Shown: positions 1-64,000 of the stretch, in pieces
Layout of the letters: the number at the start of each line of letters is the position of its first letter
How positions within the stretch are numbered: position 1 is the first letter of the stretch
Assembly (NCBI GenBank): GCA_944384855.1
Contig: CALWUY010000011.1
Coordinates: 19,463 to 83,462 of the forward strand
Origin: an uncultured Clostridia bacterium
Lineage (GTDB): Bacteria; Bacillota; Clostridia; Oscillospirales; Acutalibacteraceae
Direction of reading: 5' to 3'
DNA length: 64,000 nt
Notes under the pieces: generated by a model
Databases searched by the model: none
What the model was told of the DNA's origin: nothing
The model's input: only the letters and a program-made list of their open reading frames with translations
Made by a program: the position numbers and the translations under genes

Positions 1-470
1 AAATGGATATTATAGATGATCCGGTGCAGTGGCTGCAATCTGGAAGCTTTCTTATGCCGATAATGATAACTGTCGCACTCTGGAGCAGCATGGGAGTAGG
101 CTTTCTTGCAATATTATCAGGCATCCTGAATGTGAATCAGGAATATTATGAAGCGGGATATATAGACGGAATAAAGAACCGCTTTCAGGAAATTATTTAT
201 ATTACAATACCGTCTATAAAGCCGCAGATGCTGTTCGGTGCAGTTATGGCAGTAGTAAACACCTTTAAAGACGGGGGGACTGGGGTTCTTCTTTCAGGTT
301 CTAATCCAACACCGGATTATGCTGGTCAGCTTATAGCGAATCATATAGATGATTACGGATTTATAAGGTACGAAATGGGATATGCATCGGCTGTATCGGT
401 TGTACTCCTTGTGTTCATTTATATAATGTCAAGAGTAGTCGGCGGAATTTTTAACAGCAGTGATGAATAG
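1..470 (+). CDS. Sugar ABC transporter permease, 5' truncated
   Basis: C-terminal part (about 155 residues) of an inner-membrane permease of the MalF/LplB type. The frame is open at the window edge, so the real start lies upstream and the ATG at 3 is probably internal. The cytoplasmic EAA loop that contacts the ATPase is visible ([10 protein letters not shown], then ITIPSIKP), with hydrophobic segments before and after it. A second permease follows after 12 bp, the usual heterodimer pair. No ATPase gene is nearby; many Firmicute oligosaccharide importers share one ATPase encoded elsewhere (family knowledge). The substrate cannot be read from sequence; downstream glycosidases suggest an oligosaccharide. 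Confidence 0.85.
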
Positions 471-482
471 AAGGAGGATTTT

Positions 483-1370
483 ATGAAAAAGAAAAATAAA
501 CAGGGCAATGTTCTTGCTTTTGGAGTGAATCCAAAGCGCTTCAGAGCAAATCAATTAAAATTTTATGTTTATCTCCTTCCGGTTGCAGCCGTTATGCTTT
601 TGCCTATAATCTACAACCTTATAACGGCGTTCAAGCCGCTTGACGAATTATTTGCATATCCCCCTCGTTTTTATGTAAAGCATCCTACATTAGATAATTT
701 TTTGCGACTGTTCGAAATTTCTTCCGGCACAGCTATCCCTGCCAGCCGCTACCTGTTCAATACTGTGCTGACTACTATTTTAACTATGTTAGGGAATATA
801 TGGATAGCGGTAAGTGTGGGATTTGTGCTTTCCAAAAAAAGATTCCGCGGTAAAAATGCCCTTCTTCAGATAAATAATGCGGCGCTTATGTTTGTTTCAG
901 CCGCAGTCACTATACCGACATATTTTGTGATAGTTTATACTGGTCTAAGGGATAATTTTCTTGCAAATATACTTCCGGGACTTGTAGCGCCTACCGGTGT
1001 TTTTCTAACCAAGCAGTTTATTGATCAGCTGCCGGACGCGCTTATAGAAGCTGCCGTTATCGACGGGGCAAGCGATTATAGGATAATCAGAAAAATTATT
1101 TTTCCGCTGGTTCGTCCAGCGCTTTCAACGGTAATGATACTTTCGTTTCAAACCTCATGGGCAAACGTTACAGCCTCTAACCTGTATATTGATAACGAAA
1201 CTTACAAAACTTTCGCTTATTATATAAGCACTCTGGCTACCGGCGGTACCGTTTCTACTCAGGGAGTTGCAGCTGCCGGCTCGCTTATAATGTTTTTGCC
1301 TAATCTTATCATATTTATAATCCTGCAATCCGGAGTTATGAATTCTATGGTACATTCGGGCATTAAGTAA
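483..1370 (+). CDS. Carbohydrate ABC transporter permease (MalG type)
   Basis: Complete 295-residue permease with about six hydrophobic segments and the EAA loop EAAVIDGASDYRIIRKI followed by FPLVRPALS in the C-terminal third, as in MalG-type CUT1 permeases. It would pair with the permease just upstream to form the membrane channel of an oligosaccharide importer. An AAGGAGG ribosome site (471-477) lies at normal spacing before the ATG. The next gene starts 17 bp downstream, so it is very likely in the same operon. A second permease pair lies at 5729-7503; the two pairs frame the NHL-repeat and DUF5696-type genes. The sugar transported is not determinable here. Confidence 0.9.
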   Translation: MKKKNKQGNVLAFGVNPKRFRANQLKFYVYLLPVAAVMLLPIIYNLITAFKPLDELFAYPPRFYVKHPTLDNFLRLFEISSGTAIPASRYLFNTVLTTILTMLGNIWIAVSVGFVLSKKRFRGKNALLQINNAALMFVSAAVTIPTYFVIVYTGLRDNFLANILPGLVAPTGVFLTKQFIDQLPDALIEAAVIDGASDYRIIRKIIFPLVRPALSTVMILSFQTSWANVTASNLYIDNETYKTFAYYISTLATGGTVSTQGVAAAGSLIMFLPNLIIFIILQSGVMNSMVHSGIK

Positions 1371-1387
1371 AGGAAGGGATCGCAGGA

Positions 1388-3472
1388 ATGAGGAAATTCA
1401 GGAAAATCATTGCCGCTGCTGCGGTTTTTTGCATCCTTGCTTGTGCAGCCTGCGTTACAGCTTCTGCTTCTCAGGGAACTACTTATACATACACTATTTC
1501 CAATAACGGCGAATGGATACGCACTCAGGAAGCATATGTGCCAAGTATGGTTTATTTTAAGGATGCCGGGCTGAGCAAGCCGAACGATATTTTTATATAT
1601 GAAAATTTCATTTACATTGCGGATACCGGAAACAGAAGGATAGTCGTATTTGACCGTGACGGCGGCGGATATTCGTATATAGAGAATGAAAGCTTTATGT
1701 CGCCTATGGGTCTTTTTGTAAGCGATACAAGGATCTATATAGCTGATTCCGGAGCAGAAGCGGTATATATCACTGACAGGAGCGGGAAGCTTCTTCAGAC
1801 TATTACAAAGCCGGAAAATTCTCCGCTTATGAGTAGTATGAGTATTTTTAAGCCGCTAAATGTTGCAGTCTCTCGCGAGGGAAATATTTTCGTTGTAGGA
1901 GAGGGTTCTTATGACGGTCTTATGCAGTTTAGCCCGGACGGAGAGTTTCAGGGCTATTTTGCAGCAAATAAGAGAAATCTTACTATGCTTGAAAGAATAC
2001 AGGAGATGCTTTATACACGCGAGCAGAAGGAACAGCTTCTGACACGCAAGCCGAGCGCCATACAAAACATCGATATTTCTTCAAGAGACCTGATATACAG
2101 CGTTACTCAGAGCGATGAAGTAAAATACAGCTGGGTCGAATCGATTTCAAAAACATCGAACGCTCTGAAAATGCATAATATGGCAGGCACAAATATACTT
2201 TCAACTTCTGAATTTATGGATGATGAATGGAATTTTGTAGATGTTGCATCGGGCCCTTATAACAATGTTTACGCCGTAACATATACCGGACTGATATATG
2301 AATATGACGGCAACGGCGATTTGGTTTTTTCTTTCGGCGGAAGAGCTGTATCAAACGACAGATACGGTCTGTTCACATATGCCTCCGCCATAGACTTAGA
2401 TGAAAATTCTTTCATTTATGTGCTTGACAAGGAACGCGCTTTGGTGCAGGTTTTTGTACCTACGGATTTTGCCGTAGCTACCCACAAGGCAATATACGAT
2501 CTTGAAAGCGGTAATTATGAGGATGCAGAGGAAAACTGGCTGCAGGTCTTGCAGCTCAACGGTATGTCGCGTATAGCGCATATAGGGTACGGAAAAAGCC
2601 TTATGCGTCAGCAGCGTTATTCAGAGGCGCTCGATCATTTCAAAATTGCCGGTGACGTGGGAAATTATTCTGAAAGCTTCTGGGAAATACGGCAGGCTGC
2701 AATAAACAGGGTAATGCCCTTTGCGGTAGCGGCTTTTTTTGTATTGCTTGTATTGGTTATGGTACGGCAGCTTGTTTTCAAAACACGCAGGAAGAAGGTA
2801 TATTCCTCCTACGGTCTTACGGGTATCGAATCGCGTGGATTTAAACGCTTAAGGATAGATATTGGCTATGCTTTCACGATTTTGAAACATCCGGCTGATG
2901 CAAATTATTATCTTAAAAAAGGGACGCGCGGAAGTGTTATATCAGCTACTTTTTTGCTGCTGACTGCGTTCGCGGTATATATTGCCGATTTGCTCTGCCG
3001 TAGCTTTATATTTAATGTAAATAATAATTCAGACCTCACTCCTCTCATGCTTACACTGCTGTTTTTTATCGTTTTTTTCCTATTTGTCATAGGAAATTAC
3101 ATGGTATCGACTATAAATGACGGAGAGGGTTCACTCAAAAATATTTATATTATGCTATGTCATTCGCTTATGCCTTACATAATTATAACACCGGCTGTGG
3201 TAATTCTGACATATTTTTTGACTGTAAACGAAGGATTTATTATAAGTTTTCTTTGGACTGCTGGGATTATATGGTCCGGCGCTCTTATATTCACAGGCGT
3301 AATGCAGGTTCATAATTACTCTTTCCGGCAGAGTGTAAAAAACATATTTCTTACGCTGTTTTTTATGGTTTTGGCGCTTGTGGTAGTTGCAATGCTGTAT
3401 CTGGTCTGGAATAAGGTTACTGAATTTGCCGGAGAGATAATATCGGAGGTGTCTTACCGTGTCAAGAAGTAA
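1388..3472 (+). CDS. NHL-repeat/TPR/Yip1-like membrane protein
   Basis: A 694-residue exported membrane protein. Residues 1-28 look like a signal peptide ending SASA. Residues about 45-340 contain repeated blades of NHL type (for example GLSKPNDIFIYENFIYIAD), which fold as a beta-propeller. Residues about 345-430 contain TPR-like helical repeats (GNYEDAEENWLQVLQLN, QRYSEALDHFKIAG). A transmembrane helix follows near 440-460, then a C-terminal block of about five membrane segments resembling Yip1-family domains. The propeller probably sits outside the membrane. It lies inside a sugar-import operon and overlaps the next gene by 14 bp. A role in sensing or delivering polysaccharide fragments is my inference from context; no enzymatic motif is seen. 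Confidence 0.75.
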   Translation: MRKFRKIIAAAAVFCILACAACVTASASQGTTYTYTISNNGEWIRTQEAYVPSMVYFKDAGLSKPNDIFIYENFIYIADTGNRRIVVFDRDGGGYSYIENESFMSPMGLFVSDTRIYIADSGAEAVYITDRSGKLLQTITKPENSPLMSSMSIFKPLNVAVSREGNIFVVGEGSYDGLMQFSPDGEFQGYFAANKRNLTMLERIQEMLYTREQKEQLLTRKPSAIQNIDISSRDLIYSVTQSDEVKYSWVESISKTSNALKMHNMAGTNILSTSEFMDDEWNFVDVASGPYNNVYAVTYTGLIYEYDGNGDLVFSFGGRAVSNDRYGLFTYASAIDLDENSFIYVLDKERALVQVFVPTDFAVATHKAIYDLESGNYEDAEENWLQVLQLNGMSRIAHIGYGKSLMRQQRYSEALDHFKIAGDVGNYSESFWEIRQAAINRVMPFAVAAFFVLLVLVMVRQLVFKTRRKKVYSSYGLTGIESRGFKRLRIDIGYAFTILKHPADANYYLKKGTRGSVISATFLLLTAFAVYIADLLCRSFIFNVNNNSDLTPLMLTLLFFIVFFLFVIGNYMVSTINDGEGSLKNIYIMLCHSLMPYIIITPAVVILTYFLTVNEGFIISFLWTAGIIWSGALIFTGVMQVHNYSFRQSVKNIFLTLFFMVLALVVVAMLYLVWNKVTEFAGEIISEVSYRVKK

Positions 3473-5723
3473 AATTATCGGGATAGTAGCTTTGATATTA
3501 GCGCTGGCGGTCACAATTTCCGCTGCCGCATACGACAGGTCAAAGCCTGACTTTGTGCTTCCGGATTCTTCCGGGTTAGATATATATTCATGCAGATATA
3601 CCGGCATTGAACCGGAAAAACCGAAAATCCTTAATCTTTTGAGCGATCTTTCTGGGTTTGAACTTAAGATGGAAAATGAATATCTTGCGGTTTATTATCG
3701 CGAAGCCAACAAAGGCATACGTATTCTCAACAAATCAAATGGATATGTATGGGGCGGACTCTCAGAAGACGAGCCTGAAAATATGAATACTACATGGAGC
3801 CTTATGGCAAATTCAATATTGACTATAGACTATTTTGACGAACAGCTTCAGAGCAGCCGGATGAGTCTGGGTGATGAGAATGTAGCCGCCGAATACGAGT
3901 GGTATAAGGATCGCTGCGTATGCAGCGCAGATTTTAAAGACGCGGGTATTTCTTTTGAGTTTTCAATTATTCTTAAAGGAGAAGCCATAACCTTTGAAAT
4001 GAAACGTGACAGCATACAGGAGAAGGATATCTACAAACTGCAGTCGGTTTGGGTGCTTCCTTTTCTGGGTTCTGTAGAGCAGGACAGCATTGACGGATAT
4101 ATGTTTATACCGGACGGCTCGGGTGCGCTTGTCAGGTATTCCAAAAGCGCTCAGTATGTTTCGGCGTATGACGAGCGTATTTACGGAAAGGATGCCGCGG
4201 TGGACGAAATGTCCACCGCAGGAGATCTGCTTGCAAAAAGAAACAATGATTATCTTACCGATATGCCGCAGATAACAACGCCTGTTTACGGAGCCGTACA
4301 CGGCGCTTATAAAAACGGATATATGGCTGTAGTGGAATCGGGCGCCGAGTATGCTTCTGTATACCTTTCTCCCGCCGGTCTTATCACCGATTACAATTGG
4401 GTCAGCGCACGTTTTGACTGGAGAAGGTCGTATCCGAGACCGGTAAATAACAGCGGGGTTTCAATTATGTCAACCGAGGACGAGGTAGCAGATGTTGATA
4501 TAAGGCTGTCGTTTTATTTTTTAGAGGAAAAGGATGCCTGTTACACCGGCATGGCGGTTAAATACCGAGAAATGCTGATTGAGGATGGTGTTCTCAGTTC
4601 GAAGGAGCGCAGCGATGAAAGGATACCTTTGCATATTGATATTATGGCGGCGGATATCAGGGATACGATATGGGGAAACCGTTATGTCAGGCTTACCGGT
4701 ATCGATGAGCTTGCAGAGATAACTTCAAAATTACAGAATAATGGTATAAGCAATCTTAATATAGCGTATTTCGGCTGGCAAAAGGGAGGACTTAACGGAG
4801 CCAAATTCGGTCAGACAAAGCTTGACCGGAGATTGGGAAGCGCCGGTCAGCTTGCCGGACTTGCAGAAGCTATAAATGAAACAGGCCGGTTTTATCTTGC
4901 GGCAAATATGGTCAGTTTTAACGCAGATCAGGCTGGCGCAGCAAATGAAGCCGCATTGAAAAATACGAATGCTTATGCTTCAAAAACCCGCAACAACAGC
5001 CGGCTTATTTATCCTACCGAGTATTTTGCAAAACCGTTATCAATCGCGGAAAAGCTTGAAAATCTGATTAAAAGGAACGAAGACTACGATTTTTATCTTA
5101 CAAGAATAGGAAACAGTCTGTACAGCGATTTCAGCCGCAAAGGCAGCTGTACAAGGCGAGAAGCTATGGATAATGCGCTGTCCATAATTGAAAAGCTGGA
5201 AAGTAAACCTATGCTTGAACAGCCAAATATGTATTTGTGGAAGTATACGGGCGAATATTTCAATATGCCTGTCAGTAACAGTCAGTACTTGTTCGAAAGC
5301 GATTCGGTTCCGTTTTTATCTATAGTGCTTAAGGGAAGCATAGATTATTATGCGCCTTATGCCAATCAGGGCTTTTATACAGACAACAGCATACTGAAAA
5401 TGATAGAGTATGCCGCGTATCCTTCGTTTTTGATAATGGCGGCGGAAAACGAAGAACTGATAGATACGCCGCTTGCAGATTATTTTTCGCTCTGTTTTTC
5501 GGATTGGGAAGGGTTGATTTATAAGATTTACAATAAAATCAATCCTGCACTGTCAAAGGTAGAGGGAAGCATGATAACCAATCATATAATGATTGACGAA
5601 GGCATTCCCAAGGTTTCATATGAAAACGGAACGGATATTTATATAAATTATACCGCTTATGACTACACGCTGGACGACGGTACTGTCATACCGCCGCATG
5701 ATTACCTTGTGAAGGAGAAATAA
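3459..5723 (+). CDS. DUF5696-type exported protein
   Basis: A 754-residue protein with an N-terminal hydrophobic segment (residues 6-24) that looks like a signal peptide or anchor, so most of the chain is outside the membrane. Overall length and context resemble DUF5696 proteins, which occur beside sugar ABC permeases in gut Firmicutes; the name rests on recognition, not a search. Phrases such as GYMFIPDGSGALVRY and NISYFGW-like NLNIAYFGWQKGG suggest a carbohydrate-active barrel, but I cannot point to a catalytic pair with confidence. It is translationally coupled to the Yip1-like gene (14-bp overlap) and sits 5 bp before the next permease. Function is unproven; a surface glycan-binding or cleaving role is inferred. 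Confidence 0.7.
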   Translation: MSRSKIIGIVALILALAVTISAAAYDRSKPDFVLPDSSGLDIYSCRYTGIEPEKPKILNLLSDLSGFELKMENEYLAVYYREANKGIRILNKSNGYVWGGLSEDEPENMNTTWSLMANSILTIDYFDEQLQSSRMSLGDENVAAEYEWYKDRCVCSADFKDAGISFEFSIILKGEAITFEMKRDSIQEKDIYKLQSVWVLPFLGSVEQDSIDGYMFIPDGSGALVRYSKSAQYVSAYDERIYGKDAAVDEMSTAGDLLAKRNNDYLTDMPQITTPVYGAVHGAYKNGYMAVVESGAEYASVYLSPAGLITDYNWVSARFDWRRSYPRPVNNSGVSIMSTEDEVADVDIRLSFYFLEEKDACYTGMAVKYREMLIEDGVLSSKERSDERIPLHIDIMAADIRDTIWGNRYVRLTGIDELAEITSKLQNNGISNLNIAYFGWQKGGLNGAKFGQTKLDRRLGSAGQLAGLAEAINETGRFYLAANMVSFNADQAGAANEAALKNTNAYASKTRNNSRLIYPTEYFAKPLSIAEKLENLIKRNEDYDFYLTRIGNSLYSDFSRKGSCTRREAMDNALSIIEKLESKPMLEQPNMYLWKYTGEYFNMPVSNSQYLFESDSVPFLSIVLKGSIDYYAPYANQGFYTDNSILKMIEYAAYPSFLIMAAENEELIDTPLADYFSLCFSDWEGLIYKIYNKINPALSKVEGSMITNHIMIDEGIPKVSYENGTDIYINYTAYDYTLDDGTVIPPHDYLVKEK

Positions 5724-5728
5724 ATCAA

Positions 5729-6601
5729 ATGTCAGCAAAAAAGCACAAATCAAAATTAAAAAGAAAGAATTCTATTGCCGGTGCTGCGTTTGTATCTCCG
5801 TGGATAGTAGGTTTTTTGGTTTTTACACTGTATCCGCTGATAAACGGAGTTGTAATGAGTCTGAATAATGTTACTATAAAGCCTGAGGGTATAATATATA
5901 CGTGGGCCGGAGACGAATTTTACGATTATGCGCTGAATGTAAGCACGACCTTTAAGCTTGATCTGGGTTCTACTGCTATGATGATAGGCTGCTCTACTCC
6001 GGTAGTGCTTGTTTTTTCTCTTATAATTGCTGTTTTGCTTAATCAGCATTTTCCCGGAAGATCTTTTTTTAGAACCGTGTTTTTTATGCCTGTAATAATA
6101 ATGAGCGGACCTGTTATAAGCTCGCTGCTTACAGGTCATACTGTTGATTTTACAGACGAAGGCTCTCAGATATATATTTTTCTTTCGGGACTTCCGTCGG
6201 TTTTCAGCAAACCCTGTCTTTTTGTGTTGGATAACCTTGTGCTTATCCTTTGGTTTTCCGGGGTGCAGATACTTATTTTTCTTGCCGGGCTTCAAAAGAT
6301 ATCTCCAAGCCTTTACGAGGCGGCTGATATCGACGGTGCGAGCTCATGGGAAAAATTCTGGAAAATCACATTGCCGCATATAGCGCCGTTGGCGCTGGTA
6401 TGCGCTGTGTATACAGTAGTAGATATTTCAAATTATTCCGGAAATGCCGTAAATAACGATATAGCAGACAATCTTTTCAATACGTCGATGATGTACAGTC
6501 TCTCGGCGGCGATGTCCTGGATATATTTCGGTGTGGTGCTGCTTATTCTTTTAGCGGTATATCTTGTGTTTATGCTGTTGGGGAGGAAGGGAAAATCTTG
6601 A
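5729..6601 (+). CDS. Sugar ABC transporter permease (MalF type)
   Basis: A 290-residue permease with about six membrane segments. The EAA loop reads EAADIDGASSWEKFWKITLP, typical of the MalF-like partner. A basic N-terminus (KKHKSKLKRKN) precedes the first segment PWIVGFLVFTLYPLI, a common start for this family. It overlaps the next permease by 4 bp, a strong sign that the two are made together. It starts 5 bp after the DUF5696-type gene, so the whole block from the window edge to 17,191 is probably one long transcription unit or two closely spaced ones. Why two permease pairs are present is unclear; they may import different fragments of one polysaccharide. Confidence 0.9.
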   Translation: MSAKKHKSKLKRKNSIAGAAFVSPWIVGFLVFTLYPLINGVVMSLNNVTIKPEGIIYTWAGDEFYDYALNVSTTFKLDLGSTAMMIGCSTPVVLVFSLIIAVLLNQHFPGRSFFRTVFFMPVIIMSGPVISSLLTGHTVDFTDEGSQIYIFLSGLPSVFSKPCLFVLDNLVLILWFSGVQILIFLAGLQKISPSLYEAADIDGASSWEKFWKITLPHIAPLALVCAVYTVVDISNYSGNAVNNDIADNLFNTSMMYSLSAAMSWIYFGVVLLILLAVYLVFMLLGRKGKS

Positions 6602-7503
6602 AACGTAGCTTTAAGAACATACTTGAGCCCGCAAAGAGAAAACGCGTTATTTCTCTTGCAGCTGTTTATGCTGTATTGATCGGAGTGGGGTTTGTTTATC
6701 TGTATCCTATACTTTATATGCTGGTGAACAGCTTTTTCTCGAGGGAGGATCTTCTGGACCCTTCGGTTATATGGATTCCTACGGAAATTTCATTTGATAA
6801 TTTTGCCGCTGCTTTCAATACGCTTGATTTTTTCAGGAGCTTTTTCAATTCTGTACTGCTGAGCGCAGTACCTGCGCTTTTGCAGACTGCGGTAACTGCT
6901 GTTGTGGGATTCGGTTTGGCGCGTTTTAAATTTCCGTTGAAGAGACTGCTTATAATTCTTATAATCAGCACCTTCCTTCTTCCTGCTCAGATAATGATGG
7001 TGCCGAGATATGTGCTGTTTGACAGCATGAATATAACCGAAACGATATGGGCTCAGTATCTGCCGGCAATGTTCGGTCAGGGGATAAAAAGCGCAATATT
7101 TATACTTGTGTTTTACCAGTATTTTTCAAGCTATCCTAAGGCTCTTGACGAGGCTGCCGGACTTGACGGCGCCGGAAAAATAAAAACATTTCTGTTGGTT
7201 GCGCTTCCTATGGCTACGGGAGCGATAGTTCTTTCGCTGCTGTTTTCCTTTGTATGGTATTGGAACGAAACCTATCAGAGCAATCTGCTTTTCGGGTCTG
7301 CAATACAAACGCTTCCACTGAAGCTGCAGAGCTTTACGGCGCAGTATGAAGCGATATACGGCGGGAATGCAGATTCTACTATAAACGAATCTATTTCACT
7401 TGCAGGGACTCTGCTTTCGATCATACCGGTCATAATTCTTTATATCTGCCTTCAGAAACAGTTTGTTGAGAGTATAGAGCGTTCGGGGATAACCGGTGAA
7501 TAG
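6598..7503 (+). CDS. Carbohydrate ABC transporter permease (MalG type)
   Basis: A 301-residue permease forming the second half of the second heterodimer. The start is a TTG overlapping the end of the previous gene. The EAA loop reads DEAAGLDGAGKIKTFLLVAL followed by PMATGA, placed about 90 residues from the C-terminus as expected. Six hydrophobic segments can be counted. The secreted GH31 gene starts 35 bp downstream. No solute-binding protein gene is visible in the window; it may lie upstream of position 1. Family assignment is secure, the substrate is not. Confidence 0.9.
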   Translation: MKRSFKNILEPAKRKRVISLAAVYAVLIGVGFVYLYPILYMLVNSFFSREDLLDPSVIWIPTEISFDNFAAAFNTLDFFRSFFNSVLLSAVPALLQTAVTAVVGFGLARFKFPLKRLLIILIISTFLLPAQIMMVPRYVLFDSMNITETIWAQYLPAMFGQGIKSAIFILVFYQYFSSYPKALDEAAGLDGAGKIKTFLLVALPMATGAIVLSLLFSFVWYWNETYQSNLLFGSAIQTLPLKLQSFTAQYEAIYGGNADSTINESISLAGTLLSIIPVIILYICLQKQFVESIERSGITGE

Positions 7504-7538
7504 ACCGTCTTACATATATTATAATGAAAGGGAAATAT

Positions 7539-10500
7539 ATGAAAAAGAGATTATTACTTTTGATATTATGCGCAGTATTGGCTTTCAATTCATCATTTAC
7601 TGCATGGGCCGCCGCTGTGCCGAGCGATTACGATCCGTTTGGCACAGCGGCTTTAGGACCGGACGCTCCTGATATATCGGCAGTCTACAAAAGGATAACG
7701 CGGCTTGATTCATATAAAATCGGAACGGAAGTTTTCGAGATGCAGGTGATTGTAAATAACAGAATCATGCCGCTTTATATATCTTTTCCAAGCTTGGGCG
7801 GGTTCAGGTTTTACAGTATGGAAACAGGCGGCTTTGAGCCGCAGTCTCTTTCAGAAATAGTGTACGGCTATACGGCGGACGGTTCTATAGCTATGACCGG
7901 AACTGACGGTACAACGGTTGTTTTCACGCCTGAAGCCGCAGCTTTTAATATAAAGATATATGATGCAAAGGGGCGGCATATTATTGATTTCGGTTCAGAG
8001 CATATCAAGTTTGGCTATAACGGAAGCCGGCTGTCTTCTGTATTCCTGCAGCTTCCGCTTAGAGCAGATGAGGTGATTTACGGAACCGGAGAGCGCTTTT
8101 CAGGTTTTGATCAGAACGGAAGACGCACTATAATGTGGAATGTGGATTGCGGTTATCATGGAGATTCAGAAAATGCTGAGCTTTGGCGGGGATATAAAAA
8201 TATTCCCATTATACACAGCGGCAGAGGATATACGCTTTTTTATAATTCATATTACAGTGCGGAAGTAGATATAGGATATACGGATCCATCGCACTATTCT
8301 TTTGAATTTGCAGGGCCGGAGCTTGATTTTTATTTTTGGACAGGAGAACCGCTTGAAAATATCGAAAAATATACAGATCTGACAGGAAAATCAATATTGC
8401 CGCCCAAGTGGGCTTTCAGATATCTTGCGGGCGGCGGCAACGCTTATTGGTACGGAAACAACTGGGGAGAAAACAATGACCCGGATCAATATATTGCCCG
8501 CCTGCAGAGTGTCATAGATAAGTTCAAGAGCATAGGGACTCCGGATATTGCGGCTATTTACTGCGAAGGATATATAGCCGATAATGATGCGGCTTATGAA
8601 CTTCTTAATTCAAACGGAACAAAACTTCTCAGATGGAATCCTCCGGATCTGAGTATCGAGAGTATAAGTGAGCTTCTTCCCGGTACTGCTGAAAAGGATT
8701 TCCCGATAGTAAAACAAATCGCGACCGATTATTACAGTGGCACCTTTATTGATTTCACCCATAAAAATGCCGCGCAGCTTATGCATAACAGTCTCGAAAG
8801 GTATACTGAGAAGGGGATGCGAGGCGGGATTCTTGACTTTGGCGAACTTATCCAGCCAAATACGGTTTTTTCAGACAATTCGACCGGTGAAACTATGCAT
8901 AATAAATTTTCGGTATTGTATGCAAAAGGTTATAAGGAAGCTATGGATACGCTGACCGTAGGCGATTATTTGCTGATTTCCCGAGCTGCCGCCGCCGGTT
9001 CACAGAGCTATACGGCATGCTTTTCGGGAGATCAGGCGGCAACCTTTTATGGATTGAAGCAGCAGCTTTCGGCAGGACTCAGCCTTTCAGCAAGCGGCTT
9101 TTCGATTTGGGGCGGAGATTTGGCAGGCTATGAGGGTACACCTACAACCGAAGTTTTTTGCCGGGGGACGCAGCTTTCGGCTTTCTATCCTCTTATGCGG
9201 GCGCACGGGACGCGCTCCAGAATGCCGTGGGATTACGGAGAAGATGGAATAAAGAATCATCAGATATATTATTGGCTCAGAGAAAATCTGCTTGATACGG
9301 TGTATAGCTCTGCGATAGATTCAAGCATTACAGGACTGCCTATGATGCGCGCATTTGCGATCGAGTTTCCGCAGCAACAGGAGCTTGCCGGTATAGACGA
9401 CAGTTATATATTCTGCGAGGATTTTTTGGTTGCTCCGGTACTCGATGCAGGAGCTGTATCGCGTGAAGTCACTTTTCCTGAGGGCAGATGGTATAGCTTA
9501 TGGGACGGCGGCAGCATAGACGGAGGCACGGTATGCACTGTCTCGGCACCTATTACTCAAATACCGGTTTATATACGTTCGGGAGCCGCAGTTCCGCTTA
9601 GACTTTCGGAAAATTATCAGCTGGCAGCTCCTATTTCGGAAGGGAAAGCCATAAAGACTTTACTGGTAACGCCTGCCGAAGACAGCCATAGCAAGACCTT
9701 TTACGCGGACAGCGAGACTTGTATAAACTATACAAACCGCCGTATAGACGGCGGATACAGGATTACTGCGGAGTCAGGCAATGAAACTACCGCAGTAAAG
9801 GCCGTAGGAACCAATGCTCTGGCAGTTGTGGCGGACGGTGAGAAGCTTCAAAAGCTTTCTCGAATTCCTATGGAAAACGAAAAAGGATATTATGTGGCGG
9901 ATGACTGTACGACCGTCATATCTCTTGCCGGATCAGACTGGAAACAGATAGACATTATTACCGGTGATGAAACGAAGTACAGCGAAGAATGGGATTTCGC
10001 TTCTGCAAGCGAATTGTCTGATTTTGACGTATATCTTAACGATACACGTATTACAGGCGGTTATGCCGAGCTTCAGCCGTCCGATGTTTGCTTTGCTTGG
10101 AAAGAAGGCGGTTATATAGAGGCTGAAGGAACCTTTTATGATGACGCAGGAACAGGATATTACTGGGCCGGAATGAGCAATTCTTCAGTCAGTCTGTCGC
10201 CTAAAAACAAAGAGTTCAGAAATTTTGAAGCTGAAGTGGAATTTAAGATAAAAAAGGGCGGAGGCTCTACAGGTGCAGTTATGATCGGCTTTAGGGAAAC
10301 CATACCCGGAGCACACAAACCGCAGGGATATGACAGCTGGAGCTTCGGACTTCAGGACAGCAGTGAAAAAATATATTCGGCCCTTGTTTCAGCTATAGCA
10401 GGGAATAAGATACGCGTACATAATGCAGGTAATGTTTCACTTGATGAAGTAGTTACGGGAGCAGATTTTCTTACGGTTGAAGGCTATTATAAAATAAAGC

Positions 10501-12506
10501 TGAGGGTAGTGGAAAACAGCGGAAAGGTTACGGTTTATTCGCCGGAAGGAAAAGAACTTTATTCGTCGGCTTTTGAAGTCTATGAAAATCTTGCAGAAAG
10601 CGGAGCGGTTTCTTTTTACGCAAACGGGCCGTGTGCCATAAATTCTGTCAGGCTTATAAATCTGGACGAGAACGGCAGACCGCAGCCTTTTGAAGGCTAT
10701 GAGGAATACATCCGGGAAAAATCCGATTTTTCAGTTTCCGAGTGGAAAAAGCCTTCAGGTTTTGATATTTACGAGCAAGACGGAGAGTATGTTTATAGAT
10801 ATGATGCAAATGCATATGACAGCTTCGCGCTTTCTGCTGTAAATACCGGGTACAGTCCTTTGGTTATAGGTGTCGGCGGATCGGGTGCAGCTATGCCCAG
10901 TATAGAAACAGGCGGTATTGTATGCCGTATTTCTGATAACGAGCTTACGGTCAAAAAATATGAAGATTTGCATGAAAAAACTGATATTTATCAGATTTCT
11001 CAGGAATCAAAACACAGCGTATCGCTTTCTCTTGAAGACGGAAAGCTGACCCTTTCGCTTAACGGAACGGTTTATATACTGGACACAAAATGCGGTGCGG
11101 CATATCCTTTTATCAAATCCAAAGCCGGCGCTGCAAAAGGTATAAATTTTCAGTTTGAAAATACCTTTGATGTAGAATTCGGCTATTCGGCAAATATAGC
11201 AATTCCTGCCGATATACGGGAGACAGGAAACGAATATTGGAATATTTCAGCCGAAGGTACTTTCACAAGACGCAGCGTTGCCGGCATAGAAGAAAATTCC
11301 GGCGATGAATGGTACGGCAGTGAAAATAATACCTCTGATATGGCATTTATTTATTTTCCGGAGCAAGAACCGTCCGATTTGCTGCTTACCTTTAAAATCA
11401 AGGCGGGAATTAATCGTTCCGGAAGGATTTATGCGGGGATAGGCGGAAGTGCCGGCAAGACATGGCGTGATTCCGGAGGCGGCGCAGTGTTTTTCATAAC
11501 GGAAAACGGTAATTTGCAGGCGAGCGGTTTTATAGAAAGCAAAGACGCATGGACAGAAGGAAAAACGCTTGGAACTATAGCAGGTTATGACCCGGACAGA
11601 ACCTATTCCGTTTCGCTTCGCCGTACAGGCGGAAATATTACCGTATTTATTGACGGTGTTCAGACGGCGGAATTGCCGGATCGTGAATGGCTTTGCGGAA
11701 GTGTGTATTTTGCCTCAAATTCATTTGAAGCTTCGGTCTCTGATATAAAAATAAGCAGAACCGTTCCGTTTGGTGATGTCAATTATGATTTTATCATAGG
11801 ACAGGACGATTTTGAAAGCATATGCTCAGCGCTGCTTAACGGAGCAACAGCTGATATAATCGATATAGACCGCAACGGAAAAACCGATATATGTGATGCG
11901 GTTGTTGCGTACAATAAAGCAAACGGTTTTTCCGGAAGCTCGTTTTCAGACGAGACAGCATTGTCGCTTACAGCAGACAGCGGCTTTGAAACGGTTCGAC
12001 TTACACTTTCGTCAAATACATGCTTAGGAGGAATTTTGGCTGAAATAGTAGCGGATACGGAGCTTTTGCTGTTTGATGCTTCCAAAGCAATACTTACGGC
12101 AAATGCTGAAGAAGCCTTTATATCGGAGCAGGGTACCCCTGCCAGAATTTGTCTCGTTGATGTGCAGACCGGTGAACTCGCAGAATTGCCGTTTAAAGTT
12201 AATACACGCGATTATGTGGTAACAGAGGTCGTAATTGTACCGTTGTCGGCCGCAGGGAGTGACGGGAAATATGTAACTTGCGGAGAAGTAAGCTGCACGG
12301 TCGAGATAAACCGTCAGTATTTAGGCGATGTCAATGATGATATGCAGGTAGATATAAGAGATCTTATCTGTCTGAAAAAGTATCTTATAGGAGAAGAAAC
12401 CAATATAAATGAAACTAAGGCCGACTGCGATTTCAATGATCGGATAGACGCTCCTGATATGGTGCTTATAAAAAGGCTTTTAATCGAAGATATCGATAAA
12501 ATTTGA
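7539..12506 (+). CDS. Secreted GH31 glycosidase with dockerin modules
   Basis: A 1,655-residue secreted enzyme. I place the start at 7539, because an AAAGGGA site at 7527-7533 lies between an upstream in-frame ATG (7524) and this one. Residues 1-26 form a signal peptide. The GH31 region (about 40-700) has the nucleophile block GGILDFGE (Asp433), the acid/base block FSGDQAATF (Asp498) and RAHGTRSRMPW. Two concanavalin-like modules follow (about 815-1045 and 1227-1408). The C-terminus has a dockerin-like module (1412-1463), a cohesin-like stretch (about 1465-1590) and a second dockerin-like module (1596-1655). GH31 enzymes are alpha-glucosidases, alpha-xylosidases and relatives; specificity is not assigned. 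Dockerins imply attachment to a cell-surface scaffold or cellulosome. Confidence 0.88.
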   Translation: MKKRLLLLILCAVLAFNSSFTAWAAAVPSDYDPFGTAALGPDAPDISAVYKRITRLDSYKIGTEVFEMQVIVNNRIMPLYISFPSLGGFRFYSMETGGFEPQSLSEIVYGYTADGSIAMTGTDGTTVVFTPEAAAFNIKIYDAKGRHIIDFGSEHIKFGYNGSRLSSVFLQLPLRADEVIYGTGERFSGFDQNGRRTIMWNVDCGYHGDSENAELWRGYKNIPIIHSGRGYTLFYNSYYSAEVDIGYTDPSHYSFEFAGPELDFYFWTGEPLENIEKYTDLTGKSILPPKWAFRYLAGGGNAYWYGNNWGENNDPDQYIARLQSVIDKFKSIGTPDIAAIYCEGYIADNDAAYELLNSNGTKLLRWNPPDLSIESISELLPGTAEKDFPIVKQIATDYYSGTFIDFTHKNAAQLMHNSLERYTEKGMRGGILDFGELIQPNTVFSDNSTGETMHNKFSVLYAKGYKEAMDTLTVGDYLLISRAAAAGSQSYTACFSGDQAATFYGLKQQLSAGLSLSASGFSIWGGDLAGYEGTPTTEVFCRGTQLSAFYPLMRAHGTRSRMPWDYGEDGIKNHQIYYWLRENLLDTVYSSAIDSSITGLPMMRAFAIEFPQQQELAGIDDSYIFCEDFLVAPVLDAGAVSREVTFPEGRWYSLWDGGSIDGGTVCTVSAPITQIPVYIRSGAAVPLRLSENYQLAAPISEGKAIKTLLVTPAEDSHSKTFYADSETCINYTNRRIDGGYRITAESGNETTAVKAVGTNALAVVADGEKLQKLSRIPMENEKGYYVADDCTTVISLAGSDWKQIDIITGDETKYSEEWDFASASELSDFDVYLNDTRITGGYAELQPSDVCFAWKEGGYIEAEGTFYDDAGTGYYWAGMSNSSVSLSPKNKEFRNFEAEVEFKIKKGGGSTGAVMIGFRETIPGAHKPQGYDSWSFGLQDSSEKIYSALVSAIAGNKIRVHNAGNVSLDEVVTGADFLTVEGYYKIKLRVVENSGKVTVYSPEGKELYSSAFEVYENLAESGAVSFYANGPCAINSVRLINLDENGRPQPFEGYEEYIREKSDFSVSEWKKPSGFDIYEQDGEYVYRYDANAYDSFALSAVNTGYSPLVIGVGGSGAAMPSIETGGIVCRISDNELTVKKYEDLHEKTDIYQISQESKHSVSLSLEDGKLTLSLNGTVYILDTKCGAAYPFIKSKAGAAKGINFQFENTFDVEFGYSANIAIPADIRETGNEYWNISAEGTFTRRSVAGIEENSGDEWYGSENNTSDMAFIYFPEQEPSDLLLTFKIKAGINRSGRIYAGIGGSAGKTWRDSGGGAVFFITENGNLQASGFIESKDAWTEGKTLGTIAGYDPDRTYSVSLRRTGGNITVFIDGVQTAELPDREWLCGSVYFASNSFEASVSDIKISRTVPFGDVNYDFIIGQDDFESICSALLNGATADIIDIDRNGKTDICDAVVAYNKANGFSGSSFSDETALSLTADSGFETVRLTLSSNTCLGGILAEIVADTELLLFDASKAILTANAEEAFISEQGTPARICLVDVQTGELAELPFKVNTRDYVVTEVVIVPLSAAGSDGKYVTCGEVSCTVEINRQYLGDVNDDMQVDIRDLICLKKYLIGEETNINETKADCDFNDRIDAPDMVLIKRLLIEDIDKI

Positions 12507-12598
12507 TGGAACTGTTTCTTGTGCTTCTGTTCAAAGCGGCGTTTAACGGCAGAGATTTCGGTCTGTCAATAGCTTTTTAAGGAAAGGATATTTTTTAT

Positions 12599-14950
12599 AT
12601 GCATAGAACAAAGAAAGAATACAATACTCCGGAAAACGCAGCTTTCGGCATTTACAGTTTCGGACCCGTCCCAACAGAACCGGTTCCGGATCGTTTTGAA
12701 AAATTGGAAAGACTTGTCAAAACGGAAATTTATAAAGAACGGATAGAGCTTTTCTTTGATTCCGGCAAGGAGATTTTAAAACTGGTTATAAATACACCGG
12801 CAGGGGGCGGCGTACACATTTTTTCCGAAAACGCGGGCTATTTCAAACCCAAAAAACTTTTCTGCCCGGATATTAAGAAAGAAGAAAATGCTGTCAGTTT
12901 TAAAACTGCCGACAATTCCGTTGTTTATATCTCTTTTGATCCAGAAAAATGGCTGATAAGCATCGGCGGCGAAAACGGAGAACGATTGCTTGAATTTGGA
13001 AAAGATACGTTTATATTTGGGTATTGTACGGGTAATCTTGAAAAAATCAAAATGACTTTTCCTATAGCGGAGGAAATGCTTTTCGGCTGCGGAGAGAGGT
13101 TCAACGGAATTGATCAGACAGGAAACAGACACCAGTTTTGGAATTGCGATGCGGCATATCACGGCGACAGCAGGCATTATGAACTGTGGAAATCTTATAA
13201 AAACATCCCGCTCATACACAGTACTTCAGGCTATAGTCTTTTTTACAATTCATTTTATCCGGCAAACAGCGATCTCGGATATACTCAGGAAAATTTGTGG
13301 AGCTGGGATTTCTGGGGACCGACTCTTGATATTTATGTATGGTCCGGAAATGTTCGCAAAACATTGATACAATATACCGAGCTTACCGGTAAACCGTTTC
13401 TGCCGCCTAAATGGGCGTTCCGTTATATGGCCGGCGGCGGAAACGGATTCTGGTATGGTTCGGAATGGGGGAAAGGAAATAATCCTGCGGCATATTTAAA
13501 AGTATTGCGCCGATTGCTTGACGGTTATGAGAATCTGGGAACTCCTAATATAGCCGCTGTTTACGGAGAGGGCTGGATTGCCGATAACCCTGAAGCGTAT
13601 GACATGCTCAGAGAGTACGGCATAAGAATGCTGAACTGGAATCCTCCGGATTATCCGATAGAGATAATGAGGGAAAATCTGCCGGGTGTACCGGACAGAG
13701 AGCTTCCGCGTATTAAAAGAACCGACAATATTGCTGAGGATGCAGGGAATTATATAGATTTTCATAATCCAAATGCAAAGCAGATGCTTATAAACAGATA
13801 CAGGCAGTATTTTGAAATGGGACTGCGGGGCGGGATGCTTGATTTTGCCGAAATGGTTCCGGATTATGCGCTTTACTGCAATGGTATGACGGGACGCGAA
13901 ATGCATAACTTCAACCCGTATTGGTACGGCAAGCTTTACGGAGAGGCGGCGAAGGAACTTGTCGGCGGTGATGATTATCTTTATTTCTGCCGCGGAGGCT
14001 GCGCAGGAAGCCAGCAGTGGTGCGCTAACTTTTCCGGTGATCAGGCAGCAAAATTTTACGGACTGCGCCAGCAGCTTTCAAGCGCACTTACTTTAGGTCT
14101 CTGCGGGTTTTCAGCATGGGGCGGAGATTTGGCAGGATATGAAGGTATGCCTTCAGAGGAAGTTTTTTGCCGCGGAATAGAGTTTTCAACATTTCAGCCG
14201 CTTATGCGGGCGCATGGTACCTGCACAAGGTGTCCTTGGGATTTCGGAAAAACCGCTGCTGAAGTTTATAAAAAATATTATTATCTCCGTGAAAATCTTG
14301 TCAGTAAGCTTTACAGCAATGCCGTAGCATCGAGCAAAACCGGACTGCCAATGATGCAGGCTATGGCTTTGGCTTTTCCTGAGCAAAAAGAAATCACTGC
14401 GGTTGACAGTCAGTACCTTTTTTGCGACGATATGTTAGTGGCTCCGGTTTTTGAGCAAAATGCGGAATTTACTAAGGTGCATTTTCCTAAAGGTAGCTGG
14501 TATGATTTATGGACCGGTAAAAAGGCCACAGGTGGTAAAACGCAAAAAATACCCGTAACAATTTTGGATATACCTGTTTATCTGCGTTCAGGCACAGTAA
14601 TGCCTGTTATATTGTCCGGAAATAATTTGCGGCTTGCCTTTCCGTTTAATGCCGATAGTTCGGCCGAGGCGCTTTTAATTACGCCGCCTGACAAAAAAAG
14701 AGCAGTTACAGTATATTTTGATAAAAACAAAAGTACCGAATACATAACAGAGCCTATAACGGAAAAACATTTTTCGGTAATGAATGGCGCGAAGCTGTTT
14801 CCGAAGATATTGCTGATTTATGCCGAGGTATGCGAAGTACGTACTTTCGGAAAGGAGGAACGCTGTGAAATAATTAAAACCGCGGATAATATATCAGCAA
14901 TTAAAATGGAAAAAAACAGCTGTATGAAGATAGAAATAGCATTTAAATAA
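12599..14950 (+). CDS. Cytosolic GH31 alpha-glycosidase
   Basis: A 783-residue GH31 enzyme without a signal peptide, so it is probably intracellular. The nucleophile block GGMLDFAE places the catalytic Asp at 415, and FSGDQAAKF places the acid/base Asp at 481; RAHGTCTRCPW also matches the family. It shares long near-identical stretches with the secreted GH31 upstream (GERFNGIDQ, YHGDS, YKNIPLIHS, LFYNS), so the pair probably arose by duplication, one copy gaining export and dockerin modules. An AAGGAAAGGA site at 12579-12588 precedes the ATG. It would act on oligosaccharides brought in by the permeases. Alpha-xylosidase or alpha-glucosidase activity are both possible. Confidence 0.9.
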   Translation: MHRTKKEYNTPENAAFGIYSFGPVPTEPVPDRFEKLERLVKTEIYKERIELFFDSGKEILKLVINTPAGGGVHIFSENAGYFKPKKLFCPDIKKEENAVSFKTADNSVVYISFDPEKWLISIGGENGERLLEFGKDTFIFGYCTGNLEKIKMTFPIAEEMLFGCGERFNGIDQTGNRHQFWNCDAAYHGDSRHYELWKSYKNIPLIHSTSGYSLFYNSFYPANSDLGYTQENLWSWDFWGPTLDIYVWSGNVRKTLIQYTELTGKPFLPPKWAFRYMAGGGNGFWYGSEWGKGNNPAAYLKVLRRLLDGYENLGTPNIAAVYGEGWIADNPEAYDMLREYGIRMLNWNPPDYPIEIMRENLPGVPDRELPRIKRTDNIAEDAGNYIDFHNPNAKQMLINRYRQYFEMGLRGGMLDFAEMVPDYALYCNGMTGREMHNFNPYWYGKLYGEAAKELVGGDDYLYFCRGGCAGSQQWCANFSGDQAAKFYGLRQQLSSALTLGLCGFSAWGGDLAGYEGMPSEEVFCRGIEFSTFQPLMRAHGTCTRCPWDFGKTAAEVYKKYYYLRENLVSKLYSNAVASSKTGLPMMQAMALAFPEQKEITAVDSQYLFCDDMLVAPVFEQNAEFTKVHFPKGSWYDLWTGKKATGGKTQKIPVTILDIPVYLRSGTVMPVILSGNNLRLAFPFNADSSAEALLITPPDKKRAVTVYFDKNKSTEYITEPITEKHFSVMNGAKLFPKILLIYAEVCEVRTFGKEERCEIIKTADNISAIKMEKNSCMKIEIAFK

Positions 14951-15004
14951 AATGTGCTTAAACGAAAAACGGAAGCCGCTATTCGGCAAGCGAAGGAGAG
15001 TAAA

Positions 15005-17191
15005 ATGTATAAAAATTCGGAAACAGAAAAGAAGATAGACGAATTGCTGGCGAGGATGACTATAGCAGAAAAGGTTGGTCAGCTTCAACAGATAGGACCG
15101 TCTCCGGTAGGAGGTTTTGAAATATCCGAGGAGGACGCCCTTGCTATGTACAATGCTGGTAAAATTACAGCAGAAGCGTACGAATCCATAATCAATCACA
15201 CTATGATTGATAAGCGTGAAGACAGTATACGAAAAGGCAAAGTAGGTTCGTTTATCGGAATTGACAATGCTGAAGCGGCAAATCATCTTCAGCGTATTGC
15301 GGTAGAGGAAAGTCGTCTTGGGATACCTCTGATAATGGGTATGGATGTCATCCACGGGCATAAAACTATTTTTCCGATACCTTTGGCACAGACCTGCTCG
15401 TTTGACGAGCATACATTTGAGGTATCTTCATCGATAGCGGCACGGGAAGCAAGTGAGGACGGTATCCGTTGGACATATGCGCCTATGGCCGATATTTGCA
15501 GAGACGCTCGATGGGGACGCATCTGTGAGGGATTTGGAGAAGATACATATCTTGCTTCAAAATGCGCGGCTTCGGCGGTAAAGGGATATCAGGGAGATGA
15601 TATAAGCTGTCCGGACCGGCTTGCCGCGTGTATCAAGCATTTTGCGGCATACGGCGCATGTGAGGGGGGCAGAGATTACGATACAGTAGATATGAGTCTG
15701 CCTAAATTTTACGAGACATATCTCCCTCCGTATGCTGCTGCTGTAAATGCGGGAGCGGCAACGGTCATGGCGGCCTTTAATGATTTGAACGGAGTGCCCT
15801 GCACTGCTAATAAATGGCTGCTTAAAAATTTATTGAGAGATAAGCTGGGATTTGACGGCTTTGTAATAAGCGATGCGCATGCAATAGAAGAGTGTGTCAA
15901 TCATGGTACTGCGCTTAATCTCAGTGAAGCAGTGAAACAGTCTATTGAAGCAGGATGCGACATGGATCTTGGTTCAGATGCTTATATATCGTTGCTTGAG
16001 GATATGATCAGAAACGGTGAAGTGAGCGAGACCGACCTTGATAATTCTGTAAGGTCGATTCTTCGCATAAAATATGCTCTCGGTTTGTTTGAAAGACCGT
16101 ATACAGACACGCAGACCTCTTCTTCGCATTTGTGTACTGCTCATCGGAGCGCGGCATTGGAAATTGCAAGAAAATCAGCCGTTCTTTTAAAAAATGAAGA
16201 CGGTCTGCTGCCTCTGAGCAAAAAAGCAAGGCTTGCGGTTGTGGGAGCGGCAGCCGCAGAACGAAATGAGGTTATCGGTGCATGGTGCTGTTCTGCCGTT
16301 GAAGACTCGGCTGTTTCTCTGACAGACGCGCTTGACGAAAAAGGTATAGATTATGTTTTTTCTCCGTGCGTATCGGAATACGGGGCTCTTGACCGTAAAG
16401 CTCTTTTCGATACGGTAAAGGAAGCGGAGATTATAATCGCGGCGCTTGCTTATAAAGCATCGGGCGAGGCCAATTCAATGGCGGAGCTTGAGCTTTCTGC
16501 ACCGCAGCTGGAAATGCTTGATGAGCTTGTGAAAACCGGGAAACCGGTTGTCGGAGTGCTTTTTAACGGCAGACCGCTCGCTCTGGGAAATGCGGTCACG
16601 AAGGTAACGGCATTGCTGGAGGCATGGCACCTGGGAACGGAATCGGGGAATGCTGTAGCCGACATATTGTTCGGAGATTATAATCCTACGGGAAGACTTT
16701 GCGTATCGTTTCCTTATGTTTCGTCACAGCTGCCGTTATATTACAATCATCCTAATACAGGAAGACCGGCAGATGAAAATGTGATTTGGACTTCAAAATA
16801 CAGAGACGTTCCGGTAAAACCTCTCTTTCCGTTTGGGTGGGGGCTGAGTTTTACCGATTACCGCTATAAGAATATTTCTGCTCAGATCAATAACGACGTT
16901 CTATATGTAAGCGTAGACGTAGCCAACACGGGTAAAGCGGCCGGCACGGAAACGGTACAGCTTTATATCCGGCGCCGCAATGCATTGCGCGCAAGACCGG
17001 TGAGGGAACTGAAAGGATACAAAAAAATTTTTCTTCTGCCCGGAGAGCAAAAAACGGTAACTATCGGGATAACACGCAGGGAGACCGGATATTACGATGC
17101 GACTGCGAATTTTATCGACGATGAGAGTGAGCTTGATATATGGATGGCTCACGACAGCAGCTGCGGCGAGCATATAAAAGTTACATTTTAA
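15005..17191 (+). CDS. GH3 beta-glycosidase, probably cytosolic
   Basis: A 728-residue glycoside hydrolase family 3 protein. I chose the ATG at 15005 because AAGGAG at 14993-14998 sits 6 bp before it; an in-frame ATG 51 bp upstream has no such site. The N-terminal barrel carries GMDVIHGHKTIFP and the nucleophile block GFVISDAHA (Asp290). The second alpha/beta domain spans about 385-590, followed by a fibronectin III-like domain (GTETVQLYIR, RPVRELKGYKKI). No signal peptide is seen. Such enzymes release terminal beta-linked glucose or xylose. With the GH31 enzymes it would complete breakdown of a branched oligosaccharide; xyloglucan fragments are one guess. A terminator follows, so it ends the operon. 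Confidence 0.92.
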   Translation: MYKNSETEKKIDELLARMTIAEKVGQLQQIGPSPVGGFEISEEDALAMYNAGKITAEAYESIINHTMIDKREDSIRKGKVGSFIGIDNAEAANHLQRIAVEESRLGIPLIMGMDVIHGHKTIFPIPLAQTCSFDEHTFEVSSSIAAREASEDGIRWTYAPMADICRDARWGRICEGFGEDTYLASKCAASAVKGYQGDDISCPDRLAACIKHFAAYGACEGGRDYDTVDMSLPKFYETYLPPYAAAVNAGAATVMAAFNDLNGVPCTANKWLLKNLLRDKLGFDGFVISDAHAIEECVNHGTALNLSEAVKQSIEAGCDMDLGSDAYISLLEDMIRNGEVSETDLDNSVRSILRIKYALGLFERPYTDTQTSSSHLCTAHRSAALEIARKSAVLLKNEDGLLPLSKKARLAVVGAAAAERNEVIGAWCCSAVEDSAVSLTDALDEKGIDYVFSPCVSEYGALDRKALFDTVKEAEIIIAALAYKASGEANSMAELELSAPQLEMLDELVKTGKPVVGVLFNGRPLALGNAVTKVTALLEAWHLGTESGNAVADILFGDYNPTGRLCVSFPYVSSQLPLYYNHPNTGRPADENVIWTSKYRDVPVKPLFPFGWGLSFTDYRYKNISAQINNDVLYVSVDVANTGKAAGTETVQLYIRRRNALRARPVRELKGYKKIFLLPGEQKTVTIGITRRETGYYDATANFIDDESELDIWMAHDSSCGEHIKVTF

Positions 17192-17203
17192 TATTCTATG
17201 CGT

Positions 17204-17230
17204 AAAAAAGCTGCTATTGCGGCTTTTTTT
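17204..17230 (+). terminator. Terminator of the glycosidase operon
   Basis: AAAAAAGCTGC pairs with GCGGCTTTTTT around a short loop, with one G-U pair, and a T-run follows. It lies 12 bp after the GH3 stop codon. Confidence 0.85.
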
Positions 17231-17251
17231 ATGCAAATTTTTAAAGCGTAA

Positions 17252-17377
17252 AAATATCAGTGCGATTATTCGATATTACAGGTAGGAACATGTGACAGCC
17301 AATCAACAATTTCATTTTATGAAAAGTGCGGTTTTATTTGTGCTGAACAGTCCGTATCCGGAGTGGGATTACAGTAA
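17252..17377 (+). pseudogene. Remnant of a GNAT acetyltransferase C-terminus
   Basis: This 42-codon open stretch, which begins directly after an in-frame stop codon and has no start codon of its own, encodes ISFYEKCGFICAE near its end. FYEKCGF is a characteristic motif of the last helix-strand of GNAT N-acetyltransferases. The preceding residues (ILQVGTCDSQST) also fit the family, but the acetyl-CoA binding loop and all earlier parts are missing. It is most likely a fragment left by a deletion or insertion event and marks the left edge of the disturbed region at 17.2-18.5 kb. Confidence 0.5.
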
Positions 17378-18166
17378 ATCTTAAACCGTAGTTACGGGGG
17401 TAGGCTTTCATGCATTGGAGTGGCTGTTCGTAAGGGCAGCGCGGTTGTTCTGATTGTATCAATCGTCAGCGCTTTCCTGACACGCGGGAAAGTATAAAAT
17501 ATTGGTTAGGTAATTTGTGTCTTGACAAAACCACCATTCAAATGAGATTTAGCAACAGATGATAGTCTGCCTGCGGTTGACAGACCGCTCTGCGTACTTT
17601 CAGCCCGTCAGAAGTTGAGATGCAAGAGTGTACCTAAGAAAGCGAAAGAAGCTACAAACAACGGCATAGCCGCTATGGGTATCAGCGAAGATAAAATTAT
17701 AGTGCTTACTGCTGAGGATGAGGAACAGCCGGTTTCTCAAACAAATTTGGTGCTGACTTTAACCGATAGCACTCCTGCAGTTGCTGTCGTCGATTTGCAG
17801 TATTATGCGTATAGGTATAAAACGACAAATAATAATTTTCCATACTTTGCTAATAGTAGCTTAGAAGTGGATGTTGGTCGTGACATAATTCACTTATTGG
17901 AAGCAGTTTGTCGTCTATATATTGGCAATCATGTAATTCAAATATTGCTGAAGTCAAGAGTTATAAATATTTCACTGCTCATAAGTGCGTAACAGTCATT
18001 ATTCGTGCATATACTTATGACAGGACTTGTGTTGCTACTCAGTATTTCGTAAACATAGAAAAATTTAAAAGATTACACTTTTAAAAAACGATAAATAGCG
18101 TTCCTGATTTTTTTTATTCAATAGAATATATAGTTTTTTGGCTTGGCAGTATTGCATTGTATAGCG

Positions 18167-18206
18167 CAGCACTGACCGGCAGTACTGCCATATATGGTCA
18201 GTGCTG
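18167..18206. repeat. Strong inverted repeat with palindromic loop
   Basis: CAGCACTGACC (18167-18177) is exactly complementary to GGTCAGTGCTG (18196-18206). The loop itself contains the palindrome GGCAGTACTGCC. No T-run follows, so it is not an obvious terminator; a recombinase site or RNA hairpin is possible. Confidence 0.6.
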
Positions 18207-18369
18207 CCGTGCGGTTGGAGTGATACTATTTGAATGCGTATCGATACATAACCGTAAATGCAGTTTGTTTTACCGTTCGGCGGTCAAGAGAGCTCATTAT
18301 ACGAAAAACAAAGGTATGGAGAAAAGACGGAAAAAGGATAAGCCTCCAAGCCGAACTCCCAACCGTAAC

Positions 18370-18408
18370 GCCAAATTTTCCCTTAAATTTTCAAGGGGTA
18401 AATTTGGC
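18370..18408. repeat. Inverted repeat upstream of recombinase cluster
   Basis: GCCAAATTTTCCCTT (18370-18384) pairs with AAGGGGTAAATTTGGC (18393-18408) with one bulge or mismatch and an 8-base AT-rich loop. It may be a terminator-like element or part of the mobile element's end. Confidence 0.5.
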
Positions 18409-18531
18409 ATTTTCTATTATGCGCTAAAAATAAGGAATCACGGCAAAAAAGTCCGTTGCAGCAATTGCCGCGATCCTCCTTCAATCAATCGTTTTGGAAA
18501 AATCAAAATTGATTGATCGGAGGAAATAAAG

Positions 18532-18795
18532 GTGAAATATGCACCAAAGAAAGTATTCATTTTATCAAACGGCAAATACACTGAGATAAGCTATGATGAA
18601 CTCTGCCGTCTTACAAAAGAAGATAAATCCACATATACGGACAAGCTTTTTATTCCGCTGCACGGGATGCTGCTGGAAGTAGCAGAAAGCTCTTATAAAG
18701 ATTTCTACAAAGACAAGCGCCGTCAGAAGCATTTGTATGAGCAATCAGAAGAAAACGGTGACATATCTTACGGAAATGATAGAAAGGCTATCTGA
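18532..18795 (+). pseudogene. Truncated sigma-70-like protein of a mobile element
   Basis: The GTG start at 18532 follows a GGAGG site and opens a frame whose residues LFIPLHGMLLEV, KDFYKDKRRQKHLYEQS and ENGDIS match the N-terminal part of small sigma-70-region-4-like proteins common in Firmicute conjugative elements (family knowledge). Those proteins normally continue for another 80 or so residues with the DNA-binding helix-turn-helix. Here homology stops after ENGDISYG and the frame ends seven codons later, exactly where a recombinase lacking its own N-terminus begins in another frame. A deletion joining the two genes is the simplest reading. The product, if made, would lack DNA binding. 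Confidence 0.65.
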
Positions 18796-20207
18796 TTCCA
18801 CGCTTGTGGATATATATGCAGACGAAGGAATCAGCGGCAGAAGCACAGCAAAACGGGAAGATTTTAATAGGCTAATTGCAGACTGTAAAAAAGGCAGGAT
18901 AGACCGTATCATTACAAAATCGGTCAGCCGATTCGCAAGAAACACAGTGGACTGTTTACAAACTGTCCGAACACTGTCAAAGCTCGGCGTTACAGTATGC
19001 TTCGAAAAAGAACATATCGACACCGCTTATATGACGAGCGAAGTGCTTCTTGCACTGTCCGGCACACAGGCACAGGACGAATCGATATCCCACGGAAATA
19101 ATATGCGGTGGAGTTACATCAACGCCATGAAATCCGGCAACTTTCTCGGAACAATTGCAACATACGGATATACCCTCATTGACAGAGGAACTGTGAGCAT
19201 AAACGAGGATGAAGCCGCAGTGGTACGGATGATAAAAGATATGTATCTGTCGGGCATGGGGTTACAAAAAAATTGCAGACTATCTGAATACGCACAGTAT
19301 CAAGCGGAGAAGCAAGAAATCATGGCATGCCTCATCTGTCAGGTATGTGCTGACCAACGAACGGTATGTTGGGGATGCACTCCTTCAAAAAAATATAACG
19401 ACTTCCGAATATCCGCCGAGAAAAATACGAAACGACGGATCGCAACTGCAATACTATGTGGAGAACTGCCTGCCCGCCATATTTACCAAAGAAGAACGAA
19501 CTGCCATCCTTACGCTGATAGAACAGCGCGGGATCAAGGGCAGAAAAACAGGCGGCCATCCGCTGTCAAAGATGCTTCGATGCGCTGAGTGCGGTCATTC
19601 ATACCGCCGCATCGTAACAAAAAATGATGTTCTTTGGGGATGCGCTTACCGAAACAGCGGAAAAACAGACTGCACCTTTTATACGATTCGGGAAGAAGAT
19701 GTATGTCAGGCGTTCATCAACACACTCAATAAGCTCAGAAGCAGCAGAGAGCAAATCCTAATTCCTCTGATTGAACGGCTTGAAGCCATGCAGAGCAAGG
19801 TGAACGGAACGGCGCTAAAGATCGGAGCTATCGACAAAGAAATTGCAGTGATCAGCCGACAGAGTCTTGTTATCACAGAACTGCTGAATCAGGGAATCCT
19901 CGAACCGTCGGACTTCACCGCACAAAGCAACGAGCTGACACAAAAAATATTCGATCTGCGGATGAAGCGCAGACAGATCCTCACCATCAACCAAACTGAC
20001 GATATGCTGAATGCATTTCGGGAGATTTCCGATATGCTTGAAGATATGGAGACTGAAATGACCGATTATGACGAGGATATCATCAGAGCCGTTATAGAGA
20101 ATGCGGTAGTAATCTCCGATACAGAACTCAGAATACACTTGCACGGTGGGCTGACCGTTACGGAATACCTTCCTAAATACTACTCAAGGAGGTGCAGGCG
20201 TCAATGA
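18782..20207 (+). pseudogene. Large serine recombinase, N-truncated and frameshifted
   Basis: Homology starts at LVDIYADEGISGRSTAKR and continues through ITKSVSRFARNTVDCLQT, so the first 60 or so residues with the catalytic serine are missing. A 7-A run at 19266-19272 shifts the frame by +1: upstream the chain reads YLSGMGLQK, downstream it resumes as IADYLNTHSIKRRSKKSW, RYVLTNERYVGDAL and the zinc-ribbon region LRCAECGHSYRR. The C-terminal coiled-coil region is intact to the stop at 20207. With both lesions it cannot be an active recombinase. It is the first of three consecutive recombinase-type genes; triplets of serine integrases are known in some Firmicute conjugative elements. An indel in a homopolymer could also be a sequencing error, but the missing N-terminus could not. 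Confidence 0.8.
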
Positions 20208-21037
20208 AATTCGGGTACATCATGCAAAACGGTGAAATCGTAATATGCAAAGAACAGATCGCTGTATATCAGCAAGCAATCACCGACTACATCGCCGGAG
20301 TATCCCTCAAAAACAAAGCGGATGAATTGACAGAAAAGAAAGTAGAATATGCCGTAGGCAAACATATATGGAACAAGAATCGCGTTCAGCGTATGCTGAC
20401 CGATCCCACATATCTCGGCACGGATACATATCCGCCGCTTATCGACAAAGAAACATTTGATAAGGTACAGGAAATTATGCAATCCCGCAACACACAGAAA
20501 GAGTGTTCGAGAAAGAAAATATTTTCCTCCGCTGTGATACCGATCCGATGCGGAAAATGCGGTTTCCCCACTAAACGCCGCTTTGATTCGAGATGTGTAA
20601 ACAGTACGGTGCATCTCTGCTTAAATCCAGAATGTCGGGCAGCTTACGCGATAGACGATGAAAGACTGTGGGAGCTTGTCAGAAGCAAAATTTCAGCCGC
20701 AGAGGAAGCAGAGAGCAAACCGTCGGATGAAAACATGAAAGCCGTATGTCGCTTGAAGAATGAGATCGAGCATGATCTGCAAAGCCTCGACATTGACGGA
20801 GAGTCACTAAAAAACAAAATATTTGAATGTGCAGCTTTGCAGTATGCTACATTGCGCATTAAACGGGAGAGTGTGGACTTCACAAAGCTGGAGCCATACT
20901 CTCCCGTTTTAATTCGAGAACTGAAGCAACGGGTATCCGCAGTGTTGCTCGATGACAAAGATGAAATAAGACTGCAAATGACAGACGGTCAGGTAATCGG
21001 AAAGGAAGAAAACGATTATGACACAAACAACAACTGA
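20204..21037 (+). CDS. Recombinase-like accessory protein without resolvase domain
   Basis: 277 residues. The start at 20204 is chosen because AGGAGG at 20187-20192 precedes it, and the ATGA overlap with the previous stop suggests coupling. The sequence has the 'recombinase' and zinc-ribbon parts of large serine recombinases (NKNRVQRMLTDPTYLGTDTY, IRCGKCGFPTKRR, HLCLNPECRAAY) and a C-terminal coiled coil, but no N-terminal resolvase domain or catalytic serine. Such short relatives occur as the middle member of serine integrase triplets and probably assist DNA binding by the catalytic partners. It overlaps the next recombinase by 20 bp. It seems intact, although its upstream partner is broken. 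Confidence 0.7.
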   Translation: MKFGYIMQNGEIVICKEQIAVYQQAITDYIAGVSLKNKADELTEKKVEYAVGKHIWNKNRVQRMLTDPTYLGTDTYPPLIDKETFDKVQEIMQSRNTQKECSRKKIFSSAVIPIRCGKCGFPTKRRFDSRCVNSTVHLCLNPECRAAYAIDDERLWELVRSKISAAEEAESKPSDENMKAVCRLKNEIEHDLQSLDIDGESLKNKIFECAALQYATLRIKRESVDFTKLEPYSPVLIRELKQRVSAVLLDDKDEIRLQMTDGQVIGKEENDYDTNNN

Positions 21038-22637
21038 ACCATTGGTAAAAACCATTCGGATGATACCTCCGACCATTATTACCGAGGACACCCCGAAAGA
21101 AAAACGACAACTGCGGACAGCCGCTTACTGTCGTGTATCCACAGATTCGGATCAACAAGAACTGAGCTTTGACGCTCAAGTGCAGGCTTACACCGATAAG
21201 ATCATGAGCAATCCCGAATGGTCGCTCGTTGGGATATTTGCAGACGAAGGCATTTCAGGTACGCAAGTCTACAAAAGGAAAGAATTCATGAAAATGATAC
21301 GGATGTGCCGACAAGGAAAGATTGATCAGATCATTACCAAATCGGTCAGCCGTTTTGCCCGAAATACTGTAGACTGCCTCAACTTTGTGCGAGAACTGAA
21401 GCAACTCGGAATCCCCGTGATCTTCGAGAAAGAAGGACTCAACACCATGCATATGACAAGCGAGATTTATATCAGTATGCACAGCATCTTCGCTCAGTCA
21501 GAGTCTGAATCTCTGAGCGGTAATGTGAAATGGGGAAAACAAAAGAGCGCCGAGAAAGGCAATGTGGCTATCAGCTACAAAAACTTCCTTGGCTACCGCA
21601 AGGGCGCAGACGGTCGACCCGAAATCGTCCCCGATGAAGCGGAAACGGTTTCCATGATATATGACCGGTTCCTCGATGGAGACAGTATACGCACAATCAA
21701 AGACAAACTTGAAGCAGCAGGTAGGTTCTCTCCTACAGGCAAGATCTCATGGAGCGAATCCACCATTCGCTCGATACTAACCAATGAAAAGTACAAGGGT
21801 GACGCACTGCTCTGCAAGACATATGTTGTAAACTGTATCACAAAAGAGAGCAAAAAGAATAACGACCGTCCGCAATATTATATAACCAACAACCATCCTG
21901 CCATTATACCGAGAGAAAAATTTGATCGGGTGCAGATGGAACTGGCAAGGCGAAACAGTCTGAAAAAGAAAAAGCAGAAAGGCGTAAAAACCGAGCTTGG
22001 GAAATACTCAAGCAAATACGCCCTCACAGAACTGCTGATCTGCGGGAAGTGCGGGACAGCCTACCGCAGATCGGTATGGAGCAAAAACGGCAAGAAAAAA
22101 GCTGTGTGGCGATGTATCAGCCGAATGGAATACGGCAAAAAATACTGCCCGGACTCACCCACGATAGAGGAAACTGCCATCCACAGAGCCATCGTAGAAG
22201 CCATACGGGATGTTGCCAATGACGGTGGATGCCAGCTTGCCTTGAAGAATTTGCAAACGCATATCCGAATGTATTACGGAAGCTGTGATGACAATAGTCT
22301 CGTATCCGATGAAATTCGACTTAATCAGTTGATTGAAGAGGTGATGAACCGAGCAAAACAGAGTGATGCAGGCAGTGAAGAATTCCTCGCACTCTCTAAG
22401 GAAATTGCCGAAATCAAAAAAAGAATCACTGAGAAGAAAGAACAGCAGATAACTGCCCGTGCAAACGAATCAAGGATGAATGAAGTCCTCGGAACATTGG
22501 ATGCACTGAAAAACCATCCGATAGATTATGATGACACTGTCACTCGAAAGTTGATCGACTGTATCAAGGTAATGTCCAAAACCGAATTGCTGATCATATT
22601 TAAAGGCGGTATAGAAAAGACTGTCAATATGACATAA
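21018..22637 (+). CDS. Large serine recombinase, intact
   Basis: A 539-residue site-specific recombinase. The resolvase domain has AAYCRVSTD with catalytic Ser41, FADEGISGTQVYKRKEF and ITKSVSRFARNTVDCLNF. A recombinase domain follows (WSESTIRSILTNEKYKGDAL), then a zinc ribbon (LICGKCGTAYRR, WRCISR, KKYC) and a coiled-coil tail (about 430-480). It looks full length for the family. It is the third gene of the cluster and overlaps the previous one, so it was part of an integration/excision module. The usual cargo of such elements (relaxase, coupling protein, type IV secretion) is absent on both sides, so this appears to be a leftover rather than a complete element. Confidence 0.92.
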   Translation: MTQTTTEPLVKTIRMIPPTIITEDTPKEKRQLRTAAYCRVSTDSDQQELSFDAQVQAYTDKIMSNPEWSLVGIFADEGISGTQVYKRKEFMKMIRMCRQGKIDQIITKSVSRFARNTVDCLNFVRELKQLGIPVIFEKEGLNTMHMTSEIYISMHSIFAQSESESLSGNVKWGKQKSAEKGNVAISYKNFLGYRKGADGRPEIVPDEAETVSMIYDRFLDGDSIRTIKDKLEAAGRFSPTGKISWSESTIRSILTNEKYKGDALLCKTYVVNCITKESKKNNDRPQYYITNNHPAIIPREKFDRVQMELARRNSLKKKKQKGVKTELGKYSSKYALTELLICGKCGTAYRRSVWSKNGKKKAVWRCISRMEYGKKYCPDSPTIEETAIHRAIVEAIRDVANDGGCQLALKNLQTHIRMYYGSCDDNSLVSDEIRLNQLIEEVMNRAKQSDAGSEEFLALSKEIAEIKKRITEKKEQQITARANESRMNEVLGTLDALKNHPIDYDDTVTRKLIDCIKVMSKTELLIIFKGGIEKTVNMT

Positions 22638-22710
22638 GGAGATGAAAGACACTCATGAGTTCACTCATATATGGCAGGGGGTTCAATTTTGAGCGCCCCT
22701 TCCAGCGTGA

Positions 22711-22750
22711 CGCTGGACCCAATTCGTTTTGGGTTCAGCGTTATTTTTTT
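22711..22750 (+). terminator. Terminator after recombinase cluster
   Basis: CGCTGGACCCAA (22711-22722) pairs with TTGGGTTCAGCG (22729-22740), with one G-U pair, followed by TTATTTTTTT. A further small palindrome CCAGCG..CGCTGG overlaps its left arm. Confidence 0.85.
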
Positions 22751-22782
22751 GATTTATTGCCCGACAATTAGTTTGGCGTCTT

Positions 22783-22950
22783 TTTTAGTCGCTCGTTGCA
22801 GGCAGGGCCTGGAGCCAAACGCGCTCCGGGCTCTTTTCTTATTTTTGCGGGAGATGCCCGCGTTTTCAGCCGGCATCTTTTTCAGTCCCTCTTTGCAGGC
22901 AGAGCATGGGACCGTTCACATGCCGGGCTTTTTATTGTTTTATTAAATTC
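22783..22950. repeat. Cluster of degenerate repeated hairpins
   Basis: Two related units share TTGCAGGCAG(G/A)GC and end in CGGGCT followed by T-rich DNA; they start near 22797 and 22896. Between them lie GCGGGAGATGCCCGC and GATGCC..GGCATC hairpins, the latter with a T-run. It may be a set of stacked terminators or remains of a duplicated element end. Open frames here are not convincing genes. Confidence 0.4.
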
Positions 22951-23043
22951 GCTAAGGTTTCAGATTATCTTATGTTCCGACAGGCAAACACAGATCAACG
23001 GATGAATGATATCCGAAAGCTTCTGATAACCGTAATAAATTTA

Positions 23044-23072
23044 TTGAAAAACAAAAAATAATGTGTTATAAT
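23044..23072 (+). promoter_or_regulatory. Sigma-70/A promoter for the nitroreductase gene
   Basis: TTGAAA (23044-23049), a 17-bp spacer and a perfect TATAAT (23067-23072). The gene starts about 130 bp downstream, leaving a leader of more than 100 nt in which I see no clear structure. Confidence 0.75.
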
Positions 23073-23206
23073 AGTCAGGAAGTCAGCCGTTATGATTAAT
23101 CCTATGAGGGTATGTTTGGAGCGGATGTGATTTAAAAGGATAAATTATGTTTTAAAGAAATTGATTAAACCTTCATAGCGTCGGCATTAGAACAGGAGGA
23201 AATCTT

Positions 23207-23869
23207 ATGACTATTGAAGAAGCAATGAAAGAAAGGCATACGGTACGTCATTTTAAAGATAAATCCATTCCAAGTGATACAACGGAAAAACTGAATGCCA
23301 GAATTGCACAGAATAACTCGGATTATGGTCTCAGGCTTGAGCTTGTAACGGGTAATAATGACGGCTTAAACGTTTTGGCGAAATTACTCGGCAAAGGAAT
23401 AAAAAACTATATTATTCTTGCCGGACCTGATACTCCGGATCTGGATGTAAAGTTAGGATACTGCGGCGCTGACATGATTTTATATGCGCAAACCCTGGGC
23501 CTTAACACATGGTGGATCGGAGGAATGTTCAGTGACAAAGGCGCCCGAAAAAGCTTGGATACAGACTCGGTGCGTATCAACGGGGTATTGGCTGTCGGTT
23601 ACGGTCAGACATCCGGTACCGCTCATAAGTCTAAATCTGCGGCTGAAATCAGCAGTTATAACGGGGATACACCTCAATGGTTTTCAGACGGAGTAGAGGC
23701 TTTGCTTTTGGCGCCGACTGCGCTTAACAGGCAGTCCTTTGATGTCAGGGGCGATGGCAGCAGAGTATGTCTTACCTGCAGCAACGGACGTTTTTCCGGC
23801 ATTGATCTGGGAATAGGAAAATATTTCTTTGAACTGGGCGCCGGAAAAGAAAACTTTGAATGGATCTGA
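23207..23869 (+). CDS. Nitroreductase-family flavoprotein
   Basis: 220 residues. The N-terminus TIEEAMKERHTVRHFKDKSI is the classic opening of the nitroreductase fold, where the Arg-x-x-Arg-like region binds FMN phosphate. LGYCGADMILYAQTLGLNTWWIGG and GVLAVGYGQTSG match the later FMN-contacting segments. These proteins reduce nitro groups, quinones or flavins with NAD(P)H; the true substrate is unknown. An AGGAGG site precedes the ATG. It has its own promoter at 23044 and a terminator at 23971, so it is a single-gene unit. It is shorter than some relatives because the linker is compact, but looks complete. Confidence 0.85.
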   Translation: MTIEEAMKERHTVRHFKDKSIPSDTTEKLNARIAQNNSDYGLRLELVTGNNDGLNVLAKLLGKGIKNYIILAGPDTPDLDVKLGYCGADMILYAQTLGLNTWWIGGMFSDKGARKSLDTDSVRINGVLAVGYGQTSGTAHKSKSAAEISSYNGDTPQWFSDGVEALLLAPTALNRQSFDVRGDGSRVCLTCSNGRFSGIDLGIGKYFFELGAGKENFEWI

Positions 23870-23970
23870 CAAATAAAACCGTATTGGCGGCTGAGCGCTT
23901 TACATTTTAATATAAATGTTGGGGAAGATTATATGTCAGAAATAAATTAGCGAAAACATTCTTATAATAA

Positions 23971-24007
23971 AGCGCTGAATCCTAAATGACAGGATTCAGC
24001 GTTTTAA
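23971..24007. terminator. Bidirectional terminator between nitroreductase and uvrB
   Basis: GCGCTGAATCCT and AGGATTCAGCG form an 11-bp stem around a 7-base loop, with TTTTA on the plus side and A-rich DNA upstream. It lies between two genes that converge. Confidence 0.8.
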
Positions 24008-24087
24008 TTTTATTAATATTGCTGTTTTGCGTCTTGTATAGACCTGTACCTCAGTATTAAACTATTCGAGTAAAAAACGAAGGTCGG

Positions 24088-26046
24088 TTATTTGCCGTTT
24101 CTGAGCTTATTTATTTTATCCCTGAGTACTGCGGCATGTTCAAATTCGAGAATCTTGGCGGCTTGTTTCATTTCATAGGTAAGCCGTTTTATTTCCGCTT
24201 CGCGTTCAGCCTTTGACATTCGCGATACCGGTTTTTCATTTTTAACCTTCGAACCTATTTCAATAATATCGTGAACGTCTTTTATTATAGTTTTTGGTAT
24301 AATGCCATGTTCCGAATTATATTTTTGCTGAATTGACCGGCGGCGTTCTGTCTCGGCGATCGCGCGTTCCATAGACGGCGTTACACTGTCGGCGTACATT
24401 ATTACCTTGCCGTCAGCATTTCTTGCCGCTCTGCCTATGGTCTGGATCAGCGAGGTTTCGCTTCGCAAAAAACCTTCCTTATCTGCGTCGAGTATCGCTA
24501 CAAGGGAAACTTCCGGAATGTCAAGTCCTTCTCTTAATAGGTTGATGCCTACAAGCACGTCGAATTCACCCAGACGCAGATCACGTATGATTTCCATACG
24601 TTCTATCGTATCAATATCGTAATGCATATAACGAACTTTGATGTCTAAATTCTCTAAATATTCTGTAAGGTCTTCCGCCATTTTCTTGGTAAGAGTTGTT
24701 ATCAGTACCCGCTCCTTGCGTTCGATACGCATGTGAATTTCACTTATCAGGTCATCTATCTGACCGTCTGACGGTCTTACGGATATCTCAGGATCCAGAA
24801 GCCCCGTAGGTCTGATAACCTGTTCAACGATCTGTGCCGCATGATTTTTTTCAAAATCGGCGGGTGTGGCAGATACAAACACCGCCTGATTTACATGCTT
24901 GTAAAATTCCTCGAAATTAAGAGGACGGTTATCGAAAGCCGACGGAAGCCTGAACCCGTACTGAACAAGATTTTCTTTCCGCGCCCTGTCACCCGCGTAC
25001 ATACCCCTGACCTGCGGCAGCGTCACATGTGATTCGTCAACAAAAAGCAGAAAATCATCGGGGAAGTAATCGAGCAGGGTAGAGGGTGTACTTCCCGCAG
25101 GTCTGCGTGCCATAACGCGCGAATAATTTTCAATGCCCTTGCATGTGCCGATCTCTCTCAGCATTTCAATATCGTATTCGGTGCGCTGACGTATTCTCTG
25201 CGCTTCAATCAGCTGTTCGTTCTCTATAAAGAACCTGACTCTTTCTTCCATTTCTTCTTTAATATCAGAAAGTGCGTCTTCCAGCTTGTCCTGCGGTATT
25301 ATATAATGTGACGCCGGATAAATCGCAATATGCGACAGCAATGATTTTACTTCTCCGGTCAGGGTATTGATTTCGCAGATACGGTCGATTTCATCACCGA
25401 AAAACTCAATTCTGACAGCGTTTTCATGCGAATAGGCGGGATATATTTCTACCGTATCTCCTCTTACGCGGAATTTGTTTCTTACAAAGTTTATGTCGTT
25501 TCTTTCGTATTGCAGGTCTACTAACTTGGCAATAAGTTCGTCACGGCTTTTTTCCATTCCGCAGCGAAGCGATATTACCATATTTCTGTAATCGATAGGG
25601 TTTCCGAGTGAATATATACAGGAAACGCTGGCGACTATTATAACGTCCCGCCTTTCCGAAAGGGCGCAGGTGGCGCTGTGCCTGAGCTTATCGATTTCAT
25701 CGTTTATGGCGGAATCTTTTTCAATATAAGTGTCGGTACCGGGTATATATGCCTCCGGCTGATAATAATCGTAATATGAAACAAAGTATTCAACCGCATT
25801 TTCGGGGAAAAATTCCCGGAACTCCGAGCAAAGCTGGGCGGCGAGGGTTTTATTGTGAGCCAGTACCAATGTCGGACGGTTCACATTAGCGATAATGTTA
25901 GCCATTGTGAAGGTTTTTCCCGAACCGGTAACCCCTAAAAGAACCTGTTCTTTCATGCCTTTTTCGATGCCTTCGGTAAGTTTCGCTATCGCTTCAGGCT
26001 GGTCGCCCGTAGGCTTATAATTTGAATGTAAAATAAATTTGTCCAC
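24088..26046 (-). CDS. uvrB: UvrABC excision nuclease subunit B
   Basis: A complete 652-residue UvrB, the damage-verifying helicase-like subunit of nucleotide excision repair. Walker A is GVTGSGKT (38-45); the damage-probing beta-hairpin carries [20 protein letters not shown]; motif II reads [12 protein letters not shown]; and the C-terminal UVR motif ([16 protein letters not shown]) binds UvrC. The start codon is GTG, preceded by AAAGGGAG. A consensus promoter lies upstream at 26093-26121. uvrA, often its partner downstream, is not adjacent here; a terminator follows instead. LexA control is possible but I found no clear CGAAC-type box. Confidence 0.98.
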
Positions 26047-26092
26047 CAGTTCTCACTCCCTTTCTTATTATAAACATTATTTTAACTAATAT

Positions 26093-26121
26093 ATTATAAC
26101 ATGATATAGTTATTATGTAAA
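26093..26121 (-). promoter_or_regulatory. Promoter of uvrB
   Basis: On the minus strand TTTACA (26121-26116), a 17-bp spacer and TATAAT (26098-26093). The uvrB start codon is about 47 bp downstream. Confidence 0.75.
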
Positions 26122-26128
26122 TAAAATC

Positions 26129-26165
26129 AGCAGATACTTTTACAGTATCTGCTCTGAGTTTTTTA
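26129..26165. terminator. Hairpin upstream of uvrB promoter
   Basis: AGCAGATACT (26129-26138) and AGTATCTGCT (26144-26153) pair perfectly around a 5-base loop, with GAGTTTTTTAA after it on the plus strand. No plus-strand gene ends here, so it may insulate uvrB or be the remnant terminator of a lost gene. Confidence 0.55.
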
Positions 26166-26251
26166 ATAAGGACTTTCCCGTTATCATGCGCGGAAAAGGT
26201 CGGCAATACCAACCTTTCATTAAATCGGAACCGGCACTATTTGATGCGAAT

Positions 26252-26282
26252 ATGTCCCCGCCTCTAAAACGGCGGGGACATA
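26252..26282 (-). terminator. GC-rich hairpin after the aldolase gene
   Basis: TATGTCCCCGCC and GGCGGGGACATA pair perfectly around an 8-base loop, 10 bp after the stop codon of the minus-strand operon. The T-run on the minus side is weak, but the stem is very stable. Confidence 0.65.
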
Positions 26283-26291
26283 TTGTCTTAA

Positions 26292-27128
26292 TTATAAATT
26301 CGAGAATACTTTAATTATCCTTTTTACGTTTTCTTTCATAGCAAGTTCGGCTGTATGCGCCATATCGTGAAAATAGGTTTTATCCTTCATTTCAGATACC
26401 GCATTGGCTCCGGCCTTGCCCATATATGTATAATAATTTATTTTTCTGACGCCTGCCTTGATTACGTTTCTGTAATCCTCGTCGCTGACTCCGCTGCCTC
26501 CGTGCATTACTATGGGAACGTCTATTTTTGCTTTAATCCTTCTTATAAGATCAAAATCAAGCTTGGGTTCTTTCATATAAAGTCCGTGTACCGAGCCGAA
26601 CGCGCACGCAAGCGCGTCGACACCGGTTTGTTCAACAAACCATTTTGCAACATCGGGGTCGGTATATATGCTGCCTTCGCCTCCGTCGCCTTTTCCCATA
26701 TCGCGAGCGCCCATGCTGCCCACCTCTGCTTCAACCGAAGCGCCGGTCCTTGCTGCCATTTCCACAACCTTTTTGGTGTTTTCAACGTTTTGTTCAAGAC
26801 TCAATTCGGAACCGTCATACATAACCGAGGTAAAGCCTATATCAAGACCCTTTTTTACATAGTCAAGATCTGTTCCGTGGTCTAAATGCACGCAGACCGG
26901 AACGCTTGCCTTTTTCGCCATAAACAGCATAATCGGCCCTATCTCGTCAATTCGGCAGAGCCCCCAGTCTTCGTGCAGCTGAGCGTGGGTCAGCACAACC
27001 GGCTGATCCAGCTCCTCCGCCGCGTTGATTACCGCCTTTATGCTTTCAAAGTTCGGGCCGTTAAATGTGCCTATGGCAATATTCTTTTCTTCTGCAAGCT
27101 CCATTATGGATTTAAGATTTAAAAGCAT
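26292..27128 (-). CDS. Class II ketose-bisphosphate aldolase
   Basis: 278 residues, normal for FbaA/GatY/IolJ-type zinc aldolases that split a ketose 1-phosphate or bisphosphate. Metal and catalytic signatures: HLDHG (81-85, with Asp83 and His84), EAEVGSMG (133-140), GSVHG (His181) and MHGGSG (His209). It is the third gene of an isomerase-kinase-aldolase operon and would act on the phosphorylated ketose made by its neighbours, giving dihydroxyacetone phosphate plus an aldehyde or aldose phosphate. The exact substrate is unknown; tagatose-, fructose- or deoxy-sugar phosphates are all possible. It starts 23 bp after the kinase stop codon. Confidence 0.9.
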   Translation of the reverse strand: MLLNLKSIMELAEEKNIAIGTFNGPNFESIKAVINAAEELDQPVVLTHAQLHEDWGLCRIDEIGPIMLFMAKKASVPVCVHLDHGTDLDYVKKGLDIGFTSVMYDGSELSLEQNVENTKKVVEMAARTGASVEAEVGSMGARDMGKGDGGEGSIYTDPDVAKWFVEQTGVDALACAFGSVHGLYMKEPKLDFDLIRRIKAKIDVPIVMHGGSGVSDEDYRNVIKAGVRKINYYTYMGKAGANAVSEMKDKTYFHDMAHTAELAMKENVKRIIKVFSNL

Positions 27129-27151
27129 TGAAAAAACTCCTTGAATTTATA

Positions 27152-28630
27152 TTAAAGTCCTTTTACCGAATTGTACAAATTTTTATATTTTTTGTATATT
27201 TCGGAATATATAAGCTGATTTTCCGAGTTCGGCCTGAATACTTTTCTGACACCGGACATTTTTTCGGCCGCCGCCTTTATATCCGGATATATTCCGACAG
27301 CCACTCCCGCTAACGCCGCGGTGCCGGCTGCTCCAGCCTCTTTGCAGGAAAGCGCAACTATATCAGTACCCAGAATGTCGGCTTTTATCTGAAGCCATAC
27401 GTCCGACGCCGCTCCTCCGCCGGTCGCTTTGATTACCTCTATTTCTCCGGTTTGAGCCTTCATTGTGTCGAAATTCAAAAGCATTTCAAACGATGTGCCT
27501 TCCATTAACGCCTTGTATAAATCATACTTTGTGGTTTCAAGCGTGATACCTACAAAGGCAGCTTTGGAGTCGTTGTCCATATAAGGCGTTGCCGCGCCGG
27601 CAAAATGCGGCAGAACAAGTATTCCGGTAGGCGCTCCGGGTACTTTTCTGTCTAAGTCGGCATAGACGTTGCCGCCTGATTCCCGCGCGGATTTTTGCTC
27701 AAGTTCGGCAAAATTGTCCTTGAACCATTTAAGCGTAGCGCCCCCTGTAAAGGACAGAGCATAACAGGCGTATTTTCCTTCCGTATAAGGTACTACCGAA
27801 TAGCCTTTATCGTAAAAGCCTACATCTTCCGGCTTACTGTTTAAAATTACCGGTATGCATTCGACCGTACCGGTGCCGTCCATAGCCTGGGTCGTTTCAA
27901 AAACATCCGCGCCTATCATTCCCGCTACCTGATCGTGACAGCCGTTTACTACCGTTATGTCATAGTCTATACCCAGCTCCCGCTTTATCTTTTCCGTAAA
28001 CTTTCCGGCAACGGTTCCTGTCGGTACCGGTTTTGACATAAGTGTGATATCGATATTAAGCGCGTCGAAAATTTCTTTTATGAAGCATTTTTTATCAATA
28101 TCAAAGGCGGCGGTTCTTGCCGCTAACGAGTAGTCAATCTGCGGGTTGCCCGTTAATGTATAAACTATAAAATCCTCACCCAAAAGTATTCTTTTGGCTT
28201 TTTTGTAAGTATCGGGACGGTTTTTCTTTAACCATAGAATTTTATAAATGCTGTACATGCAATTCGGTTTTACGCCGGTAAGCAGAGTAAGTTTGTCTTT
28301 ACCGAATTTTTTTGAAAATTCATCGCATTCTTCTTTTCCGCGCGGGTCGGTGTAAAGCATTGAAGGCGCCAGTATGCTATCATTTTCATCAAGCAAGGCA
28401 AATGTTTCTCCGAAACTTGTGACACCTATTACATCGATTTTATATTCTATACACGCTTTTTTCAGAATGGACAAAACACCGTCTTTAACATCTCTGAAAT
28501 CAATTTCGTGCTGACCGTTTTTGTGGGTTGAATTGTATTCGGTATAATAGGCGTTCAGCAAAGAGGTATTTTCATCGTACAGTACTATTTTGCATCCGGT
28601 GGTACCTATGTCTAATCCTGCCGTAATCAT
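27152..28630 (-). CDS. FGGY-family carbohydrate kinase
   Basis: A 492-residue sugar kinase of the xylulokinase/rhamnulokinase group. The N-terminal ATPase lobe begins AGLDIGTTGCKIVLYDE; the substrate and hinge region includes NGCHDQVAGMIGA; the C-terminal lobe carries ATGGGAASDVWLQIKADILG followed by EAGAAGTAALAG. It phosphorylates the ketose produced by the upstream isomerase, from which it is separated by 3 bp. Together with the aldolase downstream this gives a complete short pathway into glycolysis. The residues that set specificity cannot be judged by eye, so no gene name is given. Confidence 0.92.
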   Translation of the reverse strand: MITAGLDIGTTGCKIVLYDENTSLLNAYYTEYNSTHKNGQHEIDFRDVKDGVLSILKKACIEYKIDVIGVTSFGETFALLDENDSILAPSMLYTDPRGKEECDEFSKKFGKDKLTLLTGVKPNCMYSIYKILWLKKNRPDTYKKAKRILLGEDFIVYTLTGNPQIDYSLAARTAAFDIDKKCFIKEIFDALNIDITLMSKPVPTGTVAGKFTEKIKRELGIDYDITVVNGCHDQVAGMIGADVFETTQAMDGTGTVECIPVILNSKPEDVGFYDKGYSVVPYTEGKYACYALSFTGGATLKWFKDNFAELEQKSARESGGNVYADLDRKVPGAPTGILVLPHFAGAATPYMDNDSKAAFVGITLETTKYDLYKALMEGTSFEMLLNFDTMKAQTGEIEVIKATGGGAASDVWLQIKADILGTDIVALSCKEAGAAGTAALAGVAVGIYPDIKAAAEKMSGVRKVFRPNSENQLIYSEIYKKYKNLYNSVKGL

Positions 28631-28633
28631 AAT

Positions 28634-30037
28634 TTAACCCTCAATGCTTACTACATCGTAACCGAGATAGTATTTGAACGCTTCTTCCAGAATTTTCTTG
28701 ACATGACCGTTGGCGACGGTTGTATGGTGCTTGAATCCGCCCCTTGCCAGTCTGATAAGCTTATCCTGCAGATTATCGATTCTGGCGACGCCGCCGCAGC
28801 CGAAAAATTCTTTTTCAATGGGTTCACCGGTAAATTCGCCCTCACTGAAATAAATCGTGATTTTTCCGTCTTCGGTTTTGCAGTTCGAGAAGGTCATCGG
28901 GAATGCGGCAATTCTGCCTTCGTTAGTTCCCCAGCCGCTTCCCGGGTCACCCTTATCAAACATTTTGTGGGATGTAACCTCTCCTTTGCCGGCCATTAGC
29001 TTCTGCGCCGTAGAGCCGCAGTGGAAAAGTATAACCTTATCCGGATCGTCGCCGTAGTTGTTGTTCCAGTCAAGACATGCCGCCGGTCCTTCTGTCGCTA
29101 ATGTAAGCGCCCTCATTGTTATGGCAGAGCACATATCTATTTCGCATGAAGCTACTATTCCTCTGTCATTGAGTTCGGATATAAGCACGCAGGGGCATAC
29201 CCTTAAGTATGTTTCCATCTCGTTCCAGCAGCGAAGCGCGATAGCGTCCAAATGATAGGTTTCTATGTATTCGTCAATTACAACGCTGATTTTAGCCAGC
29301 ATGTTTTTCTTGTCTTCGGGAACGTTTGAAAAATCGGTATAATTTTCCAGTACCGCTTTTTTGTCTATTACCTTTTGGTCATTGTCATTTTTTGCCCGTA
29401 CAAACTCAAAAAGTTCTGAAAGGTCAAATGATTCAACATTAATTCCGTGACGCTGCATTGTAACCTCGTCAAAACGCACCGTCTTAAAAGCGGTCGTCCG
29501 TGCGCCTATGCAGCCTATGGTAAAGCGTTTCATACCTCCGACTACCCGGCAGACCGCTGCAAAATCATGCAGATTTTCCGCAAAGGCTTCGGACAGCGGA
29601 TGTACTACATGCGGTTTCATAACCGTGTAGGGAACTTTGTACTGTTCAAATACATCTGTGACCGAGAACTTGCCGCAATACGCGTCACGGCGGTGCTGGA
29701 AATCCATTTTGCCTATCTCATCGGGGTAAGCCTGCATTAAAATAGGAACACCCGCGTCCTGCAGCGCCGCGATAGCACCGTTTTCGTCAATAAATATTGG
29801 CATGCATAAAATCACGCCGTCATATTCGCCTTCATGGGATTTAAGCCACTTGGCGTAAAGACGTCCCTCATCACGCGTTTCCACCGCGCCGTAGCGGGTG
29901 GCGTTTTCGTCCATAATAATATAATCGTACCCGGCATCGGTAACCGCTTTTACCATATCTTCCCGAGCCGACGCGATAAGCTCCGCCGGCATAAAGCCTC
30001 TGTTTCCGAAGAACAGCGCAAAAGTTAATTTTTTCAC
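28634..30037 (-). CDS. L-fucose/L-arabinose isomerase-family protein
   Basis: 467 residues, beginning with a GTG codon after GGGAGGTT. The opening FALFFGNRGFMPAELI and the central GCIGARTTAFKTVRFDEV and later CEIDMCSAITMRAL resemble L-fucose/L-arabinose isomerase-family proteins, manganese enzymes that convert an aldose to a ketose. The conserved acidic residues expected for metal binding fit DEVTMQRHGI and the Glu/Asp in CEIDM. It heads the isomerase-kinase-aldolase operon and faces the PocR/AraC regulator across a 150-bp region. Members of this family also include enzymes of unknown substrate, so fucose is only one option. Confidence 0.85.
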   Translation of the reverse strand: MKKLTFALFFGNRGFMPAELIASAREDMVKAVTDAGYDYIIMDENATRYGAVETRDEGRLYAKWLKSHEGEYDGVILCMPIFIDENGAIAALQDAGVPILMQAYPDEIGKMDFQHRRDAYCGKFSVTDVFEQYKVPYTVMKPHVVHPLSEAFAENLHDFAAVCRVVGGMKRFTIGCIGARTTAFKTVRFDEVTMQRHGINVESFDLSELFEFVRAKNDNDQKVIDKKAVLENYTDFSNVPEDKKNMLAKISVVIDEYIETYHLDAIALRCWNEMETYLRVCPCVLISELNDRGIVASCEIDMCSAITMRALTLATEGPAACLDWNNNYGDDPDKVILFHCGSTAQKLMAGKGEVTSHKMFDKGDPGSGWGTNEGRIAAFPMTFSNCKTEDGKITIYFSEGEFTGEPIEKEFFGCGGVARIDNLQDKLIRLARGGFKHHTTVANGHVKKILEEAFKYYLGYDVVSIEG

Positions 30038-30103
30038 AGATAAAACCTCCCTTGAATTATTACTTTTATTTTATTAAATCAAATATTTTTTTAAAAGTAA
30101 ATA

Positions 30104-30129
30104 TTGTACTTAAAATTGTAAATTTGTAC
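30104..30129. promoter_or_regulatory. Candidate operator with TTGTAC direct repeats
   Basis: TTGTAC occurs at 30104 and again at 30124, exactly 20 bp apart, with TTGTA at 30116 between them. They lie in the shared region between the sugar operon and its AraC-type regulator, where such proteins bind direct repeats about two helical turns apart. A perfect TATAAT for the plus strand is at 30161-30166, without a good -35 box, as expected of an activated promoter. Confidence 0.45.
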
Positions 30130-30187
30130 ATTTTATGTGGATTTTTTTATGACAATAAAGTATAATGCATTTGAGAGGAGGAGATAT

Positions 30188-31021
30188 ATGAGTTTTGATT
30201 TTAATATTAATCAGATCAATGGGCTTATGAAATCATTTTATGAACTTACCGGGGTTCGCTTTGTGCTGTTTGATTCTGATTTCAAGGAAATATTGTCTTT
30301 TCCTAAACAGGACTGCGAATTTTGTAAAATAATTAAAAGTATTCCGCAAACCAGAAGGAAATGCATCCTGCAGGACAAGCGTTTTTTTAAAAAAAGTCAG
30401 GAGACCGGGTCGCCGGTTGTTTATAAATGTCATGCAAAGCTGGTAGAAGCAGTTATACCGCTTTATGAAAATACTGCGGCAGTCGGATATCTCATGTTCG
30501 GGCAGATAACCGACAGTCCTGACAAAAACGAGCTGTACCAGAATGCCGAATTGCTTTCGGAGAAGTATGATTTTAATTATAATATGCTGGCGGAGTCGAT
30601 AGATAAAATTATATATAAGCCCCAAAATGAAATTTTATCAGCCGCTAAGATTATGGAGGCGTGTACCTCGTATATAATTTATAAAGAGCTTATAACACCG
30701 AATAACAGTAAAATTCTGACAGCGGTAAAGGATTATATTGAGGAAAATCTCAGCGGGGATTTATCAATAGAAACTTTATGCGGCGAATTTAAGATAAGCC
30801 GAACCAAACTTTATAATATATTTAAGGATGAGCTGAAAATAGGAATTTCAAAATATATTATGCTCAGGAGGCTGCATCACGCAAAAAAATTACTGAAAAT
30901 CACTGATTTGTCGGTCAATGAGATTTCAAACCGCGTAGGATTCAGCGATTATAATTATTTCAGCCGGGTTTTCAAAAAGTATTATAATAAATCGCCGAAA
31001 TATTACAGAACACATAAATAA
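30188..31021 (+). CDS. PocR-domain AraC-family regulator
   Basis: 277 residues from the ATG at 30188, chosen for its GAGGAGGAGA site; an in-frame ATG at 30137-30150 lacks one. The N-terminal half resembles PocR ligand-binding domains (NGLMKSFYELTGVRFVLFD, the CEFCKII/RRKCILQD/VYKCHAK cysteine pattern and GYLMFGQITD). The C-terminal half is an AraC helix-turn-helix: LSIETLCGEFKISRTKLY and ISNRVGFSDYNYFSRVFKKY. PocR domains sense small molecules in catabolic operons such as propanediol use (family knowledge). It is transcribed away from the isomerase-kinase-aldolase operon, which it most likely activates in response to the sugar or a metabolite. Confidence 0.9.
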   Translation: MSFDFNINQINGLMKSFYELTGVRFVLFDSDFKEILSFPKQDCEFCKIIKSIPQTRRKCILQDKRFFKKSQETGSPVVYKCHAKLVEAVIPLYENTAAVGYLMFGQITDSPDKNELYQNAELLSEKYDFNYNMLAESIDKIIYKPQNEILSAAKIMEACTSYIIYKELITPNNSKILTAVKDYIEENLSGDLSIETLCGEFKISRTKLYNIFKDELKIGISKYIMLRRLHHAKKLLKITDLSVNEISNRVGFSDYNYFSRVFKKYYNKSPKYYRTHK

Positions 31022-31023
31022 TA

Positions 31024-31063
31024 AAAATAGTGCAATCTGCCAATTGGCAGATTGCACTATTTT
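31024..31063. terminator. Perfect 40-bp palindrome, bidirectional terminator
   Basis: Each half is the exact reverse complement of the other (centre AATT near 31043), with AAAA at the left end and TTTT at the right. It sits between the converging AraC regulator and the Gfo/Idh/MocA operon and can end transcription from both sides. Confidence 0.85.
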
Positions 31064-31132
31064 AAACCGTGGCATACTATAAAGCAATTTCTGACGCCGA
31101 ATATATTCAGAATAATTGTATTTTTTGTCGGG

Positions 31133-32185
31133 TTATTCTAAAATTACTTCTTTATGTGTCTCAGCCGAATCATAAATTGCCTGCATCAGTTTAGAGGTAA
31201 TTATATTTGTATCAATATGAGACGGTAATTTCTGATTATTCTTTACGCATTCGATAAAGGAATTTATTTCATTTTCAAAGTGGTCGGAAGTCTGGTATTC
31301 AGTATTTGTTCTTGTCAGCATACCGTTTTTCGTACTGTAAATTGTAAAGTCTGAACCGTACTGCAGACGTATACCGCCCTTATCGCCCATAAAATCAATA
31401 AACATCTCGTTTTCACCGATATTCTGAGCCCACGCCCCGTTTATGGTTATGGTAGGCCCTTCGGTACGGATTATGCCGGTAACGCTTTCCTCAACATCAT
31501 ACACACCGTCCAATTTCGGAGGTCCTGCCCACATATTTACGAAACTGTAATTTTTGATATCCTTTCCTAAAACGGAGAAGGTTTCGGCTGAAGCTGACTT
31601 TGGCTTAGGGTCACCGCAGCAGTACATTACGATATCAAGGAAATGTACGCCCCAGTCTATAAGCACTCCGCCTCCGGCAATAGATTTATTTGTAAAAGCT
31701 CCGCCGATTCCGGGAATAGACCTATGGGACCTGAAGCTTACATAAACCTGATAAACATTTCCTATATCGCCGCCGTCTATAAGCTGTTTTATTTTATTTA
31801 CGCCGTCGTTGAATCGGTTTACAACTCCGATATTCAATATTTTGCCTGTTTCGTGCTGAGCTTGCTGCATAGTAAGCGCTTCAGCGTATGTACGGGCGGC
31901 GGGTTTTTCGCACAAGACGTTTTTTCCGGCATTTAAAAAGTCGATGCTTATCTGAGCGTGTACGTTGTTCGGTGTGCAGACCGAAACCGCTTCGATTTCA
32001 TCATCTCCGAGTATTTCATGGTAATCGTAAACGGCGCTTCCGCAGCCGTATTTTTTAACGGCGGCGTCCGCGCGCTCCGGAATGATATCGCAGAACCATT
32101 TGATCTCGACATTTTCGTTTTTTAAATATGCTGGAATATGCGCGCTGTTCGCTATTGTACCACAGCCGATAATTGCTATTTTCAT
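31133..32185 (-). CDS. Gfo/Idh/MocA-family oxidoreductase
   Basis: 350 residues. I use the ATG at 32185, because AAAAGGAG lies just upstream and the residues MKIAIIGCGTIANSAHIPAY start the Rossmann fold directly; a longer frame begins 18 bases earlier. The nucleotide-binding GxGxxA pattern is clear and the catalytic-lysine motif reads CEKPAAR. Such enzymes oxidise or reduce sugars, inositols or sugar derivatives with NAD(P). It is the last gene of a three-gene unit whose first gene encodes a related but shorter oxidoreductase and whose middle gene encodes a beta-helix protein. The substrate is unknown. Confidence 0.9.
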   Translation of the reverse strand: MKIAIIGCGTIANSAHIPAYLKNENVEIKWFCDIIPERADAAVKKYGCGSAVYDYHEILGDDEIEAVSVCTPNNVHAQISIDFLNAGKNVLCEKPAARTYAEALTMQQAQHETGKILNIGVVNRFNDGVNKIKQLIDGGDIGNVYQVYVSFRSHRSIPGIGGAFTNKSIAGGGVLIDWGVHFLDIVMYCCGDPKPKSASAETFSVLGKDIKNYSFVNMWAGPPKLDGVYDVEESVTGIIRTEGPTITINGAWAQNIGENEMFIDFMGDKGGIRLQYGSDFTIYSTKNGMLTRTNTEYQTSDHFENEINSFIECVKNNQKLPSHIDTNIITSKLMQAIYDSAETHKEVILE

Positions 32186-32202
32186 ATTTTTTCTCCTTTT
32201 CA

Positions 32203-33384
32203 TCAGTATATTTTATCCGGAACAACCGCTCCGTTTGATACTATGTTTTGAATTTTTCCGTTTTCTATATTTCCGCTGCAGCTGAAAAATTCCATATTTT
32301 CATTATCGGGATATGTCTGAGCGCAGTTGGAAATCAGCAAATTGCTGACAGAAGTGTTTTCATTAATGCTGATTGTAGGGGTAAAGCAGATATTCTCATT
32401 GCGCACTAAGTTTTGAATAGTGAGATTATAAATATCAAGTTCACTGCCTATATCGATAAATGGGCCGTAGTTGCCGGGTACGTCCACAGTGCCTTTTGAG
32501 AAAGAGGCGTTTATATTTTCGATTGTAATATTTTCAAGCCGGCCTCTGCTTTGGTTCTGAGCGTAATACTTGCTTATTATAACACAGTAAACATAATAGC
32601 TGCCGAAAATATTTGAAATATGCACGTTTTTTATGGGGATATGCCATGAAAGCAGTCTGACAGCGCTGTGACATCCTTCGGCTATGATACCGTCGACAGT
32701 TATGTTTTCAATTTCTCCGCATATTCCGTCATCCGCCGTGATAGCCAGCAAATCGTCATGGCATGCGCCCTGAAGATTTTTTATGTATCCGTTTCTGCAA
32801 CCGCCTTCTAAGTGTATGCCGTCAAGATTCCAGAGCTTAGGGCTTCCCTCAGTATAGTCGAAAACAATGTTTTCAACAGTGAAGTGTTCTATGTAGGCCA
32901 TGTGGCATCCGTACACGACAGGATTGCGTATGGTGATGTCCTTGAATATAAAGTTTTTTATGCTGTTGAATCTGAAACAGTGCCCCGAATATGATTTGCA
33001 GAATACCCGGTTATCTCTGTTGGAAATAAACATATTCATATATTCTTCGGCTTTTTGTCCCGTTTCGGGATTATCAAAATGATAAGGATTGGGCCATTGA
33101 TTATTGTGGTTCATATCCCAGATTCCGCCGCTTACGCAAATATTATGGTTATAATTTTCGGGATCCGAATTTTCAAGCATTGAACAGTTTGCTGAGTCAG
33201 ATAGTTTTATTACAGTGAATCTGTCAAGCTTCAGTTCCTGATCAGAATGGATTTTAAGGCATTTGCTTATTTTGTAAAAAGATTTCGGCGGGGGAAGGTA
33301 TACGCAGGAGATTTTTTCATCCAGCATTTCCTGAATGGCAGGATAATCATCGTTTATACCGTCGCCGTACAGTCTGTTTTTCAT
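32203..33384 (-). CDS. Right-handed beta-helix protein, GH28-like
   Basis: 393 residues with regularly spaced Asn/Ile/Val repeats typical of a parallel beta-helix (VENIVFDYTEGSP, GEIENITVDGIIAEGCHSAV, GRLENITIENINASFS). The N-terminus GDGINDDYPAIQEMLDE resembles the opening of GH28/pectate-lyase superfamily proteins. HDDLLAITADDG and GCHSAVRLLSW could represent acidic catalytic positions of a GH28-like enzyme, but the match is loose. No signal peptide is seen, so it probably acts on imported material. It lies between two oxidoreductase genes. A glycosidase or epimerase-like role on an oligosaccharide is possible; none is shown by the sequence. Confidence 0.75.
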   Translation of the reverse strand: MKNRLYGDGINDDYPAIQEMLDEKISCVYLPPPKSFYKISKCLKIHSDQELKLDRFTVIKLSDSANCSMLENSDPENYNHNICVSGGIWDMNHNNQWPNPYHFDNPETGQKAEEYMNMFISNRDNRVFCKSYSGHCFRFNSIKNFIFKDITIRNPVVYGCHMAYIEHFTVENIVFDYTEGSPKLWNLDGIHLEGGCRNGYIKNLQGACHDDLLAITADDGICGEIENITVDGIIAEGCHSAVRLLSWHIPIKNVHISNIFGSYYVYCVIISKYYAQNQSRGRLENITIENINASFSKGTVDVPGNYGPFIDIGSELDIYNLTIQNLVRNENICFTPTISINENTSVSNLLISNCAQTYPDNENMEFFSCSGNIENGKIQNIVSNGAVVPDKIY

Positions 33385-33405
33385 ATAAATTTCCTTTCGT
33401 TTGTT

Positions 33406-34251
33406 TTATTTCCGGATTTCTATCCATTTGTAAGGAGCTTTCGCGGCCGTTATGACAGATTGGCGGATAGCTATAACGTCTATCGTCTGATTATGTGAAA
33501 CCGGAATATTTCCTGTACGGAAAAATGCTATAAGCGCTTTTATAAAGTTTCTGAAATAATCGGATTTTATCACTGCTTTTTCACACTTATTCTCTTTATC
33601 TATCAAATTTAAAACAAACGACATCTGAGGATCATCGCGGTGATAGCACTGTACTGTTCTTCCGTCTTCAAACTCTATCAGATAAGACGGATGGACAAGG
33701 CTGCCGGTGAACATGACCCGCTTTGCCTGGTTATTCATTAAACGAACAATCATTTCGATCTGGTGAATCGAATATATTTCAAGGGATGCGGGGCCTTCAC
33801 TGTAAATCTTATCGATGTTAGCGGTGTTTATATGATTGAGCTCAGTGGCAAATCTCAACGCCGATGAAGAATAACAGGGAGTTTCGTGGCATTCGGCATT
33901 TTTAAAAATACGGATAGCCGTGTCTTTATCCGGAGCAAAGGTTTTGTCAACATAAACTCTTTTGCCGGATTTAAGCGGTAGCTCACATAATTCCTCATGC
34001 ATTTCGGGATTGTCAGGAGAAAGCACAACAATGCAGTCGCTTTTTTCTATAAGTTCTTCGATTGAATTTACCAGCTGCACGTTATTGTCGGACGCCCATT
34101 GCTCGTTTGAAATGTGATTTTCCGGGGCAGGAATATGGGCGTATGCGTAGCTGACTTCCATAGCGCCTTCAGAAAAATTTTTGATCATCTGAGGGTAATT
34201 ATTAGCATGCCATTCGTCCAGAAAATAATCTATAAAACCGATTTTTTTCAT
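33406..34251 (-). CDS. Gfo/Idh/MocA-like protein, short
   Basis: 281 residues from the ATG at 34251; a GTG nine bases upstream is an alternative. The chain starts MKKIGFIDYFLDEW, without the usual GxGxxG glycine pattern, so nucleotide binding is uncertain. CIVVLSPDNPEMHEEL and GKRVYVDKTFAPD match the later Rossmann strands of Gfo/Idh/MocA proteins, with DKT in place of the usual EKP. It is shorter than typical members (about 330-380). It may be a substrate-binding or non-redox relative. First gene of the minus-strand trio; it faces the cupin/AraC regulator. Confidence 0.7.
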   Translation of the reverse strand: MKKIGFIDYFLDEWHANNYPQMIKNFSEGAMEVSYAYAHIPAPENHISNEQWASDNNVQLVNSIEELIEKSDCIVVLSPDNPEMHEELCELPLKSGKRVYVDKTFAPDKDTAIRIFKNAECHETPCYSSSALRFATELNHINTANIDKIYSEGPASLEIYSIHQIEMIVRLMNNQAKRVMFTGSLVHPSYLIEFEDGRTVQCYHRDDPQMSFVLNLIDKENKCEKAVIKSDYFRNFIKALIAFFRTGNIPVSHNQTIDVIAIRQSVITAAKAPYKWIEIRK

Positions 34252-34334
34252 TTTTATCACCCGATTTTATTATACAATATGATTTTTGAAGCAGCCGATT
34301 CATTTATATAATCCGTTTACAGAAAATGCTGTTG

Positions 34335-34362
34335 TTGCAATTTATATTTTTTGTGATATACT
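34335..34362 (+). promoter_or_regulatory. Candidate promoter for the cupin/AraC regulator
   Basis: TTGCAA (34335-34340), a 16-bp spacer and TATACT (34357-34362). The region 34252-34565 has no gene; besides this promoter it holds the TTGCGGTTTT repeats described separately. The leader before the regulator would be about 200 nt. Confidence 0.5.
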
Positions 34363-34516
34363 AAAATAAATATAAGATTAATTAACTCAGATACAGTTTT
34401 GCGTTGGATTTGTTTTTTAGAATTAATTACTTAAATATGTTGAAATTATACAATGATATTTGGCTGTTCTGCCCGTTTATTATAGCATTCTGATTTTAAG
34501 TTTACAATATTTGTTT

Positions 34517-34548
34517 TTGCGGTTTTGATATCAAAAAATTGCGGTTTT
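34517..34548. repeat. TTGCGGTTTT direct repeat, 22-bp period
   Basis: TTGCGGTTTT at 34517-34526 and again at 34539-34548, exactly 22 bp apart (two helical turns), just before the ribosome site of the AraC-type gene. This is the spacing typical of AraC-family binding half-sites, so autoregulation is plausible. Confidence 0.5.
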
Positions 34549-34565
34549 AATGGAGGCGTATAAAT

Positions 34566-35432
34566 GTGAATTCAGCTTCGCTTTTATTTTCATACGACAG
34601 GATTTTTAACAAAGGACAATTGAATCTGCCGTCCGGGGATATTATGCAGATAGCCGAGCTTTCATTGATTCAGGACGCTCAGATACCTGAACATATACAG
34701 CACTGTGATGAAATTACCTATGTTGTATCCGGACAGGCGACCGTTTTAAGCGGCAACAAAGAGTTTACCATATTTCCGCAGCAGATTCACTATATAAAAA
34801 AAGGACTGAAGCACGCTATAATTGCGGATAAAGGGAGCAATTTTCATTATTTCTGTATAGGATTTTTGCCCAACGGCGATTATTCCGATTTAAAAGGTTT
34901 TTTCGATTTCGTCGGAGACAAAGAGGATTTTGTAATTAAAGACGACAGCAGGATAAACTTTTATTTCAACTCACTGGTAAATGAGTTCTACCAGAGTGAC
35001 AGCAGTAAACTTATGATTCATTGTTATTTTTGCCAGATTATAATTTCAATTTTCAGAATTCTTAAACAGCAGAGAAAGCAGATTAATATGTCTGCCGCCG
35101 ATAATTCGGGCAAAACGGCTTATCAGATATTAAGATACATTGACAGAAACTATTCAGGGATAAAAAGAGTAAAGGATATCGCGAATGAGCTGTCATACAG
35201 CGAGTATTATTTATCCCATGTTTTTAAGGAAAAGACAGGAATGTCAGTAAAATCTTATTTGATGCAAAAAAAGATAACACTCGCGCTTGAGCTTCTTAAA
35301 TACAGCAATATGTCAATACCTGAAATTGCCGATCACCTCAACTTTTCATCGGTCCATTCGTTTGACTTGGCTTTCAGGCAATATACCGGGTCTAACCCGA
35401 CGCAGTTTAAAAAAATGTCAGCTAAACAGTAA
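34566..35432 (+). CDS. Cupin-domain AraC-family regulator
   Basis: 288 residues, starting at a GTG nine bases after GGAGG. The N-terminal half is a cupin-like sensor (IPEHIQHCDEITYVVSGQAT, then FPQQIHYIKKGLKHAI), the part that binds sugars in AraC-type activators. The C-terminal half has two helix-turn-helix motifs: RVKDIANELSYSEYYLSHVF and IPEIADHLNFSSVHSFDLAF, then NPTQFKK. It is transcribed away from the Gfo/beta-helix/Gfo operon and probably controls it. The TTGCGGTTTT repeats upstream may be its own binding sites. Confidence 0.92.
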   Translation: MNSASLLFSYDRIFNKGQLNLPSGDIMQIAELSLIQDAQIPEHIQHCDEITYVVSGQATVLSGNKEFTIFPQQIHYIKKGLKHAIIADKGSNFHYFCIGFLPNGDYSDLKGFFDFVGDKEDFVIKDDSRINFYFNSLVNEFYQSDSSKLMIHCYFCQIIISIFRILKQQRKQINMSAADNSGKTAYQILRYIDRNYSGIKRVKDIANELSYSEYYLSHVFKEKTGMSVKSYLMQKKITLALELLKYSNMSIPEIADHLNFSSVHSFDLAFRQYTGSNPTQFKKMSAKQ

Positions 35433-35467
35433 ATTGTGAAACTGTTAAAGAATATCGGAAATAAAGT

Positions 35468-35506
35468 AAAAAACTCTGTACCGGGATAATCGGGACAGAG
35501 TTTTTT
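35468..35506. terminator. Bidirectional terminator
   Basis: AAAAAACTCTGT (35468-35479) and ACAGAGTTTTTT (35495-35506) pair perfectly, enclosing a smaller stem. It lies between the converging AraC regulator and ABC exporter operon. Confidence 0.9.
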
Positions 35507-35513
35507 AATATAA

Positions 35514-37085
35514 TTATGTGCGCAGGCGGAATGTTTTGGGCGCCAGACGATATATAAGGATACACGCCGCGATTGAATATATAACGCAGAAGGCTATACA
35601 GCATATGCCGAATATCAGCAGCGGAATTTTTACCTGCATCATAATATAACATATAAAATATGTGACGGACATTATAATTTGATAAGTTCCGCTTTTCATT
35701 TCGCTTGCGGCGTTGTAAGGCTGGAGCAGGTAATAAACCGTCAGGTAATGAATAGAGAAAAATACGCTCATACAAATAATGGATACGAACAAAACAATAT
35801 AGTTAAGCGGATTGTCTGTTCCGCCCGAAGCATATAAGATCAGCGACAGGCCACCGCCTATTACAAAAGCCGGCATAATATTTATCTTGATAATTTCTCT
35901 CAGCCGTATCCTGAACAGTTTAAGAATAAGCCCCGGCTGTTTGTAGAATGAGTAGGTTAAAAGACTGTGGTCACAGTTCATAAACAATGCTCTGGTAAAT
36001 CCTGTCCCTCGGTTGATGGCGTACATTATGAAAGTGAAATACGGCAGCCAGTTTAAAATAAGCCGGTTTACCTTATCTTTTGCCTGGGGAGCCAAATATA
36101 AAGCCAAAAGGCTGATAAAGATAATTGCCGCACAGACAAAAGTTATTTTTTTCGCGGCTTTCCAAAGAATTTTTTGATGTCGCTTGATAAACAATTCATT
36201 CAGATATTCAAAACCTCTGCGCTTACTGGTAATAGAAGCGTCTGCAGAGATTGCTTCCTGAGTGGTTTTCTTTACCGCCTGCTTTGCACTGTCCATCTGG
36301 TTATTAAGCTGGTACAGAAGCTGCCGGTTTATTTCCCGGTAATTCTGAAACTTCAGAATTTTCCTAAGTCCAGCACATCCCGCAGGTATAAACGCCAGAA
36401 ACACAGTGATTGAAACTGCCGCCGGTAAAACGATTCCGATTGCCGGCAGGCCGTAAGCGGCCGCCAAAATCAGAGCGGTCATTACCCAAAGGTATTTGTT
36501 CAGCTTGTTTTCATTATAGACGATCCCCCGTTTTTCATAGTCCCGCAATGAATAGGCCGCTGCCGCCATTTTAATGCCTGCTGCGCAAAAAGGAAACAAA
36601 ATACAAAACCACAGGGGGATTCCGTTACCGAGTCCGAACAAAACGGAAAATGGCAGAAACCCTATAATCACTTTTAAAATCAAATAAACATAATTTACTA
36701 CCGTATATTCGCGGGCGCTCATACGCATGAGGATCATGGCGTAGTATTTATCCTTGGTCGGATTAAAAAGACCGGTGTTTATCCAGGCGCCGATAAAGGT
36801 CAGAAACAGAAGAATATGCAGGTAAATCTGATTTGAAGGAACTTTGTCATAAAGCATACCTATACCGCAGACCATAGTTATAAAATACAGCAGCTTGCCG
36901 AGAAAAACCGACAGCACTTCAAATATAACCGAAAGCACGTTGGCAAAAATTTTAAGCCCGCGCACCCTGTAAAGCGTCTGAGGCAGAATCTTTTTTAACA
37001 GCGGTATCTGTTTGAGCGAATATAAAATTCCGTTGACACGGTATGTATTGCGCAGGGCGAAAGAAATCCGTAATGTTTTAAGCAT
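35514..37085 (-). CDS. ABC exporter membrane subunit
   Basis: 523 residues with roughly ten to twelve hydrophobic segments (for example FLTFIGAWINTGLF, VLIFLAFIPAGCAG-like stretches and IVLFVSIICMSVFFSIHYL) separated by a basic cytoplasmic loop near residues 255-300. No enzymatic motif. Its start overlaps the end of the ATPase gene by 8 bp, so the two are coupled and form one transporter. This arrangement and topology resemble poorly characterised bacterial ABC exporters (EcsB/YthQ-like). The cargo is unknown; the neighbouring Bce-type module makes an envelope-stress role possible but unproven. Confidence 0.8.
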   Translation of the reverse strand: MLKTLRISFALRNTYRVNGILYSLKQIPLLKKILPQTLYRVRGLKIFANVLSVIFEVLSVFLGKLLYFITMVCGIGMLYDKVPSNQIYLHILLFLTFIGAWINTGLFNPTKDKYYAMILMRMSAREYTVVNYVYLILKVIIGFLPFSVLFGLGNGIPLWFCILFPFCAAGIKMAAAAYSLRDYEKRGIVYNENKLNKYLWVMTALILAAAYGLPAIGIVLPAAVSITVFLAFIPAGCAGLRKILKFQNYREINRQLLYQLNNQMDSAKQAVKKTTQEAISADASITSKRRGFEYLNELFIKRHQKILWKAAKKITFVCAAIIFISLLALYLAPQAKDKVNRLILNWLPYFTFIMYAINRGTGFTRALFMNCDHSLLTYSFYKQPGLILKLFRIRLREIIKINIMPAFVIGGGLSLILYASGGTDNPLNYIVLFVSIICMSVFFSIHYLTVYYLLQPYNAASEMKSGTYQIIMSVTYFICYIMMQVKIPLLIFGICCIAFCVIYSIAACILIYRLAPKTFRLRT

Positions 37086-37785
37086 TGTCTTCCTCCCGCA
37101 GAGCCGCGATAATTTTCGCTTTAAATTCCTGATTATCTAAATTGGATTTTTCCACCGATTCAAGTTCGCCGTGGCTCAGCAATACGATTTCATCGCATAA
37201 GTCAAGCGCCAGGTCCATAATATGTGTCGAAAAGATGGTGATTCTTTCCTGTTTTAAGGAACGCAGCAGTTGTTTCATCTCTTCGGCCACTACCACATCC
37301 AGAGAAGTCAGCGGCTCGTCAAGCAGCAAAATGTTGGGCTTTGCAATTATGTTTATCAGCATCTGCATTTTGTTTTTCATGCCGTGGGAGTAATCTTTCA
37401 GCAATTTGTCTCTGTCGTCCGGGTCAATACTCATATAATCAAAATAGTAATCCAGCGGCTTAGGGTCTTTTACAGATGAACGGTTGATGTCCATAAAAAA
37501 TTTTAAAAATTCCCGACCGGTCAAAAATTCCGGTACCGTGGGAGTAGACAGTACATACCCGATATCCTCTGCTTTTACATCTCGCCGTACCCCGTTCTCC
37601 TCAATGTAAAAGGCTCCGCCGTCAGATTTGATATCTTTATTCAGACAGTTAAACAGTGTGGTTTTGCCGGCACCGTTTCTGCCTAACAGGCCGTAAATTT
37701 TACCCTCTTCAAATGTGAAATTAATATCCTTTAGGACTTCTTTTTTTTCAAAATTCTTAGTCAAATGTTCAATTATAAATTTCAT
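37078..37785 (-). CDS. ABC exporter ATP-binding protein
   Basis: 235 residues. Walker A GRNGAGKT (35-42), signature DYSHGMKNKMQ (the SxGM form common in exporters), Walker B NILLLDEPLTSLD and the switch histidine in IFSTHIMD are all present. AAAGGAG precedes the ATG. It powers the membrane protein encoded downstream, with which it overlaps. ATPases of this compact type normally serve drug, peptide or lipid exporters. Confidence 0.95.
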   Translation of the reverse strand: MKFIIEHLTKNFEKKEVLKDINFTFEEGKIYGLLGRNGAGKTTLFNCLNKDIKSDGGAFYIEENGVRRDVKAEDIGYVLSTPTVPEFLTGREFLKFFMDINRSSVKDPKPLDYYFDYMSIDPDDRDKLLKDYSHGMKNKMQMLINIIAKPNILLLDEPLTSLDVVVAEEMKQLLRSLKQERITIFSTHIMDLALDLCDEIVLLSHGELESVEKSNLDNQEFKAKIIAALREEDNA

Positions 37786-37908
37786 TGTTCTCTCCTTTGG
37801 TGTATATGCCTGTGTTTTTAAACGTCATTGTGCCGCAATTAATAAATAAATACTTTTAATACAAGTCTGATTTTCAGTTTTTAATTATTACATATTTAAC
37901 GCGTAAAA

Positions 37909-38673
37909 TCAAGTGGTTTCAGCTCCTAAAGCCAAGCGGCGCCGGGTTATTCCGACGCTGCTGTTTTTATATTCTTCTATAAATGAATTTGCCTGCTGCT
38001 GAGAAATAACACCGCATTTTACCATTCGGTCGGTTACCTGTTTCATTCGCTGTTCCGCTAAGCCGGGATTTGTATACGGCGAATATGCGGAAGGCGCGTT
38101 GGGAAGTCCGGCCAGAAGTATGCATTCATAGTCAGCCAGCTCCTGCAAAGTTTTCCCAAAGTATCCTTTTGCCGCATCGTAAATGCCGTAATATCCCCCT
38201 CCGAAATAAATTGTATTGGCATACAATTCAAATATTTCTTCTTTGCTGCATTCCTTTTCAATCGCCCGCGCGGCGAATATTTCCGCAAACTTCCACTCCA
38301 GCTTTTTTTCCTGTGTGAAATATTCGTTTTTCATAAGCTGCTGCGTAATTGTACTGCCTCCTTCCGCAAATGACAATGTTCTGATATCGTTCCATACTGC
38401 CCGTCCTATCGCCAGAAAATCCATACCGCTATGATTCCAGAAACGTTTATCCTCGGCGGATACAACCGCTTTTACATACATTTCCGGCAGCTTATCAAAT
38501 GATGTGAAATTTTCCCGTGTCCGGATATCGTGTATCTTTTCATTTAACGGGCATTCTGATATGGCGTCACGGTACATAATATATCCTTTGATTCCAAAAA
38601 AACTTCCGGCGATAAGAAGTACCGAAAAACTTAAAATAATAAAAGACGTCAGTTTTTTTAAAATACTTTTCAA
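37909..38673 (-). CDS. Monofunctional GT51 peptidoglycan transglycosylase
   Basis: 254 residues starting at a TTG codon after AGGAG. One transmembrane helix (about 8-28) anchors the enzyme, and the outside domain carries the GT51 motifs AVVSAEDKRFWNHSGMD (first catalytic Glu), AEGGSTITQQLMKN and KEEIFELYANTIYFG, then ALLAGLPNAPSAYSP-like LLAGLPNAPSAYSP. It polymerises lipid II into glycan strands without a transpeptidase domain, so it is shorter than class A PBPs. It lies downstream of the Bce-like resistance module on the same strand; it could be part of that response, because such antibiotics act on lipid II. It is separated from the small membrane protein gene by 103 bp. Confidence 0.92.
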   Translation of the reverse strand: MKSILKKLTSFIILSFSVLLIAGSFFGIKGYIMYRDAISECPLNEKIHDIRTRENFTSFDKLPEMYVKAVVSAEDKRFWNHSGMDFLAIGRAVWNDIRTLSFAEGGSTITQQLMKNEYFTQEKKLEWKFAEIFAARAIEKECSKEEIFELYANTIYFGGGYYGIYDAAKGYFGKTLQELADYECILLAGLPNAPSAYSPYTNPGLAEQRMKQVTDRMVKCGVISQQQANSFIEEYKNSSVGITRRRLALGAETT

Positions 38674-38776
38674 AATTTATCTCCTGTTGCTTCCGGCGCG
38701 CAAACGCGCTTGTTTTTTACTGTGAAATTCAATATAAGTCTTCTGCGGTTTTTATTGGTTCGGCTTTTATGGAGTT

Positions 38777-39007
38777 TTATTCTTCGGATGTTTCGAGCAG
38801 CGATACGGTTCGGTCCACAAAAGTCCATATTCCGTAAATTATAAGTATGAGAATCGCGGCGGGGATTGCGGCTATTGCCGCAGCCGCAATCCCTATACAA
38901 AGTATTATTCTGCTGAGCGCTTTAAATATTATCTTTTTGCACCGTTTAAGACGTGATTTGATTTCTGTTTTGCTAAAATCAGGGTTTGCGCATAATTCAC
39001 CCTTCAT
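38777..39007 (-). CDS. Small membrane protein next to Bce-like transporter
   Basis: 76 residues. A GGAGGTG site lies just before the ATG. A polar, lysine-rich start (residues 1-27) is followed by two hydrophobic segments (ALSRIILCIGIAAAAIAA and AAILILIIYGIWTFV) and a short acidic tail (LLETSEE). I know no family for it. It starts 32 bp after the permease of the Bce-like module and precedes the transglycosylase, so it may modulate one of them. Small membrane partners are frequent in such systems, but this role is inferred from position. Confidence 0.65.
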   Translation of the reverse strand: MKGELCANPDFSKTEIKSRLKRCKKIIFKALSRIILCIGIAAAAIAAIPAAILILIIYGIWTFVDRTVSLLETSEE

Positions 39008-39039
39008 TTAACACACCTCCGCTTTCTGAAAAAATGCTG

Positions 39040-41094
39040 TTATATGTCACTTTTCATACTGCTCACTATCGTAAGATAAGATTTAGATGTCAAACGGTAT
39101 ATAATCATATATAAAACGGCAAATACCATATAGCACGCCGCTGTGGTGAGTATCAGCAGCGGAGTATTTTTAAGTCCTAAAATTAACAATATTTTGCTGA
39201 TGAGCGGAAAGGCAAAAGCCAAATGTACGCCGGCTGTAAGCAGGGGAAGGAAAAATACTGTCAGGATTTGGGAATTTATGCTTTTCTTGATTTCCTTTTT
39301 GGTCATGCCTAATTTTTGCATTATTTCAAACCGGGACTCATCTTCATATCCTTCAGACACCTGCTTGTAATAAATAATCAAAACTGCGGCAAAGATGAAG
39401 ACCGAACCGAGAAAAATACCAAGAAAGAATAACCCGGCATAAATTCCGTAAAAATCTGCGCGTTCTTTTGCAACTCCCTCAATAGAAAAGTGGAAAAGAG
39501 AATTTTCTCCCATATTCTGTTTCATCAGATCTATTTTTTCAGAGATCTGGTCCTGTATATTTATTTGCGTTTCATCATTGCAGGAAAGATCAAAGCCGTA
39601 ATACCAGTGCAGTGATAAAAGACCTTCGCCGCCGTTTTTTTCAGCGTACGGCTTCAGCGGCTGAAAAATCGTATCGATGTCCGATACAAACAAGTACATG
39701 GTCGGGAAAATCTGCATTGAATCTACGCCGTTATCCGCAAAATCATCCACCTGCTTTATGACCTTTAAAGCATCACATTCGCCTATTTGAATTGTGCTGT
39801 TAATGTATTCCACATCTTTTGTTACATAGAGTATGGCTTCCTGAGAGGAAACAGTTTCATTTTTGTTCATCAGCCGGTTGTAGTCGGATACAGAGACGAT
39901 AAAAACCTGATAAATATCCGACATATTGATTGATGTGTTATAAGCTTCGGGATCTAAGTCTATCTTATTCCCGTTTAACATACCTGCAAAAGCTAAAGTC
40001 CTGTATTCCAGTACGCTTTTTTGTTCGCTGTTATTTTCTTCCACAACTTCATTTATAAGCTGTTTTGCCTGTACCGTTTGCTCATCGCTGAAAAATTCGC
40101 TTTCATTAACAAGAACATCCAGATTTATATTTCTCGGATAGCGGTTGCGCAAACTGTCTTCCGCTCCGATGTACAGGCATACTGTCGATGAAACCATAAC
40201 AAGAACCATTGTGCAGAGAATGCATATCGACGCCAGTCCCGCGCCGTTGCGCTTCATTCTGTATACCATTGATGAAACCGAAACAAAATGGTTTGTTTTA
40301 TAATAATAGCGTTTGTTTTTCTGCAGGATACGGCAAAGAGTTACAGAGCCTGCTATAAACAAAAGATAGGTAGCGACAATAACCATAACCACTGCCAGGA
40401 AAAAGAATGAGATAGCTGCCACGGGATTATCAATAGTCACTGCCATATAATATGCAGCCGCTAAAATGACGGTACCCAGAATCGCTGCGATCCAGTTGGC
40501 TTTGGGCGGCTTTTCTCCCGTATGCTCACTATTCAGAAGCTGAATCGGATTTGTTAAATGGATTTGGCGCATTGTATTTAAAAACAGAAGAAGAAAAATT
40601 ACAAGGAAAAGGACAAGCGTTTTAACTGCCGAAGAGATATCTACGGAAAAAGTATATGTGATATTTCCGTTTAAAATTTCAACCATGAAAAGCTCTGCAA
40701 ATTTCGAAAGCAGTATACCGAAAAATAATCCGCCTGAAACGGTGATTCCTGCAATGATTAAAGTTTCAATAAGCATTACCTTTGCCAGGTGCTTCTTTCC
40801 CAGTCCCAGGATATTATACAGCCCGAACTCTTTTTTTCGGCGGCGGATTAAAAAGGAATTGGTATAGAACAAAAAAATGAGTGAAAAAACAGCCATTACA
40901 CTAAAACCCATTTGCAGGAAACTCTGTACGGTTTCACCGCCCTTTACAGAGGCAAAGGTAGGGGATACGCTTAAAAAAGAGATGATGTAGCACATCATGA
41001 CAGATCCTGCGCAGGTAAGAATATACGGTATATACAGTTTGCTGTTTTTTGTGATACCCGTCCATGCAAGCTTACGGTAGATTCCGTTTTTCAT
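39040..41094 (-). CDS. BceB-like FtsX-family ABC permease
   Basis: 684 residues. The layout is that of BceB permeases: one N-terminal helix, then groups of membrane segments with a large extracytoplasmic domain (about residues 310-530) before the last three helices. The C-terminal RFEIMQKLGMTKKEIKKSI is the cytoplasmic loop found in FtsX-type permeases, and KKEFGLYNILGLGKKHLAKV is its N-terminal counterpart. Start and ATPase stop overlap (ATGA). Together with the ATPase and the histidine kinase it would detect and detach peptide antibiotics such as bacitracin-like compounds from lipid carriers. The actual drug is unknown. Confidence 0.9.
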   Translation of the reverse strand: MKNGIYRKLAWTGITKNSKLYIPYILTCAGSVMMCYIISFLSVSPTFASVKGGETVQSFLQMGFSVMAVFSLIFLFYTNSFLIRRRKKEFGLYNILGLGKKHLAKVMLIETLIIAGITVSGGLFFGILLSKFAELFMVEILNGNITYTFSVDISSAVKTLVLFLVIFLLLFLNTMRQIHLTNPIQLLNSEHTGEKPPKANWIAAILGTVILAAAYYMAVTIDNPVAAISFFFLAVVMVIVATYLLFIAGSVTLCRILQKNKRYYYKTNHFVSVSSMVYRMKRNGAGLASICILCTMVLVMVSSTVCLYIGAEDSLRNRYPRNINLDVLVNESEFFSDEQTVQAKQLINEVVEENNSEQKSVLEYRTLAFAGMLNGNKIDLDPEAYNTSINMSDIYQVFIVSVSDYNRLMNKNETVSSQEAILYVTKDVEYINSTIQIGECDALKVIKQVDDFADNGVDSMQIFPTMYLFVSDIDTIFQPLKPYAEKNGGEGLLSLHWYYGFDLSCNDETQINIQDQISEKIDLMKQNMGENSLFHFSIEGVAKERADFYGIYAGLFFLGIFLGSVFIFAAVLIIYYKQVSEGYEDESRFEIMQKLGMTKKEIKKSINSQILTVFFLPLLTAGVHLAFAFPLISKILLILGLKNTPLLILTTAACYMVFAVLYMIIYRLTSKSYLTIVSSMKSDI

Positions 41095-41855
41095 ATCTGC
41101 TCACCGCCTGTCGCAAGTATTGTAAGCGTATCTGAGATTTTTTGGTACAGTTCGTTTTCCGTGCATGACCCGCGGTAAATCTGGTGGTATACCTCGCCGT
41201 CCTTTATGAACAGCACTCTGCCGGCGTGGCTTGCGGCCTTTACGGAATGGGTGACCATGATAATCGTCTGTCCGTTTCGGTTTATTTCGCTGAACAGCCT
41301 GAGAAGTTCATCGGTGGATTTGGAATCTAATGCGCCGGTCGGTTCGTCCGCCAGAATAAGTCTGGGTTTTGTAATAAGCGCTCTTGCTACGGCAGCGCGC
41401 TGTTTTTGTCCGCCGGACACTTCATAAGGATATTTTTTCAGAATATCGGAAATACCCAGCTGTTCTGCTATTGGCTGCAGCCTTTTTTTCATCTCTGCCG
41501 GTGTTTTTCCCGAAAGCACGAGGGGCAGATAGATGTTATCCTCAAGCGAAAAGGTGTCTAAAAGATTGAACTCCTGAAACACGAACCCCAGATTATCACG
41601 GCGGAACACCGCGATTTCCGATTCTTTTATTTTCGAAAGCTCTTTTCCGTCAAGACGTACGCTGCCCGAGGTCGGTTTGTCAAGCGCCGCAAGTATGTTT
41701 AAAAGCGTGGTCTTGCCTGATCCCGATTCACCCATTATGGCTATATATTCGCCTTCCTCCGCTTCAAAGGATATATTTGACAGTGCCTGTACTTGATTTC
41801 CTCCGAAACGGGTTGTGTATATTTTTTTTACTGCATCGACCTGCAAAATACTCAT
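41091..41855 (-). CDS. BceA-like ABC ATPase
   Basis: 254 residues from the ATG at 41855, which follows AAGGAGG; a longer frame lacks a site. Walker A GESGSGKTT, signature VSGGQKQR, Walker B LILADEPTGALDS and the H-loop MVTHS are typical of MacB/BceA-type ATPases that drive permeases by mechanotransmission rather than substrate transport. Coupled to the downstream permease by ATGA overlap. The histidine kinase lies 111 bp upstream, the usual gene order of such modules. Confidence 0.95.
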   Translation of the reverse strand: MSILQVDAVKKIYTTRFGGNQVQALSNISFEAEEGEYIAIMGESGSGKTTLLNILAALDKPTSGSVRLDGKELSKIKESEIAVFRRDNLGFVFQEFNLLDTFSLEDNIYLPLVLSGKTPAEMKKRLQPIAEQLGISDILKKYPYEVSGGQKQRAAVARALITKPRLILADEPTGALDSKSTDELLRLFSEINRNGQTIIMVTHSVKAASHAGRVLFIKDGEVYHQIYRGSCTENELYQKISDTLTILATGGEQI

Positions 41856-41966
41856 TAAATTGTCCTCCTTTTTCTTTTTGCAGATTAATTGTAGCAAAAA
41901 AGGGAAACGAAACGCCATAGATTCGGCTTACATTTCCCCCTGTATTTCTTACACTTTTGTAAGAAT

Positions 41967-42956
41967 TTATTCTACCTTTAAATTTGTGCGGTCTAAATAG
42001 ATGCGTACAGATGTTCCGCTGTCAAGCGAAGACTGTATCGTGATTCGGTGACCTAAATTATCGCAGATACGCTTGCAAAGATACAGTCCTATACCGCTTG
42101 CTTTTTTATCGCTGCGGCCGTTGTATCCGGTATAGCTTTTTTCGAAAACACGGGGCAGGTCTTCCGGCGCAATGCCGATACCTGTATCACTGATACAAAG
42201 CGTATACGGCGTTTCCATATAAATGCGGATACTGCCTTCTTTTGTATATTTAAGGGCGTTGGAAATAACCTGTTCAATCACAAAGGAAAGCCATTTTTCG
42301 TCTGTCAGCACTTTGCATTGGACTGGTTCGTAGCAAAGCGCGATTTTTTTACGGATAAACTGACCCGCGAATTTTTTGGCGGCATCGCGTATTATGGGGT
42401 CAAGCTCCTGTTCACGGAAAACATAATCTTTAGAGCCGGAGTCCAGCCTCAGAAACGCCAGTACCATTTCTACATACTGCTCAATCCGCTGAAGTTCATC
42501 CGACATCTGCCTTGATAAATCGCTGTCCTCATTCTGCAATGTCAAACGCATTGCGGCAATGGGCGTCTTTATCTGATGTGCCCATATTGTATAATAATCC
42601 ACCATATCCTGATACCTGACCGTCATATCCGATCTCAGTTGGTTTTGCTCCCGGAGCAGTGATTCTATCACTGCTTGATAGTCTCGGTCATCCTGAGTCA
42701 GTACTTCCGGCAGGTCCTGTATCAGCTGAGCGGGAAGCCGGCTGATTTCCGTCAGTTTTTTATGTTTTTTTTGAATACGGAAAATATCCCATATAAAGAA
42801 CAAAAAAGACAGTACTACGCAGATAAGCACAGGATAAGCGGCAGCAGCCAAGGGAAGATGATACAGAAAAAAAGAGCTGAGAAAAACGGCGGAAAATATA
42901 AAAAAGATAATAATGCCTATTTTTCGCTGTTTAAAATAAATTTTAATGATTTCCAT
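41967..42956 (-). CDS. BceS-like sensor histidine kinase
   Basis: 329 residues. Two transmembrane helices (about 12-32 and 38-57) with almost no extracellular loop mark an intramembrane-sensing kinase, as in BceS, which relies on the transporter for signal detection. The H-box is WAHQIKTPIA (His127), the N-box is VISNALKYT, the G1 box is DTGIGI and the G2 region reads KKASGIGLYLCKRI. It phosphorylates the response regulator encoded 13 bp upstream. Overlap in function with the transporter is known for the family, so flux through the transporter probably sets kinase activity. Confidence 0.95.
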   Translation of the reverse strand: MEIIKIYFKQRKIGIIIFFIFSAVFLSSFFLYHLPLAAAAYPVLICVVLSFLFFIWDIFRIQKKHKKLTEISRLPAQLIQDLPEVLTQDDRDYQAVIESLLREQNQLRSDMTVRYQDMVDYYTIWAHQIKTPIAAMRLTLQNEDSDLSRQMSDELQRIEQYVEMVLAFLRLDSGSKDYVFREQELDPIIRDAAKKFAGQFIRKKIALCYEPVQCKVLTDEKWLSFVIEQVISNALKYTKEGSIRIYMETPYTLCISDTGIGIAPEDLPRVFEKSYTGYNGRSDKKASGIGLYLCKRICDNLGHRITIQSSLDSGTSVRIYLDRTNLKVE

Positions 42957-42969
42957 AGCATTTTCTCCC

Positions 42970-43641
42970 TTAGTCTATCAGATATCCTACACCGAACTTG
43001 GTTGTGATAAAATCGGTAAGCCCGGCGGCATCCAGCTTTTTGCGCAGACGGTTTACATTTACGGTCAGTGTGTTTTCATCTACAAAGCTGTCGGTTTCCC
43101 AAAGACGTTCCATTAGTTTTTCACGGCTGACAATCTTTCCTTTGTTTTCCATCAGTGCAAGTAAAATGCGGTACTCATTTTTTGTAAGAGGTATGGTCTC
43201 TTCTCTAAAGGTCAGCGTATTATCCCCGGTATTGAGCAGGGCGCCGCGATGCTCCAAAACCGGAACAGAGGAGGCAAAGTCGTATGTGCGCCTCAGCATA
43301 GCCTGGATTTTTGCCATCAGTACACTCTGGTCAAAAGGTTTGGCAATAAAATCGTCCGCGCCCATGTTCATTGCCATAACAATATTCATATTGTCCGACG
43401 CGGAGGAAATGAATATTACAGGTACTTTGGATACCTTACGGATTTCTGTACACCAGTGATATCCGTTGAAAAACGGAAGAGAAATATCTAACAGCACCAG
43501 GTGCGGGTTATATTCGGCAAACTCAGCCATAATGTTTCTGAAATTTGCAACGCATTTAGTATCTAAATCCCACATTTTTGCCTGTTCGGCAATTGCGGAA
43601 GCGATACCGGGGTCATCCTCAATAATTAAAATTCTGTACAT
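42970..43641 (-). CDS. BceR-like OmpR-family response regulator
   Basis: 223 residues. The receiver domain has acidic pair EDD (8-10), phosphoacceptor Asp52 in LLDISLP and Lys101 in AKPFD. The DNA-binding winged helix carries LTKNEYRILLALMENKG and DENTLTVNVNRLRKKLD. It is the first gene of the minus-strand module RR-HK-ATPase-permease. Likely targets include the transporter genes and perhaps its own promoter in the 270 bp upstream; I did not find a clean inverted repeat there. Confidence 0.95.
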   Translation of the reverse strand: MYRILIIEDDPGIASAIAEQAKMWDLDTKCVANFRNIMAEFAEYNPHLVLLDISLPFFNGYHWCTEIRKVSKVPVIFISSASDNMNIVMAMNMGADDFIAKPFDQSVLMAKIQAMLRRTYDFASSVPVLEHRGALLNTGDNTLTFREETIPLTKNEYRILLALMENKGKIVSREKLMERLWETDSFVDENTLTVNVNRLRKKLDAAGLTDFITTKFGVGYLID

Positions 43642-43849
43642 GAGTATTCCTGCTTTCCGGAATTTAATTTATGCGGCAAAGAATAAGCTGCCTGAAACGT
43701 TAAAACAGAGTATTTTTGTTATTAAGGCTCAGTTTTAATGCTGAACTGCGCATAAAACGAAACCTATATCATAATAAACCAACCTAAGTATACCATAAAA
43801 CCCGGTTTTTTAAAAGTTTAATGTTGATATATTTTTTTGCTGCTAAGTG

Positions 43850-43878
43850 TTGAAAAAAGGCTGAAAATATGATATATT
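43850..43878 (+). promoter_or_regulatory. Promoter of ddh
   Basis: TTGAAA (43850-43855), a 17-bp spacer and TATATT (43873-43878), giving a short leader before the ATG at 43912. Confidence 0.65.
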
Positions 43879-43911
43879 TTTCTTATTAATATTTATAGGA
43901 AGGCATTTGTT

Positions 43912-44898
43912 ATGAGTATAAGAATAGGTATTTACGGTTACGGTAATCTCGGAAAGGGAATAGAAAATGCTGTCAGGCAGAATCCGGACATGGAGCTTGC
44001 CGCGGTTTTTACAAGGAGAGATCCTGAAACGCTTAAAATTGCAACTGCAGGTGTGCCTGTTGTAAAAGCGGACAAGGTGTCAGAGTATAAAGATAAGATA
44101 GACGTTATGATACTCTGCGGAGGAAGCGCTACAGATCTGCCGGTTCAGACTCCCCAGCTGGCACAGATGTTCAATGTTGTAGACAGCTTTGATACCCACG
44201 CGAAAATTCCTGAGCATTACGCCAATGTGGACGCGGCGGCTAAAAAAGGCTCAAATACTGCGATGATATCTGTCGGCTGGGATCCGGGTATGTTTTCTCT
44301 TAACCGGCTGTATGCCGAGGCAATACTGCCTGACGGAAAGGATTATACCTTTTGGGGTAAGGGCATAAGCCAGGGACATTCAGACGCTGTTCGCCGAATA
44401 GACGGCGTAAAAAACGCTAAACAGTATACTATTCCGGTAGAAAGCGCGCTTGAGGCAGTGCGTTCGGGTGCTTGTCCTGAGCTTACTACACGCCAGAAGC
44501 ATGTAAGGGAATGTTTTGTGGTTGCGCAAGAGGGAGCGGATAAGGCTAAAATAGAAAAGGAAATTAAGGAAATGCCCAATTATTTTGCCGATTATGATAC
44601 AACCGTTCATTTCATAAGCGAGGCAGAGCTGGAACGCGACCACAGCGGAATTCCTCACGGCGGATTTGTCATAAGGACAGGAAAAACCGGGGCAGAGTCA
44701 GAGAACAACTACGTTATAGAATACAGTCTGAAGCTGGATTCCAATCCCGAATTTACCGCAAGCGTAATAATTGCGTTTGCCCGCGCGGTTTACAGGCTGA
44801 ACAAGGAAAATCAGTTCGGCTGCAAAACGGTATTTGATATTCCGCCAGCATATCTGAGCTCAAAGCCGTATTCTCAACTGCTTAAAGCTTTACTTTAG
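43912..44898 (+). CDS. ddh: meso-Diaminopimelate D-dehydrogenase
   Basis: 328 residues, matching the family length. The Rossmann fold starts IRIGIYGYGNLGKGIENAV; CGGSATDLPVQTPQLA and DSFDTHAKIPEHY, and later SVGWDPGMFSLNRL, HSDAVRRIDGVKNAKQYT and SGIPHGGFVIRTG are hallmark stretches of Ddh. It catalyses one-step NADPH-dependent amination of tetrahydrodipicolinate to meso-diaminopimelate, the lysine and peptidoglycan precursor, in the cytoplasm. It has its own promoter and terminator, so it stands alone. Presence of Ddh is common in Clostridia and Bacteroidetes. Confidence 0.96.
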   Translation: MSIRIGIYGYGNLGKGIENAVRQNPDMELAAVFTRRDPETLKIATAGVPVVKADKVSEYKDKIDVMILCGGSATDLPVQTPQLAQMFNVVDSFDTHAKIPEHYANVDAAAKKGSNTAMISVGWDPGMFSLNRLYAEAILPDGKDYTFWGKGISQGHSDAVRRIDGVKNAKQYTIPVESALEAVRSGACPELTTRQKHVRECFVVAQEGADKAKIEKEIKEMPNYFADYDTTVHFISEAELERDHSGIPHGGFVIRTGKTGAESENNYVIEYSLKLDSNPEFTASVIIAFARAVYRLNKENQFGCKTVFDIPPAYLSSKPYSQLLKALL

Positions 44899-44918
44899 AA
44901 ATAATGTATAAACAAAAC

Positions 44919-44947
44919 ATCTCTGAAGCATTTTCAGAGATATTTTT
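44919..44947. terminator. Bidirectional terminator after ddh
   Basis: ATCTCTGAA and TTCAGAGAT form a 9-bp stem with ATTTTTGTT on the plus side and a T-rich stretch on the minus side. It separates ddh from the converging GH78 gene. Confidence 0.85.
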
Positions 44948-44958
44948 GTTGTTCAGGT

Positions 44959-46920
44959 TTATTTGCAGGTATCTTTTAATAGATCGGGAAAATCTTCGGC
45001 TATTGTAATTATAGGAGAGCATGCCCACGGATGACACAGGCTTGTGTTCCATTTCTGATCCTTGCCCCATGCTTCGAATGTAGTAGTCGCTCCTTCTTCA
45101 ATCATATTAAGCCAGTAGTCACCGGATTTGATTAAATCCATTACAATGTCTTTGCGGTTTGCGTTCGCAAGTCCTTTCAGTACGAAATATGAGAAAAAAA
45201 CACCGCAGGAAAGTCTTTTGCCGGAAATGTATTTTACTACTGAATCCAATGCGTTTTCAGGGACAAATTCATAAAACAGCGGCAGCGCGTTTGAATGAAG
45301 GGATGCATGCCGGGTATTTGATGTATCGGTATATATATTGCGCCGGACGTCTAAAAATTCGCGATTGAATGAATTTATCAGCTTTTTTGCTTTCCCCGAG
45401 CATTTTACCCATAACGATGACGCAATTTTATCCCGTATAATATGTGCGCCTGTATAATGCGCGTTAAGTACATTGTGACATACTTTTTTTATGCTGCCGT
45501 CGGTTACGGCATCGTATCCGTCACGCAGATTCTCCGGCCAGTCAATCAGATTCCATTTATCGTTCATATCCTGAAGCAGTCCGTCTGCGCGTTCAAAGGC
45601 AGAAAAGTATTCAAGCATACGGTCTATAACACTCATAAGCTGCAATGCCGTCTGCTTATCGCCGGATAATTTGTAATAATTCCATACCTGCAACGGAAAC
45701 ATAAGAGAAAAATCAGCGATTTCCTGCATATATGAACATGCACCCACTGCCATCAGGCTTTTATGTACGCTTTGTGTATCGGCAAAATCAATAAGCGTTC
45801 TTTTATAAATGTTATAATTTCCCGTAATATACATATACGCCAATCCGGAAACTGTAAAATCTCCCAGATATTCGCCTTTTTCGCGTGTTGGGCAGTCGAC
45901 AAATGTTTCCTGAACCGAGTATTTTAATGTATTTCTGCACAGATTCCATACTTCTGTTAATTTATGGTCATCACAGTCAAGAACAACTGCATCAGAAAAT
46001 TTGTTGTGGCGCACGTTCAATACGATGTCATCTATCTCGAACGGAAGGTCTGATTCGATTTTCATATATCTGAAGGCCTGATAGTCGAATTCTTCAAAAA
46101 AATCATTCTCTCCCGACAGAATAAGAAAATTTTCGTATACACAGTTACATCTCATATTGTATCTGACGTTTTTTCCTTCAGATTCTTCTCCTCTGATTAT
46201 GCGAATTTTCTGAAACTTCTGCCCCCTTATTTTCAATGACAGCATTGCGGATAATTCCTGGTGCGTATCAATAAAATATCCGTTGCTGCACCGCTCCGAT
46301 TCAGGGTGGATTTTTTCAACCGATATTGCCGGGACCGGCTCGCTGTGGAAAGTGTACTCGTTTTCGCACTTGCAGATAGTTTTAACCTCATTGCAAAGAT
46401 TAAAATCAAAATCCTCTAAAAACTGTGTGTCATATCCGGTGGTTCTGTTATTAAAGTATCCGTTTATCTTTTCGCAATGCGTGAAAATTTCGGTTCCTGC
46501 CAAGTGCTTTCCGTTTTTATATATGTCGCAAATCAGCATCATACGGTTATCACCGCTTACCCATACACGGTTTATAAGCCCCTGGTAATATACATGGACT
46601 CGGATGTGGTTTTGCCCTTCCTTCAAATATCCGGATATATCATATATATTGTAGTTGTAATTGGTATGATATGCAGGTCTGACTCCTTGACAAACATATT
46701 TATCGTTGATATAAAGCTTATAATAATCGTCGGCGCTTATTATGATACTGTATTGCTCGGATGTCTTTGCAGAAAAGTAACCCGAGAAATTAACATGATA
46801 ATTATACTGCGCAGATAATTCATTTGATTTGTATGGTTCTTTCTCACGCTTGAAAATATTTATAGGGGATAAATTATAAAAATCCGATGTTGTTATAGGC
46901 TCTGATCTGAAAGAAAGCAT
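44959..46920 (-). CDS. GH78-like alpha-L-rhamnosidase
   Basis: 653 residues without a signal peptide. The N-terminal beta-rich region (about 1-280) resembles the carbohydrate-binding lobes of GH78. The catalytic barrel has the family motif VDCPTREKGEYLGD, then DKWNLIDWPEN, and late EEGATTTFEAW and LCHPWACSP, where acidic residues act in inverting hydrolysis. It is shorter than many GH78 enzymes (900 and more), lacking extra N-terminal domains. Probable role: removal of terminal L-rhamnose from plant glycans or glycosides inside the cell. An AAGGAGT site precedes the ATG; repeated AT-rich boxes upstream suggest local regulation. Confidence 0.85.
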   Translation of the reverse strand: MLSFRSEPITTSDFYNLSPINIFKREKEPYKSNELSAQYNYHVNFSGYFSAKTSEQYSIIISADDYYKLYINDKYVCQGVRPAYHTNYNYNIYDISGYLKEGQNHIRVHVYYQGLINRVWVSGDNRMMLICDIYKNGKHLAGTEIFTHCEKINGYFNNRTTGYDTQFLEDFDFNLCNEVKTICKCENEYTFHSEPVPAISVEKIHPESERCSNGYFIDTHQELSAMLSLKIRGQKFQKIRIIRGEESEGKNVRYNMRCNCVYENFLILSGENDFFEEFDYQAFRYMKIESDLPFEIDDIVLNVRHNKFSDAVVLDCDDHKLTEVWNLCRNTLKYSVQETFVDCPTREKGEYLGDFTVSGLAYMYITGNYNIYKRTLIDFADTQSVHKSLMAVGACSYMQEIADFSLMFPLQVWNYYKLSGDKQTALQLMSVIDRMLEYFSAFERADGLLQDMNDKWNLIDWPENLRDGYDAVTDGSIKKVCHNVLNAHYTGAHIIRDKIASSLWVKCSGKAKKLINSFNREFLDVRRNIYTDTSNTRHASLHSNALPLFYEFVPENALDSVVKYISGKRLSCGVFFSYFVLKGLANANRKDIVMDLIKSGDYWLNMIEEGATTTFEAWGKDQKWNTSLCHPWACSPIITIAEDFPDLLKDTCK

Positions 46921-46948
46921 TTTATTGACTCCTTATATCCTGCTGATT

Positions 46949-47012
46949 ATAAAATATTTTATCATAAAATATTTTCGTTTGCATCATTATTTTAATCAGT
47001 ATAAAATATTTG
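46949..47012. repeat. Three ATAAAATATTT boxes upstream of GH78 gene
   Basis: A perfect palindrome of 14 bp (46949-46962), ATAAAATATTTT (46964-46975) and ATAAAATATTT (47001-47011). A minus-strand TATAAT (46951-46946) overlaps the first box. They may be operators for the rhamnosidase-like gene. Confidence 0.4.
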
Positions 47013-47029
47013 ATTTGTAGTAAATTCAA

Positions 47030-47062
47030 AAAGTCCCAAAGCATAAAAAGCTTCGGGACTTT
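47030..47062 (-). terminator. Original rplM-rpsI terminator, now beyond attL
   Basis: AAAGTCCCAAAGC (47030-47042) and GCTTCGGGACTTT (47050-47062) pair with one mismatch, which becomes a G-U pair in minus-strand RNA, followed by TTTTTGAATTT on that strand. It lies just outside the integrated element; before insertion it would have followed rpsI directly. It now also serves the integrase gene. Confidence 0.75.
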
Positions 47063-47084
47063 CTGTAATATTCACAAAAATAAC

Positions 47085-47101
47085 AATTATCTCTTTGAGA
47101 A
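47085..47101. repeat. attL core, 17 bp
   Basis: Left copy of the 17-bp direct repeat. It differs from the right copy at the very next base on either side (C/T before, A/C after), which defines the repeat length. Confidence 0.85.
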
Positions 47102-47217
47102 ATAAGAACGCTGTTTTATAGTGTTTTGTATCGTTTTGAAAAGTCCGATAAAATAAGGCTTTACCTTGATTATTGTATCATAACTTTTTGTAAATTGCAA
47201 TAGCATTTTGTATTTTC

Positions 47218-47245
47218 GGACATCAAAAGGACATCACGGACATCA
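47218..47245. repeat. Left arm-type integrase sites, GGACATCA x3
   Basis: GGACATCA at 47218-47225, 47229-47236 and 47238-47245, all in the same direction; the last overlaps the stop codon of the integrase gene. Two further copies in the same orientation lie near the right end (53726-53744). Repeated octamers inside both ends are the layout of arm-type binding sites of lambda-like integrases. Confidence 0.65.
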
Positions 47246-48382
47246 ATTTCCATTCAGTTTTAAGGAAATCAAATCAGCAACTTTTGCCTTTGAGCTTTTC
47301 AAAACATCTGCATATACATTCGCTGTTGTTGATACATCTGAATGACCGAGCAACTCACTTACAATTTTTAAGTCAATACCGCTGTTTATCAAAAGTGTTG
47401 CGTTGCAATGGCGTAAACTATGCAAAGTGATAAAGTCAAAGTCTGTACCCTTTACAAATCGTCTGAATTGTGTGTTGAGTCCTGACCTATCAACAAAATT
47501 TCCGCTCTCTGTTGTAAATACCATTTCAGGATAAGTATATAATTTTCCGAGTTTGCTCAACTTTTCATCATTATACTTTTTCTGTTCTCTGAATATATCA
47601 GCCAAAATATCAGATAAAGCAATATATCTGTTACTTGTTGCTGTTTTAGGCGGTTGAAGCCAATGTTTACCGCCCACATCTGTTAAAGTGTTTTCAATGT
47701 GTATTGTCTTATTTTCAAAGTCTATATCTTGCCAACGGAGAGCCAAGCACTCACCCGAACGCATACCTGTAAATAACAATACTTTTATAATGCGGTTGAA
47801 TTGTGTGTTATCCTCAACCATTTTTAACAAGTCTTTTGCTTGATTTTCGTCAAGAAAAGGCTTTTTTTCTTTTGCTGTTTCCGCTTTTGGCAATATAACC
47901 GCCTTTGTGCAGGGCGTTTCTTTGATAAAACCTTGCTCCACAGCACGAGCAAAAACACTTTGCAAAATGACATATACTTTGCGACAGGTTGCAGGCTGAT
48001 ATGTGCGAGTTTTGAAAAAGGCTGTAATCTTTGCAGGGGTAAAATCTTTGAGTTTGATGTTTCCTAATTCAGGAAGCAAATTGTTTTTTATTTGCTTTTC
48101 GTAATTGTAGGCAGTTATCGGCTTTAACTTGTTTTTTGCGTAGTTATCAATAAACCATTCAGCCATTTCAGAAAACCGCATATTTTCGTTTAACGAGGAC
48201 AGCCCTCTACATTTACGCTCAAATTCAACTGCAAATTCTTGAGCCAGTTTTTCAGCCTTTTTCGGTGTAGTATTTTCAGGTGGTTTATATGTAGTTGTTT
48301 TTCTGATTTTCTTTCCGTTCACATCAAGACCGAGAGAAACCACAATTTGAAATGTGTTGCCACGCTTATTTATTGTTGCCAT
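47243..48382 (-). CDS. Tyrosine integrase of the rpsI element
   Basis: 379 residues. An N-terminal arm-binding region (about 1-60, with FQIVVSLGLDVNGKKIRKTT) and a core-binding domain (65-165) precede the catalytic domain. Catalytic residues: Arg208 (FTGMRSGE), Lys246 (PPKTATS), His321 and Arg324 (LHSLRH), His347 (LLGHSDV) and Tyr357 (TANVY). All are present, so the enzyme looks active. It is read toward the attL end and stops 142 bp from it. A consensus promoter lies just upstream (48421-48449). Integration into ribosomal protein genes is known for several Firmicute elements of this integrase type. Confidence 0.96.
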   Translation of the reverse strand: MATINKRGNTFQIVVSLGLDVNGKKIRKTTTYKPPENTTPKKAEKLAQEFAVEFERKCRGLSSLNENMRFSEMAEWFIDNYAKNKLKPITAYNYEKQIKNNLLPELGNIKLKDFTPAKITAFFKTRTYQPATCRKVYVILQSVFARAVEQGFIKETPCTKAVILPKAETAKEKKPFLDENQAKDLLKMVEDNTQFNRIIKVLLFTGMRSGECLALRWQDIDFENKTIHIENTLTDVGGKHWLQPPKTATSNRYIALSDILADIFREQKKYNDEKLSKLGKLYTYPEMVFTTESGNFVDRSGLNTQFRRFVKGTDFDFITLHSLRHCNATLLINSGIDLKIVSELLGHSDVSTTANVYADVLKSSKAKVADLISLKLNGN

Positions 48383-48420
48383 CTTTCACCTCTCCAATAT
48401 TGTTAAATATCGTTTTATAT

Positions 48421-48449
48421 TATTATATATTATCTCTTGTAATTTGTCA
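48421..48449 (-). promoter_or_regulatory. Consensus promoter of the integrase gene
   Basis: On the minus strand TTGACA (48449-48444), a 17-bp spacer and TATAAT (48426-48421): a perfect match to the housekeeping consensus. The integrase start codon is about 39 bp downstream. Confidence 0.85.
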
Positions 48450-48456
48450 ATAAGAT

Positions 48457-48537
48457 AATACATTGTATGAAGTGTATCAAAATCGTATATATTGTATATA
48501 CATTTTCTTATAAAGCAGATAAAAACACAATATATTG
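48457..48537. promoter_or_regulatory. Three palindromes between the opposing promoters
   Basis: ATACATTGTAT (48457-48467), GTATATATTGTATATAC (48484-48500) and ACAATATATTGT (48526-48537) share a TATTGTAT-like core and lie between the -35 boxes of the integrase and excisionase promoters. This is where a repressor would control both. No repressor gene is evident in the element unless the small HTH proteins serve. Confidence 0.55.
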
Positions 48538-48557
48538 TATTTTTCAAAACAAAACGC

Positions 48558-48586
48558 TTGACAAAAGAAAAATATTGTGATATAAT
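48558..48586 (+). promoter_or_regulatory. Consensus promoter of the replication/cargo operon
   Basis: TTGACA (48558-48563), a 17-bp spacer and TATAAT (48581-48586), again a perfect match. Transcription would start near 48593, about 365 nt before the first gene, leaving a long leader. Confidence 0.85.
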
Positions 48587-48592
48587 ACAAAT

Positions 48593-48926
48593 AACAAAAG
48601 AATATTGAACAGTTTTAGTTCCCAAACGACAACCCCAATGTCGTAAAATCAGGCGGTAAATATTGATACAATAAAGTATCATTGCTATTACGAGTGTTTT
48701 ACCGAAAAATTGTCGCTTCCTTTCCGACAGAAAATAGATGGGCTACATAGTGGATAGTTAAACCACATTAAATAAAACGTAAAATGTATGAGGGGAACAC
48801 AGAATAGAACGAGCCAACGAGCGTAATACTCACGAGCTTGTCGACACCTTTTTGGTGTATTCTATTTTGTGTTGTCCTCTTTGTTTTTAGAGAGCAACGC
48901 AAAAAAACGTTGTTCTCTTTTCTTTT
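48593..48926 (+). ncRNA. Long structured leader RNA ending in a terminator
   Basis: The leader contains hairpins ACGAC..GTCGT (48626-48644), an outer CGGTAAA..TTTACCG (48654-48704) around TGATAC..GTATCA (48664-48681), TGTCG..CGACA (48711-48729), and a 20-bp stem (48790-48809 with 48860-48879) that has only one mismatch and two G-U pairs and encloses two smaller hairpins (48810-48840 and 48844-48858), a three-way junction. A terminator follows at 48889-48926. The excisionase-like gene starts 32 bp later with its own ribosome site. The simplest model is transcription attenuation or antitermination; a stand-alone small RNA is also possible. I do not recognise a named RNA family. Confidence 0.6.
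48889..48926 (+). terminator. Intrinsic terminator before the excisionase-like gene
   Basis: AGAGAGCAACG (48889-48899) pairs with CGTTGTTCTCT (48908-48918), with one G-U pair, followed by TTTCTTTT. It stands between the promoter and the first gene it would serve. Confidence 0.85.
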
Positions 48927-48957
48927 GCAAAAAATTATTTGTAAAGGAGTAAAAACA

Positions 48958-49146
48958 ATGACACAGGAAAACAAAGTAACAATGATGACGGTACGAGAGC
49001 TGGCAAGGACAGGAATACTCACAGAACACGCAATCAGATTGATGTTAAAACAAAACAAATTGCCTGTTCTCTATATCGGGAAAAAGGCACTAATCAATTA
49101 TGAAAAGACCGTTGAAATGTTGCAGAGCTTAACAGTTAAGCAGTAA
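48958..49146 (+). CDS. Excisionase-like HTH protein
   Basis: 62 residues with an AAAGGAG site nine bases upstream. The stretch MTVRELARTGILTEHAIRLM followed by KLPVLYIGKKALINYEKTVEML has the shape of MerR-like excisionase/helix-turn-helix domains: a helix-turn-helix, then a wing. Such proteins bind near attachment sites and steer the integrase toward excision. It is the first gene after the structured leader and terminator, the position where control of excision would be expected. It could instead be a simple transcription regulator. Confidence 0.75.
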   Translation: MTQENKVTMMTVRELARTGILTEHAIRLMLKQNKLPVLYIGKKALINYEKTVEMLQSLTVKQ

Positions 49147-49161
49147 GGCGGTGAACGGTTA

Positions 49162-51228
49162 TTGAATGGCTTAAAATCTCAAAGTGTGTGGTTATGTTGG
49201 CGTTATGAAACCGACAAAGACGGCAGACCGACAAAGATACCATATAATGCAAAAACAGGCGGTAAAGCAAAGACCGATTTACCGTCAACCTGGAATGATT
49301 ATTCTGTATCAGAAAAAGCCAAGCCCAAGTATAGCGGTATTGGTTTTGTGTTTGCAAATGGTATTTGCGGAATTGATATTGACGGAACAGACGGACACAC
49401 ACAGGCAAATCCGCTCCAAGATGAAATACTGAAACTGTTTGAGGGTACATATATCGAAAGAAGCCCAAGCGGAAACGGTTTTCATATTCTGTTCAAGTGT
49501 GATATGTCAAGAATACCCAAGACCACAAACAAGAACGGAGCGGAAAAACTTGATACAAAGTATTATCAAAAAAATCCGAAAAATGGGCTTGAATGTTATT
49601 TCAGCGGATTAACAAACAGATATTTTACATTTACAGGTGATAGAGTATCTGACACCGAAACAATAACGGACAAGACCGAAGAAGTCCTATATTTCATAGA
49701 AAAGTATATGTATAAAGGCGGTGAACGATTGAGTAAAAATATACTTGATATAGCAAGGAAATCAAAGAACGGTGCAAAGTTTATTGCTTTATATGATAGG
49801 GGCGATATATCGGCGTATAACAACGATGAAAGCTCCGCAGACATAGCCCTTTGTAATATACTTGCATTCTATCTACAAGGCGATACAAACGCCATTGACA
49901 CAGCTTTTCGAGGTAGTGCTTTATACCGTCAAAAATGGGAGCGTGCAGACTATCGAGAAGCAACAATATCAAAGGCGGTTGCTCTGTGTGGGGGCGAGTA
50001 TTACAAAGGCAGAGGCAGACCAAGAAAAGAGCCTCAAAAAGACGATACAAGCGATTTATTTACACCTGAAGTATTATCTGACTACCTGACCGAAAACGGC
50101 GTTACAGTACGGTTAAACGATGTTACACAGCTTATTGACATTGAGGGTATGCAGGGCGAAAGTCAAGAGCGTTTGCATTCCAATATATCAGCCATTCTGT
50201 ATAGTGAGTTACAGGACAATTACAAGCGGTGCAATATGCAAATTATATCCGCATACCTTGATATAGTGGCAAGCCGTAACAGATACAATCCTGTGATTGA
50301 ATTGCTGAACTCATACGAATATGACGGCAGGGACTATCTTTCGGAATTGTATTCCATTCTACATATTGCCGATGATGACGAATTGAGCCGTACACTTATT
50401 AAAAAATGGTTATGGCAAAGCATATCCCTGTTACATAACGATGAAACAGAGCCATTCGGAGCAGATGGCGTTCTTGTAATCACAGGTAAACAAGGAATTG
50501 GCAAAACCTCTCTTTTCCGAAAGTTAGCACTAAAACCGCAGTTTTTCAAAGAGGGCGTTTGCATTGATTTTAGAGATAAGGACAGTTATATAAAAGCTCT
50601 GTCCTGTTGGATAGCTGAAATGGGCGAAATCGAAAGCACATTCAGAAGCGATATTGAACGCCTGAAAGCGTTTATCACAAATTCCGTTGACGAGTACCGC
50701 CGTCCATACGGCAGGGACAGTATCAGAGCGATACGCAGGACAAGCCTTTGCGGTACTTGTAATAGTGATGAATTTCTTCTCGACCGAACTGGAAATAGAA
50801 GATTTATGACGGTTAGAATTGATAAAATTGACCTTGACCGCTTGCGTGATTTTAATGCCGTGCAGTTGTGGAAACAAATCGAGCAAATGGCATTGAATGA
50901 TATTCAAGGATTTAGATTGACACAGGCTGAACAAAAGCAACTTGCAGAGAGAAACGCCAATCACGAAAAGAAACTCAAAGGCGAAAACGAAATTGAGGAC
51001 ATTCTCAATCAATCCGATAATGCAAGGTATAAAATCGAGTGGTTATATATGACCGTTACAGATTTTAAGCAGTTATACTCCGATGAACTCCGAGCCTATT
51101 CCTCTGCACAAATCGGAAAAGTGCTTGATAAAATGGGATATAACGCAGAAATCCGAAAGTTTGACGGCAAAACTCAAAGATTGAGAGTGCTACCGAAACG
51201 CAATTATAATTTTGTCCATCATATTTAA
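49162..51228 (+). CDS. Primase/VapE-like replication protein
   Basis: 688 residues; the start appears to be TTG (49162), after GGCGGTGA. Residues 1-200 resemble the primase-polymerase-like domain of NrS-1-type phage enzymes (VWLCWRYETDKDGRPTKIPY, then GIGFVFANGICGIDIDGTDG with the acidic GIDID motif). The C-terminal half is a VapE-type P-loop helicase: Walker A GKQGIGKTS (442-450), then AEMGEIES, RLKAFIT, PYGRD and LDRTGNRRFMTV. It probably primes and unwinds the element's own DNA, so the element can replicate after excision. VapE-type genes are common in phage satellites and pathogenicity islands. No origin was identified. Confidence 0.88.
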   Translation: MNGLKSQSVWLCWRYETDKDGRPTKIPYNAKTGGKAKTDLPSTWNDYSVSEKAKPKYSGIGFVFANGICGIDIDGTDGHTQANPLQDEILKLFEGTYIERSPSGNGFHILFKCDMSRIPKTTNKNGAEKLDTKYYQKNPKNGLECYFSGLTNRYFTFTGDRVSDTETITDKTEEVLYFIEKYMYKGGERLSKNILDIARKSKNGAKFIALYDRGDISAYNNDESSADIALCNILAFYLQGDTNAIDTAFRGSALYRQKWERADYREATISKAVALCGGEYYKGRGRPRKEPQKDDTSDLFTPEVLSDYLTENGVTVRLNDVTQLIDIEGMQGESQERLHSNISAILYSELQDNYKRCNMQIISAYLDIVASRNRYNPVIELLNSYEYDGRDYLSELYSILHIADDDELSRTLIKKWLWQSISLLHNDETEPFGADGVLVITGKQGIGKTSLFRKLALKPQFFKEGVCIDFRDKDSYIKALSCWIAEMGEIESTFRSDIERLKAFITNSVDEYRRPYGRDSIRAIRRTSLCGTCNSDEFLLDRTGNRRFMTVRIDKIDLDRLRDFNAVQLWKQIEQMALNDIQGFRLTQAEQKQLAERNANHEKKLKGENEIEDILNQSDNARYKIEWLYMTVTDFKQLYSDELRAYSSAQIGKVLDKMGYNAEIRKFDGKTQRLRVLPKRNYNFVHHI

Positions 51229-51367
51229 TATACGGTTACAGGTTACACGGGTTACAGTAATTTCTATGGAGTATCTAAAAAAAATAAAATAATATATTTA
51301 TGATTATATACTCTATGGAAAAATGCGTAACTCTTGTAACCTCTGTAACCGACAGAGAGGTGAAGCA

Positions 51368-51580
51368 ATGGTTATTCTATCACAAGAGAAAATATGCACG
51401 CATAAGGGCTGTATAGTGTGGTTGCAAAGAATACAAGACTATTCACCGCCTGATTATGCTGAATGGTGCGTACAGTTTGCAGGGAACGGACATTATTTTC
51501 CTGAATATGATGAAGCCGTTGACTATATACGCAAACGAAAATTTTTGAATAATAAACAAATCCAAATGTTAGCGAGGTGA
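51368..51580 (+). CDS. Small element protein of unknown function
   Basis: 70 residues from the ATG at 51368, preceded by GAGGTGA; a longer frame from 51323 lacks a site. It is rich in Tyr, Trp and charged residues (SPPDYAEWCVQF, FPEYDEAVDYIRKRKF) and has two cysteines near CTHKGCIVW. No family is recognised. The stop codon is part of the ribosome site of the next small gene, so it belongs to the element's operon. Confidence 0.6.
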   Translation: MVILSQEKICTHKGCIVWLQRIQDYSPPDYAEWCVQFAGNGHYFPEYDEAVDYIRKRKFLNNKQIQMLAR

Positions 51581-51585
51581 AACAG

Positions 51586-51735
51586 ATGACAGACTATGAC
51601 AAAATGCTCATAGACCTTTTGAATGATAAAATCAAACAATGGGAGCATAAATGGAATGAGCAAAGAAAAGAAATCAATCGACTAAAAGCCGAAATACGAG
51701 AACTCAAAAAGGGAGTGAATACAGATGAAAAGTAA
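51586..51735 (+). CDS. Very small coiled-coil protein
   Basis: 49 residues, with GAGGTGA five bases before the ATG. The sequence is almost entirely charged heptad-like helix (LLNDKIKQWEHKWNEQRKE, then INRLKAEIRELKKG), so a coiled coil is likely. It overlaps the start of the lipoprotein gene by 11 bp. No known function; it could be a regulator or scaffold-like partner. Its tight packing between two other coding genes supports it being real. Confidence 0.55.
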   Translation: MTDYDKMLIDLLNDKIKQWEHKWNEQRKEINRLKAEIRELKKGVNTDEK

Positions 51736-52057
51736 AATTGCTTTTGCGGTGCTTGTATCTGTGTGTTTGATGTTATTTGCAGGGTGCAACAATGAGCCGA
51801 AAATGCTATATCAGAGTGATAGCGTTACAATCGAACGAGAGGGCAATAAAACGGCTGTATATGACCTTTGGGCAGATAAGGAATACTCTTTCCGCTCCGT
51901 TCGTGTAAAGCGTTCTGAAAGCGTTTTCGAGCCTTATACAACGGTTGACACCGATACAATAAAAATCGAGATTATTCCGTCAGGCTTGCGAGTATATGAC
52001 AAGACGGCAAACAAGATTTTTACATATCAGCGAAAAAGTTTACACAATAAGGGGTGA
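51725..52057 (+). CDS. Small lipoprotein of the element
   Basis: 110 residues. A lysine start, a hydrophobic stretch and the lipobox LFAGC with Cys21 as lipid attachment site mark an exported lipoprotein. The mature part is a short beta-rich domain (YQSDSVTIEREGNKTAVYD, EYSFRSVRVKRS, KIEIIPSGLRVYDKTANK). Surface lipoproteins on small mobile elements sometimes exclude competing phages or plasmids, but nothing here proves it. It follows the coiled-coil gene with overlap and is 4 bp before the HTH gene. Confidence 0.75.
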   Translation: MKSKIAFAVLVSVCLMLFAGCNNEPKMLYQSDSVTIEREGNKTAVYDLWADKEYSFRSVRVKRSESVFEPYTTVDTDTIKIEIIPSGLRVYDKTANKIFTYQRKSLHNKG

Positions 52058-52061
52058 TTGA

Positions 52062-52424
52062 ATGGAATTGAAACCAAAAGACGAACACATCTTGACCGCT
52101 CTGTTATCCTGTGGGAGCATAGCAGAGGCAGAGAAAATTTCAGGCGTTAGCCGTACCACAATTTACAACAGGCTTGCAGATGAAACATTCAAGGCAGAAT
52201 ATGACCGCAGGCGTTCACTTGTTTTGAATGAGGCTTGTAATTCACTACAAGCAACATTGACAAAGGCAGTTGACACAATCAGGGGTATTATGGAAGATAC
52301 GGACACAGCTCCGCAGGTGCGATTAAATGCCTCTGCCCTGATATTGCAAAATTGCTTGAAGTACACCGAACAGGCAGACATAATTTCAAGAATTGAAGAA
52401 CTTGAAAAAAGTATGAATAATTAA
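52062..52424 (+). CDS. Small-terminase-like HTH protein
   Basis: 120 residues. The N-terminus has a helix-turn-helix (ILTALLSCGSIAEAEKISGV, then SRTTIYNRLADETFKAEYD) of the kind found at the start of phage small terminase subunits and of phBC6A51-type proteins. The middle is helical (LNEACNSLQATLTKAVDTI, TAPQVRLNASALILQNCLK), as in oligomerising terminase cores. If it is a small terminase subunit it would redirect DNA packaging of a helper phage, a hallmark of phage-inducible islands. The alternative is a DNA-binding regulator. No large terminase is nearby. Confidence 0.55.
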   Translation: MELKPKDEHILTALLSCGSIAEAEKISGVSRTTIYNRLADETFKAEYDRRRSLVLNEACNSLQATLTKAVDTIRGIMEDTDTAPQVRLNASALILQNCLKYTEQADIISRIEELEKSMNN

Positions 52425-52445
52425 ATTATAAGGAGATTTTGAACT

Positions 52446-53108
52446 ATGGCACAATATAGAAATGTAACAGAATTTTTAACCAAAATAAGAGAAACATACA
52501 ACAAAGCAAGAGAAGAATATACCCTCTTGAATGATAGACTTGATAAGATTGAGGCGTTGAGAGTGCGTGATATTAAAAGAGGGTGGGCAAATCCTCAATT
52601 TCAGAAAGAGGACACCGAAACATATCAGAAAAACAAGGCAGAAATCAAAAAGCAACTTTCTGAACTTATCAATAATACCAATGCTGAATACGAAAAAATC
52701 AAGGCTGAATGCGAGGCGGTTTTCGGTGAGTATGACCGAGCAACAGGAAAGAAAGTTGACCTTGCAACTGTTGAATTGTTAAAGAGTGGTATTTTGCGAC
52801 CTGACGAAATCAAGGCACTAATAAACGATTTTAACGGCAATTCCGCAATGCTCCGTATTATCGGAGATTATGCCTATAAAAGAGGCAAGGAAGAAAAGGA
52901 CAATGAGCTGTTTGCTATCGGTACACAATATAAAGATTATCGCATACCATACAATGAACATCTTGACACTCTTATTATGTGGGGGCAAAAGGCTATGCGT
53001 GATGACAGGGGACTTTCTGACGGTATAGCAAGGGTGTATGATGAACAGGCAGACAGGATTTTTGCCGAAGCAGAAAACATCTATATCACGGTGGGCGAAA
53101 ATGAATAA
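52446..53108 (+). CDS. Coiled-coil protein of unknown function
   Basis: 220 residues; an AAGGAG site precedes the ATG. The first 110 residues are strongly helical and charged (FLTKIRETYNKAREEYTLLN, then KAEIKKQLSELINNTNAEYE), and the second half is more globular (RPDEIKALINDFNGNSAMLR, GDYAYKRGKEEKDN, NEHLDTLIMWGQKAM). I recognise no family. Phage scaffold-like or tail-associated proteins can look like this, but so can many others. The next gene begins inside its final codons. Confidence 0.6.
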   Translation: MAQYRNVTEFLTKIRETYNKAREEYTLLNDRLDKIEALRVRDIKRGWANPQFQKEDTETYQKNKAEIKKQLSELINNTNAEYEKIKAECEAVFGEYDRATGKKVDLATVELLKSGILRPDEIKALINDFNGNSAMLRIIGDYAYKRGKEEKDNELFAIGTQYKDYRIPYNEHLDTLIMWGQKAMRDDRGLSDGIARVYDEQADRIFAEAENIYITVGENE

Positions 53109-53250
53109 AGATGTATTGAAACGCCTTGAAATATTGGAAAATGACGAGGTAATCGAAATCGAAGATATTTCAATGTATGAAAGAGAAATTTTCGGAGATG
53201 ACGAGGGGGCAGACGATGAAAAGCATAATCGAAAGATTGAGAAAACTTGA
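53101..53250 (+). CDS. Small acidic protein, tandem paralogue 1
   Basis: 49 residues from the ATG at 53101, overlapping the previous stop by 8 bp. It opens MNKDVLKRLEILEND and is highly acidic in the middle (EVIEIEDISMYEREI). The RL-x-x-LE opening is shared with the next two genes, suggesting a small tandem family. The tail contains GDDEGADDEKHNRK. It also overlaps the start of the next gene by 35 bp. Function unknown. Confidence 0.5.
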   Translation: MNKDVLKRLEILENDEVIEIEDISMYEREIFGDDEGADDEKHNRKIEKT

Positions 53251-53440
53251 ACAGATAGCACCCGATAAGCTGGTTATCCTTGCAGACTTTGACGGAGTGG
53301 AAAAAGAATGTACCGTTGATGAGCTTGAGGCAAGCCCAAATGCAAGCTTTATCCGTGTAATAAGTGGGAACAGCCTTGACGATGTGCAAAGGATATTAAA
53401 CAGAATTGAGAGGATAGCTTATGAACAAGCCAATAATTAA
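53216..53440 (+). CDS. Small acidic protein, tandem paralogue 2
   Basis: 74 residues from the ATG at 53216, preceded by GAGGGGG. It opens MKSIIERLRKLEQI, like its neighbours, then continues LVILADFDGVEKECTVDEL and VISGNSLDDVQRILNRIERI. The DGxxE pattern in the middle is shared with the next protein. Both also end in a helix. No known family, and no sign of export. Overlap with the next gene is 20 bp. Confidence 0.6.
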   Translation: MKSIIERLRKLEQIAPDKLVILADFDGVEKECTVDELEASPNASFIRVISGNSLDDVQRILNRIERIAYEQANN

Positions 53441-53660
53441 AAGACTTACAGAGCTTGAAAAAGAGTTTTTCCGTGATGTGTGGGCTGATATCACATACAA
53501 TGACGGAAGAATAGAGCGGTTAAAGATTATTGATGTTTTGAACTTTTACACCAACGGCAAGACACCGCCAAAGATAACCGATGTATCATTTATCGGTGAT
53601 GTATCACGGCAGGGCATTTTGCCTGACCTTGTAAAATACTTTATCGAAACTAACCGATAA
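53421..53660 (+). CDS. Small acidic protein, tandem paralogue 3
   Basis: 79 residues opening MNKPIIKRLTELEKEF, then VWADITYNDGRIERLKII, ITDVSFIGDVSRQG and LPDLVKYFIETNR. It shares the RL-x-x-LE start and the central DGxxE pattern with its upstream neighbour. It is the last gene of the element and is followed by a strong terminator 12 bp after its stop codon. Function unknown; the family could be regulatory or packaging related. Confidence 0.6.
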   Translation: MNKPIIKRLTELEKEFFRDVWADITYNDGRIERLKIIDVLNFYTNGKTPPKITDVSFIGDVSRQGILPDLVKYFIETNR

Positions 53661-53671
53661 GCAACAAAAAA

Positions 53672-53708
53672 AGCGGTTGAGGATTATACCTTAACCGCTG
53701 ATTTTTTT
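53672..53708 (+). terminator. Terminator of the element operon
   Basis: AGCGGTTGAGG (53672-53682) and CCTTAACCGCT (53689-53699) form an 11-bp stem with one G-U pair, followed by GATTTTTTT. It prevents antisense transcription into rpsI. Confidence 0.9.
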
Positions 53709-53725
53709 ATGTTTTTTGACCGTTC

Positions 53726-53744
53726 GGACATCAAACGGACATCA
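53726..53744. repeat. Right arm-type integrase sites, GGACATCA x2
   Basis: GGACATCA at 53726-53733 and 53737-53744, same orientation as the three copies at the left end and 57 bp from the attR core. Confidence 0.6.
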
Positions 53745-53800
53745 AAAAAGGCTTGCAACAAGGCGAAAACCCCGTAAACAAGCCATTTTTTCGATAAAAT

Positions 53801-53817
53801 AATTATCTCTTTGAGAA
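53801..53817. repeat. attR core, 17 bp, in rpsI
   Basis: Right copy of the 17-bp repeat. On the minus strand it encodes the end of rpsI (Phe-Ser-Lys-Arg-stop) plus two bases, so the gene end is provided by the element after integration. Confidence 0.85.
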
Positions 53818-54201
53818 CTGGGGCGCGCGGCGGGCTCCTTTGAGACCGTACTTCTTTCTTTCCTTCATACGCGGATCGCGTGTAAGGAATCCTGCCTTCT
53901 TAAGCTCGGCTCTGAGCTCGGCGTCAGACTGTAAAAGCGCGCGGGAAATTCCGTGACGGATCGCACCTGCCTGTCCTGTGACTCCGCCGCCTGCAACTCT
54001 GCATACCACGTCGAACTTATCGGTGGTTCCGGTAAGGTTTAAGGGCTGGCGAACAATAAGCTTTAATGTTTCAAGACCAAAATAATCGTCAATATCTCTA
54101 TCGTTAATTGTGATTTTTCCGGTTCCGTTGTAAAGGCGAACACGTGCTACAGAGCTTTTCCTTCTGCCTGTTCCGTAAAAATAAGGCTTTGCTTCAAACA
54201 T
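53803..54201 (-). CDS. rpsI: 30S ribosomal protein S9 (uS9)
   Basis: 132 residues, normal for S9. It has [21 protein letters not shown] at the start, the central [20 protein letters not shown] and the conserved basic tail [18 protein letters not shown], whose final arginine reaches the P-site tRNA in the ribosome. It follows rplM by 17 bp, the universal operon partner. The last codons lie inside the attR core of the mobile element, yet the protein is complete. Transcription now runs into the element from this side, toward its plus-strand terminator. Confidence 0.99.
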
Positions 54202-54218
54202 AGTAAAATGCTCCCTTC

Positions 54219-54647
54219 TTAAAATTCGAGTTTTTCAGGCTTCTGCGCTACTTGAGCATACTCAGAACCGCTGTATATATGAAGTCTGGTAAGCGCCTTG
54301 CGGCCGATTGTCGTATCCGGAACCATGCCTTTTACTGCCAGCTCCATTGCCAGTTCGGGACGTGTCTTCATAAGGGTAGAATACTGTACCTCTTTAAGAC
54401 CGCCTATGAATCCGGTATGACGGCGATAATACTTCTTTTCGAGTTTTTTGCCCGTTAATACTGCTTTTTCAGCGTTTATAACGATAACATGGTCGCCACA
54501 GTCTACATGCGGAGTAAATTCCGGCTTGGTTTTGCCTCTGAGTATATCCGCAACCTTTGTGGCGGTACGTCCGAGCGGTCTGTCTGCCGCGTCGATTATA
54601 TACCATCTGCGCTGAATTTCAGCAGGTTTTGCCATAAATGTTGACAT
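54219..54647 (-). CDS. rplM: 50S ribosomal protein L13 (uL13)
   Basis: 142 residues. [24 protein letters not shown]-like opening ([15 protein letters not shown]), [18 protein letters not shown] and the family motif [14 protein letters not shown] are present, as is [17 protein letters not shown]13 binds 23S rRNA early in assembly of the large subunit. A GGAGGATC site precedes the ATG. The 175 bp upstream, toward the glycosyltransferase gene, are AT-rich and hold no obvious L13-leader structure that I could prove. Confidence 0.98.
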
Positions 54648-54822
54648 AACTGATCCTCCAAAAATATAGTTTTTTACGACTCGTTCGTAAACAGCCTAAA
54701 TATAATACCACAAACAAATCGATTTTGTCAACAGGTTTTTTTCAAAATTTCAATTTAAAGTTTTAAAATCGCTGTTTTCTCTGTTTTTCTCTTGAAATCT
54801 CTCGTTTTCTCGATTATGATTT

Positions 54823-56268
54823 TTAATTTTTATAACTTTTGGTAATCTCGTCTATGCTTACCGACGCATTGTGCGGTATGGGTTTCCATTCAACCTTTTT
54901 AAAAAGAGCGATACACATTGATATTTTCCCGATTTGGTCGAAAATAGGGAAAGTAAGGCAGTACCATATCTTTTTGTACCATTTTATGTACATTATTCTT
55001 TTGTATTCTATTATGAAAATATATACGGCGGTAAAGATGCCTTCGATATATCCCTGCGCAATCCATGCTATAGTGAAGAAAAACAGCCACAGCGCAGCCG
55101 CAATATGACTGCTGTTTGTGACGGGTATATTAAGCCAGTCAAGTATGTTTTTGAGCAGGTCCGGCCCGTAATTAGCGCTGATTTTAAGCGCTCCTCCAAA
55201 AATCAGCGCAACTCTTAAAATATAAATCAGCCACCGCTTGATTACAGAACCCAGTGAACGCGGAAATACTACTGTCAGCATATCAAAGCTCATGAATCTG
55301 AGTCTTATGTTATTAAAAAGCTTTTTGTACCACGGAGCGTTTTTATACTTTTCTTCCTTATTAGCCGCTCCGCCGGTTACAAATATATGTTTTAAAAGCG
55401 TCGGACCGGTTTCCGCCAGCGCCTGCAGATGTCCTTTAGCCCATCTGATTCGCTGACGCATCGCGATTTTTATATCTACCGGCTGCTCGTCGTAAAATTC
55501 AGCACGGTTGTTATATGAAATCTTATACCCGTTTGCCACCGCGTCCGCGCAGAATGCCCTGTCCTCTGTAAGACCGGTATAGTTCCATCCGTCTTTTATT
55601 ACCTCGCTTGCGAACAGAAATCCCGTACCCTGTATTCTGGTGGCTAAATGAAATACCGACCGCATACGGTGCTCGTTTCGGATTGTTCTCAGCCAATGTA
55701 TTCCGTAAGACGCGGCTATCCAGTTGTCAGAAAAGTTTTTTGTGTTTCTGTAAGAAGTTATTATCTTTTCTCCCGCGTCAAATGAGTCATTCATATTGCG
55801 CACGAAATCCTGCTTTAACAGATTGTCCGCATCGAAAATAAAGTACCCTTCGTAATGCTCAATACCGTAGTCGCGTTTTATACATCTTGTAAGATATTGC
55901 AGCGCATAGCCTTTAGTCCGGTGCTCATTGTCAAATCTTTCATAGCATATTGCGCCTGCTTCCCGGGATACTTTTGCCGTGTTGTCTGTGCAGTTGTCAG
56001 CTACAACAAATATATCTATCAAATCTTCCGGATAATCCTGCTGTTTTATACTGTCAATAAGCTGTCCTATTACCGCTTCCTCGTTTCTCGCGGCTACGAG
56101 GATGGCATATTTATGTAATTTTTCTGCGGGTTTGAATTTTCTTGTAAAGAATACACCGCCTATTTTGTATACTGTGCGGTAATCGTAAAGGTAACCTACA
56201 AAATTCCAGATACTGTTTATTATTTTTACAATCCAATTAATAATGTTCGTATAATCACCTATTTTCAA
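54823..56268 (-). CDS. Membrane glycosyltransferase family 2
   Basis: 481 residues. After a first hydrophobic region (about 10-30) comes a GT-A catalytic domain: AILVAARNEEAVIGQLIDSI, VVADNCTDNT, the metal-binding FDADN, GTGFLFASEVI, TGLTEDRAFC and the processive-type motif QRIRWAKGHLQ. Several C-terminal transmembrane segments follow (LWLFFFTIAWIAQGYIEGIF). This layout resembles cellulose/hyaluronan synthase-like enzymes and N-acetylglucosaminyltransferases that make exopolysaccharide or cell-wall polymers. No polymer-specific partner gene is nearby. It is the last gene of the mid-GC part of the window. Confidence 0.9.
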   Translation of the reverse strand: MKIGDYTNIINWIVKIINSIWNFVGYLYDYRTVYKIGGVFFTRKFKPAEKLHKYAILVAARNEEAVIGQLIDSIKQQDYPEDLIDIFVVADNCTDNTAKVSREAGAICYERFDNEHRTKGYALQYLTRCIKRDYGIEHYEGYFIFDADNLLKQDFVRNMNDSFDAGEKIITSYRNTKNFSDNWIAASYGIHWLRTIRNEHRMRSVFHLATRIQGTGFLFASEVIKDGWNYTGLTEDRAFCADAVANGYKISYNNRAEFYDEQPVDIKIAMRQRIRWAKGHLQALAETGPTLLKHIFVTGGAANKEEKYKNAPWYKKLFNNIRLRFMSFDMLTVVFPRSLGSVIKRWLIYILRVALIFGGALKISANYGPDLLKNILDWLNIPVTNSSHIAAALWLFFFTIAWIAQGYIEGIFTAVYIFIIEYKRIMYIKWYKKIWYCLTFPIFDQIGKISMCIALFKKVEWKPIPHNASVSIDEITKSYKN

Positions 56269-56593
56269 AGATAAGTTGAATACAATTATACAACTTTATA
56301 CAGAAAATTACAATAGAGTAAAGTTTAAGATTTTATTAATGCCCTGTTTGAGCTTTTGACAGACAAAACCTTATCCGGATACATAAGTTGCAGGAAGCGC
56401 AAATTGATTGAGGGTCCGAATGGAGCGGACTGCATATAATTTACGAGCTTTGTTTTATTTCTGAAATTATTAAATATAATTTTTATATTTTAATCGTAAT
56501 ATTCTTCGATAGTATAGATTATTTTCGGTTTTAATGGTATAATTAGCACAACAAAGAAATCGTTAAATAGTAATTTGAAAGTGAGAGTGTAAT
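56269..56593. other. Intergenic region at the composition break
   Basis: A mid-GC stretch persists to about 56440 (with a small GTCCG..CGGAC hairpin near 56413-56430). From there the DNA becomes very AT-rich and stays so to the window end. A TATAAT at 56538-56543 could serve the next gene, without a clear -35 box. No gene is seen. If the contig is chimeric, the join most likely lies here. Confidence 0.55.
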
Positions 56594-57241
56594 ATGAAAA
56601 TAGAAATTGGAAAAGAGTTTCCTAAATATTTTAAATCGTCTTATCCTGAAGAATTTGAGTTGTTTTCTCATTTTGAAACAACATCAGCCATACCACAAGT
56701 TTTATTTGCTATTACAACTTGGAAAGAAAATGGAAAACCTAATGTATGTTTTCACTCTTGGAGTTGTTTTCACGGCGATAAAACAGCTTTCTTTGTAGTA
56801 ATGGGGTGCTTATATCAAAAGACACATACTTATTCCAATATAAAAAGAGATAAATGTTTTGCTATTAATTTCTTGCCAATAAGTTATTATGATAAACTAG
56901 TCAACACCATTAAACATAATGACTATGAAGATGACGAATTTAAAGTCGGAGATTTTACATTAGAAAAGGGTAAAACAATAAATGCCCCTATTATTAAAGA
57001 AGCCTTTATGAATATAGAATGCACACTAAAAGACATACAAGATTTAAGTGGAGCTGGTATTACTTCAATGGTTATTGGACAAGTGGAACACATTTCTATT
57101 GATGAGGAGTATGCACAGGGATATGAAAAACGATATGGTAAAGATGGATTTATGTTACTCGTACCAGCACCACAAAACCTAAAAACTGGTGATTCTGGTC
57201 AGTCAGGTATTGCAATAGTAGATATAAAAAAATTAGATTAA
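56594..57241 (+). CDS. Flavin reductase-like protein
   Basis: 215 residues. An FMN-binding split-barrel fold of the flavin-reductase-like group is indicated by ATTWKENGKPNVCFHSWSCF, VVMGCLYQKTHTYSNIKR, KCFAINFLP and late MNIECTLKDIQDLSG and VIGQVEHI. Such proteins reduce FMN or bind it tightly; the function of this subgroup is often unknown. Composition is AT-rich but less so than the genes further right, so it could belong to either genome or to a third source. It precedes a DUF3784-like gene by 38 bp. Confidence 0.75.
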   Translation: MKIEIGKEFPKYFKSSYPEEFELFSHFETTSAIPQVLFAITTWKENGKPNVCFHSWSCFHGDKTAFFVVMGCLYQKTHTYSNIKRDKCFAINFLPISYYDKLVNTIKHNDYEDDEFKVGDFTLEKGKTINAPIIKEAFMNIECTLKDIQDLSGAGITSMVIGQVEHISIDEEYAQGYEKRYGKDGFMLLVPAPQNLKTGDSGQSGIAIVDIKKLD

Positions 57242-57279
57242 TAAAACAAATTACATTTTATAGAAAGGATGATTTATAT

Positions 57280-57612
57280 ATGACTTTATTTGAAATAATT
57301 ATAACAGTTTTAATTTCTTTAGGAATAATAATCTGGGGAATTTGTGTATATTTTCAAAAAGGTACTTGGTTGCTTGCTGGTTGGAATACATTGTCAAAAG
57401 AAAAAAAGAATACTTATAACAAAAAAAATATATGTCAACTATATGGGAAGTGTGTTGCTGTTTGTGGGATAGGTTTTTTCTTGTTACTATATGGCAGTTT
57501 TTCTTATAACAATGTTATTTTATTGAGTGGTATAGGAATTGTTGCTTTAATGATTATTTTGACAATTATAGTTCCATTGATAAATCAAAAAAAGTATCGA
57601 AATAATAATTAA
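57280..57612 (+). CDS. DUF3784-like small membrane protein
   Basis: 110 residues, with an AAAGGATG site before the ATG. Three hydrophobic segments (FEIIITVLISLGIIIWGICVY; CVAVCGIGFFLLLYGSF; IVALMIILTIIVPLI) flank a polar loop with WLLAGWNTLSKEKKNTYNKK, the phrase that typifies DUF3784 proteins. The function is unknown. It is followed by a strong terminator, so it may form a short operon with the flavin-reductase-like gene. Confidence 0.7.
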   Translation: MTLFEIIITVLISLGIIIWGICVYFQKGTWLLAGWNTLSKEKKNTYNKKNICQLYGKCVAVCGIGFFLLLYGSFSYNNVILLSGIGIVALMIILTIIVPLINQKKYRNNN

Positions 57613-57641
57613 ATCTTTAATATGCAAATTACAATTTATAG

Positions 57642-57666
57642 AGTAGATTTATATCTACTTTTTTCT
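57642..57666 (+). terminator. Terminator after the DUF3784-like gene
   Basis: AGTAGAT (57642-57648) and ATCTACT (57653-57659) form a 7-bp stem around a 4-base loop, followed by TTTTTTC. Confidence 0.8.
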
Positions 57667-57716
57667 TTGGGTAAAAACATGATATAATATAATAGATTTA
57701 TGAGGAAGTGATGAAA

Positions 57717-58571
57717 ATGAACAATAATCCAATTAACTGGTTTCCAGGACATATGGCTAAAGCTTTAAGAGAAATTCAAGAAAAAATTCAACTTGTTGAT
57801 TTAATTATTGAGCTAGTTGATGCAAGAGCCATAAATTCTACATCTAATCCTTTATTAAAAGATATTATAAAAAATAAGATGTCATTGAAAGTTGTAAGTA
57901 AAATAGATTTAGCAGATGAAGAGATAACTTTACAATGGCAAAAATATTTTAAAGAAAATCAAATAGACGCGGTGTTTGTTAATTTAAATAATAAAACAAG
58001 TGTAAATACTATCAATAATAAAATTAAAGAATATGCAAAAAAACTTCAAGAAAAAGATGTAAAAAGGGGATTAAAACCACGTAATTTAAGAGTTATGGTT
58101 ACTGGTATTCCTAATGTTGGAAAATCAACGTTTATTAATAGTTTGGCAAAAAAAAGAAGTGCTGGAGTTGGTAATAAGCCAGGCTTTACTAAAGCACAAC
58201 AATGGATTCATACTAAAGATTATGATTTATTAGATACTCCTGGTGTATTATGGCCAAATTTATCTAATAATGATGCTGGAATAAAATTAGCTTTAATTGG
58301 TTGTGTAAAAAGCGAAATTTTACCAAATATGGAATTGGCAAAATATGCAATTGAATTTTTAGATGCTAATTATCCAAATTTATTGTATAATAAATATATG
58401 CTCAATTATGAGAAAGATTTTTCTAAGTTTTTAGAAAAGTATGCAATTAAAATGGGACATTTATTTAAAAAACAAGAGCTTGATTATGAAAGAAGTTGTA
58501 ATCAGATTTTGAATGATTTAAAAAATGGTTTATTAGGAAAAGTTAGTTGGGAGAGGGTTAACAATGGCTAA
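57717..58571 (+). CDS. rbgA: Ribosome biogenesis GTPase RbgA (YlqF)
   Basis: 284 residues from the ATG at 57717, chosen because AGGAAGTGAT just upstream matches the consensus ribosome site; GTG and ATG codons slightly earlier overlap it. The circularly permuted GTPase order is visible: SKID (G4, 61-64), then GIPNVGKST (G1, 130-138), KPGFTK (G2) and DTPG (G3, 173-176). The N-terminal WFPGHMAKA is a family signature. RbgA helps the final maturation of the 50S subunit. It overlaps rnhB by 8 bp, as in Bacillus. Start of the AT-rich housekeeping cluster. Confidence 0.96.
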   Translation: MNNNPINWFPGHMAKALREIQEKIQLVDLIIELVDARAINSTSNPLLKDIIKNKMSLKVVSKIDLADEEITLQWQKYFKENQIDAVFVNLNNKTSVNTINNKIKEYAKKLQEKDVKRGLKPRNLRVMVTGIPNVGKSTFINSLAKKRSAGVGNKPGFTKAQQWIHTKDYDLLDTPGVLWPNLSNNDAGIKLALIGCVKSEILPNMELAKYAIEFLDANYPNLLYNKYMLNYEKDFSKFLEKYAIKMGHLFKKQELDYERSCNQILNDLKNGLLGKVSWERVNNG

Positions 58572-59214
58572 TTTTGATTTTGAAGGTAAATATTGGTGGC
58601 AAGGTGACGAGGTTGTGGTTGGGCTAGATGAAGCTGGTCGTGGTTCTATCGCCGGTCCTTTAGTTGTTGGTTGTGTAGTTTTTCCACCTTTTTATGATAA
58701 TTATGAAATTAATGACTCCAAACAATTAACAGATAAACAAAGAAGAAAGTTGTTTGAAGTAATAAAAAGAGATGCTTTAGAATATGTAGTTGAAATAATT
58801 TCAGTTGAAGAAATTGACCAATATAATATTTATAAAGCAACACAAATAGGTATGGAACGCGCAATAAAAAGATTAAAGCATAAAATTGATGCTATTTTAA
58901 CTGATGCTATGCCTTTAAGAAATATTGATCCAAAAATTCCATTAGAAGCAATAATAAAAGGTGATAGCAAATCTGTAACGATTGCAGCCGCTTCAATATT
59001 AGCCAAAGTTACAAGAGATGATTTAATGATTGAACTTAATAAGCAATATCCAGGTTATGAACTAGATCACAATAAAGGATATTGCACAGAAAAGCATGTT
59101 AAACATCTTGAAGAATTAGGTATTTGTCCTATTCATCGAACAACATATACACCTTGTTGTAATTATGTAAAGCATGATAAGCAATTAAGCATAGATGAAA
59201 TAATCACAAAATAA
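58564..59214 (+). CDS. rnhB: Ribonuclease HII
   Basis: 216 residues. GLDEAGRGSIAGPLVVGCVV carries the metal-binding Asp22 and Glu23, and DAILTDAMPL carries Asp114; GDSKSVTIAAASILAKVTRD contains the next conserved stretch, with the last acidic residue near RDDL. The enzyme removes RNA primers and single ribonucleotides from DNA. It overlaps rbgA and is followed by a terminator-like hairpin. The rbgA-rnhB pair is typical of Bacilli. Confidence 0.97.
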   Translation: MANFDFEGKYWWQGDEVVVGLDEAGRGSIAGPLVVGCVVFPPFYDNYEINDSKQLTDKQRRKLFEVIKRDALEYVVEIISVEEIDQYNIYKATQIGMERAIKRLKHKIDAILTDAMPLRNIDPKIPLEAIIKGDSKSVTIAAASILAKVTRDDLMIELNKQYPGYELDHNKGYCTEKHVKHLEELGICPIHRTTYTPCCNYVKHDKQLSIDEIITK

Positions 59215-59224
59215 AGTAAATGAT

Positions 59225-59260
59225 AAAAATCCCTCTATAATAAAAATGGAGGGTTTTGTT
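59225..59260 (+). terminator. Terminator-like hairpin after rnhB
   Basis: AAAATCCCTC and GGAGGGTTTT form a stem around an AT-rich loop, ending in TTTTGTTT. The right arm contains GGAGGG, which may double as the ribosome site for dprA 12 bp further on. Confidence 0.65.
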
Positions 59261-59265
59261 TATTT

Positions 59266-60015
59266 ATGATTAGAAAAATTTTACTTTATTTTGCTTTAAA
59301 ATATCAAGGCGACTATTATAAAATTTATGAAGCAATTTCTAAAAAAGAAAATGTAGAAAAAGAAAAATTAGTTAATATAGAAAAGCAAATTAAGGCTAAT
59401 TATTTAACAATTATTGATAATAATTATCCAGCTTGTTTTAAAAATATTCCTAATCCACCTTTTGTGATATTTTATTATGGTGATATTAATCTTATTAATA
59501 TGAATAATAATATAGGAATTATCGGGAAACGAAAAAATACGGATTATGGTAAAAAAATGACTTTCAAATTAATATCTGAATTAAATCATTCTTCTTGCAT
59601 AGTAAGTGGCTTAGCTAAAGGAATTGATGCACTGTCTCATCAATATGCTTTAGAATTTAATTTAAAAACAATTGCCGTTTTAGGCTCTGGTATTGATTAT
59701 TGTTATCCAAAAGAAAATATGCTCTTATATAAGAAAATAAAAGAAAAAGGATTAATAATTAGTGAATATCCGAATCAACACTTACCTTATAAAAAGAATT
59801 TTTTGATACGTAATCGTTTAATTGCCGCATTGGTAAAAGATTTGATAGTAATAGAAGCTGATTTAAAATCTGGAACTATGAATACAGTATCTTATGGTCT
59901 TGAATATGGAAAAGAAATATATTGTGTGCCAGAACGTGCAAACATTAATAGTGGCTGTAATTATTTAATTAAGCAAGGAGCGCATTTGTTAGAATCAATA
60001 AAAGACATCTTTTAA
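59266..60015 (+). CDS. dprA: DNA processing protein DprA, short form
   Basis: 249 residues, shorter than the roughly 360 of Bacillus DprA, mainly because the C-terminal winged-helix domain is absent. The Rossmann-like core is complete: SGLAKGIDALSHQYAL, IAVLGSGIDYCYPKEN, ISEYPNQHLPYKKNF and IRNRLIAALVKDLIVIEA, then SGTMNTVSYGLEYGKEIY. DprA loads RecA on incoming single-stranded DNA during transformation. In this genome position (before topA) it matches Bacillus smf. Small genomes often keep such short forms. The start is an ATG 12 bp after GGAGGG. Confidence 0.93.
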   Translation: MIRKILLYFALKYQGDYYKIYEAISKKENVEKEKLVNIEKQIKANYLTIIDNNYPACFKNIPNPPFVIFYYGDINLINMNNNIGIIGKRKNTDYGKKMTFKLISELNHSSCIVSGLAKGIDALSHQYALEFNLKTIAVLGSGIDYCYPKENMLLYKKIKEKGLIISEYPNQHLPYKKNFLIRNRLIAALVKDLIVIEADLKSGTMNTVSYGLEYGKEIYCVPERANINSGCNYLIKQGAHLLESIKDIF

Positions 60016-60056
60016 ATTATTAATATTTCATATTAATGGAAATAATACATAAAAAT

Positions 60057-60085
60057 TTGCATTGACTTATATACTAATTTATAGT
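60057..60085 (+). promoter_or_regulatory. Weak candidate promoter of topA
   Basis: TTGCAT (60057-60062), a 17-bp spacer and TATAGT (60080-60085), 35 bp before the topA start. The match is modest and the DNA is very AT-rich. Confidence 0.4.
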
Positions 60086-60119
60086 AAAACAATAGAAGAC
60101 GACGAAAGGAGGACAAGTT

Positions 60120-62060
60120 ATGAAAGTTGTAATTATTGAATCTCCACACAAAGCCAAAACTATATCTAAGTATTTAGGAAAAGATTATCATGTTTTGTCA
60201 TCAATCGGACACATTCGTGATTTATCCATTTCTGGAGAAGAGAATTTAGGTGTTGATGTTCATAATAATTTTGAAGCCACTTATGATATAGCTGCAGGGA
60301 AAAGTCGTCTAATAGCTAATTTGAAAAAAGAAGTTGCTAAAGCTTCAGAAGTAATTTTAGCTACCGACCCAGATCGTGAAGGTGAAGCTATTTCTTGGCA
60401 TTTAGCTGAAGTTTTAAATTTAGATGTAAATACTACTAAAAGAGTTGAGTATCATGAATTGACAGCACGAGCAATTAAAGAATCATTTGCGTCTCCACGT
60501 CATATAAATATGAACTTAGTTAGTAGTCAAGAAACAAGGAGAATCCTTGATAGAATCATTGGTTTTAAATTATCAACATTATTACAAAGAAAAATACATT
60601 CTCGTTCAGCAGGACGAGTACAATCAGTTGTTTTAAAACTTATTGTTGATAAAGAAGAAGAAGTAAAAAACTTTAATGTCGAAGAATATTATACAATAAG
60701 TGGTCGTTTATTTATTGATGGTGTTGATGTTAATATAAAACTAGTTAATGATCAAAAAGAAATAGTTAAATTTAAAAGTATTGAAGAAGCAAACGAAGTT
60801 ATTACTTTATTAAAAAGAAAAGAATTTCAACTCTTAAATATTGAAAAAAGTATAAAAAAGCAATATTCAAAACCTGCTTTTACAACTTCAACTTTACAAC
60901 AAGATGCTTATAATTTGTTTAAATTTGATAGTAAAAAGACAATGAAAATTGCTCAAGGACTTTATGAAGGTGTAGATTTAGGAAAAGGACCTGTTGGTCT
61001 TATAACTTATATGCGTACGGATAGTGTTAGGTTAAGTCCATTATTTATCTCTTTAGCCAAAAAACATATATCCGAACAATATGGCGAAGAATATGTTGGA
61101 TTCGCTAAAATTGATAATAAGTCTTCAAATAATGTTCAAGATGCTCATGAAGCAATACGACCAACAGATGTAAATCTAATACCTGAAATAATTAAAGATA
61201 AATTAACAAAAGATCAAGAAAAGTTATATCGCCTAATTTATTATCGTGCAATTTGTTCAATGATGAAAGAAGAAGAATATGAAGTAACTGAAGTCTTAAC
61301 ATCTTGTGAAGGATATAAGTTTATAGCTGTAGGTGAAGAAACTATTTTTGATGGTTATAAAAAAGCATACAAAAATGTTTTAAATGAAACTCGGAATAGT
61401 TTAGGTATAAAAGTTAATCAAAATTCTGTTTTAGGCGGTCATAAATTGACCACAAAAGCGGAAAAAACTAAAGCACCAGCACGTTACAATGAAGCGAGAC
61501 TTATTCAAACAATGGAAAAATTAGGTATAGGAAGACCAAGTACTTATGCTTCAACATTAGATACAATTAAAGCTCGTAATTATGTAAAAATAGAAGGGGG
61601 ATATTATCTTCCATCTACGCAAGGAATAGTAACAACAAAAAAATTAGTTGAATATTTTCCTGAAATAATTAATGTTGAGTATACATCAAAAATGGAAACT
61701 GAGTTGGATATGATTGCCGAAGGAAAAATGACAAAATTAGAAGCTTTAGATGCTTTTTATCCACCATTTGAGGCTAAAGTTAAAGAAGCTTATAAATTAA
61801 TGCCTCAAGAAGTAATTGTTCAAGAAGACTTAGGAAATTGTCCGCAATGTGGTAAACCATTAGTTACACGTAATGGTCGTTTTGGTTCTTTTATAGCTTG
61901 CAGTGGTTATCCAAATTGCCATTATATTGCTCCAAAAGAAGATAAAGAAGGACAACCATGCCCTGACTGTAAAGATGGTCATTTAGTAAAAAAAAGAGGA
62001 CCATATGGTCAATTTTATGCATGCAGTAACTATCCAAATTGCAAACATGTAGAAAAATAG
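60120..62060 (+). CDS. topA: DNA topoisomerase I
   Basis: 646 residues. The Toprim domain opens VVIIESPHKAKTISKYLGKD and contains DPDREGEAISWHLAEVL with the metal-binding acidic residues. The catalytic tyrosine is Tyr297 in GLITYMRTDSVRLS. NEARLIQTMEKLGIGRPSTY belongs to the core. The C-terminus has two zinc-binding motifs (CPQCGKPLV...CSGYPNC and CPDCKDGHLV...CSNYPNC), fewer than in E. coli but usual in Firmicutes. It relaxes negative supercoils. AAAGGAGGACAAG precedes the ATG. A terminator lies just before trmFO. Confidence 0.98.
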   Translation: MKVVIIESPHKAKTISKYLGKDYHVLSSIGHIRDLSISGEENLGVDVHNNFEATYDIAAGKSRLIANLKKEVAKASEVILATDPDREGEAISWHLAEVLNLDVNTTKRVEYHELTARAIKESFASPRHINMNLVSSQETRRILDRIIGFKLSTLLQRKIHSRSAGRVQSVVLKLIVDKEEEVKNFNVEEYYTISGRLFIDGVDVNIKLVNDQKEIVKFKSIEEANEVITLLKRKEFQLLNIEKSIKKQYSKPAFTTSTLQQDAYNLFKFDSKKTMKIAQGLYEGVDLGKGPVGLITYMRTDSVRLSPLFISLAKKHISEQYGEEYVGFAKIDNKSSNNVQDAHEAIRPTDVNLIPEIIKDKLTKDQEKLYRLIYYRAICSMMKEEEYEVTEVLTSCEGYKFIAVGEETIFDGYKKAYKNVLNETRNSLGIKVNQNSVLGGHKLTTKAEKTKAPARYNEARLIQTMEKLGIGRPSTYASTLDTIKARNYVKIEGGYYLPSTQGIVTTKKLVEYFPEIINVEYTSKMETELDMIAEGKMTKLEALDAFYPPFEAKVKEAYKLMPQEVIVQEDLGNCPQCGKPLVTRNGRFGSFIACSGYPNCHYIAPKEDKEGQPCPDCKDGHLVKKRGPYGQFYACSNYPNCKHVEK

Positions 62061-62079
62061 CGTCATTTGACGCTTTTTT
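62059..62079 (+). terminator. Short hairpin between topA and trmFO
   Basis: AGCGTC and GACGCT pair around a 4-base loop, followed by TTTTTT; it overlaps the last two bases of the topA stop codon. It may end part of the transcripts while allowing read-through to trmFO. Confidence 0.7.
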
Positions 62080-62094
62080 AAAAGGATGGTAAAT

Positions 62095-63375
62095 ATGAAA
62101 TATATAAATATTATTGGTGCAGGTCTTGCGGGAGCTGAAGCTGCTTATCAACTTTCGAAAAGAAAAGTTCATGTACGTTTATATGAACAAAGACCTATTA
62201 AATCAACAGGAGCTCATCATAGTTCCGATTTTGCAGAATTAGTATGCTCAAATTCTTTAAAATCTAATTCTTTAGAAAATGCTTGTGGTTTATTAAAAGA
62301 AGAGATGCGTTTACTAGATAGTCTAATTATTAAAATTGCTGATGAAAATAAAGTTGATGCAGGTCAAGCTTTAGCAGTAGATCGAGATGCTTTTTCAAAA
62401 AAAATAACAGAAATTCTTAAAAACAATCCGTATATTGAAGTTATTAATGAAGAAATAACCAAAATTCCAGAAGGAATAAGTATTATTGCTACAGGTCCAT
62501 TAACAAGTGATATGTTTGCGAAAGAATTGAAAGCATATTTTGGTGATGATGATTTATATTTTTATGATGCAGCTGCTCCATTAATAGAGTTTAGTAGTAT
62601 TGATTTATCTAAATGTTATTTTAAAGATCGTTATGATAAAGGAAATGGTGATTATTTAAATTGCCCTTTTACTAAAGAAGAGTTTGATAAATTCTATAAT
62701 GAATTAATACATGCTGAAAGAGTAGAGTTACATACTTTTGAAAAAGAAAAACATTTTGAAGGATGTATGCCAATTGAAGTTTTAGCTTCTAGGGGACCTA
62801 AAACTTTAACCTTTGGACCATTAAAACCAGTCGGACTTGAAAAAGAAGATGGAACACGTCCTTATGCAGTAGTTCAACTAAGACAAGATAATGCTGCTAA
62901 AACCTTATTTAATATGGTAGGTTTTCAAACTAATTTAAAATATGGAGAACAAAAAAGAGTTTTCCAAATGATTCCTGGTTTAGAAAATGCAAAATTTGCA
63001 AGATATGGACAAATGCATAGAAATACTTATTTATGCTCACCAAAAATATTAAATCCTACGTTAGTAAGTAAAAAAAATCCTTACATTTTATTAGCCGGAC
63101 AAATAACAGGAGTTGAAGGATATGTTGAATCTGCTGCTACTGGATTATTTGCTGCTATAAACGCCTTTCGTTTATTAAATAATGAAGAATCATTAAAATT
63201 ACCAAATAATACAATGCTAGGAGCGTTATGTAATTATATAACAAGTGCTAATCCATCAAAATTTCAACCAATGAATGCAAACTATGGAATTTTATTACAA
63301 AAAAATGATAAAATAGAAATTGCAAAAGAAAGTCTTGCTTCATTAAAGGAATGGATCATTAAATGGAAATTGTAG
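62095..63375 (+). CDS. trmFO: Folate-dependent tRNA (uracil-54) methyltransferase
   Basis: 426 residues from the ATG at 62095 (AAAGGA upstream; an earlier in-frame ATG overlaps that site). The FAD-binding start [20 protein letters not shown], the family stretch [20 protein letters not shown], then [32 protein letters not shown] and the late [18 protein letters not shown] identify TrmFO (Gid). It methylates U54 of tRNA to ribothymidine with methylene-tetrahydrofolate as carbon donor. The stop overlaps the start of the next gene by 13 bp. Confidence 0.97.
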
Positions 63376-64000
63376 AAAAATACTTAGATTATCTTAAAAA
63401 CAACAAAGGTTATAGTATTAATAGTGTTTTATCATATAAATATGATTTAGAAAGTTTTTTTGCTTTTTTGAATCAAGAACATTTTGTATTTAATCAAGTA
63501 GATGTTGAAATTATTAATTTATTTTTAAGCCAACTATATCAAGCAAACCTTTCTAAAAAAACAATAAATCGTAAAATTATATCAATAAGAGGATTTTACA
63601 ATTATTATCAAAAATATATTGATAATAAATATGTTAACCCTTTATTAAATGTTTCTTCTTTAAAAGTTGGAAAAAGTTTACCGAAAAATTTATTTAATGA
63701 TCAAATTAAAGAATTGTTGAATCCAATAGAAAAATATAAAGAATTCGCTTATCGTAATCAAGTAATCATTATGTTATTTTACCAAAGTGGTATTAGATTA
63801 AGTGAGTTGTGCAATTTAAACATTGATGACTTAAATTTAGATGATAATTCTTTTAAAGTAACTGGAAAAGGAAATAAACAACGTTATGCTTTTTTCTTAG
63901 ATAGTTTAAAACCCTATTTACTTACTTATTTAGATATTTATCGAAAAGTTCTTTTGAAAAACAATAAAGATGAAAAAGCTTTATTTATTAGTAGTAAAGG
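63363..64000 (+). CDS. xerC: XerC-like tyrosine recombinase, cut at window end
   Basis: The first 212 residues are present. The N-terminal core-binding domain ([37 protein letters not shown]) is complete, and the catalytic domain has begun: Arg145 in [12 protein letters not shown] and the lysine of VTGKGNKQR (about 166-174). The remaining His-x-x-Arg, His and Tyr motifs lie beyond the window. The position directly after trmFO is that of codV/xerC in Bacillus, where it acts with XerD at dif to resolve chromosome dimers. It is not obviously linked to a mobile element. Confidence 0.85.

Follow-up and report, generated by a model that had tools for sequence, protein, structure and literature searches.

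According to the criteria set out for PICIs (PMC6092414), such elements have an integrase at one end, opposed to xis and a pri-rep module, together with a divergent master regulator (stl/rpr); they are described there as having neither structural nor lytic genes, as occupying att sites never used by prophages, as optionally carrying terS or the cos/pac site of the helper, and as being induced by, packaged by and interfering with a helper phage. Their size is given as typically about 15 kb in that source and as 9.5 kb on average in another (PMC10803314), and vapE was reported in 30 of 44 pneumococcal satellites (PMC6813308). The PICMIs are minimalist satellites of Vibrionaceae located beside fis, described as having no terS, sid or ppi homologue and no known capsid-remodelling gene, with PICMI115 being 6,110 bp long (PMC10803314). 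Moreover, the 3′ end of rpsI is the integration site in streptococci of IMESag-rpsI, an integrative mobilisable element (IME) of about 9 kb with a MobV relaxase (PMC5090054), while rpsI is further described as an ICE hotspot, as a site used by a prophage of group B Streptococcus and as the location of PICI-like elements of that bacterium, which were left unclassified (PMC7487436).

The locus presented here was found in a stretch of 64,000 nt (the window, whose numbering is used for all coordinates) from an uncultured Clostridia bacterium (Acutalibacteraceae; GCA_944384855.1, CALWUY010000011.1:19,463-83,462, forward strand), a host related to gut Clostridia. An island of 6,716 bp lies there beside rpsI, which we interpret, with a probability of about 0.8, as an integrated phage satellite, that is, a PICI-like island that targets the 3′ end of this gene. 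As in Gram-positive PICIs and Javan satellites, int (minus strand) opposes an operon with a xis-like gene (a weak call), a primase-helicase gene (VapE) and the optional terS, all other island genes being on the plus strand, and no phage structural or lytic genes were recognised among the ten element proteins scanned with Pfam and PHROGs. It differs from them in its size (6.7 kb vs. 8.2-18.1 kb for the 35 matched Streptococcus satellite records), in its host, in having no divergent regulator, and in encoding the protein P220, for which a profile search gave no match in two Streptococcus satellites (L068 and L069). The island was not filed as a PICI because of its size and the missing divergent repressor, although it would work like one. 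The very small size and the lack of a known capsid-remodelling gene are shared with the PICMIs, but the island lies at rpsI instead of fis and has a TerS-like gene. The target is common to IMESag-rpsI, in place of whose relaxase a TerS-like gene is found, and, as these are described, to the PICI-like elements of group B Streptococcus.

Island limits and the rpsI site

An earlier note on this DNA had claimed that a 17-bp direct repeat bounds the element, that its right copy carries the last four codons and the stop of rpsI, and that a hairpin just beyond the left copy seems to be the displaced original rplM-rpsI terminator. The repeat, its position in rpsI and the hairpin outside the left copy were all borne out. 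The two copies of AATTATCTCTTTGAGAA are perfect (Table 1), the right one reads TTC TCA AAG AGA TAA TT on the minus strand (F S K R stop), and rpsI is full-length. Nor is the repeat a general sequence within the window, where a search with a 15-bp segment, tolerating at most one mismatch, hit two sites, namely the two cores, both exact (chance expectation 0.03; none of 100 shuffles gave two). The hairpin outside attL, which is separated from rpsI by 6.7 kb, was probably the native terminator of rplM-rpsI, and a hairpin was found 18-47 nt past the last codon at 26 of 28 rpsI loci of the genus.

Table 1. Features of the island and its flanks, in window coordinates.
Feature	Position	Strand	Evidence or remark
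Terminator-type hairpin just outside attL	47031..47061	-	Hairpin search
attL core, 17 bp, AATTATCTCTTTGAGAA	47085..47101		Repeat analysis; 0-4 changes at left ends of relatives
Three tandem GGACATCA(A) repeats, left end	47217..47246		Little changed across 5 left ends, that of the window among them
Tyrosine integrase (int), 379 aa	47243..48382	-	PF00589 1.1e-29 (Pfam); motif strings
Consensus sigma-70-type promoter facing int, 12/12	48422..48450	-	Promoter scan
Consensus extended -10 promoter of plus-strand operon, 12/12	48558..48586	+	Promoter scan
Long structured leader without repressor ORF	48590..48957	+	Fold z -6.3
62-aa HTH protein, excisionase/AlpA/Cox-like	48958..49146	+	Weak profile matches; homologues in same place in relatives
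PrimPol fused to VapE-type helicase, 688 aa	49162..51228	+	PF22763 5e-18; PF05272 4e-50 (Pfam)
Small conserved ORF (longest form from 51323)	51371..51580	+	ORF list; relatives
52-aa ORF	51577..51735	+	ORF list; relatives
Predicted lipoprotein, 110 aa, fast-evolving	51725..52057	+	LFAGC lipobox by reading; dN/dS 0.67-0.78
TerS-like small terminase, 120 aa	52062..52424	+	phrog_2538 6e-8 (PHROGs)
P220, 220 aa, almost all-helical, next to TerS	52446..53108	+	Profile, structure and neighbourhood analyses
Small ORF	53101..53250	+	ORF list; relatives
Small ORF (longest form from 53177)	53216..53440	+	ORF list; relatives
79-aa ORF, conserved in relatives	53421..53660	+	ORF list; dN/dS comparison
Terminator-like hairpin ending plus-strand operon	53672..53699	+	Terminator scan
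Two tandem CGGACATCAAA repeats, right end	53725..53746		Identical in 6/6 right ends (window included)
attR core, 17 bp, AATTATCTCTTTGAGAA	53801..53817		Includes last four rpsI codons and stop
rpsI (host), full-length	53803..54201	-	ORF list

The 3′ end of rpsI is thus a specific integration site, and related genes were found beside rpsI at eight further loci (L013, L014, L015, L016, L019, L020, L121 and L122), L020 (= G045) being a reduced copy interrupted by the contig end. Furthermore, G022 (= L056) had an internally deleted copy of 286 bp with both cores. The empty site by which the earlier note proposed to verify the integration was obtained in genus mates, as 25 query bases (the second core of G022 plus 8 nt of flank) were located where rpsI ends in G059 and G009, the match extending 15 nt past the core in G059. 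Over the 12.5 kb (G059) and 14.5 kb (G009) downstream, neither a recombinase nor, with up to 3 mismatches, another core was found. For the species itself, no exact empty site was found by BLAST of the left flank in 70 genus genomes, of which 55 matched, mostly near 44.5-44.9 kb, and with only pieces of about 40-70 nt near the junction. A recombinase appeared in the downstream DNA of 2 of 24 rpsI loci of the genus, and in one genome (G026) the 9 kb downstream of rpsI include a tyrosine integrase together with genes that read as tail-like, their ends not being delimited. Like the group B Streptococcus prophage at rpsI, this speaks against an att site never used by prophages.

Gene content and the TerS-like gene

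The integrase has all the strings GMRSGE, PKT, HSLRH, LGH and Y357, which we take to be intact tyrosine integrase motifs, and the tandem GGACATCA(A) and CGGACATCAAA repeats are likely to be its arm-type sites. The PrimPol-VapE protein matched the structures 7pds and 6a9w in PDB and contains DID, SGNGFH and Walker A strings. As for the 62-aa HTH protein, all its matches were under the cut-off (TIGR01764, 0.01; phrog_10045, 0.0042; PF10743, 0.092), giving weak profile support for a xis identity. In addition, the ten proteins scanned with Pfam, the 52-aa ORF being outside that scan, included no relaxase or conjugation family. These results agree with the earlier note, which had described genes mostly on one strand, an apparently active integrase, VapE-like replication and no relaxase or secretion genes. 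Purifying selection was found on int (dN/dS 0-0.06), VapE (0.15-0.24), TerS (0-0.08) and P220 (0.10-0.12).

The satellite nature suggested in that note was strengthened by the TerS-like gene, because its relatives among phage records belong almost entirely to satellite phages or, in other loci, lie directly before TerL. In particular, 35 of the 38 phage records matching TerS were Streptococcus satellite phages, with identities of 30-36%, and distant homologues directly before TerL were found in L067 and L084. A fold search gave two weak matches, the phage protein 2ao9 at rank 1 (E 0.11) and the NV1 TerS at rank 11 (E 0.45). The host genome has one clear TerL (G000:C33), preceded by a small protein unlike the island TerS (by reading). 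These relatives also weigh on the proposal that the island is an IME, moving by conjugation with a relaxase borrowed in trans through an oriT, to which the use of rpsI by IMESag-rpsI and ICEs lends some credit; this is improbable given the lack of any relaxase or transfer family in the ten proteins, the strong purifying selection on the TerS-like gene and the occurrence of its relatives in phage satellites, with none among 72,556 plasmid records.

No significant match to P220 was obtained by fold search in PDB and BFVD. Its similarity to PD-Lambda-1 (PADLOC 1.8e-4, residues 3-88) and its weak matches in Pfam, PHROGs and NCBIfam were set aside, in our opinion, as coiled-coil similarity. The profile searches for TerS and P220 were run after removal of the window copies (L001, L025, L026, L059, L083 and L093), with profiles to which some of the matched loci had themselves contributed. 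In them, TerS appeared without a P220 match in L085-L088. L124, conversely, has P220 without a TerS match. Proteins that were P220-like by eye or place and not found by profile were left uncounted (284 aa in L066, 249 aa in L020, 238 aa in L087 and 251 aa in L088), as was the 140-aa TerS-like ORF of L020.

Regulators, relatives and module exchange

Neither a regulator ORF nor a repressor remnant was found in 48383-48957. The promoter scan gave 26 promoter-like sites compared with 22.9 in shuffles, and the score of 12/12 was reached at two alone (Table 1). The leader has a terminator-like structure at 48889-48918 and is a possible attenuator. It had no match in plasmids, phages or IMG/VR, and a pattern search of 391 class genomes returned its own genome alone, while BLAST matched 7 of 398 family genomes including its own, the other six over 37-64 nt and five of these six overlapping the promoter. 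A single Rfam match in 46500-55000, below the gathering score (E 0.88), was taken as chance. In the corresponding place, relatives have a DUF6076 gene (L012 and L013 by Pfam; L014 and L018 by resemblance), presumably encoding a regulator, or an HTH repressor-like gene (L019 by Pfam; an IMG/VR contig by resemblance). The satellite might thus be immobile now, since without the regulator gene of these relatives its regulated induction may be lost; this is very unlikely, as int, VapE, TerS, the arm repeats and the att sites look intact, and both promoters and the strongly folded leader remain.

Compact gene sets similar to the island were found in the IMG/VR contig and in L012, L013 and L014. That the island is what is left of a full prophage in decay, with the early region and terS alone retained, is most improbable, for although integrase, replication and terS genes belong to prophages too and reduced copies exist (G022 and G045, the latter cut by the contig end), these comparable sets, dN/dS values well below 1 in int, VapE, TerS and P220, and the concentration of TerS homologues in satellites all speak against it.

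One relative, with replication-packaging genes 96.6% identical to those of the island, has a serine recombinase and adjoins tmRNA, which indicates that modules are exchanged separately. As seen in the close relatives, these modules are the recombinase with its target, the regulator, the replicase and the packaging end. No description of a satellite family from this gut Clostridia group was found in the open-licence literature, in keeping with the possibly undescribed family of the earlier note, the unclassified PICI-like elements at rpsI being in print (PMC7487436). Tentatively, and with more doubt than confidence, one may go further and see here very small satellites of gut Clostridia that form an undescribed family, in which a portable TerS+P220 packaging cassette is passed among elements with unrelated recombinases, targets, regulators and replication genes, P220 is a new packaging or capsid-redirection factor, and the regulator of the window member was replaced by an attenuating leader RNA.

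Predicted life cycle and occurrence

As an integrated phage satellite, the island would be excised as a circle of 6,716 bp by Int, which would recombine the 17-bp core while bound to the tandem CGGACATCAAA arm sites, probably aided by the small HTH protein. PrimPol-VapE would then start replication of the island and unwind it, and the island TerS would present the island DNA to a helper phage's large terminase, with P220, encoded beside TerS, probably helping packaging or particle assembly. The island is near the lower size limit and keeps a dedicated TerS, which makes two questions testable: the minimum number of genes for a satellite and the function of P220.

Relatives of the island are rare. 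The integrase (E <=1e-80) was found in 4 of 119 genomes, TerS in 6 of 391 and P220 in 5 of 398, its own genome included in each case, and VapE (E <=1e-100) in 1 of 70 genus genomes, which was its own. Close relatives in the IMG/VR scans were on a single contig, where the satellite lies with prophage-like genes and not alone. This single contig and the rarity of relatives count against the satellite reading, as do the small size of the island, the weak xis profile matches, the non-significant TerS fold match, the dissimilar small protein before the host TerL, the occurrence of TerS and P220 apart from each other and the position of P220 next to tail genes. Six fecal records with distant integrases (L100-L105) had no TerS or P220 match and were not used. 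Two Bacteriophage sp. records from human fecal samples, L066 (a VapE relative and a weak TerS match) and L067 (TerS, TerL and P220), have 124-bp terminal overlaps, which suggests circles; such fecal records, which bear the label UNVERIFIED, are presumably tied to particle-purified DNA. Finally, relatives of TerS/P220 appeared in the human fecal sample records L065, L067 and L119, and P220 was also found beside tail genes (L065).

Boundaries and gene content of the element

The 17-bp repeat claimed by the earlier note was present at the rpsI end, and the hairpin reported there as displaced from the end of that gene was seen as described. Counted from repeat start to repeat start, the element comprises 6,716 bp, with a G+C content of 37.7% vs. 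40.4% in the remaining window, and its integrase retains the recombinase motifs. Near each of the two cores, as the copies of the repeat are called here, tandem CGGACATCAAA-type repeats were found that are conserved in five left ends and six right ends, counting those of the window; this is the pattern expected of integrase arm sites, a function they may serve. Two promoters were located, and the leader of ~365 nt after the plus-strand one has a much more stable fold than shuffled sequences (z -6.3). The 688-aa protein (VapE) corresponds to an NrS-1-like primase-polymerase fused to a VapE-type helicase, followed by the small-terminase-like TerS and the 220-aa P220; small ORFs and a lipoprotein lie on either side of these.

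The dN/dS values against the window, computed by our own script, were 0-0.06 for the integrase (four pairs), 0-0.08 for TerS (four pairs), 0.10-0.12 for P220 (two pairs) and 0.15-0.24 for VapE (three pairs). Those of the 79-aa ORF p79 and the lipoprotein were 0.43 and 0.67-0.78 (two pairs each), and the faster change of the lipoprotein would, speculatively, suit a surface exclusion protein.

Coordinates of the features in the window and in the compared sequences
Feature	Sequence	Position	Strand	Remark
Element	window	47085-53817		
Promoter, 12 of 12	window	48450-48422	minus	divergent from 48558-48586
Promoter, 12 of 12	window	48558-48586	plus	divergent from 48450-48422
286-bp copy	L056 (G022)	517-802		
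Inverted core, 15 bp	L056 (G022)	848-862		just past rpsI terminator
Hairpin segment, ~150 nt	L019 (G056)	13936-14106		between rpsI and another copy of its 3′ end
TerS and P220 relatives	L065 (MT837364.1)	1921-6736		then Gp15 (PF06854) and tape-measure-like gene (phrog_1535)
Prophage-like genes	IMGVR_UViG_3300032167_007831	8429-15254		TerL assigned by Pfam and PHROGs, the rest by reading
Packaging and head genes	L092 (G000:C33)	1250-8947		phage-type, amid host-like genes

Occupancy of the rpsI site

The rpsI gene, already known as an integration target, was matched in 59 of 70 genus genomes, and the best 30 places were kept; two of these were the window and genome G022, and the other 28 were compared for hairpin and core. 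A terminator-like hairpin was found by script in 27 of the 28, being visible in L031 though the script missed it; it started 18-47 nt past the last rpsI codon in 26 loci and at 75 nt, with a transposase alongside, in L034. The 17-bp core occurred without mismatch in five loci (L027, L031, L034, L039 and L055). Downstream DNA was read over 2.2 to 15 kb for 24 of the 28 loci, the other four (L040, L049, L053 and L054) ending within 360 nt; neither a tyrosine recombinase nor a relative of the L012 serine recombinase was found in 22 of these 24 stretches, and a tyrosine recombinase was present in G054 and G026. Second core copies (<=3 mismatches) lay ~155 nt away in G041 and G001; those of G021 and G057 are farther off and probably due to chance. 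The majority of the sites thus appear unoccupied, but a hairpin near rpsI is no proof of this, since other elements could end at some of them.

The best filled/empty pair was G022 against G059 and G009. The G022 copy consists of the two element ends only, internally deleted; both cores are present, and the arm repeats of the right end are retained. The flank beyond its second core has 15 nt in common with the G059 DNA directly past rpsI, a short shared stretch, and the query matching G059 and G009 held 8 nt beyond the G022 core. No recombinase and no second core were found within 12.5 or 14.5 kb downstream in G059 and G009. An inverted core copy was also observed in G022, and a similar one, with a mismatch, in G059 (L055).

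Other arrangements were seen at this site. Just past rpsI in G041 (L127) and G001 (L145), the 3′ end of the gene recurs after a ~150-nt segment with a hairpin, the duplicated 17 bp being exact in G041; this segment, like that of G056, may be a scar, or else a small mobile repeat using this site. Downstream of rpsI in G026 (L148/L058), a tyrosine integrase and tail-like genes (by reading) within 9 kb may represent a prophage or related element using the site.

Relatives and exchange of modules

Six related loci were obtained from a scan of genome contigs. The complete gene set adjoins rpsI in L013 and L014, while L015 and L016 are broken off at contig ends, yet extend to rpsI, and L017 is a fragment. 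The operon of L012 matched that of the window at 96.6% nucleotide identity over 4,568 bp, but its recombinase is a serine enzyme and it adjoins tmRNA, the outer ends of that element not being delimited. An IMG/VR contig shares the integrase (90%) and the TerS-P220 end (93-95%), but has a different AAA_25 helicase, an HTH repressor-like gene (by reading) and, on its right side, other DNA instead of rpsI. L019, of the same genus, likewise has a helicase of the AAA_25 type together with an HTH regulator, and TerS and P220 lie beside rpsI in G844 (L121) and G789 (L122), from other genera of the family. The recombinase, regulator, replicase and packaging end are thus separately exchanged modules. 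The prophage-like genes on the IMG/VR contig, separated from the satellite by a upp-like gene, are a possible helper.

The TerS-P220 pair and classification

Relatives of TerS numbered 38 among 50,697 phage records, comprising 35 Streptococcus satellite phages, two fecal records and one Clostridioides phage (E 9e-3), and a Terminase_3 large subunit directly follows the TerS homologue in L067 and L084. P220 gave pairwise values of 8.6e-23, 7.5e-10 and 9.8e-10 against the proteins of L013, L065 and L067, respectively. Both proteins occurred together in L012-L016, L019, L065, L067, the IMG/VR contig, L119, L121, L122 and L123 (each by a separate search in L123), the P220 profile having been built partly from L012, L013, L019, L065 and L067, themselves among its matches. 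Within the fetched DNA, P220 appeared without TerS in L124, and TerS without P220 in L068, L069 and L084-L088. The P220 model, built from six sequences, was almost all-helical (pLDDT 79.9), with no match in the fold search, and its role is a guess from gene position. Judging by L065, phages or elements that carry tail genes may have P220 as well.

Among the fecal records, terminal overlaps of 124 bp were found in L066 (5,080 bp) and L067 (11,458 bp), suggesting circles, and none in L065 and L119. In L067 an integrase, an HTH gene, a primase-helicase, TerS, TerL and P220 were recognised, and no capsid gene on reading its ORFs, some of whose proteins were scanned. These Mexican fecal records were linked by description alone to the particle-purified virome of PMC8361208, in whose passages the accessions are absent.

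By its gene content, the element works in the same manner as the PICIs. It departs from them in two of the features tested, size and divergent regulator, and a third, an att site never used by prophages, leans the same way; therefore, it is filed as a PICI-like satellite only, with no full PICI label. No description of this satellite family or of the TerS-P220 pair was found in the open-licence literature.

The packaging and head cluster of the own genome (G000:C33) includes a TerL with PF04466 and PF17288 and head-like genes by reading, and no integrase was seen in its 14-kb contig. It would be what is left of a prophage, or perhaps a cluster resembling a gene-transfer agent (GTA), and passages of PMC12946183 report GTA-like packaging for Ruminococcaceae and Oscillospiraceae.
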